Of a stretch of DNA of 64,000 bases, positions 1-64,000 are shown in pieces. The stretch lies in assembly GCA_030272155.1 (NCBI GenBank), contig CP126196.1:3100001-3164000 (forward strand), given 5' to 3'. The DNA comes from Tetradesmus obliquus (taxonomy: Eukaryota > Chlorophyta > Chlorophyceae > Sphaeropleales > Scenedesmaceae). Within the stretch, counting starts at the first letter, position 1. Every line of letters begins with the position of its first letter. The translations under genes and the position numbers were made by a program. The notes beneath the pieces were generated by a model, which did no database searches, was not told the origin of the DNA, and saw nothing but the letters and a program-made list of their open reading frames with translations.

Positions 1-51
1 CTCTACAGCCCGCCTCGTGGCCCATTATGAACATGTGCTAGGTGTGCTTCG
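1..51 (+). repeat. A-unit fragment (312-bp satellite), left flank of LINE-A copy 1
   Basis: This is the last part of the A-unit seen dozens of times later in the window (the stretch reading through GTGCTAGGTGTGCTTCG). The final 12 bases, AGGTGTGCTTCG at 40-51, recur at 3579-3590 on the other side of LINE-A copy 1, so they are the target-site duplication of that insertion. Confidence 0.85.
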
Positions 52-72
52 TTTTTTTTTGGAGCAAGAACG

Positions 73-77
73 TTACA
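73..77 (-). terminator. TGTAA poly(A) signal of LINE-A
   Basis: The minus strand reads TGTAA about 12 nt before the poly(A) tract. TGTAA is the usual polyadenylation signal in chlorophyte nuclear mRNAs. The same spacing is found in almost every LINE-A 3' end here, on either strand. Confidence 0.75.
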
Positions 78-428
78 AGGGCGGGCCTAAATAACTGTGC
101 ACTTGCTCCATAAAAAGATCCATTGAGAGAATGAGGCAACCTGTTCCGCACTCACTCCACAGGTCTCTGGTACCAAGAGACGCTGTCACACGATCATGCA
201 GACAGCCCCTTGCGGAGCAGCCCCGAAAGGCATCCAGGGCCTGACCGAGTGCCCAGACTCCACTAAAATCACTGTCGCGCAATGACGTCCTGTGATGTGT
301 GACAGACCGTGACTGGCCCTTGAATCAAAATCCGTCCATGGCGCAACTGTCAGCTATCACTCCATGGCGACTTGCACACCTCTACAAGCTGCACTTTAAA
401 GGCAGCATTACGACACCTACACAAGACG

Positions 429-466
429 CCTATTAATAGGTGACGGATTGTCGACACAGACAATCC
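429..466. other. Palindrome and hairpin in the LINE-A 3' UTR
   Basis: A perfect 12-bp palindrome CCTATTAATAGG (429-440) is followed by a hairpin with an 8-bp perfect stem, GGATTGTC (445-452) and GACAATCC (459-466), around a 6-nt loop. Both are kept in the longer LINE-A 3' ends of the window. A role in RNA folding or RT recognition is possible but is inference. Confidence 0.6.
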
Positions 467-847
467 CCACCTGACTATTCATGGACTCTCCACTTCATGC
501 AAAGCACATCCTGCTACTGACCGAACACACCCCTATGAGATATGTGGCATTCTGTAGGAAATGACACCACCTCAGGCACACAAAGCCACACACACACAAA
601 CTTATCCACACATGCTGCACACATCCTCGTACTCTGCTACCCACACGCACGCATACATAACGTACTCTGCTACCCACTCACATGCATACATAACGTATCC
701 CGGCCATCAACTTAGCCTTTGCCATACTATTTTGCAACACATCACAACGAGGAACGACGGCCACTACTCCAACGAATGCATTGTACACCCTGCCCGAACC
801 GTCAAAACAGACCACCACGCCTCGTAGACCCGTGCCCAATCCATCCC

Positions 848-2270
848 TCAAATGCCAGCCGCGCTGGCCCGAACCTTGATGCGCCCATTTGCGCCCATCC
901 TATACAGTGCTCCCCACTTCTGCTCAAAGTCAACAAGTTTGATCTCAGGCGACCTTCCCTGCAGCCATGCAAACGGTATCCCACAACCTATCCTAACATC
1001 TACTTCCACCCTATCCCACTCCCTCTGAATTTGCTGCCGCAGCTCTGCCAGAAACCTACACGCCACAGCCTTAGCAGCGTATGATGAGCTGCCCGGCTCG
1101 CCAGTTGTACCCCGTTGACTGCCCATGCTGCTGCTGTTGCTGCTGCTGTCCTCTGCATCGCTGATGCCGTGGCTCTGAGATTGAGAATTGCTGCCTGCAT
1201 TGCGGCTGCCGCTGCCATCGCTGCCATCTGCACTGGCCACAATCACGCCAGCCCTGATGCTGCTGCAGCGCACCACCCAAATGGACTCCAGCAGCAGCAG
1301 ACGCAGCTGCGTCCACATCTGCTGCTGCCCTGCTGGCGGCGCCCACACACTGAAGTCATCCAGCAGCAGCAGACGGCTGTTATTAACAGGGACCACTGCT
1401 CCGGGCTGCACACGCTGCCACACCTTTTGCGCGTACCACTGCCACGCTGCTGCAGCTACAGGGCACTCCACTAACAAGTGGGTGAGGGTCTCCAGTTGCT
1501 GCGGCTGCTGGCACTGCTGTGCTGGGCAGGTAAAGTGAGCCGGCGCGTGCCTGCTGGATGCCAGCATGCGCCGTGCGCCTACCTTCACTCCTGCATGCAG
1601 AAGCCGCCAGCCAAACACTCGCAGCCGCCTCGGCAGCTGGGTGTCTTTTAGCCGCTGATAACTCGCCACCCAGCGGTGCTGCCTGGCATTGGCAGCACCC
1701 ATGGAGTGAGTGATCGGGTCCAGTAGATCATTGTGTGCTGGGCAGCTGATGCGCTGTTGTTGCTGCTCCTGTTGCTGCCGTTGAGCCGTGACTACTGCTG
1801 CTGCTGTTGCCGCGCGCTGTCTTGGCAGCTCCCGCTCCCTGGACGGATCCATCCAGGACGCATGGTAAGCCGCCATCATAGCTGCGTCGCTCAACCGCTG
1901 GCTGCCACTGCTGCTGCTGCTACGATTGCCAGGCGCCTCGCTATTTTGCTGCATTTGCTGGAAGGACCGTTTCTGAGCTGCCTCCATCTCCTGCAAGCCG
2001 TCCTGTGGCGCCTCAGCACCCAGGCGGTTGCGCCACAGGCGCGGGCGCATGCCGACACCTGATACCCATCCCTCTTTGCACTGCCGACTGCATTGCTCCT
2101 GCAGCAGCCTGCATGTTGCCACCTTTGGCGTGAACTGCAGCAAGCTGACAGCAAACCCCATCCCCCATACACTAGGATCTACACGAATGTCTGCCCAAGC
2201 CCCCACCAGGTACCATGACGGCGTGCTTCGCGATTGCTGCTGCTGCTGCTGTTGCTGGTGCTGTCCTTGG

Positions 2271-2321
<51 letters not shown>

Positions 2322-3196
2322 CCCTGGTGGTGGTGCTGCTGCTGCTGCTGCTGCCGTTCCTGTTGTCGTGGCTGCCGCTGTTGCCGTGCTGCTGGCTGCT
2401 GCCGCTGTTGCTGCTGCTGCTGCCGCTGCTGCCGCTGCTGTTGTTGCCGCTGAAATGCAGGGTGCGGCACTGCTGTTACATCTACCACACAACATGGCGC
2501 CCATTGGAGGGCTGCTGTGTCCATTAGGACAGCTGTTGTGGCCTTCAAGCTGCCATCCTGCTGCACCTTGTAGCACTTGGTGGTGCCATCGTGCTGCAAC
2601 TGTTGTGCCCACTGTTGCTGCGTGTCGGTCTGCCATGCACCTGTGCTGCCCTCCCGCAGAGTGCGCAGCCATGCCGGCGGCAGCACAATGCCATCTTGCT
2701 GCGGCTGTCCAGTTAGCTGCTGCTGCACCTGCCCCAGTGTGGTGCCTGCGCCGTGGCGCAGCTGAGCAGGGAGGGCACCGGCTGCTGCCAACATCTGCCC
2801 ATCTGAGCTGCTGCCCACGCTGTGGTTCCCCACTAGCAGCTCAAGCTGGATCTGCTGACTGGTCATGGCGCTGTGCTCGACGTGCCTGTGAATGCCCACG
2901 CTTTGCAGCGCCTCTATGTATGCTGATAGGCGCAGCGGCAGCCTGCCGCCCCTGGCGGCAGCCTGCAGCGGCGCCTTTGATCGCTGCACCAACGCTGCCT
3001 CCCCTAGTCCTGGCAGTGTGTGGCGCAGGTTGGCCCGCATGAAGGCCTTCCATGGGGCTCGCCGCGGCGACAGCAATGCTGCTGCTGTACGTGCCTGCAT
3101 TGCTGTGGCGTGCGCCCTGACATCAACCTGCCTCATTCCGCCCATGCTGAAAGGCAGGCTGGCCACTGCTGCCGGAGGGCTTTCATTCCATTCCAT
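848..3196 (-). pseudogene. LINE-A ORF2 C-terminal part (copy 1)
   Basis: About 780 codons remain open, ending in TGA at 848-850. The frame covers the region after the RT domain: a Gln-rich tract with nearly pure CAG repeats (about 2,234-2,455), the segment ending PSWYLVGAWADIRVDPS, and a zf-RVT-like zinc site (CPAQQC, then THLLVECP) followed by a Ser-rich tail. The AP-endonuclease and RT catalytic motifs are absent because the copy is 5'-truncated. The Met-like start at 3,196 is made by the inserted sequence at 3,190-3,364; the homologous reading continues beyond that insert to about 3,576. Compared with copy 2, this copy lacks roughly 35 Gln-rich residues in the repeat tract. It is not expected to give a working protein. 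Confidence 0.85.
2234..2455 (-). repeat. CAG/CTG repeat coding poly-Gln in LINE-A ORF2 (copy 1)
   Basis: Nearly pure CTG trinucleotides on the plus strand encode Gln runs broken by Arg, Pro and His on the minus strand. The matching tract in copy 2 (33,314-33,631) is longer by roughly 100 bp of imperfect repeats, so the tract is length-variable between otherwise near-identical copies. Confidence 0.9.
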
Positions 3197-3364
3197 TACA
3201 TTACATTACATGCTCCACTCAACGAGGAGTGGGAACCCCAGTCAGGAGCCAACGAGAGGCTCATAGGGGGAGGAAACATCGAAGAACAACTCATCATCAT
3301 CCCAACCGTCAGAAGAGATCGCAGAAAGAAACTCATCAGCATCATCAATAACTTGAGCAATAGC
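3190..3364 (-). mobile_element. Short 3' fragment of another non-LTR element inserted in LINE-A copy 1
   Basis: LINE-A copy 2 (about 34,367-34,375) gives the uninterrupted sequence, so the insert is delimited exactly. CATTCC is present on both sides (3184-3189 and 3365-3370) as the target duplication. On the minus strand the insert begins with an open stretch of about 43 codons, rich in Asp/Glu (MAIAQVIDDADEFLSAI...), ending in TGA. A short 3' region follows with the hairpin CCACTC/GAGTGG, then a tail of ATGTA/ATGGA-type 5-bp repeats (3190-3211). A stem-loop plus microsatellite tail is typical of 3' ends of stringent non-LTR retrotransposons and of SINEs that borrow them. The family was not recognised. 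Confidence 0.7.
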
Positions 3365-3590
3365 CATTCCACTGCCGGATGTTGGCTTCTCGAGCGCAGC
3401 CCTGCTCTGTCACAAACCCTAAGAGGCGGCGGTGCATCCTGGCCATGATATCTACTGGGACTGGCACGAACTGCGCATGATAGGTGATGCAAGATGCCAT
3501 CATCTGCTGCGCAACTGCGCAGCGCCCCAAATAGCTGAGATTCTGCCGTGCCCACTGCCGCGCCCGGTATGTGATGAGAGGTGTGCTTCG

Positions 3591-3787
3591 TGAAAGTTTA
3601 TTTTTTTTTTGAAGCAAGAACGTATTTTTTTTTTGAAGCAAGAACATATTTTTTTTTTGAGGCAAGAACGTTACAAGGGCTGACCTAAATAACTGTGCAC
3701 TTGCTCCATAAAAAGATCCATTGAGAAAGTGAAGAAACCTGTTCCGCACTCACCCCACAGGTATCTTGTACCAAGAGACGCTGAAAG
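3591..3787 (-). mobile_element. Serial LINE-A tail insertions
   Basis: Three minus-strand LINE-A 3' ends follow one another: only the last 13-14 bases plus poly(A) at 3,601-3,623, again at 3,624-3,647, and a ~125-bp 3' end at 3,648-3,783. The A-unit target TGAAAGTTTA is repeated around them. The arrangement looks like later insertions landing in or next to the T-rich tails of earlier ones. Confidence 0.75.
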
Positions 3788-4566
3788 TTTTTTTTTTTTT
3801 TTTGAAGCAAGAACGTTACAAGGGCTGACCTAAATAACTGTGCACTTGCTCCATAAAAAGATCCATTGAGAGAGTGAGGCAACCTGTTCCGCACTCACTC
3901 CACAGGTCTCTTGTACCAAGAGACGCTGTCACACGATCATGCAGACAGCCCCTTGCGGAGCAGCCCCGAAAGGCATCCAGGACCTGACCGAGTGCCCAGA
4001 CTCCACTAAAATCACAGTCGCGCAATGACGTCCAGTGATGTGTGACAGACCGTGACTGGCCCTTGAATCAAAATCCGTCCATGGCGCAACTGTCAGCTAT
4101 CACTGCATGGCGACTTGCACACCTCTAAAAGCTGCACTTTACAGGCAGCATTACGACACCTACACAAGACGCCTATTAATAGGTGACGGATTGTCGACAC
4201 AGACAATCCCCACCTGACTATTCATGGACTCTCCACTTCATGCAAAGCACATCCTGCTACTGACCGAACACACCCCTATGAGATATGTGGCATTCTGTAG
4301 GAAATGACACCACCTGAGGCACACAAAGCCACACACACACAAACTTATCCACACATGCTGCACACATCCTCGTACTCTGCTATCCACACGCACGCATACA
4401 TAACGTACTCTGCTACCCACTCACATGCAAACATAACGTATCCCGGCCATCAACTTAGCCTTTGCCATACTATGTTGCAACACATCACAACGAGGAACGA
4501 CGGCCACTACTCCAACGAATGCATTGTACACCCTGCCCGAACCGTCAAAACAGACCACCACGCCTC
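3788..4566 (-). mobile_element. LINE-A 3'-UTR fragment (763 bp plus poly(A))
   Basis: The T run at 3,788-3,803 is followed by LINE-A 3' UTR truncated at the CCACGCCTC position. TGAAAGTTT is present on both sides. It is a 5'-truncated insertion consisting only of untranslated sequence. Confidence 0.85.
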
Positions 4567-4755
4567 TGAAAGTTTATTTATTGTAATATCTCTTTGTAAA
4601 ATGTTGATTTATCAAATATGAAGCCGCAAGGATGTCCTGGGGGCAGGATGCGGGTTGGCACGGGTGTCTGTTAACTGCCACTGGAAACTCACTGGCCGGC
4701 TAAAATTCCTACTGGACGATTTTATCCCGTACGTTCCATGACCAAGCATGTTAGG
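4567..4755 (+). repeat. A-unit copy (partial)
   Basis: About 190 bp of the 312-bp satellite, starting TGAAAGTTTATTTATTG. It is interrupted by the plus-strand LINE-A fragment that follows. Confidence 0.85.
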
Positions 4756-5134
4756 CGTCTTGTGTAGGTGTCGTAATGCTGCCTGTAAATTGCAGCTTTT
4801 AGAGGTGTGCAAGTCGCCATGCAGTGATAGCTGACAGTTGCGCCATGGACGGATTTTGATTCAAGGGCCAGTCACGGTCTGTCACACATCACAGGACGTC
4901 ATTGCGCGACTGTGATTTTAGTGGAGTCTGGGCACTCGGTCAGGTCCTGGATGCCTTTCGGGGCTGCTCCGCAAGGGGCTGTCTGCATGATCGTGTGACA
5001 GCGTCTCTTGGTACAAGAGACCTGTGGAGTGAGTGCGGAATAGGTTGCCTCACTCTCTCAATGGATCTTTTTATGGAGCAAGTTCACAGTTATTTAGGTC
5101 AGCCCTTGTAACGTTCTTGCTTCGAAAAAAAAAA
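4756..5134 (+). mobile_element. LINE-A 3' fragment, plus orientation
   Basis: This 368-bp 3' end finishes TTGTAACGTTCTTGCTTC followed by a run of A. AGCATGTTAGG stands on both sides (about 4745-4755 and 5135-5145), a target-site duplication in the A-unit. It shows LINE-A insertions occur in both orientations. Confidence 0.85.
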
Positions 5135-6858
5135 GCATGTTAGGCCCTCACATGCCTAGGACTGACATACGAAAATAAGCGCAGTGGCCTTCGATGCGCC
5201 GCGACGGTTGAATTTTCGCTCCGGCCCGCCTCGTGGCCCATTATGGACATGTGCTAGGTGTGCTTCGTGAAAGTTTAATTTTTGTTATATCTCTTTGTAA
5301 AATGTTGATTTATCAAATATGAAGCCGTACGGATGTCCTGGGGGCAGGATGCGGGTTGGCACGGGTGTCTGTGAACTGCCACTGGAAACTCACTGGCCGG
5401 CTAAAATTCCTACTGGACGATTTCATCCCGGACGTTCCATGACCCAGCATGTTAGGCCCTCACATGCCTAGGGCTGACATACGAAAACAAGCGCAGCTGC
5501 CTTCGATGCGCCGCGACGGTTGCATTTTCGCTCCAGCCCGCCTCGTGGCCCATTATGAACATGTGCTAGGTGTGCTTCGTGAAAGTTTTTTTTTTTAAAC
5601 AAGAACGTTACAGTGAAAGTTTATTTATTGTTATATCTCTTTGTAAAATGTTGATTTATCAAATATGAAGCCGTACGGATGTCCTGGGGGCAGGATGCGG
5701 GTTGGCACGGGTGTCTGTGAACTGCCACTGGAAACTCACCGGCCGGCTAAAATTCCTACTGGACGATTTTATCCCGGACGTTCCATGACCAAGCATGTTA
5801 GGCCCTCACATGCCTAGGGCTGACATACGAAAATAAGCGCAGCGGCCTTCGATGCGCCGCGACGGTTGAATTTTCGCTCCGGCCCGCCTCGTGGCCCGTT
5901 ATGGACATGTGCTAGGTGTGCTTCGTGAAAGTTTAATCATTGTTATATCTCTTTGTAAAATGTTGATTTATCAAGTATGAAGCCGTACGGATGTCCTGGG
6001 GGCAGGATGCGGGTTGGCACGGGTGTCTGTGAACTGCCACTGGAAACTCACTGGCCGGCTAAAATTCCTACTGGACGATTTCATCCCGGACGTTCCATGA
6101 CCCAGCATGTTAGGCCCTCACATGCCTAGGGCTGACATACGAAAATAAGCGCAGCTGCCTTCGATGCGCCGCGACGGTTGAATTTTCGCTCCAGCCCGCC
6201 TCGTGGCCCATTATGAACATGTGCTAGGTGTGCTTCGTGAAAGTTTATTTTTATTTTGAAGCAAGAACGTATCAAGGGCTGACCTAAATAACTGTGCACT
6301 TGCACCATAAAAAGATCCATTGAGAAAGTGAAGCAACCTGTTATTTTTCTATTGAAGCAAGAACGTTACAAGGGCTGACCTAAATAACTGTGCACTTGCT
6401 CCATAAAAAGATCCATTGAGAGGGTGAGGCAACCTGTTCCGCACTCACCCCACAGGTCTCTTGTACCAAGAGACGCTGAAAGTTTATTTATTGTTATATC
6501 TCTTTGTAAAATGTTGATTTAACAAATATGAAGCCGTACGGATGTCCTGGGGGCAGGATGCGGGTTGGCACGGGTGTCTGTGAACTGCCACTGGAAACTC
6601 ACTGGCCGGCTAAAATTCCTACTGGACGATTTTATCCCGTACGTTCCATGACCAAGCATGTTAGGCCCTCACATGCCTAGGACTGACATACGAAAATTAG
6701 CGCAGTGGCCTTCGATGCGCCGCGACGGTTGAATTTTCGCTCCGGCCCGCCTCGTGGCCAATTTTTTTTTTTTGAAGCAAGCCTCGTGGCCCATTATGGA
6801 CATGTGCTAGGTGTGCTTCGTGAAAGTTTAATTATTGTTATATCTCTTTGTAAAATGT
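5135..6858 (+). repeat. A-unit satellite array with short LINE-A insertions
   Basis: Tandem ~312-bp A-units are interrupted by small minus-strand LINE-A ends near 5,587-5,613 and 6,248-6,480, and by a 22-bp insertion at 6,760-6,781. The last unit is broken at TAAAATGT (6,851-6,858), where the 17.9-kb block is inserted; the same unit resumes at 24,767. Confidence 0.85.
6760..6781 (-). mobile_element. Ultra-short LINE-A insertion (8 nt of 3' end plus poly(A))
   Basis: Only CTTGCTTC (minus strand) and a T-rich tail are inserted, and CCTCGTGGCC is duplicated on both sides (6750-6759 and 6782-6791). The same event recurs in many A-units further right, for example near 25,657, 30,648, 39,841 and 40,965, so it was multiplied with the satellite. 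Confidence 0.8.
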
Positions 6859-6868
6859 CGAGAGAGAG

Positions 6869-7744
6869 AGAGAGAGTGGCAGAGAGAGTCTTGTATTTTG
6901 CGTATCCGCAAATGTTTTTCATCATGTCGTCAGTCTTTGCTGGCTTTCACTGCCCCAGTCACTGTGTTCTGGGGAAGCTCTGCACCGGCACTGCCAGCTG
7001 CTGCTGGAAGCTTCTGGTGGGCGCATATTGCTTTCGTGCACGCAGGAGTTCGTGCATTACTGACCCGTCAATTTTCTTTTATAGCATATATATGTATATA
7101 TGCTTATCGCTGATAATCAGATCGAGGAGGCAGAACGGAGACCGTCGCAGTGCGCAGTTTCTGAGGTCGAGTTACTCGGGCCTGCAGCATTCCATCATTT
7201 ATCATTCAACAAGGCTCTGGGTTCAAGCGGCAACTCTGTTGCTGCAGTGCAACGACAGAGTGGGACCGGCATGCATTTCAGCGTCTCATGCTGGAGCTCC
7301 GCCCTTGCCTCACCCAGGTGGCCACCTTGCTGACACCACAGACGTCTGCTGATAATGGTAGAATGGCAGCACCTTTCGGTGTGCATCTGGCCAAATATGC
7401 TTAGCAGCAGCAATGGCTGCAAAACCCTGCGACTGTAAAACCAGCGGATCTCTGCTGCATTCAAACACTGACAGCAGCTGCTGCCAGGCAACAAGTGTGC
7501 TGCAGCCAGCATTTGACATGTAGAGAGCCAACTGTAAAACCAGTCACATATGCTGAAGGTAAAATCATAATCAATATTGTAAATATTCATAAACAGTATG
7601 GGGCATGTTGATTCACATCAGGTGCAGCAGCAGCAGTCTGCTACCGCTGCTGCTGCCCTTTCCTGCAAGCATTTAATGTACTCAGATTTGCTCTCCCTCT
7701 GCCCCTGGCCAGTGCATCTGGCCTGGAGAGAGAGAGAGAGAGAG
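6869..7744 (-). repeat. Left direct terminal repeat (3' repeat for the minus-strand frames)
   Basis: The repeat begins within AGAGAGAGTGGCAG and ends in GCCTGGAGAGAG. It contains a TATAAAAG box (minus strand, 7076-7083) beside a near-palindromic AT-rich segment whose arms are AGCATATATA and TATATATGCT. No convincing coding frame was found; the short open frames in it are present in both copies. Confidence 0.75.
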
Positions 7745-8061
7745 GCCCACCGTCCACCCCTCCTGGCAACAAACCGGCGGGCAGTCAGGTGCTGCTGCCT
7801 CACACATATATACACTGCAGTGTCAGTGCTCATGCACCATGTGTGAAGATCAGACAGCAGCCCCTGAGCCACCAGCAGGTAGGCCAGGAGTCTGCTGCTG
7901 ATGCTGCACAGCTGTGCACATCACGTATCATCAGATTCAAGTTGCACCAGCCTTCACATATCCTAAACAATCATTCACCACCACCGACTGTACACAAAGC
8001 CATCAATCATATCACAGCAGCCCTCAGCCAGCCATGCACCATCCAATCACACGCTCGCAGC

Positions 8062-8877
8062 CTAGTATGGAGTGTACCTGCCGCTACCCCTGCCACCATG
8101 GCCATAGCCACTAAACCTGCCACGCTGGCCTGCGCTGTGGCGCCCGCGTGGCGCATCCCTGCCGCCCGTGTAGCGGCCCCTGTTGCTGTAGCCGTCCCTG
8201 CTGCTGTCACTGCCGTAGCCACCCCTGCTGCTGTCACTGCCGTAGCCACCCCTGTCACCCCTGCTGCCGTCATTGCTGTAACGCCCCCTGCCGTAGCCCC
8301 TGCCTGTGCCACTGCCCCTGTTGCTGGGCGCGCTCCACACGCTGAACTGCTGCTGCGGCGGCGTCTCCATCTCGCCACCCTCATACGCTGCCTCTGTGTC
8401 GCCCCCGGCCGCTGCTGCTGTGCCCGCTGCCTCCACCCTCGCCAGAGCTGCCTGTGTGTCTGCAAACTGCTGTCGCAGTGCAGCTAGCTCGCTGCTGCTG
8501 ATACTGCTGCTAGCGCCCGCACTGCTGCCAGCACCCACGCTGCTTCCTGCTCCTGCTGCTGCTGCTGCTGCTGCTGCCGCCATGTTTAGTGTGGCCGGCA
8601 GCGCCCGGGCTGCAGCCCGCGCTGGCTGCTGTCCATATGTTGCAGCAGCCGCGCCGTGGCGGCCGCCAGCCTGCCCAGCAGCCGGTCCACCTGCCTGGTG
8701 GCCTGCTGCTGGCGTGCTGCCGCCCTGCCTTAGCTTTGCTGTGAGCACCTGTGAGGGGCGCTGCAGCACTGGTACGTGCCTCCTGTGGAGGGCCTGTTCG
8801 CTGCAACTGGTGCAGGGTCCATGTCTCAGCCGACTGGCTGATAATGTCCCATGCATCCAGGGGCAGGTCAACGCCAC
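8062..8877 (-). CDS. RGG/Gly-Arg-rich C-terminal frame of the terminal-repeat element
   Basis: About 271 codons. The part from roughly residue 95 on is protein-like: an Ala run, a short helical segment (SSELAALRQQFADTQAAL), then a Gly/Arg/Ser/Tyr tail with repeated RGGYGSDSSRGG-like units ending GRYTPY and a TAG stop. RGG tails bind RNA in many nuclear proteins. The first ~90 residues overlap the frame at 8,510-9,526 and may not be translated in this form. No enzymatic motif is visible. Confidence 0.4.
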   Translation of the reverse strand: MALTCPWMHGTLSASRLRHGPCTSCSEQALHRRHVPVLQRPSQVLTAKLRQGGSTPAAGHQAGGPAAGQAGGRHGAAAATYGQQPARAAARALPATLNMAAAAAAAAAGAGSSVGAGSSAGASSSISSSELAALRQQFADTQAALARVEAAGTAAAAGGDTEAAYEGGEMETPPQQQFSVWSAPSNRGSGTGRGYGRGRYSNDGSRGDRGGYGSDSSRGGYGSDSSRDGYSNRGRYTGGRDAPRGRHSAGQRGRFSGYGHGGRGSGRYTPY

Positions 8878-9526
8878 AGGCTGCTGTTGTTGGTGCTAAT
8901 ATATCATCATAGAACTGCCAGGCAACCTCGCGGTTGCAGTCCACCATTTGCTGCCCGTCTGCTGCTGCTAAAGGTATGTGATTTAAACCGCATGCTAGCA
9001 GCTCCCTCAGTGGTGCATACTGCACCACTGCGAGGTCTGTTGTGAGCACGTGTTTTGTACCGAAAGCCATGGGGCAGTGCTCCAGAATGCTGCCATCCGT
9101 GATGGTAGTTTTGAAGCGTGCATCAAGGCTAGCGCAGCTGCATGACATGGTGGCCAGCTGCTGTTCTAGGCTTTGTATGCTTTGCTGCTGTGCCATTACT
9201 TGGCGTGCGTTGATGGCTGTTGGCTTTAGCTGCTGCTCATAGCTCCATGTGAGCTGGTATTCCGGCAGTGCATTTAGCAGTACTGGTTGCAGTTGGGCTA
9301 TGATCACCTCATGCAGCATCTGCATCGGGTGTGCATGCTCCAAACAACGTGATATGTACCGCGCTTTAATTGTCACTGGCCTGCTGCTGGTGCGTTCAAT
9401 TGCCACATAGTTCCTGCCCAGAGCACTCACTTCAAGCGTACGCCTGTTCAGCTCCTGCTGCCCCTGCTGCTCCTCCTGCTCAACGCCATCCTCGGCAAGC
9501 TGCTGCAGATCCTCATTGTCCGCCAT
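8510..9526 (-). CDS. Unrecognised protein of the terminal-repeat element
   Basis: About 338 codons. The start MADNEDLQQLAEDGVEQ is acidic and Gln-rich, then a mixed-composition region follows (about residues 40-230) that looks like a real folded domain, including GLNHIPL and VAWQFYDDIL. Gln-rich, coiled-coil-like sequence lies around residues 95-125. No catalytic motif or known family was recognised. The last third overlaps another minus-strand frame (8,062-8,877) that ends in an RGG-rich tail, and its own composition there is less protein-like. By position it could play a gag-like, nucleic-acid-packaging role, but that is inference. The flanks at 7,745-8,061 and 9,527-9,994 show no other frame worth calling. 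Confidence 0.4.
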   Translation of the reverse strand: MADNEDLQQLAEDGVEQEEQQGQQELNRRTLEVSALGRNYVAIERTSSRPVTIKARYISRCLEHAHPMQMLHEVIIAQLQPVLLNALPEYQLTWSYEQQLKPTAINARQVMAQQQSIQSLEQQLATMSCSCASLDARFKTTITDGSILEHCPMAFGTKHVLTTDLAVVQYAPLRELLACGLNHIPLAAADGQQMVDCNREVAWQFYDDILAPTTAACGVDLPLDAWDIISQSAETWTLHQLQRTGPPQEARTSAAAPLTGAHSKAKAGRQHASSRPPGRWTGCWAGWRPPRRGCCNIWTAASAGCSPGAAGHTKHGGSSSSSSSRSRKQRGCWQQCGR

Positions 9527-9994
9527 GCTGCGTGGCTGGTGTAGACGACAATGCTCCTGAGGGGGCAGTCAGCTGATGCGGTGCAGTGCATCAGCTGGTT
9601 ACTGGCAAGGCCGAAGCAAGTGGTGCCATACACATGCCCGCATACAGCTGAAGGTCAGCATAGTTCAAGAAACTGCGTGTCATAGCTGAGGGGCTGTCAT
9701 AGGATCTGCCCAATTCGGGTTTTACATCTGTCATGTGCCATATGCCAGAGGATCACAACAGCCCTGCCAGCACTGCTGTGCTGGTGTTACATCTGCTGCA
9801 ACAGCGCAGTACTGTAACCCCTGCGAGCCATTCTGGAGATATAATAATATATTGGGCTTCAAGCCTGCTCGTTCCCTGATCAATGCTTGTGGGATCCACA
9901 GTCATTGAAGGCAAGGCTGAGATAAGTTTGAACCAGAGGCAAGCAAGACCGCACCTTCGCCAAGCGGCTTCCAGGCCTTCCTGCCTAACCCCGA

Positions 9995-10870
9995 AGAGAG
10001 AGTGGCAGAGAGAGTCTTGTATTTTGCGTATCCGCAAATGTTTTTCATCATGTCGTCAGTCTTTGCTGGCTTTCACTGCCCCAGTCACTGTGTTCTGGGG
10101 AAGCTCTGCACCGGCACTGCCAGCTGCTGCTAGAAGCTTCTGGTGGGCGCATATTGCTTTCGTGCACGCAGGAGTTCGTGCATTACTGACCCGTCAATTT
10201 TCTTTTATAGCATATATATGTATATATGCTTATCGCTGATAATCAGATCGAGGAGGCAGAACGGAGACCGTCGCAGTGCGCAGTTTCTGAGGTCGAGTTA
10301 CTCGGGCCTGCAGCATTCCATCATTTATCATTCAACAAGGCTCTGGGTTCAAGCGGCAACTCTGTTGCTGCAGTGCAACGACAGAGTGGGACCGGCATGC
10401 ATTTCAGCGTCTCATGCTGGAGCTCCGCCCTTGCCTCACCCAGGTGGCCACCTTGCTGACACCACAGACGTCTGCTGATAATGGTAGAATGGCAGCACCT
10501 TTCGGTGTGCATCTGGCCAAATATGCTTAGCAGCAGCAATGGCTGCAAAACCCTGCGACTGTAAAACCAGCGGATCTCTGCTGCATTCAAACACTGACAG
10601 CAGCTGCTGCCAGGCAACAAGTGTGCTGCAGCCAGCATTTGACATGTAGAGAGCCAACTGTAAAACCAGTCACATATGCTGAAGGTAAAATCATAATCAA
10701 TATTGTAAATATTCATAAACAGTATGGGGCATGTTGATTCACATCAGGTGCAGCAGCAGCAGTCTGCTACCGCTGCTGCTGCCCTTTCCTGCAAGCATTT
10801 AATGTACTCAGATTTGCTCTCCCTCTGCCCCTGGCCAGTGCATCTGGCCTGGAGAGAGAGAGAGAGAGAG
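9995..10870 (-). repeat. Right direct terminal repeat (5' repeat for the minus-strand frames)
   Basis: Essentially the same as 6,869-7,744, apart from one G/A difference near 10,132. Because the internal frames run on the minus strand, this copy would hold the promoter. Confidence 0.75.
10202..10209 (-). promoter_or_regulatory. TATA box in the right terminal repeat
   Basis: The minus strand reads TATAAAAG in an otherwise mixed-composition repeat, directed toward the internal frames that start at 9,526. The paired copy is at 7076-7083. The assignment rests on sequence match and orientation only. Confidence 0.45.
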
Positions 10871-11060
10871 ACTACGCGAGGCTAAGGTGCACTCCTGGCT
10901 GCCAGGGGCGCGGAAGCCTGCGTAAATTAAGGAACGAGGGTAGGCTTGCCGTCGCCGGCTCCGTACCCCCTACCCCTCCACCAGGTGACCGTGCGGCCCC
11001 CTGGAGAGGTTTATGCTGACCAAGGTAGGCATCCTTGGTCAGCCCCGTCAGGGTACCAGT
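10871..11060 (-). other. 3' UTR of the Dualen-type element with hairpins
   Basis: About 190 bp lie between the last stop (TAA, 11,061-11,063) and the (GA)n tail. A perfect 10-bp stem CTGACCAAGG (11,016-11,025) / CCTTGGTCAG (11,033-11,042) encloses a 7-nt loop. A smaller CCTGG/CCAGG stem is at 10,894-10,906. Such 3' structures are plausible recognition elements for the element's own RT (inference). Confidence 0.6.
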
Positions 11061-12662
11061 TTAGCTTTTCCGTCTTTTGACGTGTTTGCGGTGGCTTGGT
11101 GCCTTGAATGCCCTCTTCATGTGTGCTCTCTTGTTTTTGCTGCAGTTGTTGAGCTTCAGGTGGCCCAGGTGTTTGAGCAGTGCCCCGCGCTGCTTCCATA
11201 TCCTTTCCATGCCATTGATGGCAATGTAATGCAGGTCACGCAGCAGCTTCTTGAGCGCGGATCCCTTGACTCCTAAGTTTGTCAGCTGTTGTTCTGTCTC
11301 CGTAAAAATTACACCGGTGACCCCCAGCAGGATAGTGACCTGCCGTGCACTGGGTCGCGAGTAGTCCGTATTCGAGATCGCGGCACACATGCTGGTCATC
11401 TCTTGATTGCCTTGTGCGCCTAGTTCGGTTTGGGCGGAGGCACCGCTGATGCTGGTACGTAGGTGTTCATGTTGTTGGGTTGCTATGGCATGTTGTGTGC
11501 TTCTATCAGTGTCCCTGCAATATTTGATTTCCACCACCGTGAATTCGTTGTGTTGGTGGTTATACATCAGGGCATCCGGCACACTGTGTTGGTTGATTAG
11601 GGCGCGCTGCACTGCGAGGGGAACCGCCTCCAAGTATGGGTTGGCGAAGTCCTCAGCAGTATATCGTCTGCGGGTAGTCAGAGTGGTGCCATTGCGAGTG
11701 AGCTCCTCTTTGCTGCTTCTTTTGTGTACGCCAACATCCGATGTAACCAGTTCTCCACCTCTATCACCGTGTAGAATAGCCTTCACTATGGCGGTTCCCG
11801 CGTCGTTGTGTCGCAGTGTCACTGTTTGTGACAGCGCTGGGCAGCCGCTGATAGCATGGTGCCCTCCATCCTCTCTGCCGCACAGCAGGCACAGGCTGCT
11901 GGTGTTGCCTGTTTTGTCCCATCTGCTCAGCAGTTTCTGGGTGGGTACCTGCCCATAACGGGCTTGCAGTGGCAGCCGTTTTGTCTGCTGTGGCAGCTTG
12001 GGGTCGTTTATAAACAAGTGGCTGTACTCATGGTTCATGCCCGGGCATGCAGCCTCCCAGCTTCTGAAGTATATGGATTCTTGGTTTGAGGATCCCAGCT
12101 CTCCCGTTGTCAGCGCTATCTGCGCGAGAGTTTCACTCATATTGGCCAGTGGCACTAACCGGGTATGCTGCTCTGCTCCAGATGAGGATTCCGCCAAGGT
12201 CTCTGTGTGAGGCCATACCATATTGTTCCTATCATTACTCGGGTGGCTAAAGGTGCGAGTTTCCCGTGGTGGCGTGTCACCCTTTGCCACGCTTCCAGCC
12301 GCCCGATCTGCCTCTTCGTTGCCCACTATGCCGATGTGGCTTTTCACCTTCCACAGGTGGACCGTTCCCTCATGTGCGGCGACCGTGTTAGCAATGCTTT
12401 TGATGAGTGCAAAGTGCCGATGCTCTAGCATGTCTTGTGGTCTCGTGTTTGCTTTGAAGATTTGCCTGATACTGCCCAGGCTGTCCGTGGCGATGTGCAG
12501 CACGTCTGTGCTTGCCATGTGTTGGTCTGCCGCTTCAAAAGCTACGGATATGGCTGCCAGTTCGGCTCTGTTGATTGTATCTACGTGTTGTTCCGAGGTG
12601 CAGCAGTTGATTGGGATGGTCACGGGCACACGCCCGGTGAGTGGGTTGGCGGGAATGTGCAC
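11061..12662 (-). CDS. Dualen-type ORF: RNase H (C-terminal part), CCHC knuckle and restriction-like endonuclease
   Basis: About 533 codons. The first ~120 residues complete an RNase H fold: INRAELAAIS supplies the Glu, ATDSLGS the second Asp, and GNEEADRAAG the last Asp; the first Asp (YTDGS) lies upstream of a stop at 12,699. Next comes a zinc knuckle, CLLCGREDGGHHAISGC (C-x2-C-x8-H-x4-C), followed by LRHNDAG, the arrangement that precedes restriction-like endonucleases in R2-type LINEs. The nuclease core is VPDA...VVEIKY, giving PD...E-x-K (PD near 11,577, E-x-K near 11,523-11,531). The C-terminus is Lys/Arg-rich. The listed start is a GTG that merely follows the stop; the frame is continuous with the ORF at 12,699-15,257. 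The enzyme would nick the target DNA. Confidence 0.8.
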   Translation of the reverse strand: MHIPANPLTGRVPVTIPINCCTSEQHVDTINRAELAAISVAFEAADQHMASTDVLHIATDSLGSIRQIFKANTRPQDMLEHRHFALIKSIANTVAAHEGTVHLWKVKSHIGIVGNEEADRAAGSVAKGDTPPRETRTFSHPSNDRNNMVWPHTETLAESSSGAEQHTRLVPLANMSETLAQIALTTGELGSSNQESIYFRSWEAACPGMNHEYSHLFINDPKLPQQTKRLPLQARYGQVPTQKLLSRWDKTGNTSSLCLLCGREDGGHHAISGCPALSQTVTLRHNDAGTAIVKAILHGDRGGELVTSDVGVHKRSSKEELTRNGTTLTTRRRYTAEDFANPYLEAVPLAVQRALINQHSVPDALMYNHQHNEFTVVEIKYCRDTDRSTQHAIATQQHEHLRTSISGASAQTELGAQGNQEMTSMCAAISNTDYSRPSARQVTILLGVTGVIFTETEQQLTNLGVKGSALKKLLRDLHYIAINGMERIWKQRGALLKHLGHLKLNNCSKNKRAHMKRAFKAPSHRKHVKRRKS

Positions 12663-12698
12663 AGCCGCTCCTATGCCAGGTCCTTTTTGCTTTCGGTC

Positions 12699-15257
12699 TT
12701 AGGGTAAGACACTACCGTCCGTGTAAATGAACTCCCTCCAGTCATGTTTGAGGGCTGGTATTTCTCCCTGCAGTGTTTTCATCATTACGATTGCCTCCTG
12801 TACTGCCCGTCGAGTTTGGTCTCCCGGACAGGCCTCGCTCGTTGCCTGATAGCCTTGAATGACACTCGACGCGCCAGGAGTGTCTGTGGTGCGTGCCTCC
12901 TGGTCATGTTGTCCTTTGTGAGTGTGACCTCTTGTCAGAGTGAGAAGCCTGTCGATTGGCGGCACTCGGGGGCGTTGATCGCAGTCGTTAGGCCGTTGGC
13001 GGAATTTGCTTGGCAACGTGACGTTGTTTACATCCCGTGGCTGCCTAGAGATGTCCACAAAGCCGTCACCACTGTCTGCAGTCCCCCAATTGAGTCCTGG
13101 CCCGTTCGTTTCGCGATTAGCAAATATTTCAGTCATTCGAGTCTTAAATTTATCCCAGGCAGTGGCGCCATACGGTTCCTGCTCCCAGAATGGCAGATAC
13201 TCTCGAATCTCTGCCACGTTGCCCACTGCCAGCACGAATGTGTTCCATTTCAGCTTGGCATGGGGCGCGTGAGGCTTGTTGCCGGGGGGCTGGAGCTCCA
13301 TCCTACTGCTGGGGATGACCAGCAAGCGCCTGCAGCATTCAGGGTGGCGGTGCACCCAGTGCATGTATGGGGCGTTGCTGTATCCATCCTTGCTGTCAGA
13401 GAAGCTGGGCAGGAACAGCAGAGTTAAGGTGGGCTTTGCGTGAGTTGCTTTTGCCGAGTATACTGCCCACTGGACTGCTTGTGTGGCCGCGTCCTGGTCA
13501 AAGTCAGGCACCGCAACGCTGGGGCCTGTCCACTTGCTGCTGTATGCACTGCCTTGGGCGCCGAACATGCAGTCGTCCTTGAACGCAGAATAATATTTGC
13601 TGCATGCTGGGTGGACATTGAGTGGGCTTGCAAAGCGTTCCTGTTTGCATCCCAGCTCGTGGAAAAGGTAGTCCTTGAGTGCAGCCGGCAGTGTGCACTG
13701 CTGCTTTGCACTGATGGTTTTGCCGCCATTCCCAGGCATGCAGTTGCCTGGCGCATATCTGGTCACCAGCTTCACCAGGTCTTGTTCATATGTGGTGGAG
13801 CCGAGCTTGATCATGAGCTTTCGGTGGTGCCTTTGCATGTGCTTGTATCTGAGGTGCAATGCTGCTGCCACTGCAGGGGCAAGCATGTGCTCACATCGGC
13901 CGTCAGCATGGTACACGCATGCCAGCTCTCTGTGGCAGCAGGCAGACCCGTCCGGGCCTTCCCCAAATCTTACTTGCCGGAGAAGGACCTTTTGTGCACC
14001 GGTAGGTCCTATATCAGTGTGGGGATTTATTGGCAGCGCGTGCACCACCAGCTTTTGGCGTCTGGCCTGTCCTATCGTGATGTCGTACACGGAATCGGCA
14101 GGCGGCGGGGGCCGTGGTGCGGGACAGGCCTGCTTGGGAGGAGGGGGGCTGCTGTCATCTGCCGTAAGTTGCATACCTTGGACTGCCGGCATTGACAGCA
14201 ACTGTTCCTTTGCGTGGTCTGTGCCGGCTGCCAACACTGTTGGTATGGGTTCGTATGCGTCCTGCCAGGTCGCCTTGTATAGCCAGAGTTCCGGCGGCAG
14301 TGTGTCTGAGGTCCATCGCTTTGCTCTGCATTGCCTGCATTTGTACTGCTGTCCAAGGACGGGCTGTGTACCAGTTACGCACTGGACGTGGTACCGCCGG
14401 TGACACGCGCAGCAAGTGACGGTATCTGCTGCTGTGTCTCTCCGCGCGCAGATCTCACATGGCCATGGGATGCCTGTTAGAGCGACGTCGTCTGGCTGGA
14501 TGCGGGTCGGCGGCGCCGCCGTCTTGTAGCCCAGTTCCAGGAAGACTTGCAGCACATACCCGAGCTGGGCAGACTCTCCCCATTTTATTTTCACCTGCAG
14601 TTGTGTAGATGGTTGTGGTGTGTTGAGTTTCACCCGCGCGGGGCCGCCGGTGTCCACGCTGACAATGGTTTCCGGTTTCAGAGAGTACTGTTCTTGCAGG
14701 CCCAGCAGCTCCTGTTGCAAACGCTCTTTGTCTGCACCACAGGCTGCCCTATGCTGCGTCATTTTTTCTTGCACTTTCTCGTAGCCTGTTTTTGCTGTGC
14801 TGCGAGTGTTGTGTGTCCTGGCAGTTGGTTGCCTGATCAGTGCTGCGTTGTTGCGCGCACTGCTATCAAGGACTGTGTGCCTTCGCATGTGCATTCTCTC
14901 TTCCACCGTGAGTGTCATCTTGCTTCTGATGCTGTGGATGCGGTTGCGGTTGCTGTGCTGCAGGTCTGCAAGCATGTGTACTATGGTGTGTGGCTTGGCA
15001 TTTGGGTTGGCTGGCCACAGCGTTTGCAGGGCCTCCTTGATAGACGCGTGCAGATGCCGGCTGGCGTGTGACATGCCTGCTGCCGTGTCGCAGTGTCCAT
15101 CACGGATGTTTGTGCCTGTGGTGAGAAGGTGGCTTATCCTGTTCCATGCTGCTATTTGTTTCGCTCGGATTGTTCGGGCTCCCAGCATGGCCGCCAGGTC
15201 GGCAGCAGACCGCACTTTTGTGCGGGTGGCATCCAGCAGCTGTTCAATGGATTGCAC
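12699..15257 (-). CDS. Dualen-type ORF: PHD finger, PCIF1-like methyltransferase-fold region, RNase H start
   Basis: About 852 codons. Residues ~265-312 form a C4HC3 PHD finger (CEIC, then CCACHRRYHVQC, then CRQC). Residues ~520-690 resemble the catalytic domain of PCIF1/CAPAM (cap adenosine N6-methyltransferase): FASPLN, then YYSAFKDD and FGAQGSAYS, then a hydrophobic strand TLTLLFLPSF and a later LVIPSS. The position of PCIF1's catalytic NPPF reads VPDF (13,500-13,511), so activity is doubtful. The end, EFIYTDGSVLP, is the first RNase H strand with its catalytic Asp at 12,717-12,719, cut by TAA. The listed start is a GTG nine codons after the TAG ending the RT frame, in the same frame. The long middle part (~330-500) is unassigned. 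A chromatin-reading PHD could guide target choice (inference). Confidence 0.7.
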   Translation of the reverse strand: MQSIEQLLDATRTKVRSAADLAAMLGARTIRAKQIAAWNRISHLLTTGTNIRDGHCDTAAGMSHASRHLHASIKEALQTLWPANPNAKPHTIVHMLADLQHSNRNRIHSIRSKMTLTVEERMHMRRHTVLDSSARNNAALIRQPTARTHNTRSTAKTGYEKVQEKMTQHRAACGADKERLQQELLGLQEQYSLKPETIVSVDTGGPARVKLNTPQPSTQLQVKIKWGESAQLGYVLQVFLELGYKTAAPPTRIQPDDVALTGIPWPCEICARRDTAADTVTCCACHRRYHVQCVTGTQPVLGQQYKCRQCRAKRWTSDTLPPELWLYKATWQDAYEPIPTVLAAGTDHAKEQLLSMPAVQGMQLTADDSSPPPPKQACPAPRPPPPADSVYDITIGQARRQKLVVHALPINPHTDIGPTGAQKVLLRQVRFGEGPDGSACCHRELACVYHADGRCEHMLAPAVAAALHLRYKHMQRHHRKLMIKLGSTTYEQDLVKLVTRYAPGNCMPGNGGKTISAKQQCTLPAALKDYLFHELGCKQERFASPLNVHPACSKYYSAFKDDCMFGAQGSAYSSKWTGPSVAVPDFDQDAATQAVQWAVYSAKATHAKPTLTLLFLPSFSDSKDGYSNAPYMHWVHRHPECCRRLLVIPSSRMELQPPGNKPHAPHAKLKWNTFVLAVGNVAEIREYLPFWEQEPYGATAWDKFKTRMTEIFANRETNGPGLNWGTADSGDGFVDISRQPRDVNNVTLPSKFRQRPNDCDQRPRVPPIDRLLTLTRGHTHKGQHDQEARTTDTPGASSVIQGYQATSEACPGDQTRRAVQEAIVMMKTLQGEIPALKHDWREFIYTDGSVLP

Positions 15258-15284
15258 CCCAGCGCTGCTGAGGGTGTGTATGTC

Positions 15285-17285
15285 CTATACAAGTTGCCTG
15301 TCCCAGTGTGTGTGTCCATCGACCGCGTGCTCCAGCGCGGCGGCGAGCGTGCTCCTGTCTTTCATTGTGTCTAGTGGTTGCCCATCTTTGCAGACTCTTA
15401 GATCGCAGCGCTTGAAGGCCATCAGCTGCCTCACTCGCATGCTGTATCTGAGGGTGTACGGCAGCTCCTGTGCAGTGAGATTGTCCATGCCCTGGCACTG
15501 GCACTGGTAGAGGGCGTTGCTGAGCACACCCAATGTGCCAGCGTTGTTGAGTGACCTGGTTAGTCGTTCCACTCCTATCTTGTTGTATTCAACCTCTAGT
15601 GAGTGGCAGCCCAGTCCCCCTTTGTCTCTGCTTAGGTGTGCGGCTGCTGTGGACATGCTGGTAGGCAGTCTGTGTGCCTTTTTGACCGCCTTGGTGAGCA
15701 GGCTGTCTAGGCACTTGATTTCTGCTAGTGTGTAGGGTGCTGCCATGAAGGCGTATGTTATAGACGGACGGATGGACTGCTCAAGTATGCGCTGTTTCTG
15801 CTGCGTGCTAGCGAGTGATTTGCCAAGGTTGTGGGTCATGTTCGCTACCTCCTCAAGCGTGGCTTTCAGTTGGTGTTTGTAGTTTAGGTCCATGGTGAGC
15901 AGGACGCCCAGGTGGCGAAACGGCTGTTTCGGCGATTGATATGTGATTTTCTTATCTTGTATGCTAATTGTGTTGCACAACCGTTGCGCCAGGGCAGTTT
16001 CGTCGTATGGCTGGTGTGGCTGGTCACCATGCAGGGCCCCTGTGACAGTGGTTTTGGTGTTATTCACATTGAGGTGCCCCCAGTCTGCATAGTGGCTCAG
16101 TTTGGCTGCTTGATGTTTCAGGTTTGCTAGCCCAGATCTGCCTCCTGTTATGATGTTGACGTCGTCTGCATATGTTATATCCGTTATTTGGTGTGCCTGC
16201 CTTTCGGCGGCATCGAGGTGAGCCAGCGCTCCCGGCCGGTACCCTTTGTTTCCTGCGCGCAGCCAGCGCAACAGCGGCTCCATGTATAGCACAAACAGAA
16301 AGGGGGATAGGCTGTCGCCCTGTATGGTGCCGCGTTCTATGGGAATGTTTTTTGTCATGCCGTACGGGGTTTGCACTGCTGTTTTTGTTTGTGTGTACAG
16401 GTCTTTGACCACTTCGATTGCGTCTGTGGGGAAGTGCAGATCATACAGTATCATTAGCAGCTTGTCATGCGAGATGGTGTCAAACGCTTCAGTTAGGTCG
16501 GCTTGAATCATGAAAATGTTCTGTTTGAAAAGGTGGGCGTCTTCCAGCGCCATTATCATCATTTCCACCTGTTCTGCTGTGCTGCGTTTGTTGCGGAACC
16601 CAGCTTGAGAGCTGCTCAGCATGCCCAGTCGCTCAGCCCTGTCTGCCATGGTGCGCGTGACCATACGTGTCCACAGCTTATATACAGTGAGCTCCAGTCC
16701 GATCCATCTGTAGTATTTGAGTTCTAGTGGCGTGCCTTTGTGTTTGTAGAGAAGTAGCGTGGTGCTCCGCTTCCAGCTGTTTGGGGTGAGCCCTGTGGCC
16801 CACATGATGCGCATCATGTTGTGTAGCGCCTGGTGGCCTGATGGTGGTAGGGCCTTGATCACTTCATTGCACACGTCATCAGGCCCGGGTGTTTTGTTGT
16901 TTGCCAGTCCGTTCAGGCAGTGTTCAAACTCAAGCTCGTCATCTATGGCGTTATGTAGCCATTGTCGGTGGGTTGAGGCGGGTGCGGTGTGCTGCAGCAG
17001 GTTATGATATTGCCTAAATTCCTCATCAGTGGATGTGTCGAACGGGTAGTGCCGCGGTGCTTCTTCTGGGAGGTATTTCCCTTGCTTGCCGTTGGGTTCA
17101 GGTGCAGTGAACTTTCGGGTGGCAGTGGCTTCCACCTCTGGCAGTACTGTATGTTGTGTTGTTGCGTATGCTCCTTCCGGGGTTTTGATCACGCGCAGTG
17201 CCAGTGTGGGGTTGGGTTTGTGTTTGCCTAGGGCCAGCTTGTTTCCTCTGCGCTGATTTTGTTCCAGCTGTTGCTGTGTGCGCAT
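15285..17285 (-). CDS. Dualen-type ORF: reverse transcriptase
   Basis: About 666 codons with a full LINE-type RT domain. Residues ~125-140 (NNKTPGPDDVCNEVIK) match the region before finger motifs. Motif A is ADLTEAFD with the catalytic Asp near residue 263, motif B is RGTIQGDSLSP (~318-328), motif C is YADD (372-375), and motif D LNVNNTKT follows. The remainder fits thumb and linker. The Met at 17,285 lies six codons after a TAG (17,304) that ends the endonuclease frame; both frames are the same, so this start is probably not a natural one. The frame ends in TAG at 15,285-15,287. The enzyme would copy element RNA at the nicked target. Confidence 0.85.
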   Translation of the reverse strand: MRTQQQLEQNQRRGNKLALGKHKPNPTLALRVIKTPEGAYATTQHTVLPEVEATATRKFTAPEPNGKQGKYLPEEAPRHYPFDTSTDEEFRQYHNLLQHTAPASTHRQWLHNAIDDELEFEHCLNGLANNKTPGPDDVCNEVIKALPPSGHQALHNMMRIMWATGLTPNSWKRSTTLLLYKHKGTPLELKYYRWIGLELTVYKLWTRMVTRTMADRAERLGMLSSSQAGFRNKRSTAEQVEMMIMALEDAHLFKQNIFMIQADLTEAFDTISHDKLLMILYDLHFPTDAIEVVKDLYTQTKTAVQTPYGMTKNIPIERGTIQGDSLSPFLFVLYMEPLLRWLRAGNKGYRPGALAHLDAAERQAHQITDITYADDVNIITGGRSGLANLKHQAAKLSHYADWGHLNVNNTKTTVTGALHGDQPHQPYDETALAQRLCNTISIQDKKITYQSPKQPFRHLGVLLTMDLNYKHQLKATLEEVANMTHNLGKSLASTQQKQRILEQSIRPSITYAFMAAPYTLAEIKCLDSLLTKAVKKAHRLPTSMSTAAAHLSRDKGGLGCHSLEVEYNKIGVERLTRSLNNAGTLGVLSNALYQCQCQGMDNLTAQELPYTLRYSMRVRQLMAFKRCDLRVCKDGQPLDTMKDRSTLAAALEHAVDGHTHWDRQLV

Positions 17286-17303
17286 TATCGCTTGCTGGTG
17301 GGC

Positions 17304-19118
17304 CTAACGGGGGCACTGCTTGTCTATTTCATTGAGCTGCGCACGTGTTTTGTCCCTCACCGCCTGGTGCGCCTGAACCACATCATGTTCGGGGTGTTCT
17401 TCTAGATGTTCTTGCACCAGCCGCTGCACTGTGGCAAACGCCGCCTGCGACGGCGTTGCCACGTGCTTGCTGTGGGGAGTTCTGTGCTTGGCCGTGTGCA
17501 GCAGCATCGTGGCGGCTTTGTGGTCTGCTGACGCTTGGTCACGCAGCGCGGTGACGTCGAGTGTGTCGTCTGCTGGAGATTGGTCTTGTCTCCCATGGGC
17601 CCCCAGCACCACGCTGATTGCATGTCTGAGCTGCGCGAGGCGTTTGCGCGTACATCGCAGCCGTCTCTTCCTGTAGTGTTTCCAGCCGTGTGTGCTATCT
17701 ATTGTGAGACACACCTCATATGCTTCATCCCTGGCATTGGCCAGTAGCGACAGGATCTTTTCCCCCAGAGCATTCACCACGTCGTTAGCCGGCTGCTCGT
17801 TTATGCGCTGCAGCGTGCGCGGCCGGTCGGCCGACGTGCACTCCAATGCTTGCCAGTGTGGCCTGACATCCTGCTGTACTATGTTGGTTGTTTCTCGGAG
17901 CAGTGCTTCCCAGTCCTGGCCGTGTCGAGTGGCCAGGGCATGTTGTAGGGCCTTCGTGCTAGCTGTCGTGAGTCGTTTTAGGCGCACACCGCCGCGCTGC
18001 TCTGCTTGATCCGGCGGGGGCAACAGGTCCAGGGTTGTGAATGGCATGTGCAGCAAAAGGCCATGGTGGTCAAAGTATGTGCCCACAGTGTCTACTACGG
18101 TGGTTTGCATGTGCTGTGTTAGGTCATGCCGCGATGGGTGCAGCGCAGGACTCATCTGTATGTATATGTCATCTATGCGGCTGTGTTCATGAGCTGTTGT
18201 GCCCCGCAGGTACGTGTAGGCCCTGGCCGTGCCATCTGTGGGCGGTGGGTCCGTGTGGAGCAGTTGTGTGTCGGCCAAGAACTGGCGCAGGCTGTGGTCC
18301 CTTGCATATGCCTTGCCGTTAGCCCGATCATTGTCTTGGGCCGTGCCGTTCCAGTCACCTGCGAGCATGACGTTGTGCTTGTGTTCCTTTGCGTCGCGTA
18401 GCACCGTGGCGCATTCCTTGTAGATCTCGTCACGCAGTATCTTGGCGTTGCCATTTGAGGGGCTGTATACTCCTAGTACATGCAGCGGGGTTGACGCGGG
18501 CAGGTCGATCTGCACGTGTGTGATGTACTGTGCCAGTGTTGTGTTGTGCAGCGGGATCTTCTGCACATTGCCTAGCTCGCAGAGTGGTTGCATCACCGCC
18601 ACCACCACTCCGAACCTGGGTTCAGTATGAGAGACTGTGGGTGATACATGAAGCGGGTTCATGAAGACCTGGTAGTCTGTCAGCAGGTGTTTTAGGGTGT
18701 CGTGTGTCCTGGTGTATTTGTGATCGGTGAGCACCACCAAGTGCGGTTTGTGATCTCCTGTGTTTTCAATCAGTTGTTTCAGTTCTGCGCGCTTGCTGGC
18801 TGCTCTATGGCTGCAGCCGCCTGGCCGCGTGGCAGATATGCCTTGCACATTCTGCAGATATAGCTTGAGGTGTTGCTGCTGGGCGGTGAGCAACGTGCTG
18901 CCATCACCTCCACTGGCGGGTTGTTGTGCTTCCTGGCGTGCTGGCTGCTCAGCAGGCTGGTGTGGCTGTGGTGGCTGCTTCTCGGTCGTCTGTATTGGCA
19001 GCTGTGCCGGCGGCTGTGCTGGCAGTTGTGTTGGCTGGTGTGTGGGGCATTGTGACAGTCCCTGTGGCGGTGGTTGCGCCAGCTGCCTCACCGGCTGCTG
19101 TCCAGGGCTTTGCGCCAC
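17304..19118 (-). CDS. Dualen-type ORF: AP-like (EEP) endonuclease
   Basis: About 604 codons. A Pro/Gln-rich linker (residues 1-85) is followed by an EEP domain: LYLQNVQGIS (Asn motif), LVVLTDHKYT (usual E-T-K replaced by D-H-K), VLGVYSPS, VMLAGDWNGT (GDWN for the usual GDFN), SRIDDIYI, and YFDHHG at the place of the SDH motif. Catalytic features are recognisable but several positions deviate. The rest (~350-604) is helical, charged linker leading into the RT frame. The start is a GTG within a 31-bp overlap with the upstream protease frame; the Pro/Gln linker remains open upstream in this frame to about 19,200, so the two parts were probably one protein. Confidence 0.75.
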   Translation of the reverse strand: MAQSPGQQPVRQLAQPPPQGLSQCPTHQPTQLPAQPPAQLPIQTTEKQPPQPHQPAEQPARQEAQQPASGGDGSTLLTAQQQHLKLYLQNVQGISATRPGGCSHRAASKRAELKQLIENTGDHKPHLVVLTDHKYTRTHDTLKHLLTDYQVFMNPLHVSPTVSHTEPRFGVVVAVMQPLCELGNVQKIPLHNTTLAQYITHVQIDLPASTPLHVLGVYSPSNGNAKILRDEIYKECATVLRDAKEHKHNVMLAGDWNGTAQDNDRANGKAYARDHSLRQFLADTQLLHTDPPPTDGTARAYTYLRGTTAHEHSRIDDIYIQMSPALHPSRHDLTQHMQTTVVDTVGTYFDHHGLLLHMPFTTLDLLPPPDQAEQRGGVRLKRLTTASTKALQHALATRHGQDWEALLRETTNIVQQDVRPHWQALECTSADRPRTLQRINEQPANDVVNALGEKILSLLANARDEAYEVCLTIDSTHGWKHYRKRRLRCTRKRLAQLRHAISVVLGAHGRQDQSPADDTLDVTALRDQASADHKAATMLLHTAKHRTPHSKHVATPSQAAFATVQRLVQEHLEEHPEHDVVQAHQAVRDKTRAQLNEIDKQCPR

Positions 19119-22100
19119 AGATTTGGCTTGTGGCCGGTGTGCTGGCTGCTCAGCAGGCGGTCGCGTTGCTTCTCTTGTTGCTGTGGTGGCTGCTGCTTGG
19201 GCGGTTGTGCCGGCGGCTGTGCCGGCGGACGTGGTGGCGGCTGTGTCGGCTGGCGTGTCGGCTGCTGTTCAGGCCTGTGTGCTGCGGTGGCGGTTGCTGT
19301 GGTCGGCTTTGCCGCAGTGGTTGTGCCACTCACAGTTGCTGCCTTACGCAACAGCTGCTGGATGTCCTGTGTGTGCGAAGCTGCTATGTTGGGCTTGCGG
19401 CGCGGCCGCGCTTTGTGCGTGGCTGTTTTGGCAGGGTTGGTGGCCGCTTCTGTGGTGGGACGGGTGGTGAGCCCGAAGTACTTAGCTATTGTGTTATGTG
19501 TCAGAGGAGGCTGGCTGCTCTTGGAGGGTTTGCCTGGCTTACGTGAGGTGCGTGAGCTGGCTACGGGTGGGGTTAGCCTCGTGCCGCCGCTTGCTTGGGA
19601 GTGAGTGTTCGCCCGCGCCGTGTGGCTGGCTGGAAACGTGCCTGCCTGCGGCGCTGCGGTTGACAGCTGTTGTCGCTTGCTGGTTGGAGCAGTCTGTAAT
19701 GCGTGGCCAGCAGTGCGTTTCCTCCCGGCCGCCGTGTCTGTGCCCGTTGCATGCGGTGTGTCTGTGGACGTGGTTTGTTGCCGGGGGGTGTGGGCGGGAG
19801 TAACCGTGCCATCCGTGTTGACAATGCGTTGTTTGCTGGTGCTGTATTTCAGCGTGGCGCCATCCACCCATGTCAGTGTCTTGATGCTCGGGGCGGTGCG
19901 CGAGCCACGCGCGCGGTTAGGTCTGTGTGGTGGTTCGATCAAGGTGCATCCATATTCAATGGGGTCCATCTCGACCAGGCAGTACAGGCAACCTGCAAAG
20001 TTCTCCCAGTCCCTTCGGTGCATGCGTTTCACCTTGCCTGTGGCCGCGTACGGTATGCTGTCACAATTGTACCAGTGGCCGTCTGTTGCTTGGCGCCAAG
20101 TAGTGAAGTGGTTGATCGAGGGTGTCAGGGCGAAGTGCGCTATGATGCCCTTGCAGTTGACGGGTGCGTAGTCCAGTATCTCTTGCTGGCTGTATCGTTG
20201 TTGCATGCAGTTCAGGAAGTTTCTCAGCGTCACCTGTCGTTGGCTGCTGCTGTGTTCTACTGCGTATAGGTTCAGGTGCGCTGGCCCATAGTTGCCATTG
20301 GGCTGCAGAGCTGCTAGTTCAGAGTGCGGAGCATTGCTTGATATAAGTGCCTGGTAGAAGAAGTTGGGCGCCACCCGTTTGCCCAGCAGGGCGTGCCATG
20401 CATGGCAGAGGCATTGCATATCTATTTGAGGTTCGCAGTACAGGCCAACCACCGCGGGGTCCACCCAGACCTCCTGCTCTGTGTCCCCATCGTCGATGCT
20501 CATTGGTTTACCATGCACTGTTTCCGGTTGTGTTTGTGCGTGTTGTTCATCCGTTAGCATGGGCTGAGCTTCGTCTTCTCCTCCTTCCTCGCTTGAGATG
20601 TCCATGTGTTCCACATCTGTTCGTGCTAGTGGGTTGCTCCAGTAGACATCAGGCTGCGCTGGTGGGTCTACCTGCATGTTGGTGTCAGGCGCTGCATCGG
20701 AGCGTTGTGCCGCCAGGCGGGCGAACATGCGCTCCTGGTGCGCGGCTGCCATGCACTTCACCGGCTCGGTACTGAGTTGTATGGACCTCCCATCAACAGC
20801 TACTCCCGTGCCTGGTTGTTGAGCGTAGAAGGTGTTCCCATGTTCATCAATTGGCATGAGCATACCCCTTCCAGCCATGTATGCGTCACCTGAGACCAAG
20901 CACATCATGTTGCCTGTGAACGCCTGCCAATCCTGCTCCGTCAGCTGTTTCACTTTTCCGTGCTCGGCATATGCGAGGCTTTCACACTCGTACCAGCTGC
21001 CTTTGGAGTTGTTTGTGCTGTGTGTGCCCTGTGGGTGCACACGGGTTTCCTGCGCCCAGGCTTTGTAGTGCAGAATGCGCGATCCTTCGTCGTTTATGTG
21101 CTCGTATTGAATGAATATGGCTGTGCACCCTGCTGGAGCGGCGCGTAGCGCGTCTGCTTGAGACATGCCAGGTTGTACCACTTCGAGGAAGGGGTGCAGC
21201 ATGTACCTGGCACCCGTGTGTTCGTAGAGCCAGGTGTTGATTGCGGCTATGTCGTACTGTCCGTCGCGCTCGAGCAGGTCAGGGAGTACGTCCCCTGCGA
21301 TGCGGGCGTTGGCAACGCTAGCTTGCAGCGCTCTAACCATGTATGTGGTGGCGTGGGTGATCGCAGCCCTGCCCAACAGAGCGTTGAGTGCATGTGCACC
21401 ACAGTGTCGGTCTGTCTGTGCCTCACAATAAAGCCCCACGGAGCGGGGATCCATCCATGTGCCTTGCGGCAGTGGTCTTTTTTGTGGTCGCTTTCTGTAG
21501 GTGTGCCCCCCTCCTTTGATCGGCATTGTGCTAGCAGCTGCATCTCCCTTGGGTGCGGGTTGGTCAGCGCTGAGCGCCGGAGTTGATTGCGTGCTGGTGT
21601 TGACGGGTTCGTCCGTGCTGTTTTCGGATCTAGCTGTTGTCGCTGCTTCTGCTTCTGCTGTTGTTGTGGTGACTGTTGGCGTTGTCGCTGCTGTTGCTGC
21701 TGCCGCTGCTGCAGCAGCGGCTGCATTTGCCTTTTCTTGTATTGCTGCGATTAGTTTTGCTAGGTCGTTCAAGTGAGCTTCAAGTCGTGGCAGCATGAGT
21801 GTGCCATATAAGCTGCGTTGCCAGTGTTTGTGTTGCCGCGCTGGTGTTGGTAACTTCCAGTGCAGCAGGTCATCCTTGACTCTAGCGAGGGTGGCTCGGC
21901 GGGCCTGCTTATTCAGCAGTTTACGCCTGGCTCGTTTAAATGACCTTTGTTTCACTCTGGCGAGCGCCACTAAGCGTCTGTGCACGGTGAGCTTACGCTG
22001 AGCTGCTGTGCGCATGCGGCGCCGACAGTTGACGGTGGTCTGCTTATTCGGCTGTTTGCGTCTGGTTCGTCTAGAGCGTCTTCGTTTCACCCTGGCAGGT

Positions 22101-22528
22101 GCTATCGTACGTCTGCAAGTGGTGAGTTGGCGCGGAGCTGCAGTGTGCGTGCGGCTCCTACAGTTGATGTTGGTGGCTGGAGTGCGCGTTTGTGTACCAT
22201 GCTGGGTAGCTGGCGCCGCCGCGCCTGCATGGGGCGTTACGTGTGAGTTGGCGGGGGGTGTTGGCATGCTGTTGCCGGGTGCGATGCAGGCAGCCCTGGC
22301 AGTGGGGATGCGGTGCAGTGCCAACATCAGCAGTAACAGCAGTAGTAGTTGGAATGCCGGCTTGCTGAGTCCCCGCGGCCCTGTTGTTGGTTTAGCGACT
22401 GCAACTGTTGTTTTAAATAATCGAGGGGGTCCTCCGCAGGGCGTCATGCACCAGGCAGTTGCCAGCAATGCAAGCGCGAGTGCCAGCAGAACTTCATCAT
22501 GCAGTACCGCAGGTGCCCGTCTTGGCAT
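19088..22528 (-). CDS. Dualen-type ORF: basic repeats and two Josephin/OTU-like cysteine protease domains
   Basis: About 1,146 codons from an ATG at 22,528; the frame stays open upstream to 24,451, but that part does not look like protein of this element. Order: two hydrophobic stretches (LLALALALLA and LLLLLLLMLAL), two Arg-rich ~44-residue repeats (around 22,180-21,900), poly-Ala/Thr, protease domain 1 (about 21,470-20,880), an acidic linker, domain 2 (about 20,460-19,950), then a Ser/Thr/Pro/Gln-rich tail. Domain 1 has HCGAHALNALLG (Cys codon 21,401-21,403), later ILHYKAW and WYECES, as in Josephin-type deubiquitinases. Domain 2 has QCLCHAWHALLG, INHFTTW and WYNCDS. Dualen elements are known to encode a cysteine protease. 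The frame ends in TGA, 31 bp into the endonuclease frame. Confidence 0.7.
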   Translation of the reverse strand: MPRRAPAVLHDEVLLALALALLATAWCMTPCGGPPRLFKTTVAVAKPTTGPRGLSKPAFQLLLLLLLMLALHRIPTARAACIAPGNSMPTPPANSHVTPHAGAAAPATQHGTQTRTPATNINCRSRTHTAAPRQLTTCRRTIAPARVKRRRSRRTRRKQPNKQTTVNCRRRMRTAAQRKLTVHRRLVALARVKQRSFKRARRKLLNKQARRATLARVKDDLLHWKLPTPARQHKHWQRSLYGTLMLPRLEAHLNDLAKLIAAIQEKANAAAAAAAAAATAATTPTVTTTTAEAEAATTARSENSTDEPVNTSTQSTPALSADQPAPKGDAAASTMPIKGGGHTYRKRPQKRPLPQGTWMDPRSVGLYCEAQTDRHCGAHALNALLGRAAITHATTYMVRALQASVANARIAGDVLPDLLERDGQYDIAAINTWLYEHTGARYMLHPFLEVVQPGMSQADALRAAPAGCTAIFIQYEHINDEGSRILHYKAWAQETRVHPQGTHSTNNSKGSWYECESLAYAEHGKVKQLTEQDWQAFTGNMMCLVSGDAYMAGRGMLMPIDEHGNTFYAQQPGTGVAVDGRSIQLSTEPVKCMAAAHQERMFARLAAQRSDAAPDTNMQVDPPAQPDVYWSNPLARTDVEHMDISSEEGGEDEAQPMLTDEQHAQTQPETVHGKPMSIDDGDTEQEVWVDPAVVGLYCEPQIDMQCLCHAWHALLGKRVAPNFFYQALISSNAPHSELAALQPNGNYGPAHLNLYAVEHSSSQRQVTLRNFLNCMQQRYSQQEILDYAPVNCKGIIAHFALTPSINHFTTWRQATDGHWYNCDSIPYAATGKVKRMHRRDWENFAGCLYCLVEMDPIEYGCTLIEPPHRPNRARGSRTAPSIKTLTWVDGATLKYSTSKQRIVNTDGTVTPAHTPRQQTTSTDTPHATGTDTAAGRKRTAGHALQTAPTSKRQQLSTAAPQAGTFPASHTARANTHSQASGGTRLTPPVASSRTSRKPGKPSKSSQPPLTHNTIAKYFGLTTRPTTEAATNPAKTATHKARPRRKPNIAASHTQDIQQLLRKAATVSGTTTAAKPTTATATAAHRPEQQPTRQPTQPPPRPPAQPPAQPPKQQPPQQQEKQRDRLLSSQHTGHKPNLWRKALDSSR

Positions 22529-23552
22529 GGTCTGTGGTATATATTCTGTTAATTCTGAAAGGTGCTTGGCACTGGTGCTGCTCTTGTATAGCGGGACTGC
22601 CGTAGGTGTAATCAATCGTGCGCACGGCATTACGTGGTGTGTCACAAGTGCTGAATGTGCCGAGGCCTCTGGCTTTGTTCGTGTCGAGCTGTAGCTATAA
22701 TCCAATCTGTAGTTGGTGAATTTCAGTCGATTCACCTCTTGTTGGGCATCGGCCGGTAGTCTGGGTTCGGGTGCCCGCAGCGGGTTGCTGTGTAATTTCG
22801 TTTTCGTGTCCTGGACGTCAGGCATACCGAGTCCACGCCCGAAGCTTAATTGATTCGAGTCTAGGTGTTCAGCAACACCCGACTTGTGGTAGAGCGGCCA
22901 TACTAGTGGTTCCAGCCCGTCATGCATCCGGATGTGACGCCCAGGTGCACTGCTGCTGATATGCATTATGACAAGTTGTAGCACGCCCGCTTTGTATGTC
23001 ATTGTGTGCCATGCTGTATGATTGCGGAGGCCTATCGTTGTGCAGGGCGTCACGCTGTGAGCAGGGAGCAGGAGAATAGCATACACGCAGCGCGCCTTGA
23101 TGTTACCTTGGCAGTCCAATGCAAGGCGGCACTCATGACGTGCATGGGCGCCGCACTGCAGCCTACCGCCACACAAATGTGTATCCGTCTGTTTGGCTGC
23201 TCGACACGCGTACGCGGCGGGCACGTACGCGAACCCGCCCTGACAGTTGATCCAACTAACAAAAAGAGCGCAACATGCTCTGGCATTGTGTTTTGATGTG
23301 CATCGTGTTCTACCCGTAGGCCCCGCATGCGACGGTGCCGGGGAACGCCTGCTCGCTGCTCGCCCACGCAACCACTGCTGTTGATTCACTGTTCCACAGG
23401 GTGCAGGAGCTACTACAGATGTGGCCATCGCTGTTGTTAGACCATCCTGTAGTTTGGCTGGATGCAGCGCTCCACCATCAGCAGCTCCACGCTTGCGTGC
23501 ATCACGCAATCGTGTTATGCCAGGTGCTTGCTGTGGTGGGTTGCTTGGTGGT
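22529..23552 (-). other. Open but apparently non-coding stretch between gene fragment and protease ORF
   Basis: This kilobase is in frame with the protease ORF on the minus strand but its translation is rich in Cys, His, Trp and Arg without domain-like order. It probably holds the 3' flank of the host-like gene fragment and the element's 5' UTR. I see no TGTAA signal in the sense direction and no clear boundary. Confidence 0.4.
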
Positions 23553-24766
23553 CTATGGCGCGCCGCCGGCAGCGTCCGTGACGCCGTCGGGTGCCTGCAT
23601 GGCAGAGATGCCGCGGTTGGACAGAGTGGGTGCGCAGCAGGGTCAGCAGTGTCGTGGCGGGTGAGGTAACATGAGTGGCTGTTGCACTCGTTCGCAGGTT
23701 TGAGCGCCGTGAACCAGCAGGGTGTTGAGAGCACAAGGTGCTGGCAGAGCTGGATGTTGGAGATAAGCGCATGCACATGTAAAAGTGCGCATGGCATGTG
23801 TGATTTGCAGGAGGCACCCCCTGCACTGACCTGCTCTCCGGTAACCATGGGGTCGCCCTTTTTGCCGGACAGCTCCTGGCTCTGCAGCAGCAACTGCTGC
23901 TGGCGGCGCTGTTCCTTGCGCGCTTTTGATGCAGCTTTGTCTGCTGCTGCCTTTTCTGCTGCTGCCTTGTCAGCTGCCTCCTTGTTTGCTGCTGCCTTGT
24001 CAGCTGCTGCCTTGTCGTCGGCAGCAGCAGCAGCAGCAGCTGCTGTCTGGCCTGCTGCCTTGCTGGAGTTGGTTCGGCCGCCGCCGCGGCCGTCGATCGT
24101 GCTGTTGCCGCCAAGCTGCGGCACCATGCCCGCGCCAACATCTGCTGGGCAGCCTTGGCCGGCAGCTCGCACACGCGCTGCTGTTGCTGATGCTGCAGCA
24201 GCGGCACTGCTGCTGCTGGCCGGCCCGTCTGCTTCGGCCGCCGCTGCTGCCATGCTGGTCTTGTACTGCAGCCCCAGGGCTTCTGCTGTCACTGCTGCTG
24301 CTGTCACGCCTGCGGCGCCGCCCATCATGTCATCAAACAGCATGTCCAGGTCGTCCGGCTGCAGTCCCTCAATATCCTCTGCTGCCTCGTCTGCCGCCGC
24401 CGCGGCAGGTGGCGGCGGCACGTGCAGCAGCCTGCTGATCGCCTGCTGCACGCGGCTGTGGTACTCCGCGGGCGTCGCCGGCGTGAAGGCAAACTGCCGC
24501 CACCAGCCCTGCTGTGCTATCAGGTACTGCTCCTGTGCTGCGATGTGCTGCTGCTGTGTTGCCCGGTCGCTGGCAGGGCCGGTCCTGATAGGGCTGCTGG
24601 AGGCATGTTGCCCTGCCTGATGGCGTCAGCTGCCAGCGTGATCTGCTTCATTGCCGCGATGCGCGCAGCTGCGGCCTCCTTGGTGTTGCCGCGCAGCAGC
24701 CTAGGCGCGCCTGCTAGCAGCGACTTGTTGTGAGGCTGCAGCCAGAGCACGCTGCCGTATGGTGCC
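23553..24766 (-). pseudogene. 3' part of a host-like gene with one intron, cut at the insertion junction
   Basis: Protein-like minus-strand sequence begins at the junction (24,766). A short frame reads NKSLLAGAPRLLRGNTKEAA; after a frame change near 24,600 (another intron or a break) it continues as AQQGWWRQFAFTPATPAEYH and IEGLQPDDLDMLFDDMMGG, then Ala-rich and DKAAA/EKAAA helical repeats, ending SGKKGDPMVTGEQ. A splice donor CAG|GTCAGT (23,831/23,830) and acceptor ATGCAG (to 23,595) give a 236-nt intron with a CTGAC branch-like site; the last exon encodes about 13 residues (APDGVTDAAGGAP) and stops at TAG, 23,553-23,555. The function is not recognised. It is either host DNA carried with the LINE or part of this element's own 5' region. 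Confidence 0.4.
23595..23830 (-). other. Probable spliceosomal intron (236 nt)
   Basis: Minus strand: donor GTCAGTGC after exon end GAGCAG, acceptor CCATGCAG, phase 0, with CTGAC about 45 nt before the acceptor. Splicing gives a reading frame that stops after 13 codons. No transcript evidence is available. Confidence 0.35.
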
Positions 24767-24843
24767 AAAATGTTGATTTATCAAATATGAAGCCGTACGG
24801 ATGTCCTGGGGGCAGGATGCGGGTTGGCACTGGTGTCTGTGAA

Positions 24844-25475
24844 CTTATCCACACACACACAAACTTATCCACACATGCTGCACACATCCTCGTACTCTGC
24901 TACCCACACGCACGCATACATAACGTACTCTGCTACCCACTCACATGCATACATAACGTATCCCGGCCATCAACTTAGCCTTTGCAGTGATAGCTGACAG
25001 TTGCGCCATGGACGGATTTTGATTCAAGGGCCAGTCACGGTCTGTCACACATCACAGGACGTCATTGCGCGACTGTGATTTTAGTGGAGTCTGGGCACTC
25101 GGTCAGGTCCTGGATGCCTTTCGGGGCTGCTCCGCACGGGGCTGTCTGCATGATCGTGTGACAGCGTCTCTTGGTACAAGAGACCTGTGGAGTGAGTGCG
25201 GAACAGGTTGCCTCACTCTCTCAATGGATCTTTTTATGGAGCAAGTGCACAGTTATTTAGGTCAGCCCTTGTAACGTTCTTGCTTCAAAAAAAAAAAAAA
25301 AAAAAGGTATCACTGCATGGCGACTTGCACACCTCTACAAGCTGCACTTTACAGGCAGCATTACGACACCTACACAAGACGCCTATTAATAGGTGACGGA
25401 TTGTCGACACAGACAATCCCCACCTGACTATTCATGGACTCTCCACTTCATGCAAAGCACATCCTGCTACTGACT
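24844..25475. mobile_element. Rearranged LINE-A 3'-UTR pieces, both orientations
   Basis: Order: minus-type piece (about 24,844-24,985, the CA-rich 3'-UTR part), plus-type 3' end finishing in poly(A) (24,986-25,305), then another minus-type piece (25,307-25,474). Inversion of part of the copy during insertion (twin priming) or repeated insertion could give this. Confidence 0.65.
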
Positions 25476-27997
25476 GAACTGCCACTGGAAACTCACTGGC
25501 CGGCTAAAATTCCTACTGGACGATTTTATCCCGGACGTTCCATGACCAAGCATGTTAGGCCCTCACATGCCTAGGACTGACATACGAAAATTAGCGCAGT
25601 GGCCTTCGATGCGCCGCGACGGTTGAATTTTCGCTCCGGCCCGCCTCGTGGCCAATTTTTTTTTTTTTGAAGCAAGCCTCGTGGCCCATTATGGACATGT
25701 GCTAGGTGTGCTTCGTGAAAGTTTAATTATTGTTATATCTCTTTGTAAAATGTTGATTTATCAAATATGAAGCCGTACGGATGTCCTGGGGGCAGGATGC
25801 GGGTTGGCACGGGTGTCTGTGAACTGCCACTGGAAACTCACTGGCCGGCTAAAATTCCTACTGGACGATTTTATCCCGGACGTTCCATGACCAAGCATGT
25901 TAGGCCCTCACATGCCTAGGGCTGACATACGAAAATAAGCGCAGCTGCCTTCGATGCGCCGCGACGGTTGCATTTTCGCTCCAGCCCGCCTCGTGGCCCA
26001 TTATGAACATGTGCTAGGTGTGCTTCGTGAAAGTTTATTTTTTTTTTTGAAAACAAGAACATTACAGTGAAAGTTTAATTATTGTTATATCTCTTTGTAA
26101 AATGTTGATTTATCAAATATGAAGCCGTACGGATGTCCTGGGGGCAGGATGCGGGTTGGCACGGGTGTCTGTGAACTGCCACTGGAAACTCACCGGCCGG
26201 CTAAAATTCCTACTGGACGATTTTATCCCGGACGTTCCATGACCAAGCATGTTAGGCCCTCACATGCCTAAGGCTGACATACGAAAATAAGCGCAGCGGC
26301 CTTCGATGCGCCGCGACGGCTGAATTTTTGCTCCGGCCCGCCTCGTGGCCCGTTATGGACATGTGCTAGGTGTGCTTCGTGAAAGTTTAATTATTGTTAT
26401 ATCTCTTTGTAAAATGTTGATTTATCAAATATGAAGCCGTAAGGATGTCCTGGGGGCAGGATGCGGGTTGGCACGGGTGTCTGGAACTGCCACTGGAAAC
26501 TCACTGGCCGGCTAAAATTCCTACTGGACGATTTCATCCCGGACGTTCCATGACCAAGCATGTTAGGCCCTCACATGCCTAGGGCTGACATACGAAAATA
26601 AGCGCAGCGGCCTTCGATGCGCCGCGACGGTTGAAAATGTTTTTTTTTTGACGGTTGAATATTCGCTCCGACGGTTTTTTGACGGTTGAATTTTCGCTCT
26701 ACAGCCCGCCTCGTGGCCCATTATGAACATGTGCTAGGTGTGCTTCGTGAAAGTTTATTTTGTTTTTTGAAGCAAGAACGTATTTTTTTTTTGAAGCAAG
26801 AACGTAACAAGGGCTGACCTAAATAACTGTGCACTTGCTCCATAAAAAGATCCATTGAGAAAGTGAAGCAACCTGTTCCGCACTCACCCCACAGGTCTCT
26901 TGTACCGAGAGACGCTGAAAGTTTATTTATTGTAATATCTTTTTGTAAAATGTTGATTTGTCAAATATGAAGCCGTAAGGATGTCCTGGGGGCAGGATGC
27001 GGGTTGGCACGGGTGTCTGTGAACTGCCACTGGAAACTCACCGGCCGGCTAAAATTCCTACTGGACGATTTCATCCCGGACGTTCCATGACCAAGCATGT
27101 TAGGCCCTCACATGCCTAGGGCTGACATACGAAAATAAGCGCAGCGGCCTTCGATGCGCCGCGACGGTTGAATTTTCGCTCCGGCCCGCCTCGTGGCCCG
27201 TTATGGACATGTGCTAGGTGTGCTTCGTGAAAGTTTAATTATTGTTATATCTCTTTGTAAAATGTTGATTTATCAAATATGAAGCCGTACGGATGTCCTG
27301 GGGGCAGGATGCGGGTTGGCACGGGTGTCTGTGAACTGCCACTGGAAACTCACTGGCCGGCTAAAATTCCTACTGGACGATTTCATCCCGGACGTTCCAT
27401 GACCAAGCATGTTAGGCCCTCACATGCCTAGGGCTGACATACGAAAATAAGCGCAGCTGCCTTCGATGCGCCGCGACGGTTGAATTTTCGCTCCAGCCCG
27501 CCTCGTGGCCCATTATGAACATGTGCTAGGTGTGCTTCGTGAAAGTTTATTTTTATTTTGAAGCAAGAACGTATCAAGGGCTGACCTAAATAACTGTGCA
27601 CTTGCACCATAAAAAGATCCATTGAGAAAGTGAAGCAACCTGTTATTTTTCTTTTGAAGCAAGAACGTTACAAGGGCTGACCTAAATAACTGTGCACTTG
27701 CTCCATAAAAAGATCCATTGAGAGGGTGAGGCAACCTGTTCCGCACTCACCCCACAGGTCTCTTGTACCAAGAGACGCTGAAAGTTTATTTATTGTTATA
27801 TCTCTTTGTTAAATGTTGATTTATCAAATATGAAGCCGTACGGATGTCCTGGGGGCAGGATGCGGGTTGGCACGGGTGTCTGTGAACTGCCACTGGAAAC
27901 TCACTGGCCGGCTAAAATTCCTACTGGACGATTTTATCCCGGACGTTCCATGACCAAGCATGTTAGGCCCTCACATGCCTAGGACTGACATACGAAA

Positions 27998-28819
27998 GGC
28001 TGGCATGTGAGGGGTGGATTGGGCACGGGTCTACGAGGCGTGGTGGTCTGTTTTGACGGTTCGGGCGGGGTGTACAATGCATTCGTTGGAGTAGTGGCCG
28101 TCGTTCCTCGTTGTGATGTGTTGCAAAATAGTATGGCAAAGGCTAAGTTGATGGCCGGGATACGTTATGTATGCATGTGAGTGGGTAGCAGAGTACGTTA
28201 TGTATGCGTGCGTGTGGGTAGCAGTGTACGAGGATGTGTGCAGCATGTGTGGATTAGTTTGTGTGTGTGTGGCTTTGTGTGCCTGAGGTGGTGTCATTTC
28301 CTACAGAATGCCACATATCTCATAGGTGTATGTTCGGTCAGTAGCAGGATGTGCTTTGCATGAAGTGGAGAGTCAATGAATAGTCAGGTGGGGATTGTCT
28401 GTGTCGACAATCCGTCACCTATTAATAGGCGTCTTGTGTAGGTGTCGTAATGCTGCCTGTAAAGTGCAGCTTGTAGAGGTGTACAAGTCACCATGCAGTG
28501 ATAGCTGACAGTTACGCCATGGACAGATTTTGTTTCAAGGGCCAGTCACGGTATGTCACACATCACAGGACGTCATTGCGCGACTGTGATTTTAGTGGAG
28601 TCTGGGCACTCGGTCAGGTCCTGGATGCCTTTCGGGGCTGCTCCGCAAGGGGCTGTCTGCATGATCGTGTGACAGCGTCTCTTGGTACAAGAGACCTGTG
28701 GAGTGAGTGCGGAACAGGTTGCCTCACTCTCTCAATGGATCTTTTTATGGAGCAAGTGCACAGTTATTTAGGTCAGCCCTTGTAACGTTCTTGCTTATAA
28801 AAAAAAAAAAAAAAAAAAA
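27998..28819 (+). mobile_element. LINE-A 3' end, plus orientation (about 800 bp plus poly(A))
   Basis: It starts with the last codons of ORF2 (Ala-Gly-Met-TGA) and contains the whole 3' UTR, the hairpin region, TGTAACG and a poly(A) of about 20. Confidence 0.85.
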
Positions 28820-29274
28820 GTGATGTGTTGCAAAATAGTATGGCAGAGGCTAAGTTGATGGCCGGGATACGTTTTTTTTTTTTTTTTTTTGAAGCAAGAA
28901 CGTTACAAGGGCTGACCTAAATAACTGTGCACTTGCTCCATAAAAAGATCCATTGAGAGAGTGAGGCAACCTGTTCCGCACTCACTCCACAGGTCTCTTG
29001 TACCAAGAGACGCTGTCACACGATCATGCAGACAGCCCCTTGCGGAGCAGCCCCGAAAGGCATCCAGGACCTGACCGAGTGCCCAGACTCCACTAAAATC
29101 ACAGTCGCGCAATGACGTCCTGTGATGTGTGACAGACCGTGACTGGCCCTTGAAGCAAGAACGTTACAAGGGCTGACCTAAATAACTGTGCACTTGCTCC
29201 ATAAAAAGATCCATTGAGAGGGTGAGGCAACCTGTTCCGCACTCACCCCACAGGTCTCTTGTACCAAGAGACGC
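28820..29274. mobile_element. Nested LINE-A 3' ends
   Basis: A ~50-bp plus-type piece (28,820-28,871) duplicates 28,109-28,164 and is followed by a T run and a minus-type 3' end (28,892-29,152). A second minus-type 3' end begins directly in CTTGAAGCAAGAACG and runs to 29,274. Confidence 0.7.
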
Positions 29275-30016
29275 TGAAAGTTTATTTATTGTTATATCTC
29301 TTTGTAAAATGTTGATTTATCAAATATGAAGCCGTACGGATGTCCTGGGGGCAGGATGCGGGTTGGCACGGGTGTCTGTGAACTGCCACTGGAAACTCAC
29401 TGGCCGGCTAAAATTCCTACTGGACGATTTTATCCCGTACGTTCCATGACCAAGCATGTTAGGCCCTCACATGCCTAGGACTGACATACGAAAATAAGCG
29501 CAGCGGCCTTCTATGCGCCGCGACGGTTGAATTTTCGCTCCGGCCCGCCTCGTGGCCAATATTTTTTTTTTTTGAAGCAAGCCTCGTGGCCCATTATGGA
29601 CATGTGCTAGGTGTGCTTCGTGAAAGTTTAATTATTTTTATATCTCTTTATAATATGTTGATTTATCAAATATGAAGCCGTACGGATGTCCTGGGGGCAG
29701 GATGCGGGTTGGCACTGGTGTCTGTGAACTGCCACTGGAAACTCACCGTCCGGCTAAAATTCCTACTGGACGATTTTATCCCGGACGTTCCATGACCAAG
29801 CATGTTAGGCCCTAACATGCCTAGGACTGACATACGAAAATAAGCGCAGCGGCCTTCGATGCTCCGCGACGGTTGAATTTTCGCTCCGGCCCGTCTCGTG
29901 GTCCATTATGGACATGTGCTAGGTGTGCTTCGTGAAAGTTTAATTATTGTTATATCTCTTTGTAAAATGTTGATTTATCAAATATGAAGCCGTAAGGATG
30001 TCCTGGGGGCAGGATG

Positions 30017-30266
30017 CGGGTTTTTTTTTTTTTTTTGAAGCAAGAACGTTATTTTTTTTTTTTTTGAAGCAAGATCGTTACAAGGGCGGACCTAAATAAC
30101 TGTGCACTTGCTCCATAAAAAGATCCATTGAGAGAATGAGGCAACCTGTTCCGCACTCACTCCACAAGTCTCTGGTACCAAGAGACGCTGTCACACGATC
30201 ATGCAGACAGCCCCTTGCGGAGCAGCCCCGAAAGGCATCCAGGACCTGACCGAGTGCCCAGACTGC
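30017..30266 (-). mobile_element. Double LINE-A 3'-end insertion at the CAGGATGCGGG site
   Basis: Poly(T) tails at about 30,021-30,036 and 30,051-30,065 precede a 15-nt LINE-A end and a ~200-bp LINE-A end. CAGGATGCGGG flanks the insertion, the same A-unit site used independently by LINE-A copy 2. Confidence 0.7.
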
Positions 30267-30854
30267 CCAGGATGCGGGTTGGCACGGGTGTCTGTGAACT
30301 GCCACTGGAAACTCACTGGCCGGCTAAAATTCCTACTGGACGATTTTATCCCGGACGTTCTTTTTTTTTTTTTTGAGGCAAGAACGTTACAAGGGCTGAC
30401 CTAAATAACTGTGCACTTGCTCCATAAAAACATCCATTGAGAGAGTGAGGCAACCTGTTCCGCACTCACCCCACAGGTCTCTTGTACCAAGAGACGCTGT
30501 CACACGATCATGCAGACAGCTCCCGGACGTTCCATGACCAAGCATGTTAGGCCCTCACATGCCTAGGACTGACATACGAAAATTAGCGCAGTGGCCTTCG
30601 ATGCGCCGCGACGGTTGAATTTTCGCTCCGGCCCGCCTCGTGGCCAATTTTTTTTTTTTTGAAGCAAGCCTCGTGGCCCATTATGGACATGTGCTAGGTG
30701 TGCTTCGTGAAAGTTTAATTTTTGTTATATCTCTTTGTAAAATGTTGATTTATCAAATATGAAGCCGTAAGGATGTCCTGGGGGCAGGATGCGGGTTGGC
30801 ACGGGTGTCTGTGAACTGCCACTGGAAACTCACTGGCCGGCTAAAATTCCTACT

Positions 30855-30866
30855 TTTTTTTTTTTT
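30855..30866 (-). mobile_element. Tail-only insertion: 12 T between duplicated target
   Basis: AAATTCCTACT stands on both sides (30,844-30,854 and 30,867-30,877) and nothing but T lies between, as expected for an insertion that copied only poly(A). The same event recurs in about twelve A-units of the right-hand array, for example near 38,356, 40,492 and 41,614. Confidence 0.7.
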
Positions 30867-31158
30867 AAATTCCTACTGGACGATTTTATCCCGGACGTTC
30901 CATGACCAAGCATGTTAGGCCCTCACATGCCTAGGGCTGACATACGAAAATAAGCGCAGCGGCCTTCGATGCGCCGCGACGATTGAATTTTCGCTCCGGC
31001 CTGCCTCGTGGCCCGTTATGGACATGTGCTAGGTGTGCTTCGTGAAAGTTTAATAATCGTTATATTTCTTTGTAAAATGTTGATTTATCAAATATGAAGC
31101 CGTACGGATGTCCTGGGGGCAGGATGCGGGTTTTTTTTTTTTTTTTGAAGCAAGAACG

Positions 31159-31163
31159 TTACA
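31159..31163 (-). terminator. TGTAA poly(A) signal of LINE-A copy 2
   Basis: TGTAA on the minus strand about 12 nt before the poly(A) tail, matching the chlorophyte consensus. Confidence 0.75.
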
Positions 31164-31248
31164 AGGGCGGACCTAAATAACTGTGCACTTGCTCCATAAA
31201 AAGATCCATTGAGAGAGTGAGGCAACCTGTTCCGCACTCACTCCACAG

Positions 31249-31267
31249 GTCTCTTGTACCAAGAGAC
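31249..31267. other. Perfect 8-bp hairpin near the LINE-A 3' end
   Basis: GTCTCTTG, loop TAC, CAAGAGAC. It is found about 100-120 nt from the poly(A) tail in most LINE-A 3' ends long enough to include it; copy 1 has one mismatch (about 163-181). Confidence 0.65.
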
Positions 31268-31933
31268 GCTGTCACACGATCATGCAGACAGCCCCTTGCG
31301 GAGCAGCCCCGAAAGGCATCCAGGACCTGACCGAGTGCCCAGACTCCACTAAAATCACAGCCGCGCAATGACGTCCTGTGATGTGTGACATACCGTGACT
31401 GGCCCTTGAAACAAAATCTGTCCATGGCGTAACTGTCAGCTATCACTGCATGGTGACTTGTACACCTCTACAAGCTGCACTTTACAGGCAGCATTACGAC
31501 ACCTACACAAGACGCCTATTAATAGGTGACGGATTGTCGACACAGACAATCCCCACCTGACTATTCATTGACTCTCCACTTCATGCAAAGCACATCCTGC
31601 TACTGACCGAACATACAGCTATGAGATACGTGGCATTCTGTAGGAAATGACACCACCTCAGGCACACAAAGCCACACACACACAAACTAATCCACACATG
31701 CTGCACACATCCTCGTACACTGCTACCCACACGCACGCATACATAACGTACTCTGCTACCCACTCACATGCATACATAACGTATCCCGGCCATCAGCTTA
31801 GCCTTTGCCATACTATTTTGCAACACATCACAACGAGGAACGACGGCCACTACTCCAACGAATGCATTGTACCCCCCGCCCGAACCGTCAAAACACACCA
31901 CCACGCCTCGTAGACCCGTGCCCAATCCATCCC

Positions 31934-33350
31934 TCACATGCCAGCCGCGCTGGCGCGAACCTTGATGCGCCCATTTGCGCCCATCCTATACAGTGCTCCC
32001 CACTTCTGCTCAAAGTCAACAAGTTTGATCTCAGGCGACCTTCCCTGCAGCCATGCAAACGGTATCCCACAACCTATCCTAACATCTACTTCCACCCTAT
32101 CCCACTCCCTCTGAATTTGCTGCCGCAGCGCTGCCAGAAACCTACACGCCACAGCCTTAGCAGCGTATGATGAGCTGCCCGGCTCGCCAGTTGTACCCCG
32201 TTGACTGCCCATGCTGCTGCTGCTGCTGTCCTCTGCATCGCTGATGCCGTGGCTCTGAGATTGAGAATTGCTGCCTGCATTGCGGCTGCCGCTGCCATCG
32301 CTGCCATCTGTACTGGCCACAATCACGCCAGCCCTGATGCTGCTGCAGCGCACCACCCAAATGGACTCCAGCAGCAGCAGACGCAGCTGCGTCCACATCT
32401 GCTGCTGCCCTGCTGGCGGGGCCCACACACTGAAGTCATCCAGCAGCAGCAGACGGCTGTTATTAACAGGGACCACTGCTCCGGGCTGCACACGCTGCCA
32501 CACCTGTTGCGCGTACCACTGCCACGCTGCTGCAGCTACAGGGCACTCCACTAACAAGTGGGTGAGGGTCTCCAGTTGCTGCGGCTGCTGGCACTGCTGT
32601 GCTGGGCAGGTAAAGTGAGCCGGCGCGTGCCTGCTGGATGCCAGCATGCGCCGTGCGCCTACCTTCACTCCTGCATGCAGAAGCCGCCAGCCAAACACTC
32701 GCAGCCGCCTCGGCAGCTGGGTGTCTTTTAGCCGCTGATAACTCGCCACCCAGCGGTGCTGCCTGGCATTGGCAGCACCCATGGAGTGAGTGATCGGGTC
32801 CAGTAGATCATTGTGTGATGGGCAGCTGATGCGCTGCTGTTGCTGCTCCTGTTGCTGCCGTTGAGCCGTGACTACTGCTGCTGCTGTTGCCGCGCGCTGT
32901 CTTGGCAGCTCCCGCTCCCTGGACGGATCCATCCAGGACGCATGGTAAGCCGCCATCATAGCTGCGTCGCTCAACCGCTGGCTGCCACTGCTGCTGCTGC
33001 TACGATTGCCAGGCGCCTCGCTATTTTGCTGCATTTGCTGGAAGGACCGTTTCTGAGCTGCCTCCATCTCCTGCAAGCCGTCCTGTGGCGCCTCAGCACC
33101 CAGGCGGTTGCGCCACAGGCGCGGGCGCATGCCGACACCTGATACCCATCCCTCTTTGCACTGCCGACTGCATTGCTCCTGCAGCAGCCTGCATGTTGCC
33201 ACCTTTGGCGTGAACTGCAGCAAGCTGACAGCAAACCCCATCCCCCATACACTAGGATCTACGCGAATGTCTGCCCAAGCCCCCACCAGGTACCATGACG
33301 GCGTGCTTCGCGATTGCTGCTGCTGCTGCTGTTGCTGGTGCTGTCCTTGG

Positions 33351-33401
<51 letters not shown>

Positions 33402-33410
33402 CCCTGGTGG

Positions 33411-33441
<31 letters not shown>

Positions 33442-36400
33442 GTTCCTGTTGTTGCTGCTGTCGCGGCTGTTGCTGTTGCCATGCAGCTGGCTGCTGCAGC
33501 TGCTGCTGCTGACGTTCCTGTTGTTGCTGCTGTCGTGGCTGCCGCTGTTGCCGTGCTGCTGGCTGCTGCCGCTGTTGCTGCTGCTGCTGCCGCTGCTGCC
33601 GCTGCCGCTGCTGCCGCTGCTGTTGTTGCCGCTGAAATGCAGGGTGCGGCACTGCTGTTACATCTACCACACAACATGGCGCCCATTGGAGGGCTGCTGT
33701 GTCCATTAGGACAGCTGTTGTGGCCTTCAAGCTGCCATCCTGCTGCACCTTGTAGCACTTGGTGGTGCCATCGTGCTGCAACTGTTGTGCCCACTGTTGC
33801 TGCGTGTCGGTCTGCCATGCACCTGTGCTGCCCTCCCGCAGAGTGTGCAGCCATGCCGGCGGCAGCACAATGCCATCTTGCTGCGGCTGTCCAGTTAGCT
33901 GCTGCTGCACCTGCCCCAGTGTGGTGCCTGCGCCGTGGCGCAGCTGAGCAGGGAGGGCACCGGCTGCTGCCAACATCTGCCCATCTGAGCTGCTGCCCAC
34001 GCTGTGGTTCCCCACTAGCAGCTCAAGCTGGATCTGCTGGCTGGTCATGGCGCTGTGCTCGACGTGCCTGTGAATGCCCACGCTTTGCAGCGCCTCTATG
34101 TATGCTGATAGGCGCAGCGGCAGCCTGCCGCCCCTGGCGGCAGCCTGCAGCGGCGCCTTTGATCGCTGCACCAACGCTGCCTCCCCTAGTCCTGGCAGTG
34201 CGTGGCGCAGGTTGGCCCGCATGAAGGCCTTCCATGGGGCTCGCCGCGGCGACAGCAATGCTGCTGCTGTACGTGCCTGCATTGCTGTGGCGTGCGCCCT
34301 GACATCAACCTGCCTCATTCCGCCCATGCTGAAAGGCAGGCTGGCCACTGCTGCCGGAGGGCTTTCATTCCACTGCCGGATGTTGGCTTCTCGAGCGCAG
34401 CCCTGCTCTGTCACAAACCCTAAGAGGCGGCGGTGCATCCTGGCCATGATATCTACTGGGACTGGCACGAACTGCGCATGATAGGTGATGCAAGATGCCA
34501 TCATCTGCTGCGCAACTGCGCAGCGCCCCAAATAGCTGAGATTCTGCCGTGCCCACTGCCGCGCCCGGTATGTGATGGTTTGCAGGCGCTGCGTGTACAG
34601 CGCTGCTGCATGCGGCTCTGCGCCTGCTGCTGACAGCAGCAGACCCAGGTGCCTGATCGGGTGTAGTGCTGTATCATGGAACGGTATCTGCGTGGCTGGA
34701 TCTACCCCTACAAACGGCTGCTGCGTGCCCACTTCCATGCCCTGGCACTTGCTGACTCCCAGCTTGGCGCCACTCGCTGCACAAAACGGTTGTACTGCTT
34801 TCCTCACCAGCACAGCAACGCCTTGCCTGCTGGCGGCGTGCAGGGTGGTGTCGTCTGCATGCTGCATGCTGCAGGGTGCTGCTGAGCCATCGGGCATGCT
34901 GATGCTGTCCACTTCCCCTGCTGCTTGCAGCGCTCTGCATTTGGCCGCCAGCGGCTGCGCTGCTAGCACATACAGCAGCGGGCTGAGTGGGCTGCCCTGC
35001 GCGCAGCCAGAGGGGACGTCAAACACCCTGCTGAGGTGGCCGCCGTTGAACACGATGCGGCCCTGTGTGCCTGCCAGCAGCAGCTGTACCCACCTACGCA
35101 TGCCTGGCGGGAACTGCATTGCTGCCATGCACTTCATCAGCCATTCCCTGTCTAGCCTGTCATAGGCCTTCTCAAAATCCAGAAACAAAATGCAGCCGGG
35201 CTGCTGTTGCGTCCTGAGGAAGTCAACTTCCTCCAGGTGCAGCAGCACATTGTCTGCAATGTCCCTGCCTGGAACAAACGCTGTCTGAGTGCTGTCCACG
35301 ACGCTGTCCAGCACTGGCGCCGCCCGCAGCACCACCACCTTCGCCAAAATTTTCACATCACAGTTCATCAGCGTGATGGGGCGGTAGCTGGCAGCCTGGT
35401 CCCTTGGCTTACCGCCACCCTTGAACAGTAAGGTGATGAGCCCAAGGCGCTGCTGCGGAGACAGCAGCGCCCCCTCCAGACCAAACCGGAAGTTGCATGC
35501 TGCCACAAAAGCTGGTCCTAGCTGCTCCCAGAATGCGCTATAGAACTCATACGTGAGCCCATCGCTGCCTGGCACCTTCCCTCTAGGCATGCTGTTGAGT
35601 GCCGCTGTCGCCTCCTCCAAGGTGATGGTGCCGTCGCCTGCGGGGCCCAGGCATTGCTGTTGCTGCTCCGAAGAAAGCTGCTTATCCACACACGCAAGCA
35701 GCTCCTGCTGCTGCTGTGGGTCGGTGGGGCGTCGCGAGAACAGCCCGTCTTCTGCAGGGTCATAAAAGTCTGCAAGCAGGCTGCCTGCTGCTGCCGCGCC
35801 CTCGCTGCTGCCAGTGGACACTGTGGTGCCATCTGCTGCAGCCACAGCGCTGATATACTGCGGCTCCGGCACGGCCTGCCCTAGCCTCGCTCCCCAAAAG
35901 CTAGACGGGCCATCAGCGTACAGCTCGTACATCGCATCAGTCTTCTCCTGCTGCTGCTGGCGTTGCTGCACTTCATAATCCAGCAACTGCTGTTCTGCAT
36001 GCTGAAGGTTGGTTTGCGTCTGCCCATTGCTGTGCTGGCGCTGCTGCCAGCCGGCTGTTGCCACCGCCCTGCGCAGCCGCCTAAGTTCTGCCTGCTGCTG
36101 CAGCCTCTGTCGCTGCATTATGACTGCAGTGGCAGTCACAGCATGCTGCTTAAGGTGCTCAAACTCAGCTGCTGGGTTGTTGCGCGGCCGCTGCTGCTGC
36201 TGCTGCTCCACCGCTGCTGACAGGCTCTCCTGCATAGCTGAGACAAAAGCTGCGCCACCCAGAGCAGAGGTGGGGAAGCACCACCTGCGCTGTCCAAGGA
36301 GCGGCATGCCAGGCGGCCGCAGCTTGACAACCACAGGGCGGTGATCTGAAGGCTGCCTCATGTGCTGTGTGGCCTTCTGCAGCCAGCCCTCCTCAACCAG

Positions 36401-36555
36401 GTCTGCTGACAAGAAGACATAGTCAATCCTGCCGGCTGACGTGGCTTGATTTGCTGCTGCTGGCTGGCCCTGATCTCGCCTGCTGCCTGCTGCTGCTGCA
36501 GCCGCTACTGCAGCCGCCGCGGCTGCAGCATGAGCTGTGGCTGTAGCGTCTGTTA

Positions 36556-36601
<46 letters not shown>

Positions 36602-36982
36602 GGCTGCCGCGTTGCTGCTGCCAGCTGCGCTGCCATGGTAGCTGTAATGCGTAGGCTGCCTGGCGTGCGGGTTGCAGTGTCGCCACGCATCCACCAGGCC
36701 CGAGCGCACAGTGACGCGCTGCAGCTGCGCTGCCCCCACCATGCGGCGCGAGTGTCGCGCCCGCGTGCCAGCCACTGGCTGCACGTCGATTTCCTGCAAG
36801 GCACAGTTGAAGTCCCCGCCCACAATCAGGCTGGACCCCTGCGCGCCTGCCTCCAGTGCCTCCTGATAAGGCCCCTGAAACCAGGCTGGGCGCCCCGTGG
36901 GTTCGTGCGGCGCATACACCGCCACCGCTGCCACCTGCTGGGGACAGGATGCGGGTTGGCACGGGTGTCTGTGAACTGCCAC
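31934..36982 (-). CDS. LINE-A ORF2: AP endonuclease (partial), reverse transcriptase, zinc region
   Basis: 1,682 codons open to TGA at 31,934. The first ~12 residues (MAVHRHPCQPAS) come from the flanking A-unit, so the start is accidental and the protein lacks the N-terminal Asn and Glu motifs of the endonuclease. Visible parts: VGGDFNCAL, a Ser/Ala-rich insert, IDYVFLS and SDHRPV; RT with LFLDFEKAYDRLD (motif A, 35,150-35,188), GCAQGSPLSP (motif B), HADD (motif C, 34,850-34,861, His for the usual Phe/Tyr) and KLGVSKCQGM (motif D); a long Gln-rich tract; and a zf-RVT-like segment with CPAQQC and HLLVECP near 32,530-32,620. No RNase H is seen. Poly-Ala and poly-Gln runs reflect CAG repeats. 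Confidence 0.88.
33314..33631 (-). repeat. CAG/CTG repeat coding poly-Gln in LINE-A ORF2 (copy 2)
   Basis: CTG-rich on the plus strand, encoding Gln runs broken by Arg, Pro and Ala. It is longer than the same tract in copy 1 by extra imperfect blocks containing QPAARQQRQP-like units. Confidence 0.9.
36540..36605 (-). repeat. Second CTG/CAG run, coding Ala in LINE-A ORF2
   Basis: A run of GCTGCT-type triplets within the endonuclease domain between the GDFN and SDHRPV motifs, giving a poly-Ala insert with Thr. It is unlikely to be part of the endonuclease fold. Confidence 0.7.
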
Positions 36983-38160
36983 TGGAAACTCACTGGCCGG
37001 CTAAAATTCCTACTGGACGATTTTATCCCGGACGTTCCATGACCAAGCATGTTAGGCCCTCACATGCCTAGGGCTGACATACGAAAATAAGCGCAGCTGC
37101 CTTCGATGCGCCGCGACGGTTGCATTTTCGCTCCAGCCCGCCTCGTGGCCCATTATGAACATGTGCTTCGTGAAAGTTTAATTTTATTTTATTTTTTGAA
37201 AATAAGAACGTTACAGTGAAAGTTTAATTATTGTTATATCTCTTTGTAAAATGTTGATTTATCAAATATGAAGCCGTACGGATGTCCTGGGGGCAGGATG
37301 CGGGTTGGCACGGGTGTCTGTGAACTGCCACTGGAAACTCACCGGCCGGCTAAAATTCCTACTGGATGATTTTATCCCGGACGTTCCATGACCAAGCATG
37401 TTGGGCCCTCACATGCCTAAGGCTGACATACGAAAATAAGCGCAGCTGCCTTCGATGCGCCGCGACGGCTGAATTTTTGCTCCGGCCCGCCTCGTGGCCC
37501 GTTATGGACATGTGCTAGGTGTGCTTCGTGAAAGTTTATTTTTATTTTGAAGCAAGAACGTATCAAGGGCTGACCCAAATAACTGTGCACTTGCACCATA
37601 AAAAGATCCATTGAGAAAGTGAAGCAACCTGTTTTTTTTTTTTCTTTTGAAGCAAGAACATTACAAGGGCTGACCTAAATAACTGTGCACTTGCTCCATA
37701 AAAGGATCCATTGAGAGGGTGAGGCAACCTGTTCCGCACTCACCCCACAGGTCTCTTGTACCAAGAGACGCTGAAAGTTTAATTATTGTTATATCTCTTT
37801 GTAAAATGTTGATTTATCAAATATGAAGCCGTACGGATGTCCTGGGGGCAGGATGCGGGTTGGCACGGGTGTCTGTGAACTGCCACTGGAAACTCACTGG
37901 CCGGCTAAAATTCCTACTGGACGATTTTATCCCGGACGTTCCATGACCAAGCATGTTAGGCCCTCACATGCCTAGGACTGACATACGAAAATAAGCGCAG
38001 CGGCCTTCGATGCTCCGCGACGGTTGAATTTTCGCTCCGGCCCGTCTCGTGGTCCATTATGGACATGTGCTAGGTGTGCTTCGTGAAAGTTTAATTATTG
38101 TTATATCTCTTTGTAAAATGTTGATTTATCAAATATGAAGCCGTAAGGATGTCCTGGGGG

Positions 38161-38270
38161 GTGAGTGCGGAACAGGTTGCCTCACTCTCTCAATGGATCT
38201 TTTTATGGAGCAAGTGCACAGTTATTTAGGTCAGCCCTTGTAACGTTCTTGCCTCAAAAAAAAAAAAAAA
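38161..38270 (+). mobile_element. Recurrent 110-bp LINE-A 3' end (first of thirteen copies)
   Basis: It begins GTGAGTGCGGAACAGG and ends TTGTAACGTTCTTGCCTC plus poly(A). AAGGATGTCCTGGGG is duplicated on both sides. The CCTC variant of the 3' end (instead of CTTC) is shared by later copies at about 40,296, 41,417, 43,528, 45,299, 49,146, 50,589, 52,622, 54,063, 56,050, 56,840 and 58,593 and by a split one at 46,739, showing common descent by satellite amplification. Confidence 0.85.
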
Positions 38271-41200
38271 AAGGATGTCCTGGGGGCAGGATGCGGGTTG
38301 GCACGGGTGTCTGTGAACTGCCACTGGAAACTCACTGGCCGGCTAAAATTCCTACTTTTTTTTTTTTTAATTCCTACTGGACGATTTTATCCCGGACGTT
38401 CCATGACCAAGCATGTTAGGCCCTCACATGCCTAGGGCTGACATACGAAAATAAGCGCAGCGGCCTTCGATGCGCCGCGACGATTGAATTTTCGCTCCGG
38501 CCTGCCTCGTGGCCCGTTATGGACATGTGCTAGGTGTGCTTCGTGAAAGTTTAATAATCGTTATATTTCTTTGTAAAATGTTGATTTATCAAATATGAAG
38601 CCGTACGGATGTCCTGGGGGCAGGATGCGGGTTGGCACGGGTGTCTGTGAACTGCCACTGGAAACTCACTGGCCGGCTAAAATTCCTACTGGACGATTTT
38701 ATCCCGGACGTTCCATGACCAAGCATGTTAGGCCCTCACATGCCTAGGGCTGACATACGAAAATAAGCGCAGCTGCCTTCAATGGATCTTTTTATGGAGC
38801 AAGTGCACAGTTATTTAGGTCAGCCCTTGTAACGTTCTTGCTTCGAAAAAAAAAAAAAAAAAAAAGCGCAGCTGCCTTCGATGCGCCGCGACGGTTGCAT
38901 TTTCGCTCCAGCCCGCCTCGTGGCCCATTATGAACATGTGCTAGGTGTGCTTCGTGAAAGTTTAATTTTATTTTATTTTTTGAAAACAAGAACGTTACAG
39001 TGAAAGTTTAATTATTGTTATATCTCTTTGTATAATGTTGATTTATCAAATATGAAGCCGTACGGATGTCCTGGGGGCAGGATGCGGGTTGGCACGGGTG
39101 TCTGTGAACTGCCACTGGAAACTCACCGGCCGGCTAAAATTCCTACTGGATGATTTTATCCCGGACGTTCCATGACCAAGCATGTTAGGCCCTCACATGC
39201 CTAAGGCTGACATACGAAAATAAGCGCAGCTGCCTTCGATGCGCCGCGACGGCTGAATTTTTGCTCCGGCCCGCCTCGTGGCCCGTTATGGACATGTGCT
39301 AGGTGTGCTTCGTGAAAGTTTATTTTTATTTTGAAGCAAGAACGTATCAAGGGCTGACCCAAATAACTGTGCACTTGCACCATAAAAAGATCCATTGAGA
39401 AAGTGAAGCAACCTGTTTTTTTTTTTTTTTCTTTTGAAGCAAGAACATTACAAGGGCTGACCTAAATAACTGTGCACTTGCTCCATAAAAAGATCCATTG
39501 AGAGGGTGAGGCAACCTGTTCCGCACTCACCCCACAGGTCTCTTGTACCAAGAGACGCTGAAAGTTTATTTATTGTTATATCTCTTTGTAAAATGTTGAT
39601 TTATCAAATATGAAGCCGTAAGGATGTCCTGGGGGCAGGATGCGGGTTAGCACGGGTGTCTGTGAACTGCCACTGGAAACTCACTGGCCGGCTAAAATTC
39701 CTACTGGACGATTTTATCCCGGACGTTCCATGACCAAGCATGTTAGGCCCTCACATGCCTAGGACTGACATACGAAAATTAGCGCAGTGGCCTTCGATGC
39801 GCCGCGACGGTTGAATTTTCGCTCCGGCCCGCCTCGTGGCCATTTTTTTTTTTTTTTTGAAGCAAGCCTCGTGGCCCATTATGGACATGTGCTAGGTGTG
39901 CTTCGTGAAAGTTTAATTATTGTTATATCTCTTTGTAAAATGTTGATTTATCAAATATGAAGCCGTACGGATGTCCTGGGGGCAGGATGCGGGTTGGCAC
40001 GGGTGTCTGTGAACTGCCACTGGAAACTCACTGGCCGGCTAAAATTCCTACTGGACGATTTTATCCCGGACGTTCCATGACCAAGCATGTTAGGCCCTCA
40101 CATGCCTAGGACTGACATACGAAAATAAGCGCAGCGGCCTTCGATGCTCCGCGACGGTTGAATTTTCGCTCCGGCCCGTCTCGTGGTCCATTATGGACAT
40201 GTGCTAGGTGTGCTTCGTGAAAGTTTAATTATTGTTATATCTCTTTGTAAAATGTTGATTTAGCAAATATGAAGCCGTAAGGATGTCCTGGGGGGTGAGT
40301 GCGGAACAGGTTGCCTCACTCTCTCAATGGATCTTTTTATGGAGCAAGTGCACAGTTATTTAGGTCAGCCCTTGTAACGTTCTTGCCTCAAAAAAAAAAA
40401 AAAAAAAAGGATGTCCTGGGGGCAGGATGCGGGTTGGCACGGGTGTCTGTGAACTGCCACTGGAAACTCACTGGCCGGCTAAAATTCCTACTTTTTTTTT
40501 TTTTTAATTCCTACTGGACGATTTTATCCCGGACGTTCCATGACCAAGCATGTTAGGCCCTCACATGCCTAGGGCTGACATACGAAAATAAGCGCAGCGG
40601 CCTTCGATGCGCCGCGACGATTGAATTTTCGCTCCGGCCTGCCTCGTGGCCCGTTATGGACATGTGCTAGGTGTGCTTCGTGAAAGTTTATTTATTGTTA
40701 TATCTCTTTGTAAAATGTTGATTTATCAAATATGAAGCCGTAAGGATGTCCTGGGGGCAGGATGCGGGTTGGCACGGGTGTCTGTGAACTGCCACTGGAA
40801 ACTCACTGGCCGGCTAAAATTCCTACTGGACGATTTTATCCCGGACGTTCCATGACCAAGCATGTTAGGCCCTCACATGCCTAGGACTGACATACGAAAA
40901 TTAGCGCAGTGGCCTTCGATGCGCCGCGACGGTTGAATTTTCGCTCCGGCCCGCCTCGTGGCCAATTTTTTTTTTTTTTTGAAGCAAGCCTCGTGGCCCA
41001 TTATGGACATGTGCTAGGTGTGCTTCGTGAAAGTTTAATTATTGTTATATCTCTTTGTAAAATGTTGATTTATCAAATATGAAGCCGTACGGATGTCCTG
41101 GGGGCAGGATGCGGGTTGGCACGGGTGTCTGTGAACTGCCACTGGAAACTCACTGGCCGGCTAAAATTCCTACTGGACGATTTTATCCCGGACGTTCCAT

Positions 41201-42395
41201 GACCAAGCATGTTAGGCCCTCACATGCCTAGGACTGACATACGAAAATAAGCGCAGCGGCCTTCGATGCTCCGCGACGGTTGAATTTTCGCTCCGGCCCG
41301 TCTCGTGGTCCATTATGGACATGTGCTAGGTGTGCTTCGTGAAAGTTTAATTATTGTTATATCTCTTTGTAAAATGTTGATTTATCAAATATGAAGCCGT
41401 AAGGATGTCCTGGGGGGTGAGTGCGGAACAGGTTGCCTCACTCTCTCAATGGATCTTTTTATGGAGCAAGTGCACAGTTATTTAGGTCAGCCCTTGTAAC
41501 GTTCTTGCCTCAAAAAAAAAAAAAAAAAAAGGATGTCCTGGGGGCAGGATGCGGGTTGGCACGGGTGTCTGTGAACTGCCACTGGAAACTCACTGGCCGG
41601 CTAAAATTCCTACTTTTTTTTTTTAAATTCCTACTGGACGATTTTATCCCGGACGTTCCATGACCAAGCATGTTAGGCCCTCACATGCCTAGGGCTGACA
41701 TACGAAAATAAGCGCAGCGGCCTTCGATGCGCCGCGACGATTGAATTTTCGCTCCGGCCTGCCTCGTGGCCCGTTATGGACATGTGCTAGGTGTGCTTCG
41801 TGAAAGTTTAATAATCGTTATATTTCTTTGTAAAATGTTGATTTATCAAATATGAAGCCGTACGGATGTCCTGGGGGCAGGATGCGGGTTGGCACGGGTG
41901 TCTGTGAACTGCCACTGGAAACTCACTGGCCGGCTAAAATTCCTACTGGACGATTTTATCCCGGACGTTCCATGACCAAGCATGTTAGGCCCTCACATGC
42001 CTAGAGCTGACATACGAAAATAAGCGCAGCTGCCTTCGATGCGCCGCGACGGTTGCATTTTCGCTCCAGCCCGCCTCGTGGCCCATTATGAACATGTGCT
42101 AGGTGTGCTTCGTGAAAGTTTAATTTTATTTTATTTTTTGAAAATAAGAACGTTACAGTGAAAGTTTAATTATTGTTATATCTCTTTGTAAAATGTTGAT
42201 TTATCAAATATGAAGCCGTACGGATGTCCTGGGGGCAGGATGCGGGTTGGCACGGGTGTCTGTGAACTGCCACTGGAAACTCACCGGCCGGCTAAAGTTC
42301 CTACTGGATGATTTTATCCCGGACGTTCCATGACCAAGCATGTTAGGCCCTCACATGCCTAGGACTGACATACGAAAATAAGCGCAGTGGCCTTC

Positions 42396-42853
42396 TTTTT
42401 TTTTTTTTTTTTTTTTTTTTTTGAAGCAAGAACGTTACAAGGGCGGACCTAAATAACTGTGCACTTGCTCCATAAAAAGATCCATTGAGAGAGTGAGGCA
42501 ACCTGTTCCGCACTCACTCCACAGGTCTCTTGTACCAAGAGACGCTGTCACACGATCATGCAGACAGCCCCTTGCGGAGCAGCCCCGAAAGGCATCCAGG
42601 ACCTGACCGAGTGCCCAGACTCCACTAAAATCACAGCCGCGCAATGACGTCCTGTGATGTGTGACATACCGTGACTGGCCCTTGAAACAAAATCTGTCCA
42701 TGGCGTAACTGTCAGCTATCACTGCATGGTGACTTGTACACCTCTACAAGCTGCACTTTACAGGCAGCATTACGACACCTACACAAGACGCCTATTAATA
42801 GGTGACGGATTGTCGACACAGACAATCCCCACCTGACTATTCATTGACTCTCC

Positions 42854-42890
<37 letters not shown>

Positions 42891-43054
42891 AAGCAAGAAC
42901 GTTACAAGGGCGGACCTAAATAACTGTGCACTTGCTCCATAAAAAGATCCATTGACTCTCCACTTCATGCAAAGCACATCCTGCCACTGACCGAACATAC
43001 ACCTATGAGATACGTGGCATTCTGTAGGAAATGACACCACCTCAGGCACACAAA
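42396..43054 (-). mobile_element. LINE-A 3'-UTR insertion with a second LINE-A end nested in it
   Basis: The outer copy starts with a T run at 42,396 and ends near 43,054; GTGGCCTTC flanks it. Inside, at ATTGACTCTCCACTT, a ~90-bp LINE-A end with a T run of about 34 is inserted (about 42,858-42,950) with that sequence duplicated. This is a clear case of LINE-A inserting into LINE-A. Confidence 0.8.
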
Positions 43055-46000
43055 GTGGCCTTCGATGCACTGCGACGGTTGAATTTTCGCTCCGGCCCGC
43101 CTCGTGGCCCATTATGGACATGTGCTAGGTGTGCTTCGTGAAAGTTTAATTTTTGTTATATCTCTTTGTAAAATGTTGATTTATCAAATATGAAGCCGTA
43201 CGGATGTCCTGGGGGCAGGATGCGGGTTGGCACGGGTGTCTGTGAACTGCCACTGGAAACTCACTGGCCGGCTAAAATTCCTACTGGACGATTTTATCCC
43301 GGACGTTCCATGACCAAGCATGTTAGGCCCTCACATGCCTAGGACTGACATACGAAAATAAGCGCAGCGGCCTTCGATGCTCCGCGACGGTTGAATTTTC
43401 GCTCCGGCCCGTCTCGTGGTCCATTATGGACATGTGCTAGGTGTGCTTCGTGAAAGTTTAATTATTGTTATATCTCTTTGTAAAATGTTGATTTATCAAA
43501 TATGAAGCCGTAAGGATGTCCTGGGGGGTGAGTGCGGAACAGGTTGCCTCACTCTCTCAATGGATCTTTTTATGGAGCAAGTGCACAGTTATTTAGGTCA
43601 GCCCTTGTAACGTTCTTGCTTCAAAAAAAAAAAAAAAAAAAAAAAAACTCTCTCAATGGATCTTTTTATGGAGCAAGTGCACAGTTATTTAGGTCAGCCC
43701 TTGTAACGTTCTTGCCTCAAAAAAAAAAAAAAAAAAAAGGGATGTCCTGGGGGCAGGATGCGGGTTGGCACGGGTGTCTGTGAACTGCCACTGGAAACTC
43801 ACTGGCCGGCTAAAATTCCTACTTTTTTTTTTTAAATTCCTACTGGACGATTTTATCCCGGACGTTCCATGACCAAGCATGTTAGGCCCTCACATGCCTA
43901 GGGCTGACATACGAAAATAAGCGCAGCGGCCTTCGATGCGCCGCGACGATTGAATTTTCGCTCCGGCCTGCCTCGTGGCCCGTTATGGACATGTGCTAGG
44001 TGTGCTTCGTGAAAGTTTAATAATCGTTATATTTCTTTGTAAAATGTTGATTTATTAAATATGAAGCCGTACGGATGTCCTGGGGGCAGGATGCGGGTTG
44101 GCACGGGTGTCTGTGAACTGCCACTGGAAACTCACTGGCCGGCTAAAATTCCTACTGGACGATTTTATCCCGGACGTTCCATGACCAAGCATGTTAGGCC
44201 CTCACATGCCTAAGGCTGACATACGAAAATAAGCGCAGCGGCCTTCGATGCGCCGCGACGGCTGAATTTTTGCTCCGGCCCGTCTCGTGGTCCATTATGG
44301 ACATGTGCTAGGTGTGCTTCGTGAAAGTTTATTTTTATTTTGAAGCAAGAACGTATCAAGGGCTGACCCAAATAACTGTGCACTTGCACCATAAAAAGAT
44401 CCATTGAGAAAGTGAAGCAACCTGTTTTTTTTTTTCTTTTGAAGCAAGAACATTACAAGGGCTGACCTAAATAACTGTGCACTTGCTCCATAAAAAGATC
44501 CATTGAGAGGGTGAGGCAACCTGTTCCGCACTCACCCCACAGGTCTCTTGTACCAAGAGACGCTGAAAGTTTATTTATTGTTATATCTCTTTGTAAAATG
44601 TTGATTTATCAAATATGAAGCCGTAAGGATGTCCTGGGGGCAGGATGCGGGTTGGCACGGGTGTCTGTGAACTGCCACTGGAAACTCACTGGCCGGCTAA
44701 AATTCCTACTGGACGATTTTATCCCGGACGTTCCATGACCAAGCATGTTAGGCCCTCACATGCCTAGGACTGACATACGAAAATTAGCGCAGTGGCCTTC
44801 GATGCGCCGCGACGGTTGAATTTTCGCTCCGGCCCGCCTCGTGGCCAATTTTTTTTTTTTTTGAAGCAAGCCTCGTGGCCCATTATGGACATGTGCTAGG
44901 TGTGCTTCGTGAAAGTTTAATTATTGTTATATCTCTTTGTAAAATGTTGATTTATCAAATATGAAGCCGTACGGATGTCCTGGGGGCAGGATGCGGGTTG
45001 GCACGGGTGTCTGTGAACTGCCACTGGAAACTCACTGGCCGGCTAAAATTCCTACTGGACGATTTTATCCCGGACGTTCCATGACCAAGCATGTTAGGCC
45101 CTCACATGCCTAGGACTGACATACGAAAATAAGCGCAGCGGCCTTCGATGCTCCGCGACGGTTGAATTTTCGCTCCGGCCCGTCTCGTGGTCCATTATGG
45201 ACATGTGCTAGGTGTGCTTCGTGAAAGTTTAATTATTGTTATATCTCTTTGTAAAATGTTGATTTATCAAATATGAAGCCGTAAGGATGTCCTGGGGGGT
45301 GAGTGCGGAACAGGTTGCCTCACTCTCTCAATGGATCTTTTTATGGAGCAAGTGCACAGTTATTTAGGTCAGCCCTTGTAACGTTCTTGCCTCAAAAAAA
45401 AAAAAAAAGGATGTCCTGGGGGCAGGATGCGGGTTGGCACGGGTGTCTGTGAACTGCCACTGGAAACTCACTGGCCGGCTAAAATTCCTACTTTTTTTTT
45501 TTAAATTCCTACTGGACGATTTTATCCCGGACGTTCCATGACCAAGCATGTTAGGCCCTCACATGCCTAGGGCTGACATACGAAAATAAGCGCAGCGGCC
45601 TTCGATGCGCCGCGACGATTGAATTTTCGCTCCGGCCTGCCTCGTGGCCCGTTATGGACATGTGCTAGGTGTGCTTCGTGAAAGTTTAATAATCGTTATA
45701 TTTCTTTGTAAAATGTTGATTTATCAAATATGAAGCCGTACGGATGTCCTGGGGGCAGGATGCGGGTTGGCACGGGTGTCTGTGAACTGCCACTGGAAAC
45801 TCACTGGCCGGCTAAAATTCCTTCTGGACGATTTTATCCCGGACGTTCCATGACCAAGCATGTTAGGCCCTCACATGCCTAGGGCTGACATACGAAAATA
45901 AGCGCAGCTGCCTTCGATGCGCCGCGACGGTTGCATTTTCGCTCCAGCCCGCCTCGTGGCCCATTATGAACATGTGCTAGGTGTGCTTCGTGAAAGTAAA

Positions 46001-46780
46001 ATTTTATTTTATTTTTTGAAAACAAGAACGTTACAGTGAAAGTTTAATTATTGTTATATCTCTTTGTAAAATGTTGATTTATCAAATATGAAGCCGTACG
46101 GATGTCCTGGGGGCAGGATGCGGGTTGGCACGGGTGTCTGTGAACTGCCACTGGAAACTCACCGGCCGGCTAAAGTTCCTACTGGATGATTTTATCCCGG
46201 ACGTTCCATGATCAAGCATGTTAGGCCCTCACATGCCTAGGACTGACATACGAAAAAAAGCGCAGTGGCCTTCGATGCACTGCGACGGTTGAATTTTCGC
46301 TCCGGCCCGCCTCGTGGCCCATTATGGACATGTGCTAGGTGTGCTTCGTGAAAGTTTAATTTTTGTTATATTTCTTTGTAAAATGTTGATTTATCAAATA
46401 TGAAGCCGTACGGATGTCCTGGGGGCAGGATGCGGGTTGGCACGGGTGTCTGTGAACTGCCACTGGAAACTCACTGGCCGGCTAAAATTCCTACTGGACG
46501 ATTTTATCCCGGACGTTCCATGACCAAGCATGTTAGGCCCTCACATGCCTAGGACTGACATACGAAAATAAGCGCAGCGGCCTTCGATGCTCCGCGACGG
46601 TTGAATTTTCGCTCCGGCCCGTCTCGTGGTCCATTATGGACATGTGCTAGGTGTGCTTCGTGAAAGTTTAATTATTGTTATATCTCTTTGTAAAATGTTG
46701 ATTTATCAAATATGAAGCCGTAAGGATGTCCTGGGGGGTGAGTGCGGAACAGGTTGCCTCACTCTCTCAATGGATCTTTT

Positions 46781-46834
46781 TCATCATACGCTGCTAAGGC
46801 TGTGGCGTGTAGGTTTCTGGCAGCGCTGCGGCAG

Positions 46835-46870
<36 letters not shown>

Positions 46871-48409
46871 AAGCAAGAACGTTACAAGGGCGGACCTAAA
46901 TAACTGTGCACTTGCTCCATAAAAAGATCCATTGAGAGAGTGAGGCAACCTGTTCCGCACTCACTCCACAGGTCTCTTGTACCAAGAGACGCTGTCACAC
47001 GATCATGCAGACAGCCCCTTGCGGAGCAGCCCCGAAAGGCATCCAGGACCTGACCGAGTGCCCAGACTCCACTAAAATCACAGCCGCGCAATGACGTCCT
47101 GTGATGTGTGACATACCGTGACTGGCCCTTGAAACAAAATCTGTCCATGGCGTAACTGTCAGCTATCACTGCATGGTGACTTGTACACCTCTACAAGCTG
47201 CACTTTACAGGCAGCATTACGACACCTACACAAGACGCCTATTAATAGGTGACGGATTGTCGACACAGACAATCCCCACCTGACTATTCATTGACTCTCC
47301 ACTTCATGCAAAGCACATCCTGCTACTGACCGAACATACACCTATGAGATACGTGGCATTCTGTAGGAAATGACACCACCTCAGGCACACATCACAGGAC
47401 GGCAGCAAATTCAGAGGGAGTGGGATAGGGTGGAAGTAGATGTTAGGATAGGTTGTGGGATACCGTTTGCATGGCTGCAGGGAAGGTCGCCTGAGATCAA
47501 ACTTGTTGACTTTGAGCAGAAGTGGGGAGCACTGTATAGGATGGGCGCAAATGGGCGCATCAAGGTTCGGGCCAGCGCGGCTGGCATGTGAGGGATGGAT
47601 TGGGCACGGGTCTACGAGGCGTGGTGGTGTGTTTTGACGGTTCGGGCGGGGGGTACAATGCATTCGTTGGAGTAGTGGCCGTCGTTCCTCGTTGTGATGT
47701 GTTGCAAAATAGTATGGCAAAGGCTAAGCTGATGGCCGGGATACGTTATGTATGCATGTGAGTGGGTAGCAGAGTACGTTATGTATGCGTGCGTGTGGGT
47801 AGCAGTGTACGAGGATGTGTGCAGCATGTGTGGATTAGTTTGTGTGTGTGTGGCTTTGTGTGCCTGAGGTGGTGTCATTTCCTACAGAATGCCACGTATC
47901 TCATAGGTGTATGTTCGGTCAGTAGCAGGATGTGCTTTGCATGAAGTGGAGAGTCAATGAATAGTCAGGTGGGGATTGTCTGTGTCGACAATCCGTCACC
48001 TATTAATAGGCGTCTTGTGTAGGTGTCGTAATGCTGCCTGTAAAGTGCAGCTTGTAGAGGTGTACAAGTCACCATGCAGTGATAGCTGACAGTTACGCCA
48101 TGGACAGATTTTGTTTCAAGGGCCAGTCACGGTATGTCACACATCACAGGACGTCATTGCGCGGCTGTGATTTTAGTGGAGTCTGGGCACTCGGTCAGGT
48201 CCTGGATGCCTTTCGGGGCTGCTCCGCAAGGGGCTGTCTGCATGATCGTGTGACAGCGTCTCTTGGTACAAGAGACCTGTGGAGTGAGTGCGGAACAGGT
48301 TGCCTCACTCTCTCAATGGATCTTTTTATGGAGCAAGTGCACCGTTATTTAGGTCCGCCCTTGTAACGTTCTTGCTTCAAAAAAAAAAAAAAAAAAAAAA
48401 AAAAAATGT
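46781..48409 (+). mobile_element. LINE-A 3' copy in plus orientation, interrupted by an inverted LINE-A copy
   Basis: It begins within ORF2 (SSYAAKAVACRFLA...), reads to 46,838, resumes at 47,401, and covers the ORF2 end, full 3' UTR and a poly(A) of 28 (48,379-48,406). The target ATCTTTTT is seen at both ends (46,774-46,781 and about 48,410-48,417). It landed inside one of the recurrent 110-bp LINE-A ends. Confidence 0.8.
46839..47400 (-). mobile_element. Inverted LINE-A 3' end nested in a plus-strand LINE-A copy
   Basis: A T run at 46,839-46,869 is followed by about 520 bp of 3' UTR and a ~10-bp filler (TCACAGGAC). GGCAGCAAA is duplicated at 46,830-46,838 and 47,401-47,409. Together with the host copy it forms an inverted repeat with arms over 500 bp. 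Confidence 0.8.
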
Positions 48410-51400
48410 ATCTTTTTATGGAGCAAGTGCACAGTTATTTAGGTCAGCCCTTGTAACGTTCTTGCCTCAAAAAAAAAAAAAAAAGGATGTCCTGGGGGCA
48501 GGATGCGGGTTGGCACGGGTGTCTGTGAACTGCCACTGGAAACTCACTGGCCGGCTAAAATTCCTACTTTTTTTTTTTTTAATTCCTACTGGACGATTTT
48601 ATCCCGGACGTTCCATGACCAAGCATGTTAGGCCCTCACATGCCTAGGGCTGACATACGAAAATAAGCGCAGCGGCCTTCGATGCGCCGCGACGATTGAA
48701 TTTTCGCTCCGGCCTGCCTCGTGGCCCGTTATGGACATGTGCTAGGTGTGCTTCGTGAAAGTTTAATAATCGTTATATTTCTTTGTAAAATGTTGATTTA
48801 TCAAATATGAAGCCGTACGGATGTCCTGGGGGCAGGATGCGGGTTGGCACGGGTGTCTGTGAACTGCCACTGGAAACTCACTGGCCGGCTAAAATTCCTA
48901 CTGGACGATTTTATCCCGGACGTTCCATGACCAAGCATGTTAGGCCCTCACATGCCTAGGACTGACATACGAAAATAAGCGCAGCGGCCTTCGATGCTCC
49001 GCGACGGTTGAATTTTCGCTCCGGCCCGTCTCGTGGTCCATTATGGACATGTGCTAGGTGTGCTTCGTGAAAGTTTAATTATTGTTATATCTCTTTGTAA
49101 AATGTTGATTTATCAAATATGAAGCCGTAAGGATGTCCTGGGGGGTGAGTGCGGAACAGGTTGCCTCACTCTCTCAATGGATCTTTTTATGGAGCAAGTG
49201 CACAGTTATTTAGGTCAGCCCTTGTAACGTTCTTGCCTCAAAAAAAAAAAAAAAAAAGGATGTCCTGGGGGCAGGATGCGGGTTGGCACGGGTGTCTGTG
49301 AACTGCCACTGGAAACTCACTGGCCGGCTAAAATTCCTACTTTTTTTTTTTTTAAATTCCTACTGGACGATTTTATCCCGGACGTTCCATGACCAAGCAT
49401 GTTAGGCCCTCACATGCCTAGGGCTGACATACGAAAATAAGCGCAGCGGCCTTCGATGCGCCGCGACGATTGAATTTTCGCTCCGGCCTGCCTCGTGGCC
49501 CGTTATGGACATGTGCTAGGTGTGCTTCGTGAAAGTTTAATAATCGTTATATTTCTTTGTAAAATGTTGATTTATCAAATATGAAGCCGTACGGATGTCC
49601 TGGGGGCAGGATGCGGGTTGGCACGGGTGTCTGTGAACTGCCACTGGAAACTCACTGGCCGGCTAAAATTCCTACTGGACGATTTTATCCCGGACGTTCC
49701 ATGACCAAGCATGTTAGGCCCTCACATGCCTAGGGCTGACATACGAAAATAAGCGCAGCTGCCTTCGATGCGCCGCGACGGTTGCATTTTCGCTCCAGCC
49801 CGCCTCGTGGCCCATTATGAACATGTGCTAGGTGTGCTTCGTGAAAGTTTAATTTTATTTTATTTTTTGAAAACAAGAACGTTACAGTGAAAGTTTAATT
49901 ATTGTTATATCTCTTTGTAAAATGTTGATTTATCAAATATGAAGCCGTACGGATGTCCTGGGGGCAGGATGCGGGTTGGCACGGGTGTCTGTGAACTGCC
50001 ACTGGAAACTCACCGGCCGGCTAAAGTTCCTACTGGATGATTTTATCCCGGACGTTCCATGACCAAGCATGTTAGGCCCTCACATGCCTAGGACTGACAT
50101 ACGAAAATAAGCGCAGTGGCCTTCGATGCACTGCGACGGTTGAATTTTCGCTCCGGCCCGCCTCGTGGCCCATTATGGACATGTGCTAGGTGTGCTTCGT
50201 GAAAGTTTAATTTTTGTTATATCTCTTTGTAAAATGTTGATTTATCAAATATGAAGCCGTACGGATGTCCTGGGGGCAGGATGCGGGTTGGCACGGGTGT
50301 CTGTGAACTGCCACTGGAAACTCACTGGCCGGCTAAAATTCCTACTGGACGATTTTATCCCGGACGTTCCATGACCAAGCATGTTAGGCCCTCACATGCC
50401 TAGGACTGACATACGAAAATAAGCGCAGCGGCCTTCGATGCTCCGCGACGGTTGAATTTTCGCTCCGGCCCGTCTCGTGGTCCATTATGGACATGTGCTA
50501 GGTGTGCTTCGTGAAAGTTTAATTATTGTTATATCTCTTTGTAAAATGTTGATTTATCCAATATGAAGCCGTAAGGATGTCCTGGGGGGTGAGTGCGGAA
50601 CAGGTTGCCTCACTCTCTCAATGGATCTTTTTATGGAGCAAGTGCACAGTTATTTAGGTCAGCCCTTGTAACGTTCTTGCCTCAAAAAAAAAAAAAAAAA
50701 AGGGATGTCCTGGGGGCAGGATGCGGGTTGGCACGGGTGTCTGTGAACTGCCACTGGAAACTCACTGGCCGGCTAAAATTCCTACTTTTTTTTTTTTAAA
50801 TTCCTACTGGACGATTTTATCCCGGACGTTCCATGACCAAGCATGTTAGGCCCTCACATGCCTAGGGCTGACATACGAAAATAAGCGCAGCGGCCTTCGA
50901 TGCGCCGCGACGATTGAATTTTCGCTCCGGCCTGCCTCGTGGCCCGTTATGGACATGTGCTAGGTGTGCTTCGTGAAAGTTTAATAATCGTTATATTTCT
51001 TTGTAAAATGTTGATTTATCAAATATGAAGCCGTACGGATGTCCTGGGGGCAGGATGCGGGTTGGCACGGGTGTCTGTGAACTGCCACTGGAAACTCACT
51101 GGCCGGCTAAAATTCCTACTGGACGATTTTATCCCGGACGTTCCATGACCAAGCATGTTAGGCCCTCACATGCCTAGGGCTGACATACGAAAATAAGCGC
51201 AGCTGCCTTCGATGCGCCGCGACGGTTGCATTTTCGCTCCAGCCCGCCTCGTGGCCCATTATGAACATGTGCTAGGTGTGCTTCGTGAAAGTTTAATTTT
51301 ATTTTATTTTTTGAAAACAAGAACGTTACAGTGAAAGTTTAATTATTGTTATATCTCTTTGTAAAATGTTGATTTATCAAATATGAAGCCGTACGGATGT

Positions 51401-54400
51401 CCTGGGGGCAGGATGCGGGTTGGCACGGGTGTCTGTGAACTGCCACTGGAAACTCACCGGCCGGCTAAAATTCCTACTGGATGATTTTATCCCGGACGTT
51501 CCATGACCAAGCATGTTAGGCCCTCACATGCCTAAGGCTGACATACGAAAATAAGCGCAGCGGCCTTCGATGCGCCGCGACGGCTGAATTTTTGCTCCGG
51601 CCCGTCTCGTGGTCCATTATGGACATGTGCTAGGTGTGCTTCGTGAAAGTTTATTTTTATTTTGAAGCAAGAACGTATCAAGGGCTGACCCAAATAACTG
51701 TGCACTTGCACCATAAAAAGATCCATTGAGAAAGTGAAGCAACCTGTTTTTTTTTTCTTTTGAAGCAAGAACATTACAAGGGCTGACCTAAATAACTGTG
51801 CACTTGCTCCATAAAAAGATCCATTGAGAGGGTGAGGCAACCTGTTCCGCACTCACCCCACAGGTCTCTTGTACCAAGAGACGCTGAAAGTTTATTTATT
51901 GTTATATCTCTTTGTAAAATGTTGATTTATCAAATATGAAGCCGTAAGGATGTCCTGGGGGCAGGATGCGGGTTGGCACGGGTGTCTGTGAACTGCCACT
52001 GGAAACTCACTGGCCGGCTAAAATTCCTACTGGACGATTTTATCCCGGACGTTCCATGACCAAGCATGTTAGGCCCTCACATGCCTAGGACTGACATACG
52101 AAAATTAGCGCAGTGGCCTTCGATGCGCCGCGACGGTTGAATTTTCGCTCCGGCCCGCCTCGTGGCCAATTTTTTTTTTTTTTTTGAAGCAAGCCTCGTG
52201 GCCCATTATGGACATGTGCTAGGTGTGCTTCGTGAAAGTTTAATTATTGTTATATCTCTTTGTAAAATGTTGATTTATCAAATATGAAGCCGTACGGATG
52301 TCCTGGGGGCAGGATGCGGGTTGGCACGGGTGTCTGTGAACTGCCACTGGAAACTCACTGGCCGGCTAAAATTCCTACTGGACGATTTTATCCCGGACGT
52401 TCCATGACCAAGCATGTTAGGCCCTCACATGCCTAGGACTGACATACGAAAATAAGCGCAGCGGCCTTCGATGCTCCGCGACGGTTGAATTTTCGCTCCG
52501 GCCCGTCTCGTGGTCCATTATGGACATGTGCTAGGTGTGCTTCGTGAAAGTTAAATTATTGTTATATCTCTTTGTAAAATGTTGATTTATCAAATATGAA
52601 GCCGTAAGGATGTCCTGGGGGGTGAGTGCGGAACAGGTTGCCTCACTCTCTCAATGGATCTTTTTATGGAGCAAGTGCACAGTTATTTAGGTCAGCCCTT
52701 GTAACGTTCTTGCCTCAAAAAAAAAAAAAAAAAGGATGTCCTGGGGGCAGGATGCGGGTTGGCACGGGTGTCTGTGAACTGCCACTGGAAACTCACTGGC
52801 CGGCTAAAATTCCTACTTTTTTTTTTTAAAATTCCTACTGGACGATTTTATCCCGGACGTTCCATGACCAAGCATGTTAGGCCCTCACATGCCTAGGGCT
52901 GACATACGAAAATAAGCGCAGCGGCCTTCGATGCGCCGCGACGATTGAATTTTCGCTCCGGCCTGCCTCGTGGCCCGTTATGGACATGTGCTAGGTGTGC
53001 TTCGTGAAAGTTTAATAATCGTTATATTTCTTTGTAAAATGTTGATTTATCAAATATGAAGCCGTACGGATGTCCTGGGGGCAGGATGCGGGTTGGCACG
53101 GGTGTCTGTGAACTGCCACTGGAAACTCACTGGCCGGCTAAAATTCCTACTGGACGATTTTATCCCGGACGTTCCATGACCAAGCATGTTAGGCCCTCAC
53201 ATGCCTAGGGCTGACATACGAAAATAAGCGCAGCTGCCTTCGATGCGCCGCGACGGTTGCATTTTCGCTCCAGCCCGCCTCGTGGCCCATTATGAACATG
53301 TGCTAGGTGTGCTTCGTGAAAGTAAAATTTTATTTTATTTTTTGAAAACAAGAACGTTACAGTGAAAGTTTAATTATTGTTATATCTCTTTGTAAAATGT
53401 TGATTTATCAAATATGAAGCCGTACGGATGTCCTGGGGGCAGGATGCGGGTTGGCACGGGTGTCTGTGAACTGCCACTGGAAACTCACCGGCCGGCTAAA
53501 GTTCCTACTGGATGATTTTATCCCGGACGTTCCATGACCAAGCATGTTAGGCCCTCACATGCCTAGGACTGACATACGAAAAAAAGCGCAGTGGCCTTCG
53601 ATGCACTGCGACGGTTGAATTTTCGCTCCGGCCCGCCTCGTGGCCCATTATGGACATGTGCTAGGTGTGCTTCGTGAAAGTTTAATTTTTGTTATATTTC
53701 TTTGTAAAATGTTGATTTATCAAATATGAAGCCGTACGGATGTCCTGGGGGCAGGATGCGGGTTGGCACGGGTGTCTGTGAACTGCCACTGGAAACTCAC
53801 TGGCCGGCTAAAATTCCTACTGGACGATTTTATCCCGGACGTTCCATGACCAAGCATGTTAGGCCCTCACATGCCTAGGACTGACATACGAAAATAAGCG
53901 CAGCGGCCTTCGATGCTCCGCGACGGTTGAATTTTCGCTCCGGCCCGTCTCGTGGTCCATTATGGACATGTGCTAGGTGTGCTTCGTGAAAGTTTAATTA
54001 TTGTTATATCTCTTTGTAAAATGTTGATTTATCAAATATGAAGCCGTAAGGATGTCCTGGGGGGTGAGTGCGGAACAGGTTGCCTCACTCTCTCAATGGA
54101 TCTTTTTATGGAGCAAGTGCACAGTTATTTAGGTCAGCCCTTGTAACGTTCTTGCCTCAAAAAAAAAAAAAAAAGGATGTCCTGGGGGCAGGATGCGGGT
54201 TGGCACGGGTGTCTGTGAACTGCCACTGGAAACTCACTGGCCGGCTAAAATTCCTACTTTTTTTTTTTTTTAAATTCCTACTGGACGATTTTATCCCGGA
54301 CGTTCCATGACCAAGCATGTTAGGCCCTCACATGCCTAGGGCTGACATACGAAAATAAGCGCAGCGGCCTTCGATGCGCCGCGACGATTGAATTTTCGCT

Positions 54401-55753
54401 CCGGCCTGCCTCGTGGCCCGTTATGGACATGTGCTAGGTGTGCTTCGTGAAAGTTTAATAATCGTTATATTTCTTTGTAAAATGTTGATTTATCAAATAT
54501 GAAGCCGTACGGATGTCCTGGGGGCAGGATGCGGGTTGGCACGGGTGTCTGTGAACTGCCACTGGAAACTCACTGGCCGGCTAAAATTCCTACTGGACGA
54601 TTTTATCCCGGACGTTCCATGACCAAGCATGTTAGGCCCTCACATGCCTAGGGCTGACATATGAAAATAAGCGCAGCTGCCTTCGATGCGCCGCGACGGT
54701 TGCATTTTCGCTCCAGCCCGCCTCGTGGCCCATTATGAACATGTGCTAGGTGTGCTTCGTGAAAGTTTAATTTTATTTTATTTTTTGAAAACAAGAACGT
54801 TACAGTGAAAGTTTAATTATTGTTATATCTCTTTGTAAAATGTTGATTTATCAAATATGAAGCCGTACGGATGTCCTGGGGGCAGGATGCGGGTTGGCAC
54901 GGGTGTCTGTGAACTGCCACTGGAAACTCACCGGCCGGCTAAAATTCCTACTGGATGATTTTATCCCGGACGTTCCATGACCAAGCATGTTAGGCCCTCA
55001 CATGCCTAAGGCTGACATACGAAAATAAGCGCAGCGGCCTTCGATGCGCCGCGACGGCTGAATTTTTGCTCCGGCCCGTCTCATGGTCCATTATGGACAT
55101 GTGCTAGGTGTGCTTCGTGAAAGTTTAATTATTGTTATATCTCTTTGTAAAATGTTGATTTATCAAATATGAAGCCGTAAGGATGTCCTGGGGGCAGGAT
55201 GCGGGTTGGCACGGGTGTCTGTGAACTGCCACTGGAAACTCACTGGCCGGCTAAAATTCCTACTGGACGATTTTATCCCGGACGTTCCATGACCAAGCAT
55301 GTTAGGCCCTCACATGCCTAGGACTGACATACGAAAATTAGCGCAGTGGCCTTCGATGCGCCGCGACGGTTGAATTTTCGCTCCGGCCCGCCTCGTGGCC
55401 AATTTTTTTTTTTTTTTTTGAAGCAAGCCTCGTGGCCCATTATGGACATGTGCTAGGTGTGCTTCGTGAAAGTTTAATTATTGTTATATCTCTTTGTAAA
55501 ATGTTGATTTATCAAATATGAAGCCGTACGGATGTCCTGGGGGCAGGATGCGGGTTGGCACGGGTGTCTGTGAACTGCCACTGGAAACTCACTGGCCGGC
55601 TAAAATTCCTACTGGACGATTTTATCCCGGACGTTCCATGACCAAGCATGTTAGGCCCTCACATGCCTAGGACTGACATACGAAAATAAGCGCAGCGGCC
55701 TTCGATGCTCCGCGACGGTTGAATTTTCGCTCCGGCCCGTCTCGTGGTCCATT

Positions 55754-55936
55754 TTTTTTTTTTTTTTTTTTTTTTTGAAGCAAGAACGTTACAAGGGCTG
55801 ACCTAAATAACTGTGCACTTGCTCCATAAAAAGATCCATTGAGAGAGTGAGGCAACCTGTTCCGCACTCACTCCACAGGTCTCTTGTACCAAGAGACGCT
55901 GTCACACGATCATGCAGACAGCCCCTTGCGGAGCAG
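55754..55936 (-). mobile_element. LINE-A 3' end (about 160 bp plus poly(A))
   Basis: The insertion has the CTCGTGGTCCATT target present on both sides. It occurs only once in the array, so it post-dates amplification. Confidence 0.75.
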
Positions 55937-57835
55937 CCTCGTGGTCCATTATGGACATGTGCTAGGTGTGCTTCGTGAAAGTTTAATTATTGTTATATCT
56001 CTTTGTAAAATGTTGATTTATCAAATATGAAGCCGTAAGGATGTCCTGGGGGGTGAGTGCGGAACAGGTTGCCTCACTCTCTCAATGGATCTTTTTATGG
56101 AGCAAGTGCACAGTTATTTAGGTCAGCCCTTGTAACGTTCTTGCCTCAAAAAAAAAAAAAAAAAAAGGATGTCCTGGGGGCAGGATGCGGGTTGGCACGG
56201 GTGTCTGTGAACTGCCACTGGAAACTCACTGGCCGGCTAAAATTCCTACTGGACGATTTTATCCCGGACGTTCCATGACCAAGCATGTTAGGCCCTCACA
56301 TGCCTAGGACTGACATACGAAAATTAGCGCAGTGGCCTTCGATGCGCCGCGACGGTTGAATTTTCGCTCCGGCCCGCCTCGTGGCCAATTTTTTTTTTTT
56401 TTTTGAAGCAAGCCTCGTGGCCCATTATGGACATGTGCTAGGTGTGCTTCGTGAAAGTTTAATTATTGTTATATCTCTTTGTAAAATGTTGATTTATCAA
56501 ATATGAAGCCGTACGGATGTCCTGGGGGCAGGATGCGGGTTGGCACGGGTGTCTGTGAACTGCCACTGGAAACTCACTGGCCGGCTAAAATTCCTACTGG
56601 ACGATTTTATCCCGGACGTTCCATGACCAAGCATGTTAGGCCCTCACATGCCTAGGGCTGACATACGAAAATAAGCGCAGCGGCCTTCGATGCTCCGCGA
56701 CGGTTGAATTTTCGCTCCGGCCCGTCTCGTGGTCCATTATGGACATGTGCTAGGTGTGCTTCGTGAAAGTTTAATTATTGTTATATCTCTTTGTAAAATG
56801 TTGATTTATCAAATATGAAGCCGTAAGGATGTCCTGGGGGGTGAGTGCGGAACAGGTTGCCTCACTCTCTCAATGGATCTTTTTATGGAGCAAGTGCACA
56901 GTTATTTAGGTCAGCCCTTGTAACGTTCTTGCCTCAAAAAAAAAAAAAAAAAAAGGATGTCCTGGGGGCAGGATGCGGGTTGGCACGGGTGTCTGTGAAC
57001 TGCCACTGGAAACTCACTGGCCGGCTAAAATTCCTACTTTTTTTTTTTAAATTCCTACTGGACGATTTTATCCCGGACGTTCCATGACCAAGCATGTTAG
57101 GCCCTCACATGCCTAGGGCTGACATACGAAAATAAGCGCAGCGGCCTTCGATGCGCCGCGACGATTGAATTTTCGCTCCGGCCTGCCTCGTGGCCCGTTA
57201 TGGACATGTGCTAGGTGTGCTTCGTGAAAGTTTAATAATCGTTATATTTCTTTGTAAAATGTTGATTTATCAAATATGAAGCCGTACGGATGTCCTGGGG
57301 GCAGGATGCGGGTTGGCACGGGTGTCTGTGAACTGCCACTGGAAACTCACTGGCCGGCTAAAATTCCTACTGGACGATTTTATCCCGGACGTTCCATGAC
57401 CAAGCATGTTAGGCCCTCACATGCCTAGGGCTGACATACGAAAATAAGCGCAGCTGCCTTCGATGCGCCGCGACGGTTGCATTTTCGCTCAGGCCCGCCT
57501 CGTGGCCCATTATGAACATGTGCTAGGTGTGCTTCGTGAAAGTTTAATTTTATTTTATTTTTTGAAAACAAGAACGTTACAGTGAAAGTTTAATTATTGT
57601 TATATCTCTTTGTAAAATGTTGATTTATCAAATATGAAGCCGTACGGATGTCCTGGGGCAGGATGCGGGTTGGCACGGGTGTCTGTGAACTGCCACTGGA
57701 AACTCACCGGCCGGCTAAAGCTCCTACTGGATGATTTTATCCCGGACGTTCCATGACCAAGCATGTTAGGCCCTCACATGCCTAGGACTGACATACGAAA
57801 ATAAGCGCAGTGGCCTTCGATGCACTGCGACGGTT

Positions 57836-58135
57836 TTTTTTTTTTTTTTTTTTTTTTTGAAGCAAGAACGTTACAAGGGCGGACCTAAATAACTGTGCAC
57901 TTGCTCCATAAAAAGATCCATTGAGAGAGTGAGGCAACCTGTTCCGCACTCACTCCACAGGTCTCTTGTACCAAGAGACGCTGTCACACGATCATGCAGA
58001 CAGCCCCTTGCGGAGCAGCCCCGAAAGGCATCCAGGACCTGACCGAGTGCCCAGACTCCACTAAAATCACAGCCGCGCAATGACGTCCTGTGATGTGTGA
58101 CATACCGTGACTGGCCCTTGAAACAAAATCTGTCC
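57836..58135 (-). mobile_element. LINE-A 3' end (about 277 bp plus poly(A))
   Basis: ACTGCGACGGTT is duplicated around it. It carries the GGGCGGACC variant shared with the copies at 31,131, 42,396 and 46,839, which suggests one recent source lineage. Confidence 0.75.
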
Positions 58136-59027
58136 ACTGCGACGGTTGAATTTTCGCTCCGGCCCGCCTCGTGGCCCATTATGGACATGTGCTAGGTGTG
58201 CTTCGTGAAAGTTTAATTTTTGTTATATCTCTTTGTAAAATGTTGATTTATCAAATATGAAGCCGTACGGATGTCCTGGGGGCAGGATGCGGGTTGGCAC
58301 GGGTGTCTGTGAACTGCCACTGGAAACTCACTGGCCGGCTAAAATTCCTACTGGACGATTTTATCCCGGACGTTCCATGACCAAGCATGTTAGGCCCTCA
58401 CATGCCTAGGACTGACATACGAAAATTAGCGCAGTGGCCTTCGATGCGCCGCGACGGTTGAATTTTCGCTCCGGCCCGTCTCGTGGTCCATTATGGACAT
58501 GTGCTAGGTGTGCTTCGTGAAAGTTTAATTATTGTTATATCTCTTTGTAAAATGTTGATTTATCAAAAATGAAGCCGTAAGGATGTCCTGGGGGGTGAGT
58601 GCGGAACAGGTTGCCTCACTCTCTCAATGGATCTTTTTATGGAGCAAGTGCACAGTTATTTAGGTCAGCCCTTGTAACGTTCTTGCCTCAAAAAAAAAAA
58701 AAAAAAAAGGGATGTCCTGGGGGCAGGATGCGGGTTGGCACGGGTGTCTGTGAACTGCCACTGGAAACTCACTGGCCGGCTAAAATTCCTACTTTTTTTT
58801 TTTAAAATTCCTACTGGACGATTTTATCCCGGACGTTCCATGACCAAGCATGTTAGGCCCTCACATGCCTAGGGCTGACATACGAAAATAAGCGCAGCGG
58901 CCTTCGATGCGCCGCGACGATTGAATTTTCGCTCCGGCCTGCCTCGTGGCCCGTTATGGACATGTGCTAGGTGTGCTTCGTGAAAGTTTAATAATCGTTA
59001 TATTTCTTTGTAAAATGTTGATTTATC

Positions 59028-59743
59028 TTTTTTTTTTTTTTTTTTTTTTTAAAGCAAGAACGTTACAAGGGCTGACCTAAATAACTGTGCACTTGCTCCA
59101 TAAAAAGATCCATTGAGAGAGTGAGGCAACCTGTTCCGCACTCACTCCACAGGTCTCTTGTACCAAGAGACGCTGTCACACGATCATGCAGACAGCCCCT
59201 TGCGGAGCAGCCCCGAAAGGCATCCAGGACCTGACCGAGTGCCCAGACTCCACTAAAATCACAGTCGCGCAATGACGTCCTGTGATGTGTGACAGACCGT
59301 GACTGGCCCTTGAATCAAAATCCGTCCATGGCGTAACTGTCAGCTATCACTGCATGGTGACTTGTACACCTCTACAAGCTGCACTTTACAGGCAGCATTA
59401 CGACACCTACACAAGACGCCTATTAATAGGTGACGGATTGTCGACACAGACAATCCCCACCTGACGATTCATTGACTCTCCACATCATGCAAAGCACATC
59501 CTGCTACTGACCGAACATACACCTATGAGATATGTGGCATTCTGCAGGAAATGACACCACCTCAGGCACACAAAGCCACACACACACACAAACTAATCCA
59601 CACATGCTGCACACATCCTCGTACACTGCTACCCACACGCACGCATACATAACGTACTCTGCTACCCACTCACATGCATACATAACGTATCCCGGCCATC
59701 AACTTAGCCTGTGCCATACTATTTTGCAACACATCACAACGAG
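59028..59743 (-). mobile_element. LINE-A 3'-UTR fragment at the boundary with the 447-bp satellite
   Basis: The T run at 59,028-59,050 is followed by 3' UTR to ...CACATCACAACGAG, where it is cut and the 447-bp satellite begins. No duplicated target is visible because the other side is satellite. Confidence 0.8.
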
Positions 59744-62700
59744 TAGTAATCAAGCAACCCAAGCATAGCTTGGACCAGCGACCCAACAGACTGCTCTCAC
59801 TGGGATTCGATCCCTGATCCTTAAGCATAGAAGCCTGCGCGCATACCAAGTAGACCAAATTGGACACCTAGCATACAAACACATTTCGCGTGTGTTGGAT
59901 GCCACATGTAGACGATTGCAAGCCTACATGGGGGATTCGAGCCCCTCCTTCGAACTCCCTAGTATGCACTAAGCGGCTTTTTGGGTAGGTAAGTACCCTT
60001 TTTCTGTTCTCTCAACCAAGCGGAACCTGTCCCCACATCCAGCGTGGTTCTTGATCCCCCAAGGGAGGCGCGGATTGGGCAGTAGCCTGGTGAGAGGCGT
60101 ACTGCATGCTACTGAACTGGTGTGCGATCCGAGCCATGGCTTGGCCAGTACGTGTTGTAGCACTCCGGGGTATCTGGTAAGTCCGACTGGTAGTAATCAA
60201 GCAACCCAAGCATAGCTTGGACCAGCGACCCAACAGACTGCTCTCACTGGGATTCGATCCCTGATCCTTAAGCATAGAAGCCTGCGCGCATACCAAGTAG
60301 ACCAAATTGGACACCTAGCATACAAACACATTTCGCGTGTGTTGGATGCCACATGTAGACGATTGCAAGCCTACATGGGGGATTCGAGCCCCTCCTTCGA
60401 ACTCCCTAGTATGCACTAAGCGGCTTTTTGGGTAGGTAAGTACCCTTTTTCTGTTCTCTCAACCAAGCGGAACCTGTCCCCACATCCAGCGTGGTTCTTG
60501 ATCCCCCAAGGGAGGCGCGGATTGGGCAGTAGCCTGGTGAGAGGCGTACTGCATGCTACTGAACTGGTGTGCGATCCGAGCCATGGCTTGGCCAGTACGT
60601 GTTGTAGCACTCCGGGGTATCTGGTAAGTCCGACTGGTAGTAATCAAGCAACCCAAGCATAGCTTGGACCAGCGACCCAACAGACTGCTCTCACTGGGAT
60701 TCGATCCCTGATCCTTAAGCATAGAAGCCTGCGCGCATACCAAGTAGACCAAATTGGACACCTAGCATACAAACACATTTCGCGTGTGTTGGATGCCACA
60801 TGTAGACGATTGCAAGCCTACATGGGGGATTCGAGCCCCTCCTTCGAACTCCCTAGTATGCACTAAGCGGCTTTTTGGGTAGGTAAGTACCCTTTTTCTG
60901 TTCTCTCAACCAAGCGGAACCTGTCCCCACATCCAGCGTGGTTCTTGATCCCCCAAGGGAGGCGCGGATTGGGCAGTAGCCTGGTGAGAGGCGTACTGCA
61001 TGCTACTGAACTGGTGTGCGATCCGAGCCATGGCTTGGCCAGTACGTGTTGTAGCACTCCGGGGTATCTGGTAAGTCCGACTGGTAGTAATCAAGCAACC
61101 CAAGCATAGCTTGGACCAGCGACCCAACAGACTGCTCTCACTGGGATTCGATCCCTGATCCTTAAGCATAGAAGCCTGCGCGCATACCAAGTAGACCAAA
61201 TTGGACACCTAGCATACAAACACATTTCGCGTGTGTTGGATGCCACATGTAGACGATTGCAAGCCTACATGGGGGATTCGAGCCCCTCCTTCGAACTCCC
61301 TAGTATGCACTAAGCGGCTTTTTGGGTAGGTAAGTACCCTTTTTCTGTTCTCTCAACCAAGCGGAACCTGTCCCCACATCCAGCGTGGTTCTTGATCCCC
61401 CAAGGGAGGCGCGGATTGGGCAGTAGCCTGGTGAGAGGCGTACTGCATGCTACTGAACTGGTGTGCGATCCGAGCCATGGCTTGGCCAGTACGTGTTGTA
61501 GCACTCCGGGGTATCTGGTAAGTCCGACTGGTAGTAATCAAGCAACCCAAGCATAGCTTGGACCAGCGACCCAACAGACTGCTCTCACTGGGATTCGATC
61601 CCTGATCCTTAAGCATAGAAGCCTGCGCGCATACCAAGTAGACCAAATTGGACACCTAGCATACAAACACATTTCGCGTGTGTTGGATGCCACATGTAGA
61701 CGATTGCAAGCCTACATGGGGGATTCGAGCCCCTCCTTCGAACTCCCTAGTATGCACTAAGCGGCTTTTTGGGTAGGTAAGTACCCTTTTTCTGTTCTCT
61801 CAACCAAGCGGAACCTGTCCCCACATCCAGCGTGGTTCTTGATCCCCCAAGGGAGGCGCGGATTGGGCAGTAGCCTGGTGAGAGGCGTACTGCATGCTAC
61901 TGAACTGGTGTGCGATCCGAGCCATGGCTTGGCCAGTACGTGTTGTAGCACTCCGGGGTATCTGGTAAGTCCGACTGGTAGTAATCAAGCAACCCAAGCA
62001 TAGCTTGGACCAGCGACCCAACAGACTGCTCTCACTGGGATTCGATCCCTGATCCTTAAGCATAGAAGCCTGCGCGCATACCAAGTAGACCAAATTGGAC
62101 ACCTAGCATACAAACACATTTCGCGTGTGTTGGATGCCACATGTAGACGATTGCAAGCCTACATGGGGGATTCGAGCCCCTCCTTCGAACTCCCTAGTAT
62201 GCACTAAGCGGCTTTTTGGGTAGGTAAGTACCCTTTTTCTGTTCTCTCAACCAAGCGGAACCTGTCCCCACATCCAGCGTGGTTCTTGATCCCCCAAGGG
62301 AGGCGCGGATTGGGCAGTAGCCTGGTGAGAGGCGTACTGCATGCTACTGAACTGGTGTGCGATCCGAGCCATGGCTTGGCCAGTACGTGTTGTAGCACTC
62401 CGGGGTATCTGGTAAGTCCGACTGGTAGTAATCAAGCAACCCAAGCATAGCTTGGACCAGCGACCCAACAGACTGCTCTCACTGGGATTCGATCCCTGAT
62501 CCTTAAGCATAGAAGCCTGCGCGCATACCAAGTAGACCAAATTGGACACCTAGCATACAAACACATTTCGCGTGTGTTGGATGCCACATGTAGACGATTG
62601 CAAGCCTACATGGGGGATTCGAGCCCCTCCTTCGAACTCCCTAGTATGCACTAAGCGGCTTTTTGGGTAGGTAAGTACCCTTTTTCTGTTCTCTCAACCA

Positions 62701-64000
62701 AGCGGAACCTGTCCCCACATCCAGCGTGGTTCTTGATCCCCCAAGGGAGGCGCGGATTGGGCAGTAGCCTGGTGAGAGGCGTACTGCATGCTACTGAACT
62801 GGTGTGCGATCCGAGCCATGGCTTGGCCAGTACGTGTTGTAGCACTCCGGGGTATCTGGTAAGTCCGACTGGTAGTAATCAAGCAACCCAAGCATAGCTT
62901 GGACCAGCGACCCAACAGACTGCTCTCACTGGGATTCGATCCCTGATCCTTAAGCATAGAAGCCTGCGCGCATACCAAGTAGACCAAATTGGACACCTAG
63001 CATACAAACACATTTCGCGTGTGTTGGATGCCACATGTAGACGATTGCAAGCCTACATGGGGGATTCGAGCCCCTCCTTCGAACTCCCTAGTATGCACTA
63101 AGCGGCTTTTTGGGTAGGTAAGTACCCTTTTTCTGTTCTCTCAACCAAGCGGAACCTGTCCCCACATCCAGCGTGGTTCTTGATCCCCCAAGGGAGGCGC
63201 GGATTGGGCAGTAGCCTGGTGAGAGGCGTACTGCATGCTACTGAACTGGTGTGCGATCCGAGCCATGGCTTGGCCAGTACGTGTTGTAGCACTCCGGGGT
63301 ATCTGGTAAGTCCGACTGGTAGTAATCAAGCAACCCAAGCATAGCTTGGACCAGCGACCCAACAGACTGCTCTCACTGGGATTCGATCCCTGATCCTTAA
63401 GCATAGAAGCCTGCGCGCATACCAAGTAGACCAAATTGGACACCTAGCATACAAACACATTTCGCGTGTGTTGGATGCCACATGTAGACGATTGCAAGCC
63501 TACATGGGGGATTCGAGCCCCTCCTTCGAACTCCCTAGTATGCACTAAGCGGCTTTTTGGGTAGGTAAGTACCCTTTTTCTGTTCTCTCAACCAAGCGGA
63601 ACCTGTCCCCACATCCAGCGTGGTTCTTGATCCCCCAAGGGAGGCGCGGATTGGGCAGTAGCCTGGTGAGAGGCGTACTGCATGCTACTGAACTGGTGTG
63701 CGATCCGAGCCATGGCTTGGCCAGTACGTGTTGTAGCACTCCGGGGTATCTGGTAAGTCCGACTGGTAGTAATCAAGCAACCCAAGCATAGCTTGGACCA
63801 GCGACCCAACAGACTGCTCTCACTGGGATTCGATCCCTGATCCTTAAGCATAGAAGCCTGCGCGCATACCAAGTAGACCAAATTGGACACCTAGCATACA
63901 AACACATTTCGCGTGTGTTGGATGCCACATGTAGACGATTGCAAGCCTACATGGGGGATTCGAGCCCCTCCTTCGAACTCCCTAGTATGCACTAAGCGGC
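59744..64000. repeat. 447-bp tandem satellite, about 9.5 copies, runs off the window
   Basis: The start TAGTAATCAAGCAACCC recurs at 59,744, 60,191, 60,638 and every 447 bp after that. The copies appear identical, so the array was recently homogenised (or its assembly is collapsed or expanded). Each unit carries a tRNA-like segment and a second GGGGATTCGAGCCCC hairpin-like T-arm about 150 bp away. Short open frames of 64 and 100 codons repeat per unit without domain-like content. It shares no sequence with the A-unit. Confidence 0.95.
59792..59864 (-). pseudogene. tRNA-Arg(TCT)-like segment, repeated in each 447-bp unit
   Basis: The minus strand gives 73 nt with tRNA positions in register: T8, A14, G18G19, T33, anticodon TCT at 34-36, variable AGGAT, T-loop ATCGAAT, and 3' end TGAGAGCA. 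An A-box-like TGGTCTACTTGG and B-box GGATCGAATCC fit the pol III consensus. The acceptor strands do not pair and the D and anticodon stems are poor, so it is tRNA-derived rather than a working tRNA. Equivalent segments lie 447 bp apart to the window end. Confidence 0.6.

Follow-up and report, generated by a model that had tools for sequence, protein, structure and literature searches.

A PCIF1/CAPAM-type domain without the catalytic asparagine, possibly retained as a binding module, in Dualen-like LINEs of Tetradesmus obliquus

We propose, with moderate confidence, that Dualen-like LINEs of the green alga Tetradesmus obliquus carry a PCIF1/CAPAM-type domain that has lost its catalytic asparagine, is fused in frame between the reverse transcriptase (RT), with its PHD-like finger, and RNase H, and survives, under selection, as a binding module. 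One such element lies in the window, i.e., the whole stretch of 64,000 nucleotides analysed here (contig CP126196.1, positions 3,100,001 to 3,164,000), and its relatives were sought throughout the genome (104.66 Mb, 17 contigs).

Architecture and state of the element

The LINE polyprotein is encoded on the minus strand of the window, from ~24.6 to 11.06 kb, and its features, from the N-terminal end, are as follows:

19949..21466, minus strand: two tandem Cys-His protease-like domains (Josephin-like); PDB profile matches below significance
18204..18851, minus strand: APE-type endonuclease; PF03372, E 2.3e-4, 21.4 bits, under the cut-off of 24.5 in the window copy
15957..16721, minus strand: reverse transcriptase; PF00078, E 7.7e-24
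14328..14459, minus strand: PHD-finger-like zinc motif; PF00628, E 3.1e-4, 21.2 bits, under the cut-off of 24
13746..14090, minus strand: segment upstream of the core, VYDITIGQ to LVTRYAPG; conserved across LINE families
13383..13796, minus strand: PCIF1_WW (PF12237) match, i.e., the CAPAM-type methyltransferase core, residues 497-634 of an 861-residue frame; hmmscan
13185..13703, minus strand: methyltransferase-like core, approximate full extent, QQCTLP to EYLPFW; profile alignment to human and zebrafish PCIF1
12285..12725, minus strand: RNase H, with an in-frame TAA (12,699-12,701) inside; PF00075, E 7.5e-10
11520..11891, minus strand: C-terminal CxxC...H...C knuckle and PD-x14-E; by eye

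Only the last residues (from 497) of the conserved segment at 13746..14090 fall inside the PF12237 match, and the RNase H consists of a Pfam match at 12,285-12,602 together with a YTDGS motif at 12,711-12,725. Neither a Pfam profile nor a PDB entry matched the C-terminal region (11520..11891), whose Cys-His knuckle and PD-x14-E we take to resemble the restriction-like endonucleases of LINEs. In the Josephin-like N-terminal domains, seen in the window element and in two others (L051 and L052), a Q, a C, and an H are invariant. A profile of these domains returned six PDB matches, none of them significant; five were deubiquitinases or isopeptidases (PaJOS, Josephin-2, TssM twice, and USPL1; E 0.09-1.3) and the sixth was labelled amyloid-beta A4.

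The window copy is broken, since its frame, which is ~8.2 kb long and otherwise open, contains three in-frame stops (TAG 17,304-17,306, TAG 15,285-15,287, and TAA 12,699-12,701, all on the minus strand), and a change of frame occurs near 19.1-19.3 kb. Another copy, L002, is uninterrupted at all three of these stop positions.

Placement of the element with Dualen, as proposed in the initial annotation, agrees with its domain content, i.e., APE, RT, and RNase H in one polyprotein. Dualen/RandI non-LTR retrotransposons are described as possessing both APE and RLE, and RNase H has been reported in them (PMC4640811); Dualen is on record from Chlamydomonas and from cryptophytes (PMC8226300, PMC12747079). 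The likeness lies in a single frame that encodes APE, RT, and RNase H, all above the Pfam cut-off in the related L051/L006 element (where PF03372 scores 37.4 bits), and in the C-terminal Cys-His and PD-E motifs read by eye. The present elements differ in that RT and RNase H are separated by a PHD-like finger and a PCIF1-like domain, and in having Josephin-like domains at the N terminus. When two overlapping stretches are combined, the Pfam order of the L006 element is APE, RT, PHD-like, PCIF1, and RNase H, with the PHD-like finger under its cut-off (E 0.046); in the L015 element, RT is followed by PCIF1 and then RNase H, and no match to APE was found.

The LINE sits in satellite-like sequence. 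Repeats of ~312-358 bases and of 33 bases flank it on both sides (at ~3,600-6,450 and 24,800-59,700), and positions 59,743-64,000 are occupied by a tandem array with a 447-base unit (9.5 copies, 100% match). A second LINE on the minus strand (31,934-37,000) has a poly-Q-rich open frame of 1,688 codons and an RT that is 24% identical, and is without the PCIF1 region.

Homology to PCIF1/CAPAM

A series of motifs from the PCIF1 catalytic domain had been recognised, in PCIF1 order, in the region between RT and RNase H. All of them are present on the minus strand in that order, at the coordinates below, with the RT match (15,957-16,721) on one side and RNase H on the other:

13617..13634, minus strand: FASPLN, common to PCIF1; sequence comparison
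13,572-13,595, minus strand: YYSAFKDD; named in the initial annotation
13,539-13,565, minus strand: FGAQGSAYS; named in the initial annotation
13500..13511, minus strand: VPDF, where PCIF1 has the catalytic NPPF; sequence comparison
13,401-13,430, minus strand: TLTLLFLPSF; named in the initial annotation as LTLLFLPSF
13,305-13,322, minus strand: LVIPSS; named in the initial annotation

The homology that these motifs had been taken to indicate is borne out by a PF12237 match above the curated cut-off (hmmscan, Pfam; E 4e-12, 46.5 bits against 31.1) and by a profile of the LINE domains, which matches PCIF1 alone in the PDB. PF12237 (PCIF1_WW) has been described as misnamed, its content being a CAPAM-like methyltransferase and no WW domain (PMC7641849), and no WW family was detected at E <=1 when the window frames and two related elements were scanned against Pfam. 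The profile was built from an alignment, A1, of seven LINE-derived domains of this genome (seven of the 16 loci aligned earlier, one a fragment). Among 177,635 PDB sequences (hmmsearch), it matched human PCIF1 (the sequence of 6irv/6irw) at E 5.3e-4 and zebrafish PCIF1 (6irx) at E 1.7e-3, and nothing else at E <=10. Profile positions 131-296 were aligned with chain residues 326-491 of 6irv, a span that takes in FASPLN, NPPF, a VPEW-like segment, and the stretch after it. All seven members of A1 match PF12237 at E <=1, and the invariant columns, which by our reading of the profile alignment appear to agree with PCIF1, include SPL, S168, D173, F176, G189, A193, P195, and P228. Comparison of the A1 profile with PCIF1 gave no significant match to the PCIF1 helical domain in the LINE sequences.

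Searches with single sequences gave weak matches. With the window domain alone (phmmer, PDB), zebrafish and human PCIF1 were the best two (E 0.053 and 0.56) and were followed by two antibody chains at E ~1, and the whole 861-residue frame matched PCIF1 at E 0.44. An AlphaFold model made from the window sequence alone had a mean pLDDT of 35.3, too low to read any fold. Pattern matches were obtained in viral contigs (window domain and A1 as queries) and in prokaryote genome contigs (window domain as query), none of which encoded a relative. The domain is best described by comparison with PCIF1/CAPAM itself, the cap-specific adenosine N6-methyltransferase: it is alike in a methyltransferase core over ~166 residues, in FASPLN, and in how the later segments are ordered and spaced, but it has neither the asparagine of NPPF nor a WW domain nor a recognisable helical domain, and it is fused within a LINE polyprotein.

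Distribution among element copies

The domain is present in several element families of the same genome. The 861-residue window frame has 31 matches in the genome, and PF12237 scored above its cut-off at 16 of the 17 places found genome-wide, i.e., 14 LINE places and two exons of a host gene; none of 14 control genomes gave a match. At five loci, the domain lies inside open frames of 3,217-3,648 codons. Three of these are copies whose proteins are 97-99% alike (L002, 3,217 codons; L003, 3,637 codons; L004, 3,513 codons). Over 5,583 bases, L002 and the window share 99.73% identity, and the frame of L002 stays open as far as the sequence examined extends; L003 ceases to resemble the window within RNase H, and L004 changes frame there. 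The other two belong to more distant families (~40% and ~32% identical), with open frames of 3,648 codons in L006 and 3,352 codons in L015.

Presence of the domain was also scored from the RT side. Of the 14 RT-region loci with at least 39% identity, 12 are followed on the same strand by a PCIF1 region no more than 6 kb downstream; this region extends across the core at 11 of them, at one with a change of frame, and the twelfth (C17:791,061) has the front part only. The two RT loci without the domain are a match limited to query residues 1-153, which precede the RT core, and a copy that has decayed. Among the 46 distant RT loci (24-26% identity, including the second LINE in the window), no PCIF1 region was found within 10 kb. 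All of these are minimum counts, as scoring covered 66 of the 161 candidates.

Active-site motif

The change from NPPF to VPDF, noted previously in the window, was confirmed there, and loss of the asparagine extends to other element families of the genome. A motif survey yielded 23 rows representing 21 loci, 18 of which reach the NPPF position while the other three stop short. The motif reads VPDF at five loci, VPNF at four, VPDT at four, VPGT at one, CPDF at two, and CPDY at one, and the last is a fragment ending after TP. Thus, the catalytic asparagine (first position) is missing at all 18 (V at 14, C at three, T at one), proline occupies the second position at all 18, and among the 17 loci with a complete motif, 16 have D or N in the third. 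The phenylalanine is lost as well at five of the 18 (VPDT or VPGT), and the VPDT variant occurs in the open frame of 3,352 codons (L015). SPL of FASPLN is retained at 17 of the 18, with NPL in the fragment. An active site of the m5C type consists of Pro-Cys; such a reading of the CPDF variants was ruled out because their cysteine stands before the proline, not after it. The asparagine loss, shared by the families read, suggests a single loss, probably before the element families parted.

Mutants of related enzymes bear on what this loss would mean. The activity of human PCIF1 is reported to be lowered by N553A and by F556G (PMC11550742), and in METTL16, N184A is reported to abolish methylation and F187G, at the position equivalent to the motif phenylalanine, to abolish RNA binding too (PMC7927073). 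Given these mutants and the absence of the asparagine from all 18 loci, N6-adenine methylation by the LINE domain is very improbable, and the VPDT and VPGT copies, having no phenylalanine, count against strict reliance on the former adenine pocket. The m7G contacts described for PCIF1 involve a Glu in the core and Arg residues in the helical domain (PMC11550742); no position in the LINE core is a certain counterpart of this Glu.

Retention of SPL at 17 of 18 loci, together with the S, D, and F that follow it and are invariant in A1, suggests that S-adenosylmethionine or S-adenosylhomocysteine may still be bound as a structural ligand. These same residues weigh on the possibility that the domain serves as a structural scaffold or a protein-protein surface of the polyprotein, with neither nucleic acid nor SAM as ligand. 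Loss of the asparagine throughout and of the phenylalanine at five of the 18 readable loci would fit such a role, but a bare scaffold presumably need not retain SPL and the invariant residues, and we regard this role as unlikely.

Selection on the domain

The methyltransferase core is under purifying selection in five copy pairs. With pairwise alignment, dN/dS of the methyltransferase part was 0.13 for L006/L008, 0.14 for L007/L009, 0.19 for L015/L016, 0.13 for L015/L017, and 0.16 for L016/L017, and Fisher tests on rounded site counts gave p from 5e-8 to 5e-5 for these pairs, which are not independent of one another. For L011/L012, dN/dS was 0.15 over 70 codons. Pairs that include the decayed copy L005 gave 0.38 (L001/L005) and 0.49 (L003/L005). 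The near-identical copies L001-L004 differ by 0 to 3 changes of each kind, too few to tell (e.g., the L001/L002 core has three nonsynonymous and no synonymous differences). Without pairwise alignment, dN/dS exceeded 1 for L001/L005 and L003/L005 and was 0.57 for L011/L012, a discrepancy that probably stems from misaligned frames. Values for the upstream and downstream parts contain frameshifted or flanking sequence and were set aside as evidence. In L007/L009, synonymous divergence was 0.14 in the core and 0.32 and 0.35 in the neighbouring parts, which include some flanking sequence; extra constraint or gene conversion is possible.

Purifying selection in the five pairs, and D or N at the third motif position in 16 of 17 full loci, could also be expected of a methyltransferase that is still active with an altered site, [VC]P[DN][FY]. 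We consider this improbable, because the asparagine is reported to matter in both PCIF1 (PMC11550742) and METTL16 (PMC7927073), and because VPDT and VPGT variants exist, the former within a 3,352-codon open frame.

Origin of the domain

A host PCIF1 gene is present on contig 10, where two PF12237 matches lie in different frames with ~330 bases between them, apparently because an intron divides them. As scored, the first match contains one stop; the gene retains FASPLN and EANPPF. Over 87 residues in hand-chosen pieces, the host protein shares 43 identities with human and 44 with zebrafish PCIF1, and 31, 25, 27, and 24 with four LINE families. Since the LINE domain is less host-like than animal PCIF1 is, recent capture from this host is disfavoured and the present host gene is an unlikely source.

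The host gene also bears on whether the resemblance might be due to chance, or to a decayed fragment of a host gene trapped in one copy. The window copy is indeed broken and its single-sequence match in the PDB is weak; nevertheless, the curated Pfam match, the profile match to PCIF1 only, the occurrence in several families, the selection, and the separate host gene leave this explanation scarcely credible.

Function and significance

If the domain is a binding module, we infer, with less confidence than we place in the module itself, that its ligand would be RNA, and that the part it most likely holds is the capped 5' end of the transcript made from the element itself. PCIF1 is described as gripping the cap between its helical domain and its core (PMC7927073, PMC11550742), and binding of RNA 5' ends is favoured because a LINE would profit from gripping the 5' end of its own mRNA. 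Two findings weigh against it: the LINE sequences gave no significant match to the helical domain that recognises m7G together with the core, and five of the 18 loci lack the phenylalanine whose METTL16 equivalent is needed for RNA binding (PMC7927073). Such a hold might favour intact mRNA as template; alternatively, keeping the 5' end near the RT might allow insertion to be completed. A bolder form of this proposal, that a LINE clade turned a cap-methyltransferase into a cap clamp which grasps the capped 5' end of the element's mRNA and links it to the RT, is tentative and in our estimate unlikely.

The domain might instead bind target or complementary DNA during target-primed reverse transcription, and not RNA 5' ends. 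It shares its polyprotein with RT, RNase H, and an APE-type endonuclease, and human PCIF1 has been reported to act on single-stranded DNA also; yet the same report gives capped RNA as the preferred substrate of PCIF1 (PMC11550742), and we hold DNA binding to be quite unlikely.

For the preferred reading, a binding module derived from a methyltransferase, there are precedents. The "catalytic-dead Pcif1" of Drosophila (Franco, 2023), known to us by title, is reportedly a PCIF1 relative that is dead in catalysis yet has a role; it is a cellular gene, whereas the domain described here belongs to a mobile element. For human PCIF1, a methyltransferase-independent role has been reported (PMC12896973). 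Uptake of methyltransferase domains by retroelements is likewise known from retrotransposons that acquired cytosine methyltransferases (PMC5890265); those are DNA cytosine enzymes, whereas the present domain is of the PCIF1 type and without the catalytic asparagine. In the open-licence literature, we found no papers joining PCIF1, retrotransposon, and chlorophyte, and among the open-licence matches listed, none describes a PCIF1-type domain in a retroelement, although mention in Kojima and Fujiwara (2005) or in Iyer and others (2016) is possible.

LINEs are known to gain extra domains, and a PCIF1-type domain would link retrotransposition to cap biology. As found here, the LINE domain represents a conserved natural variant of PCIF1 without the catalytic asparagine. 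If the domain binds caps, it would provide a testable explanation of how the 5' end of an element's RNA is recognised by the LINE protein, and a cap clamp, if true, would explain both the choice of full-length RNA and the finishing of the 5' end of the new copy.
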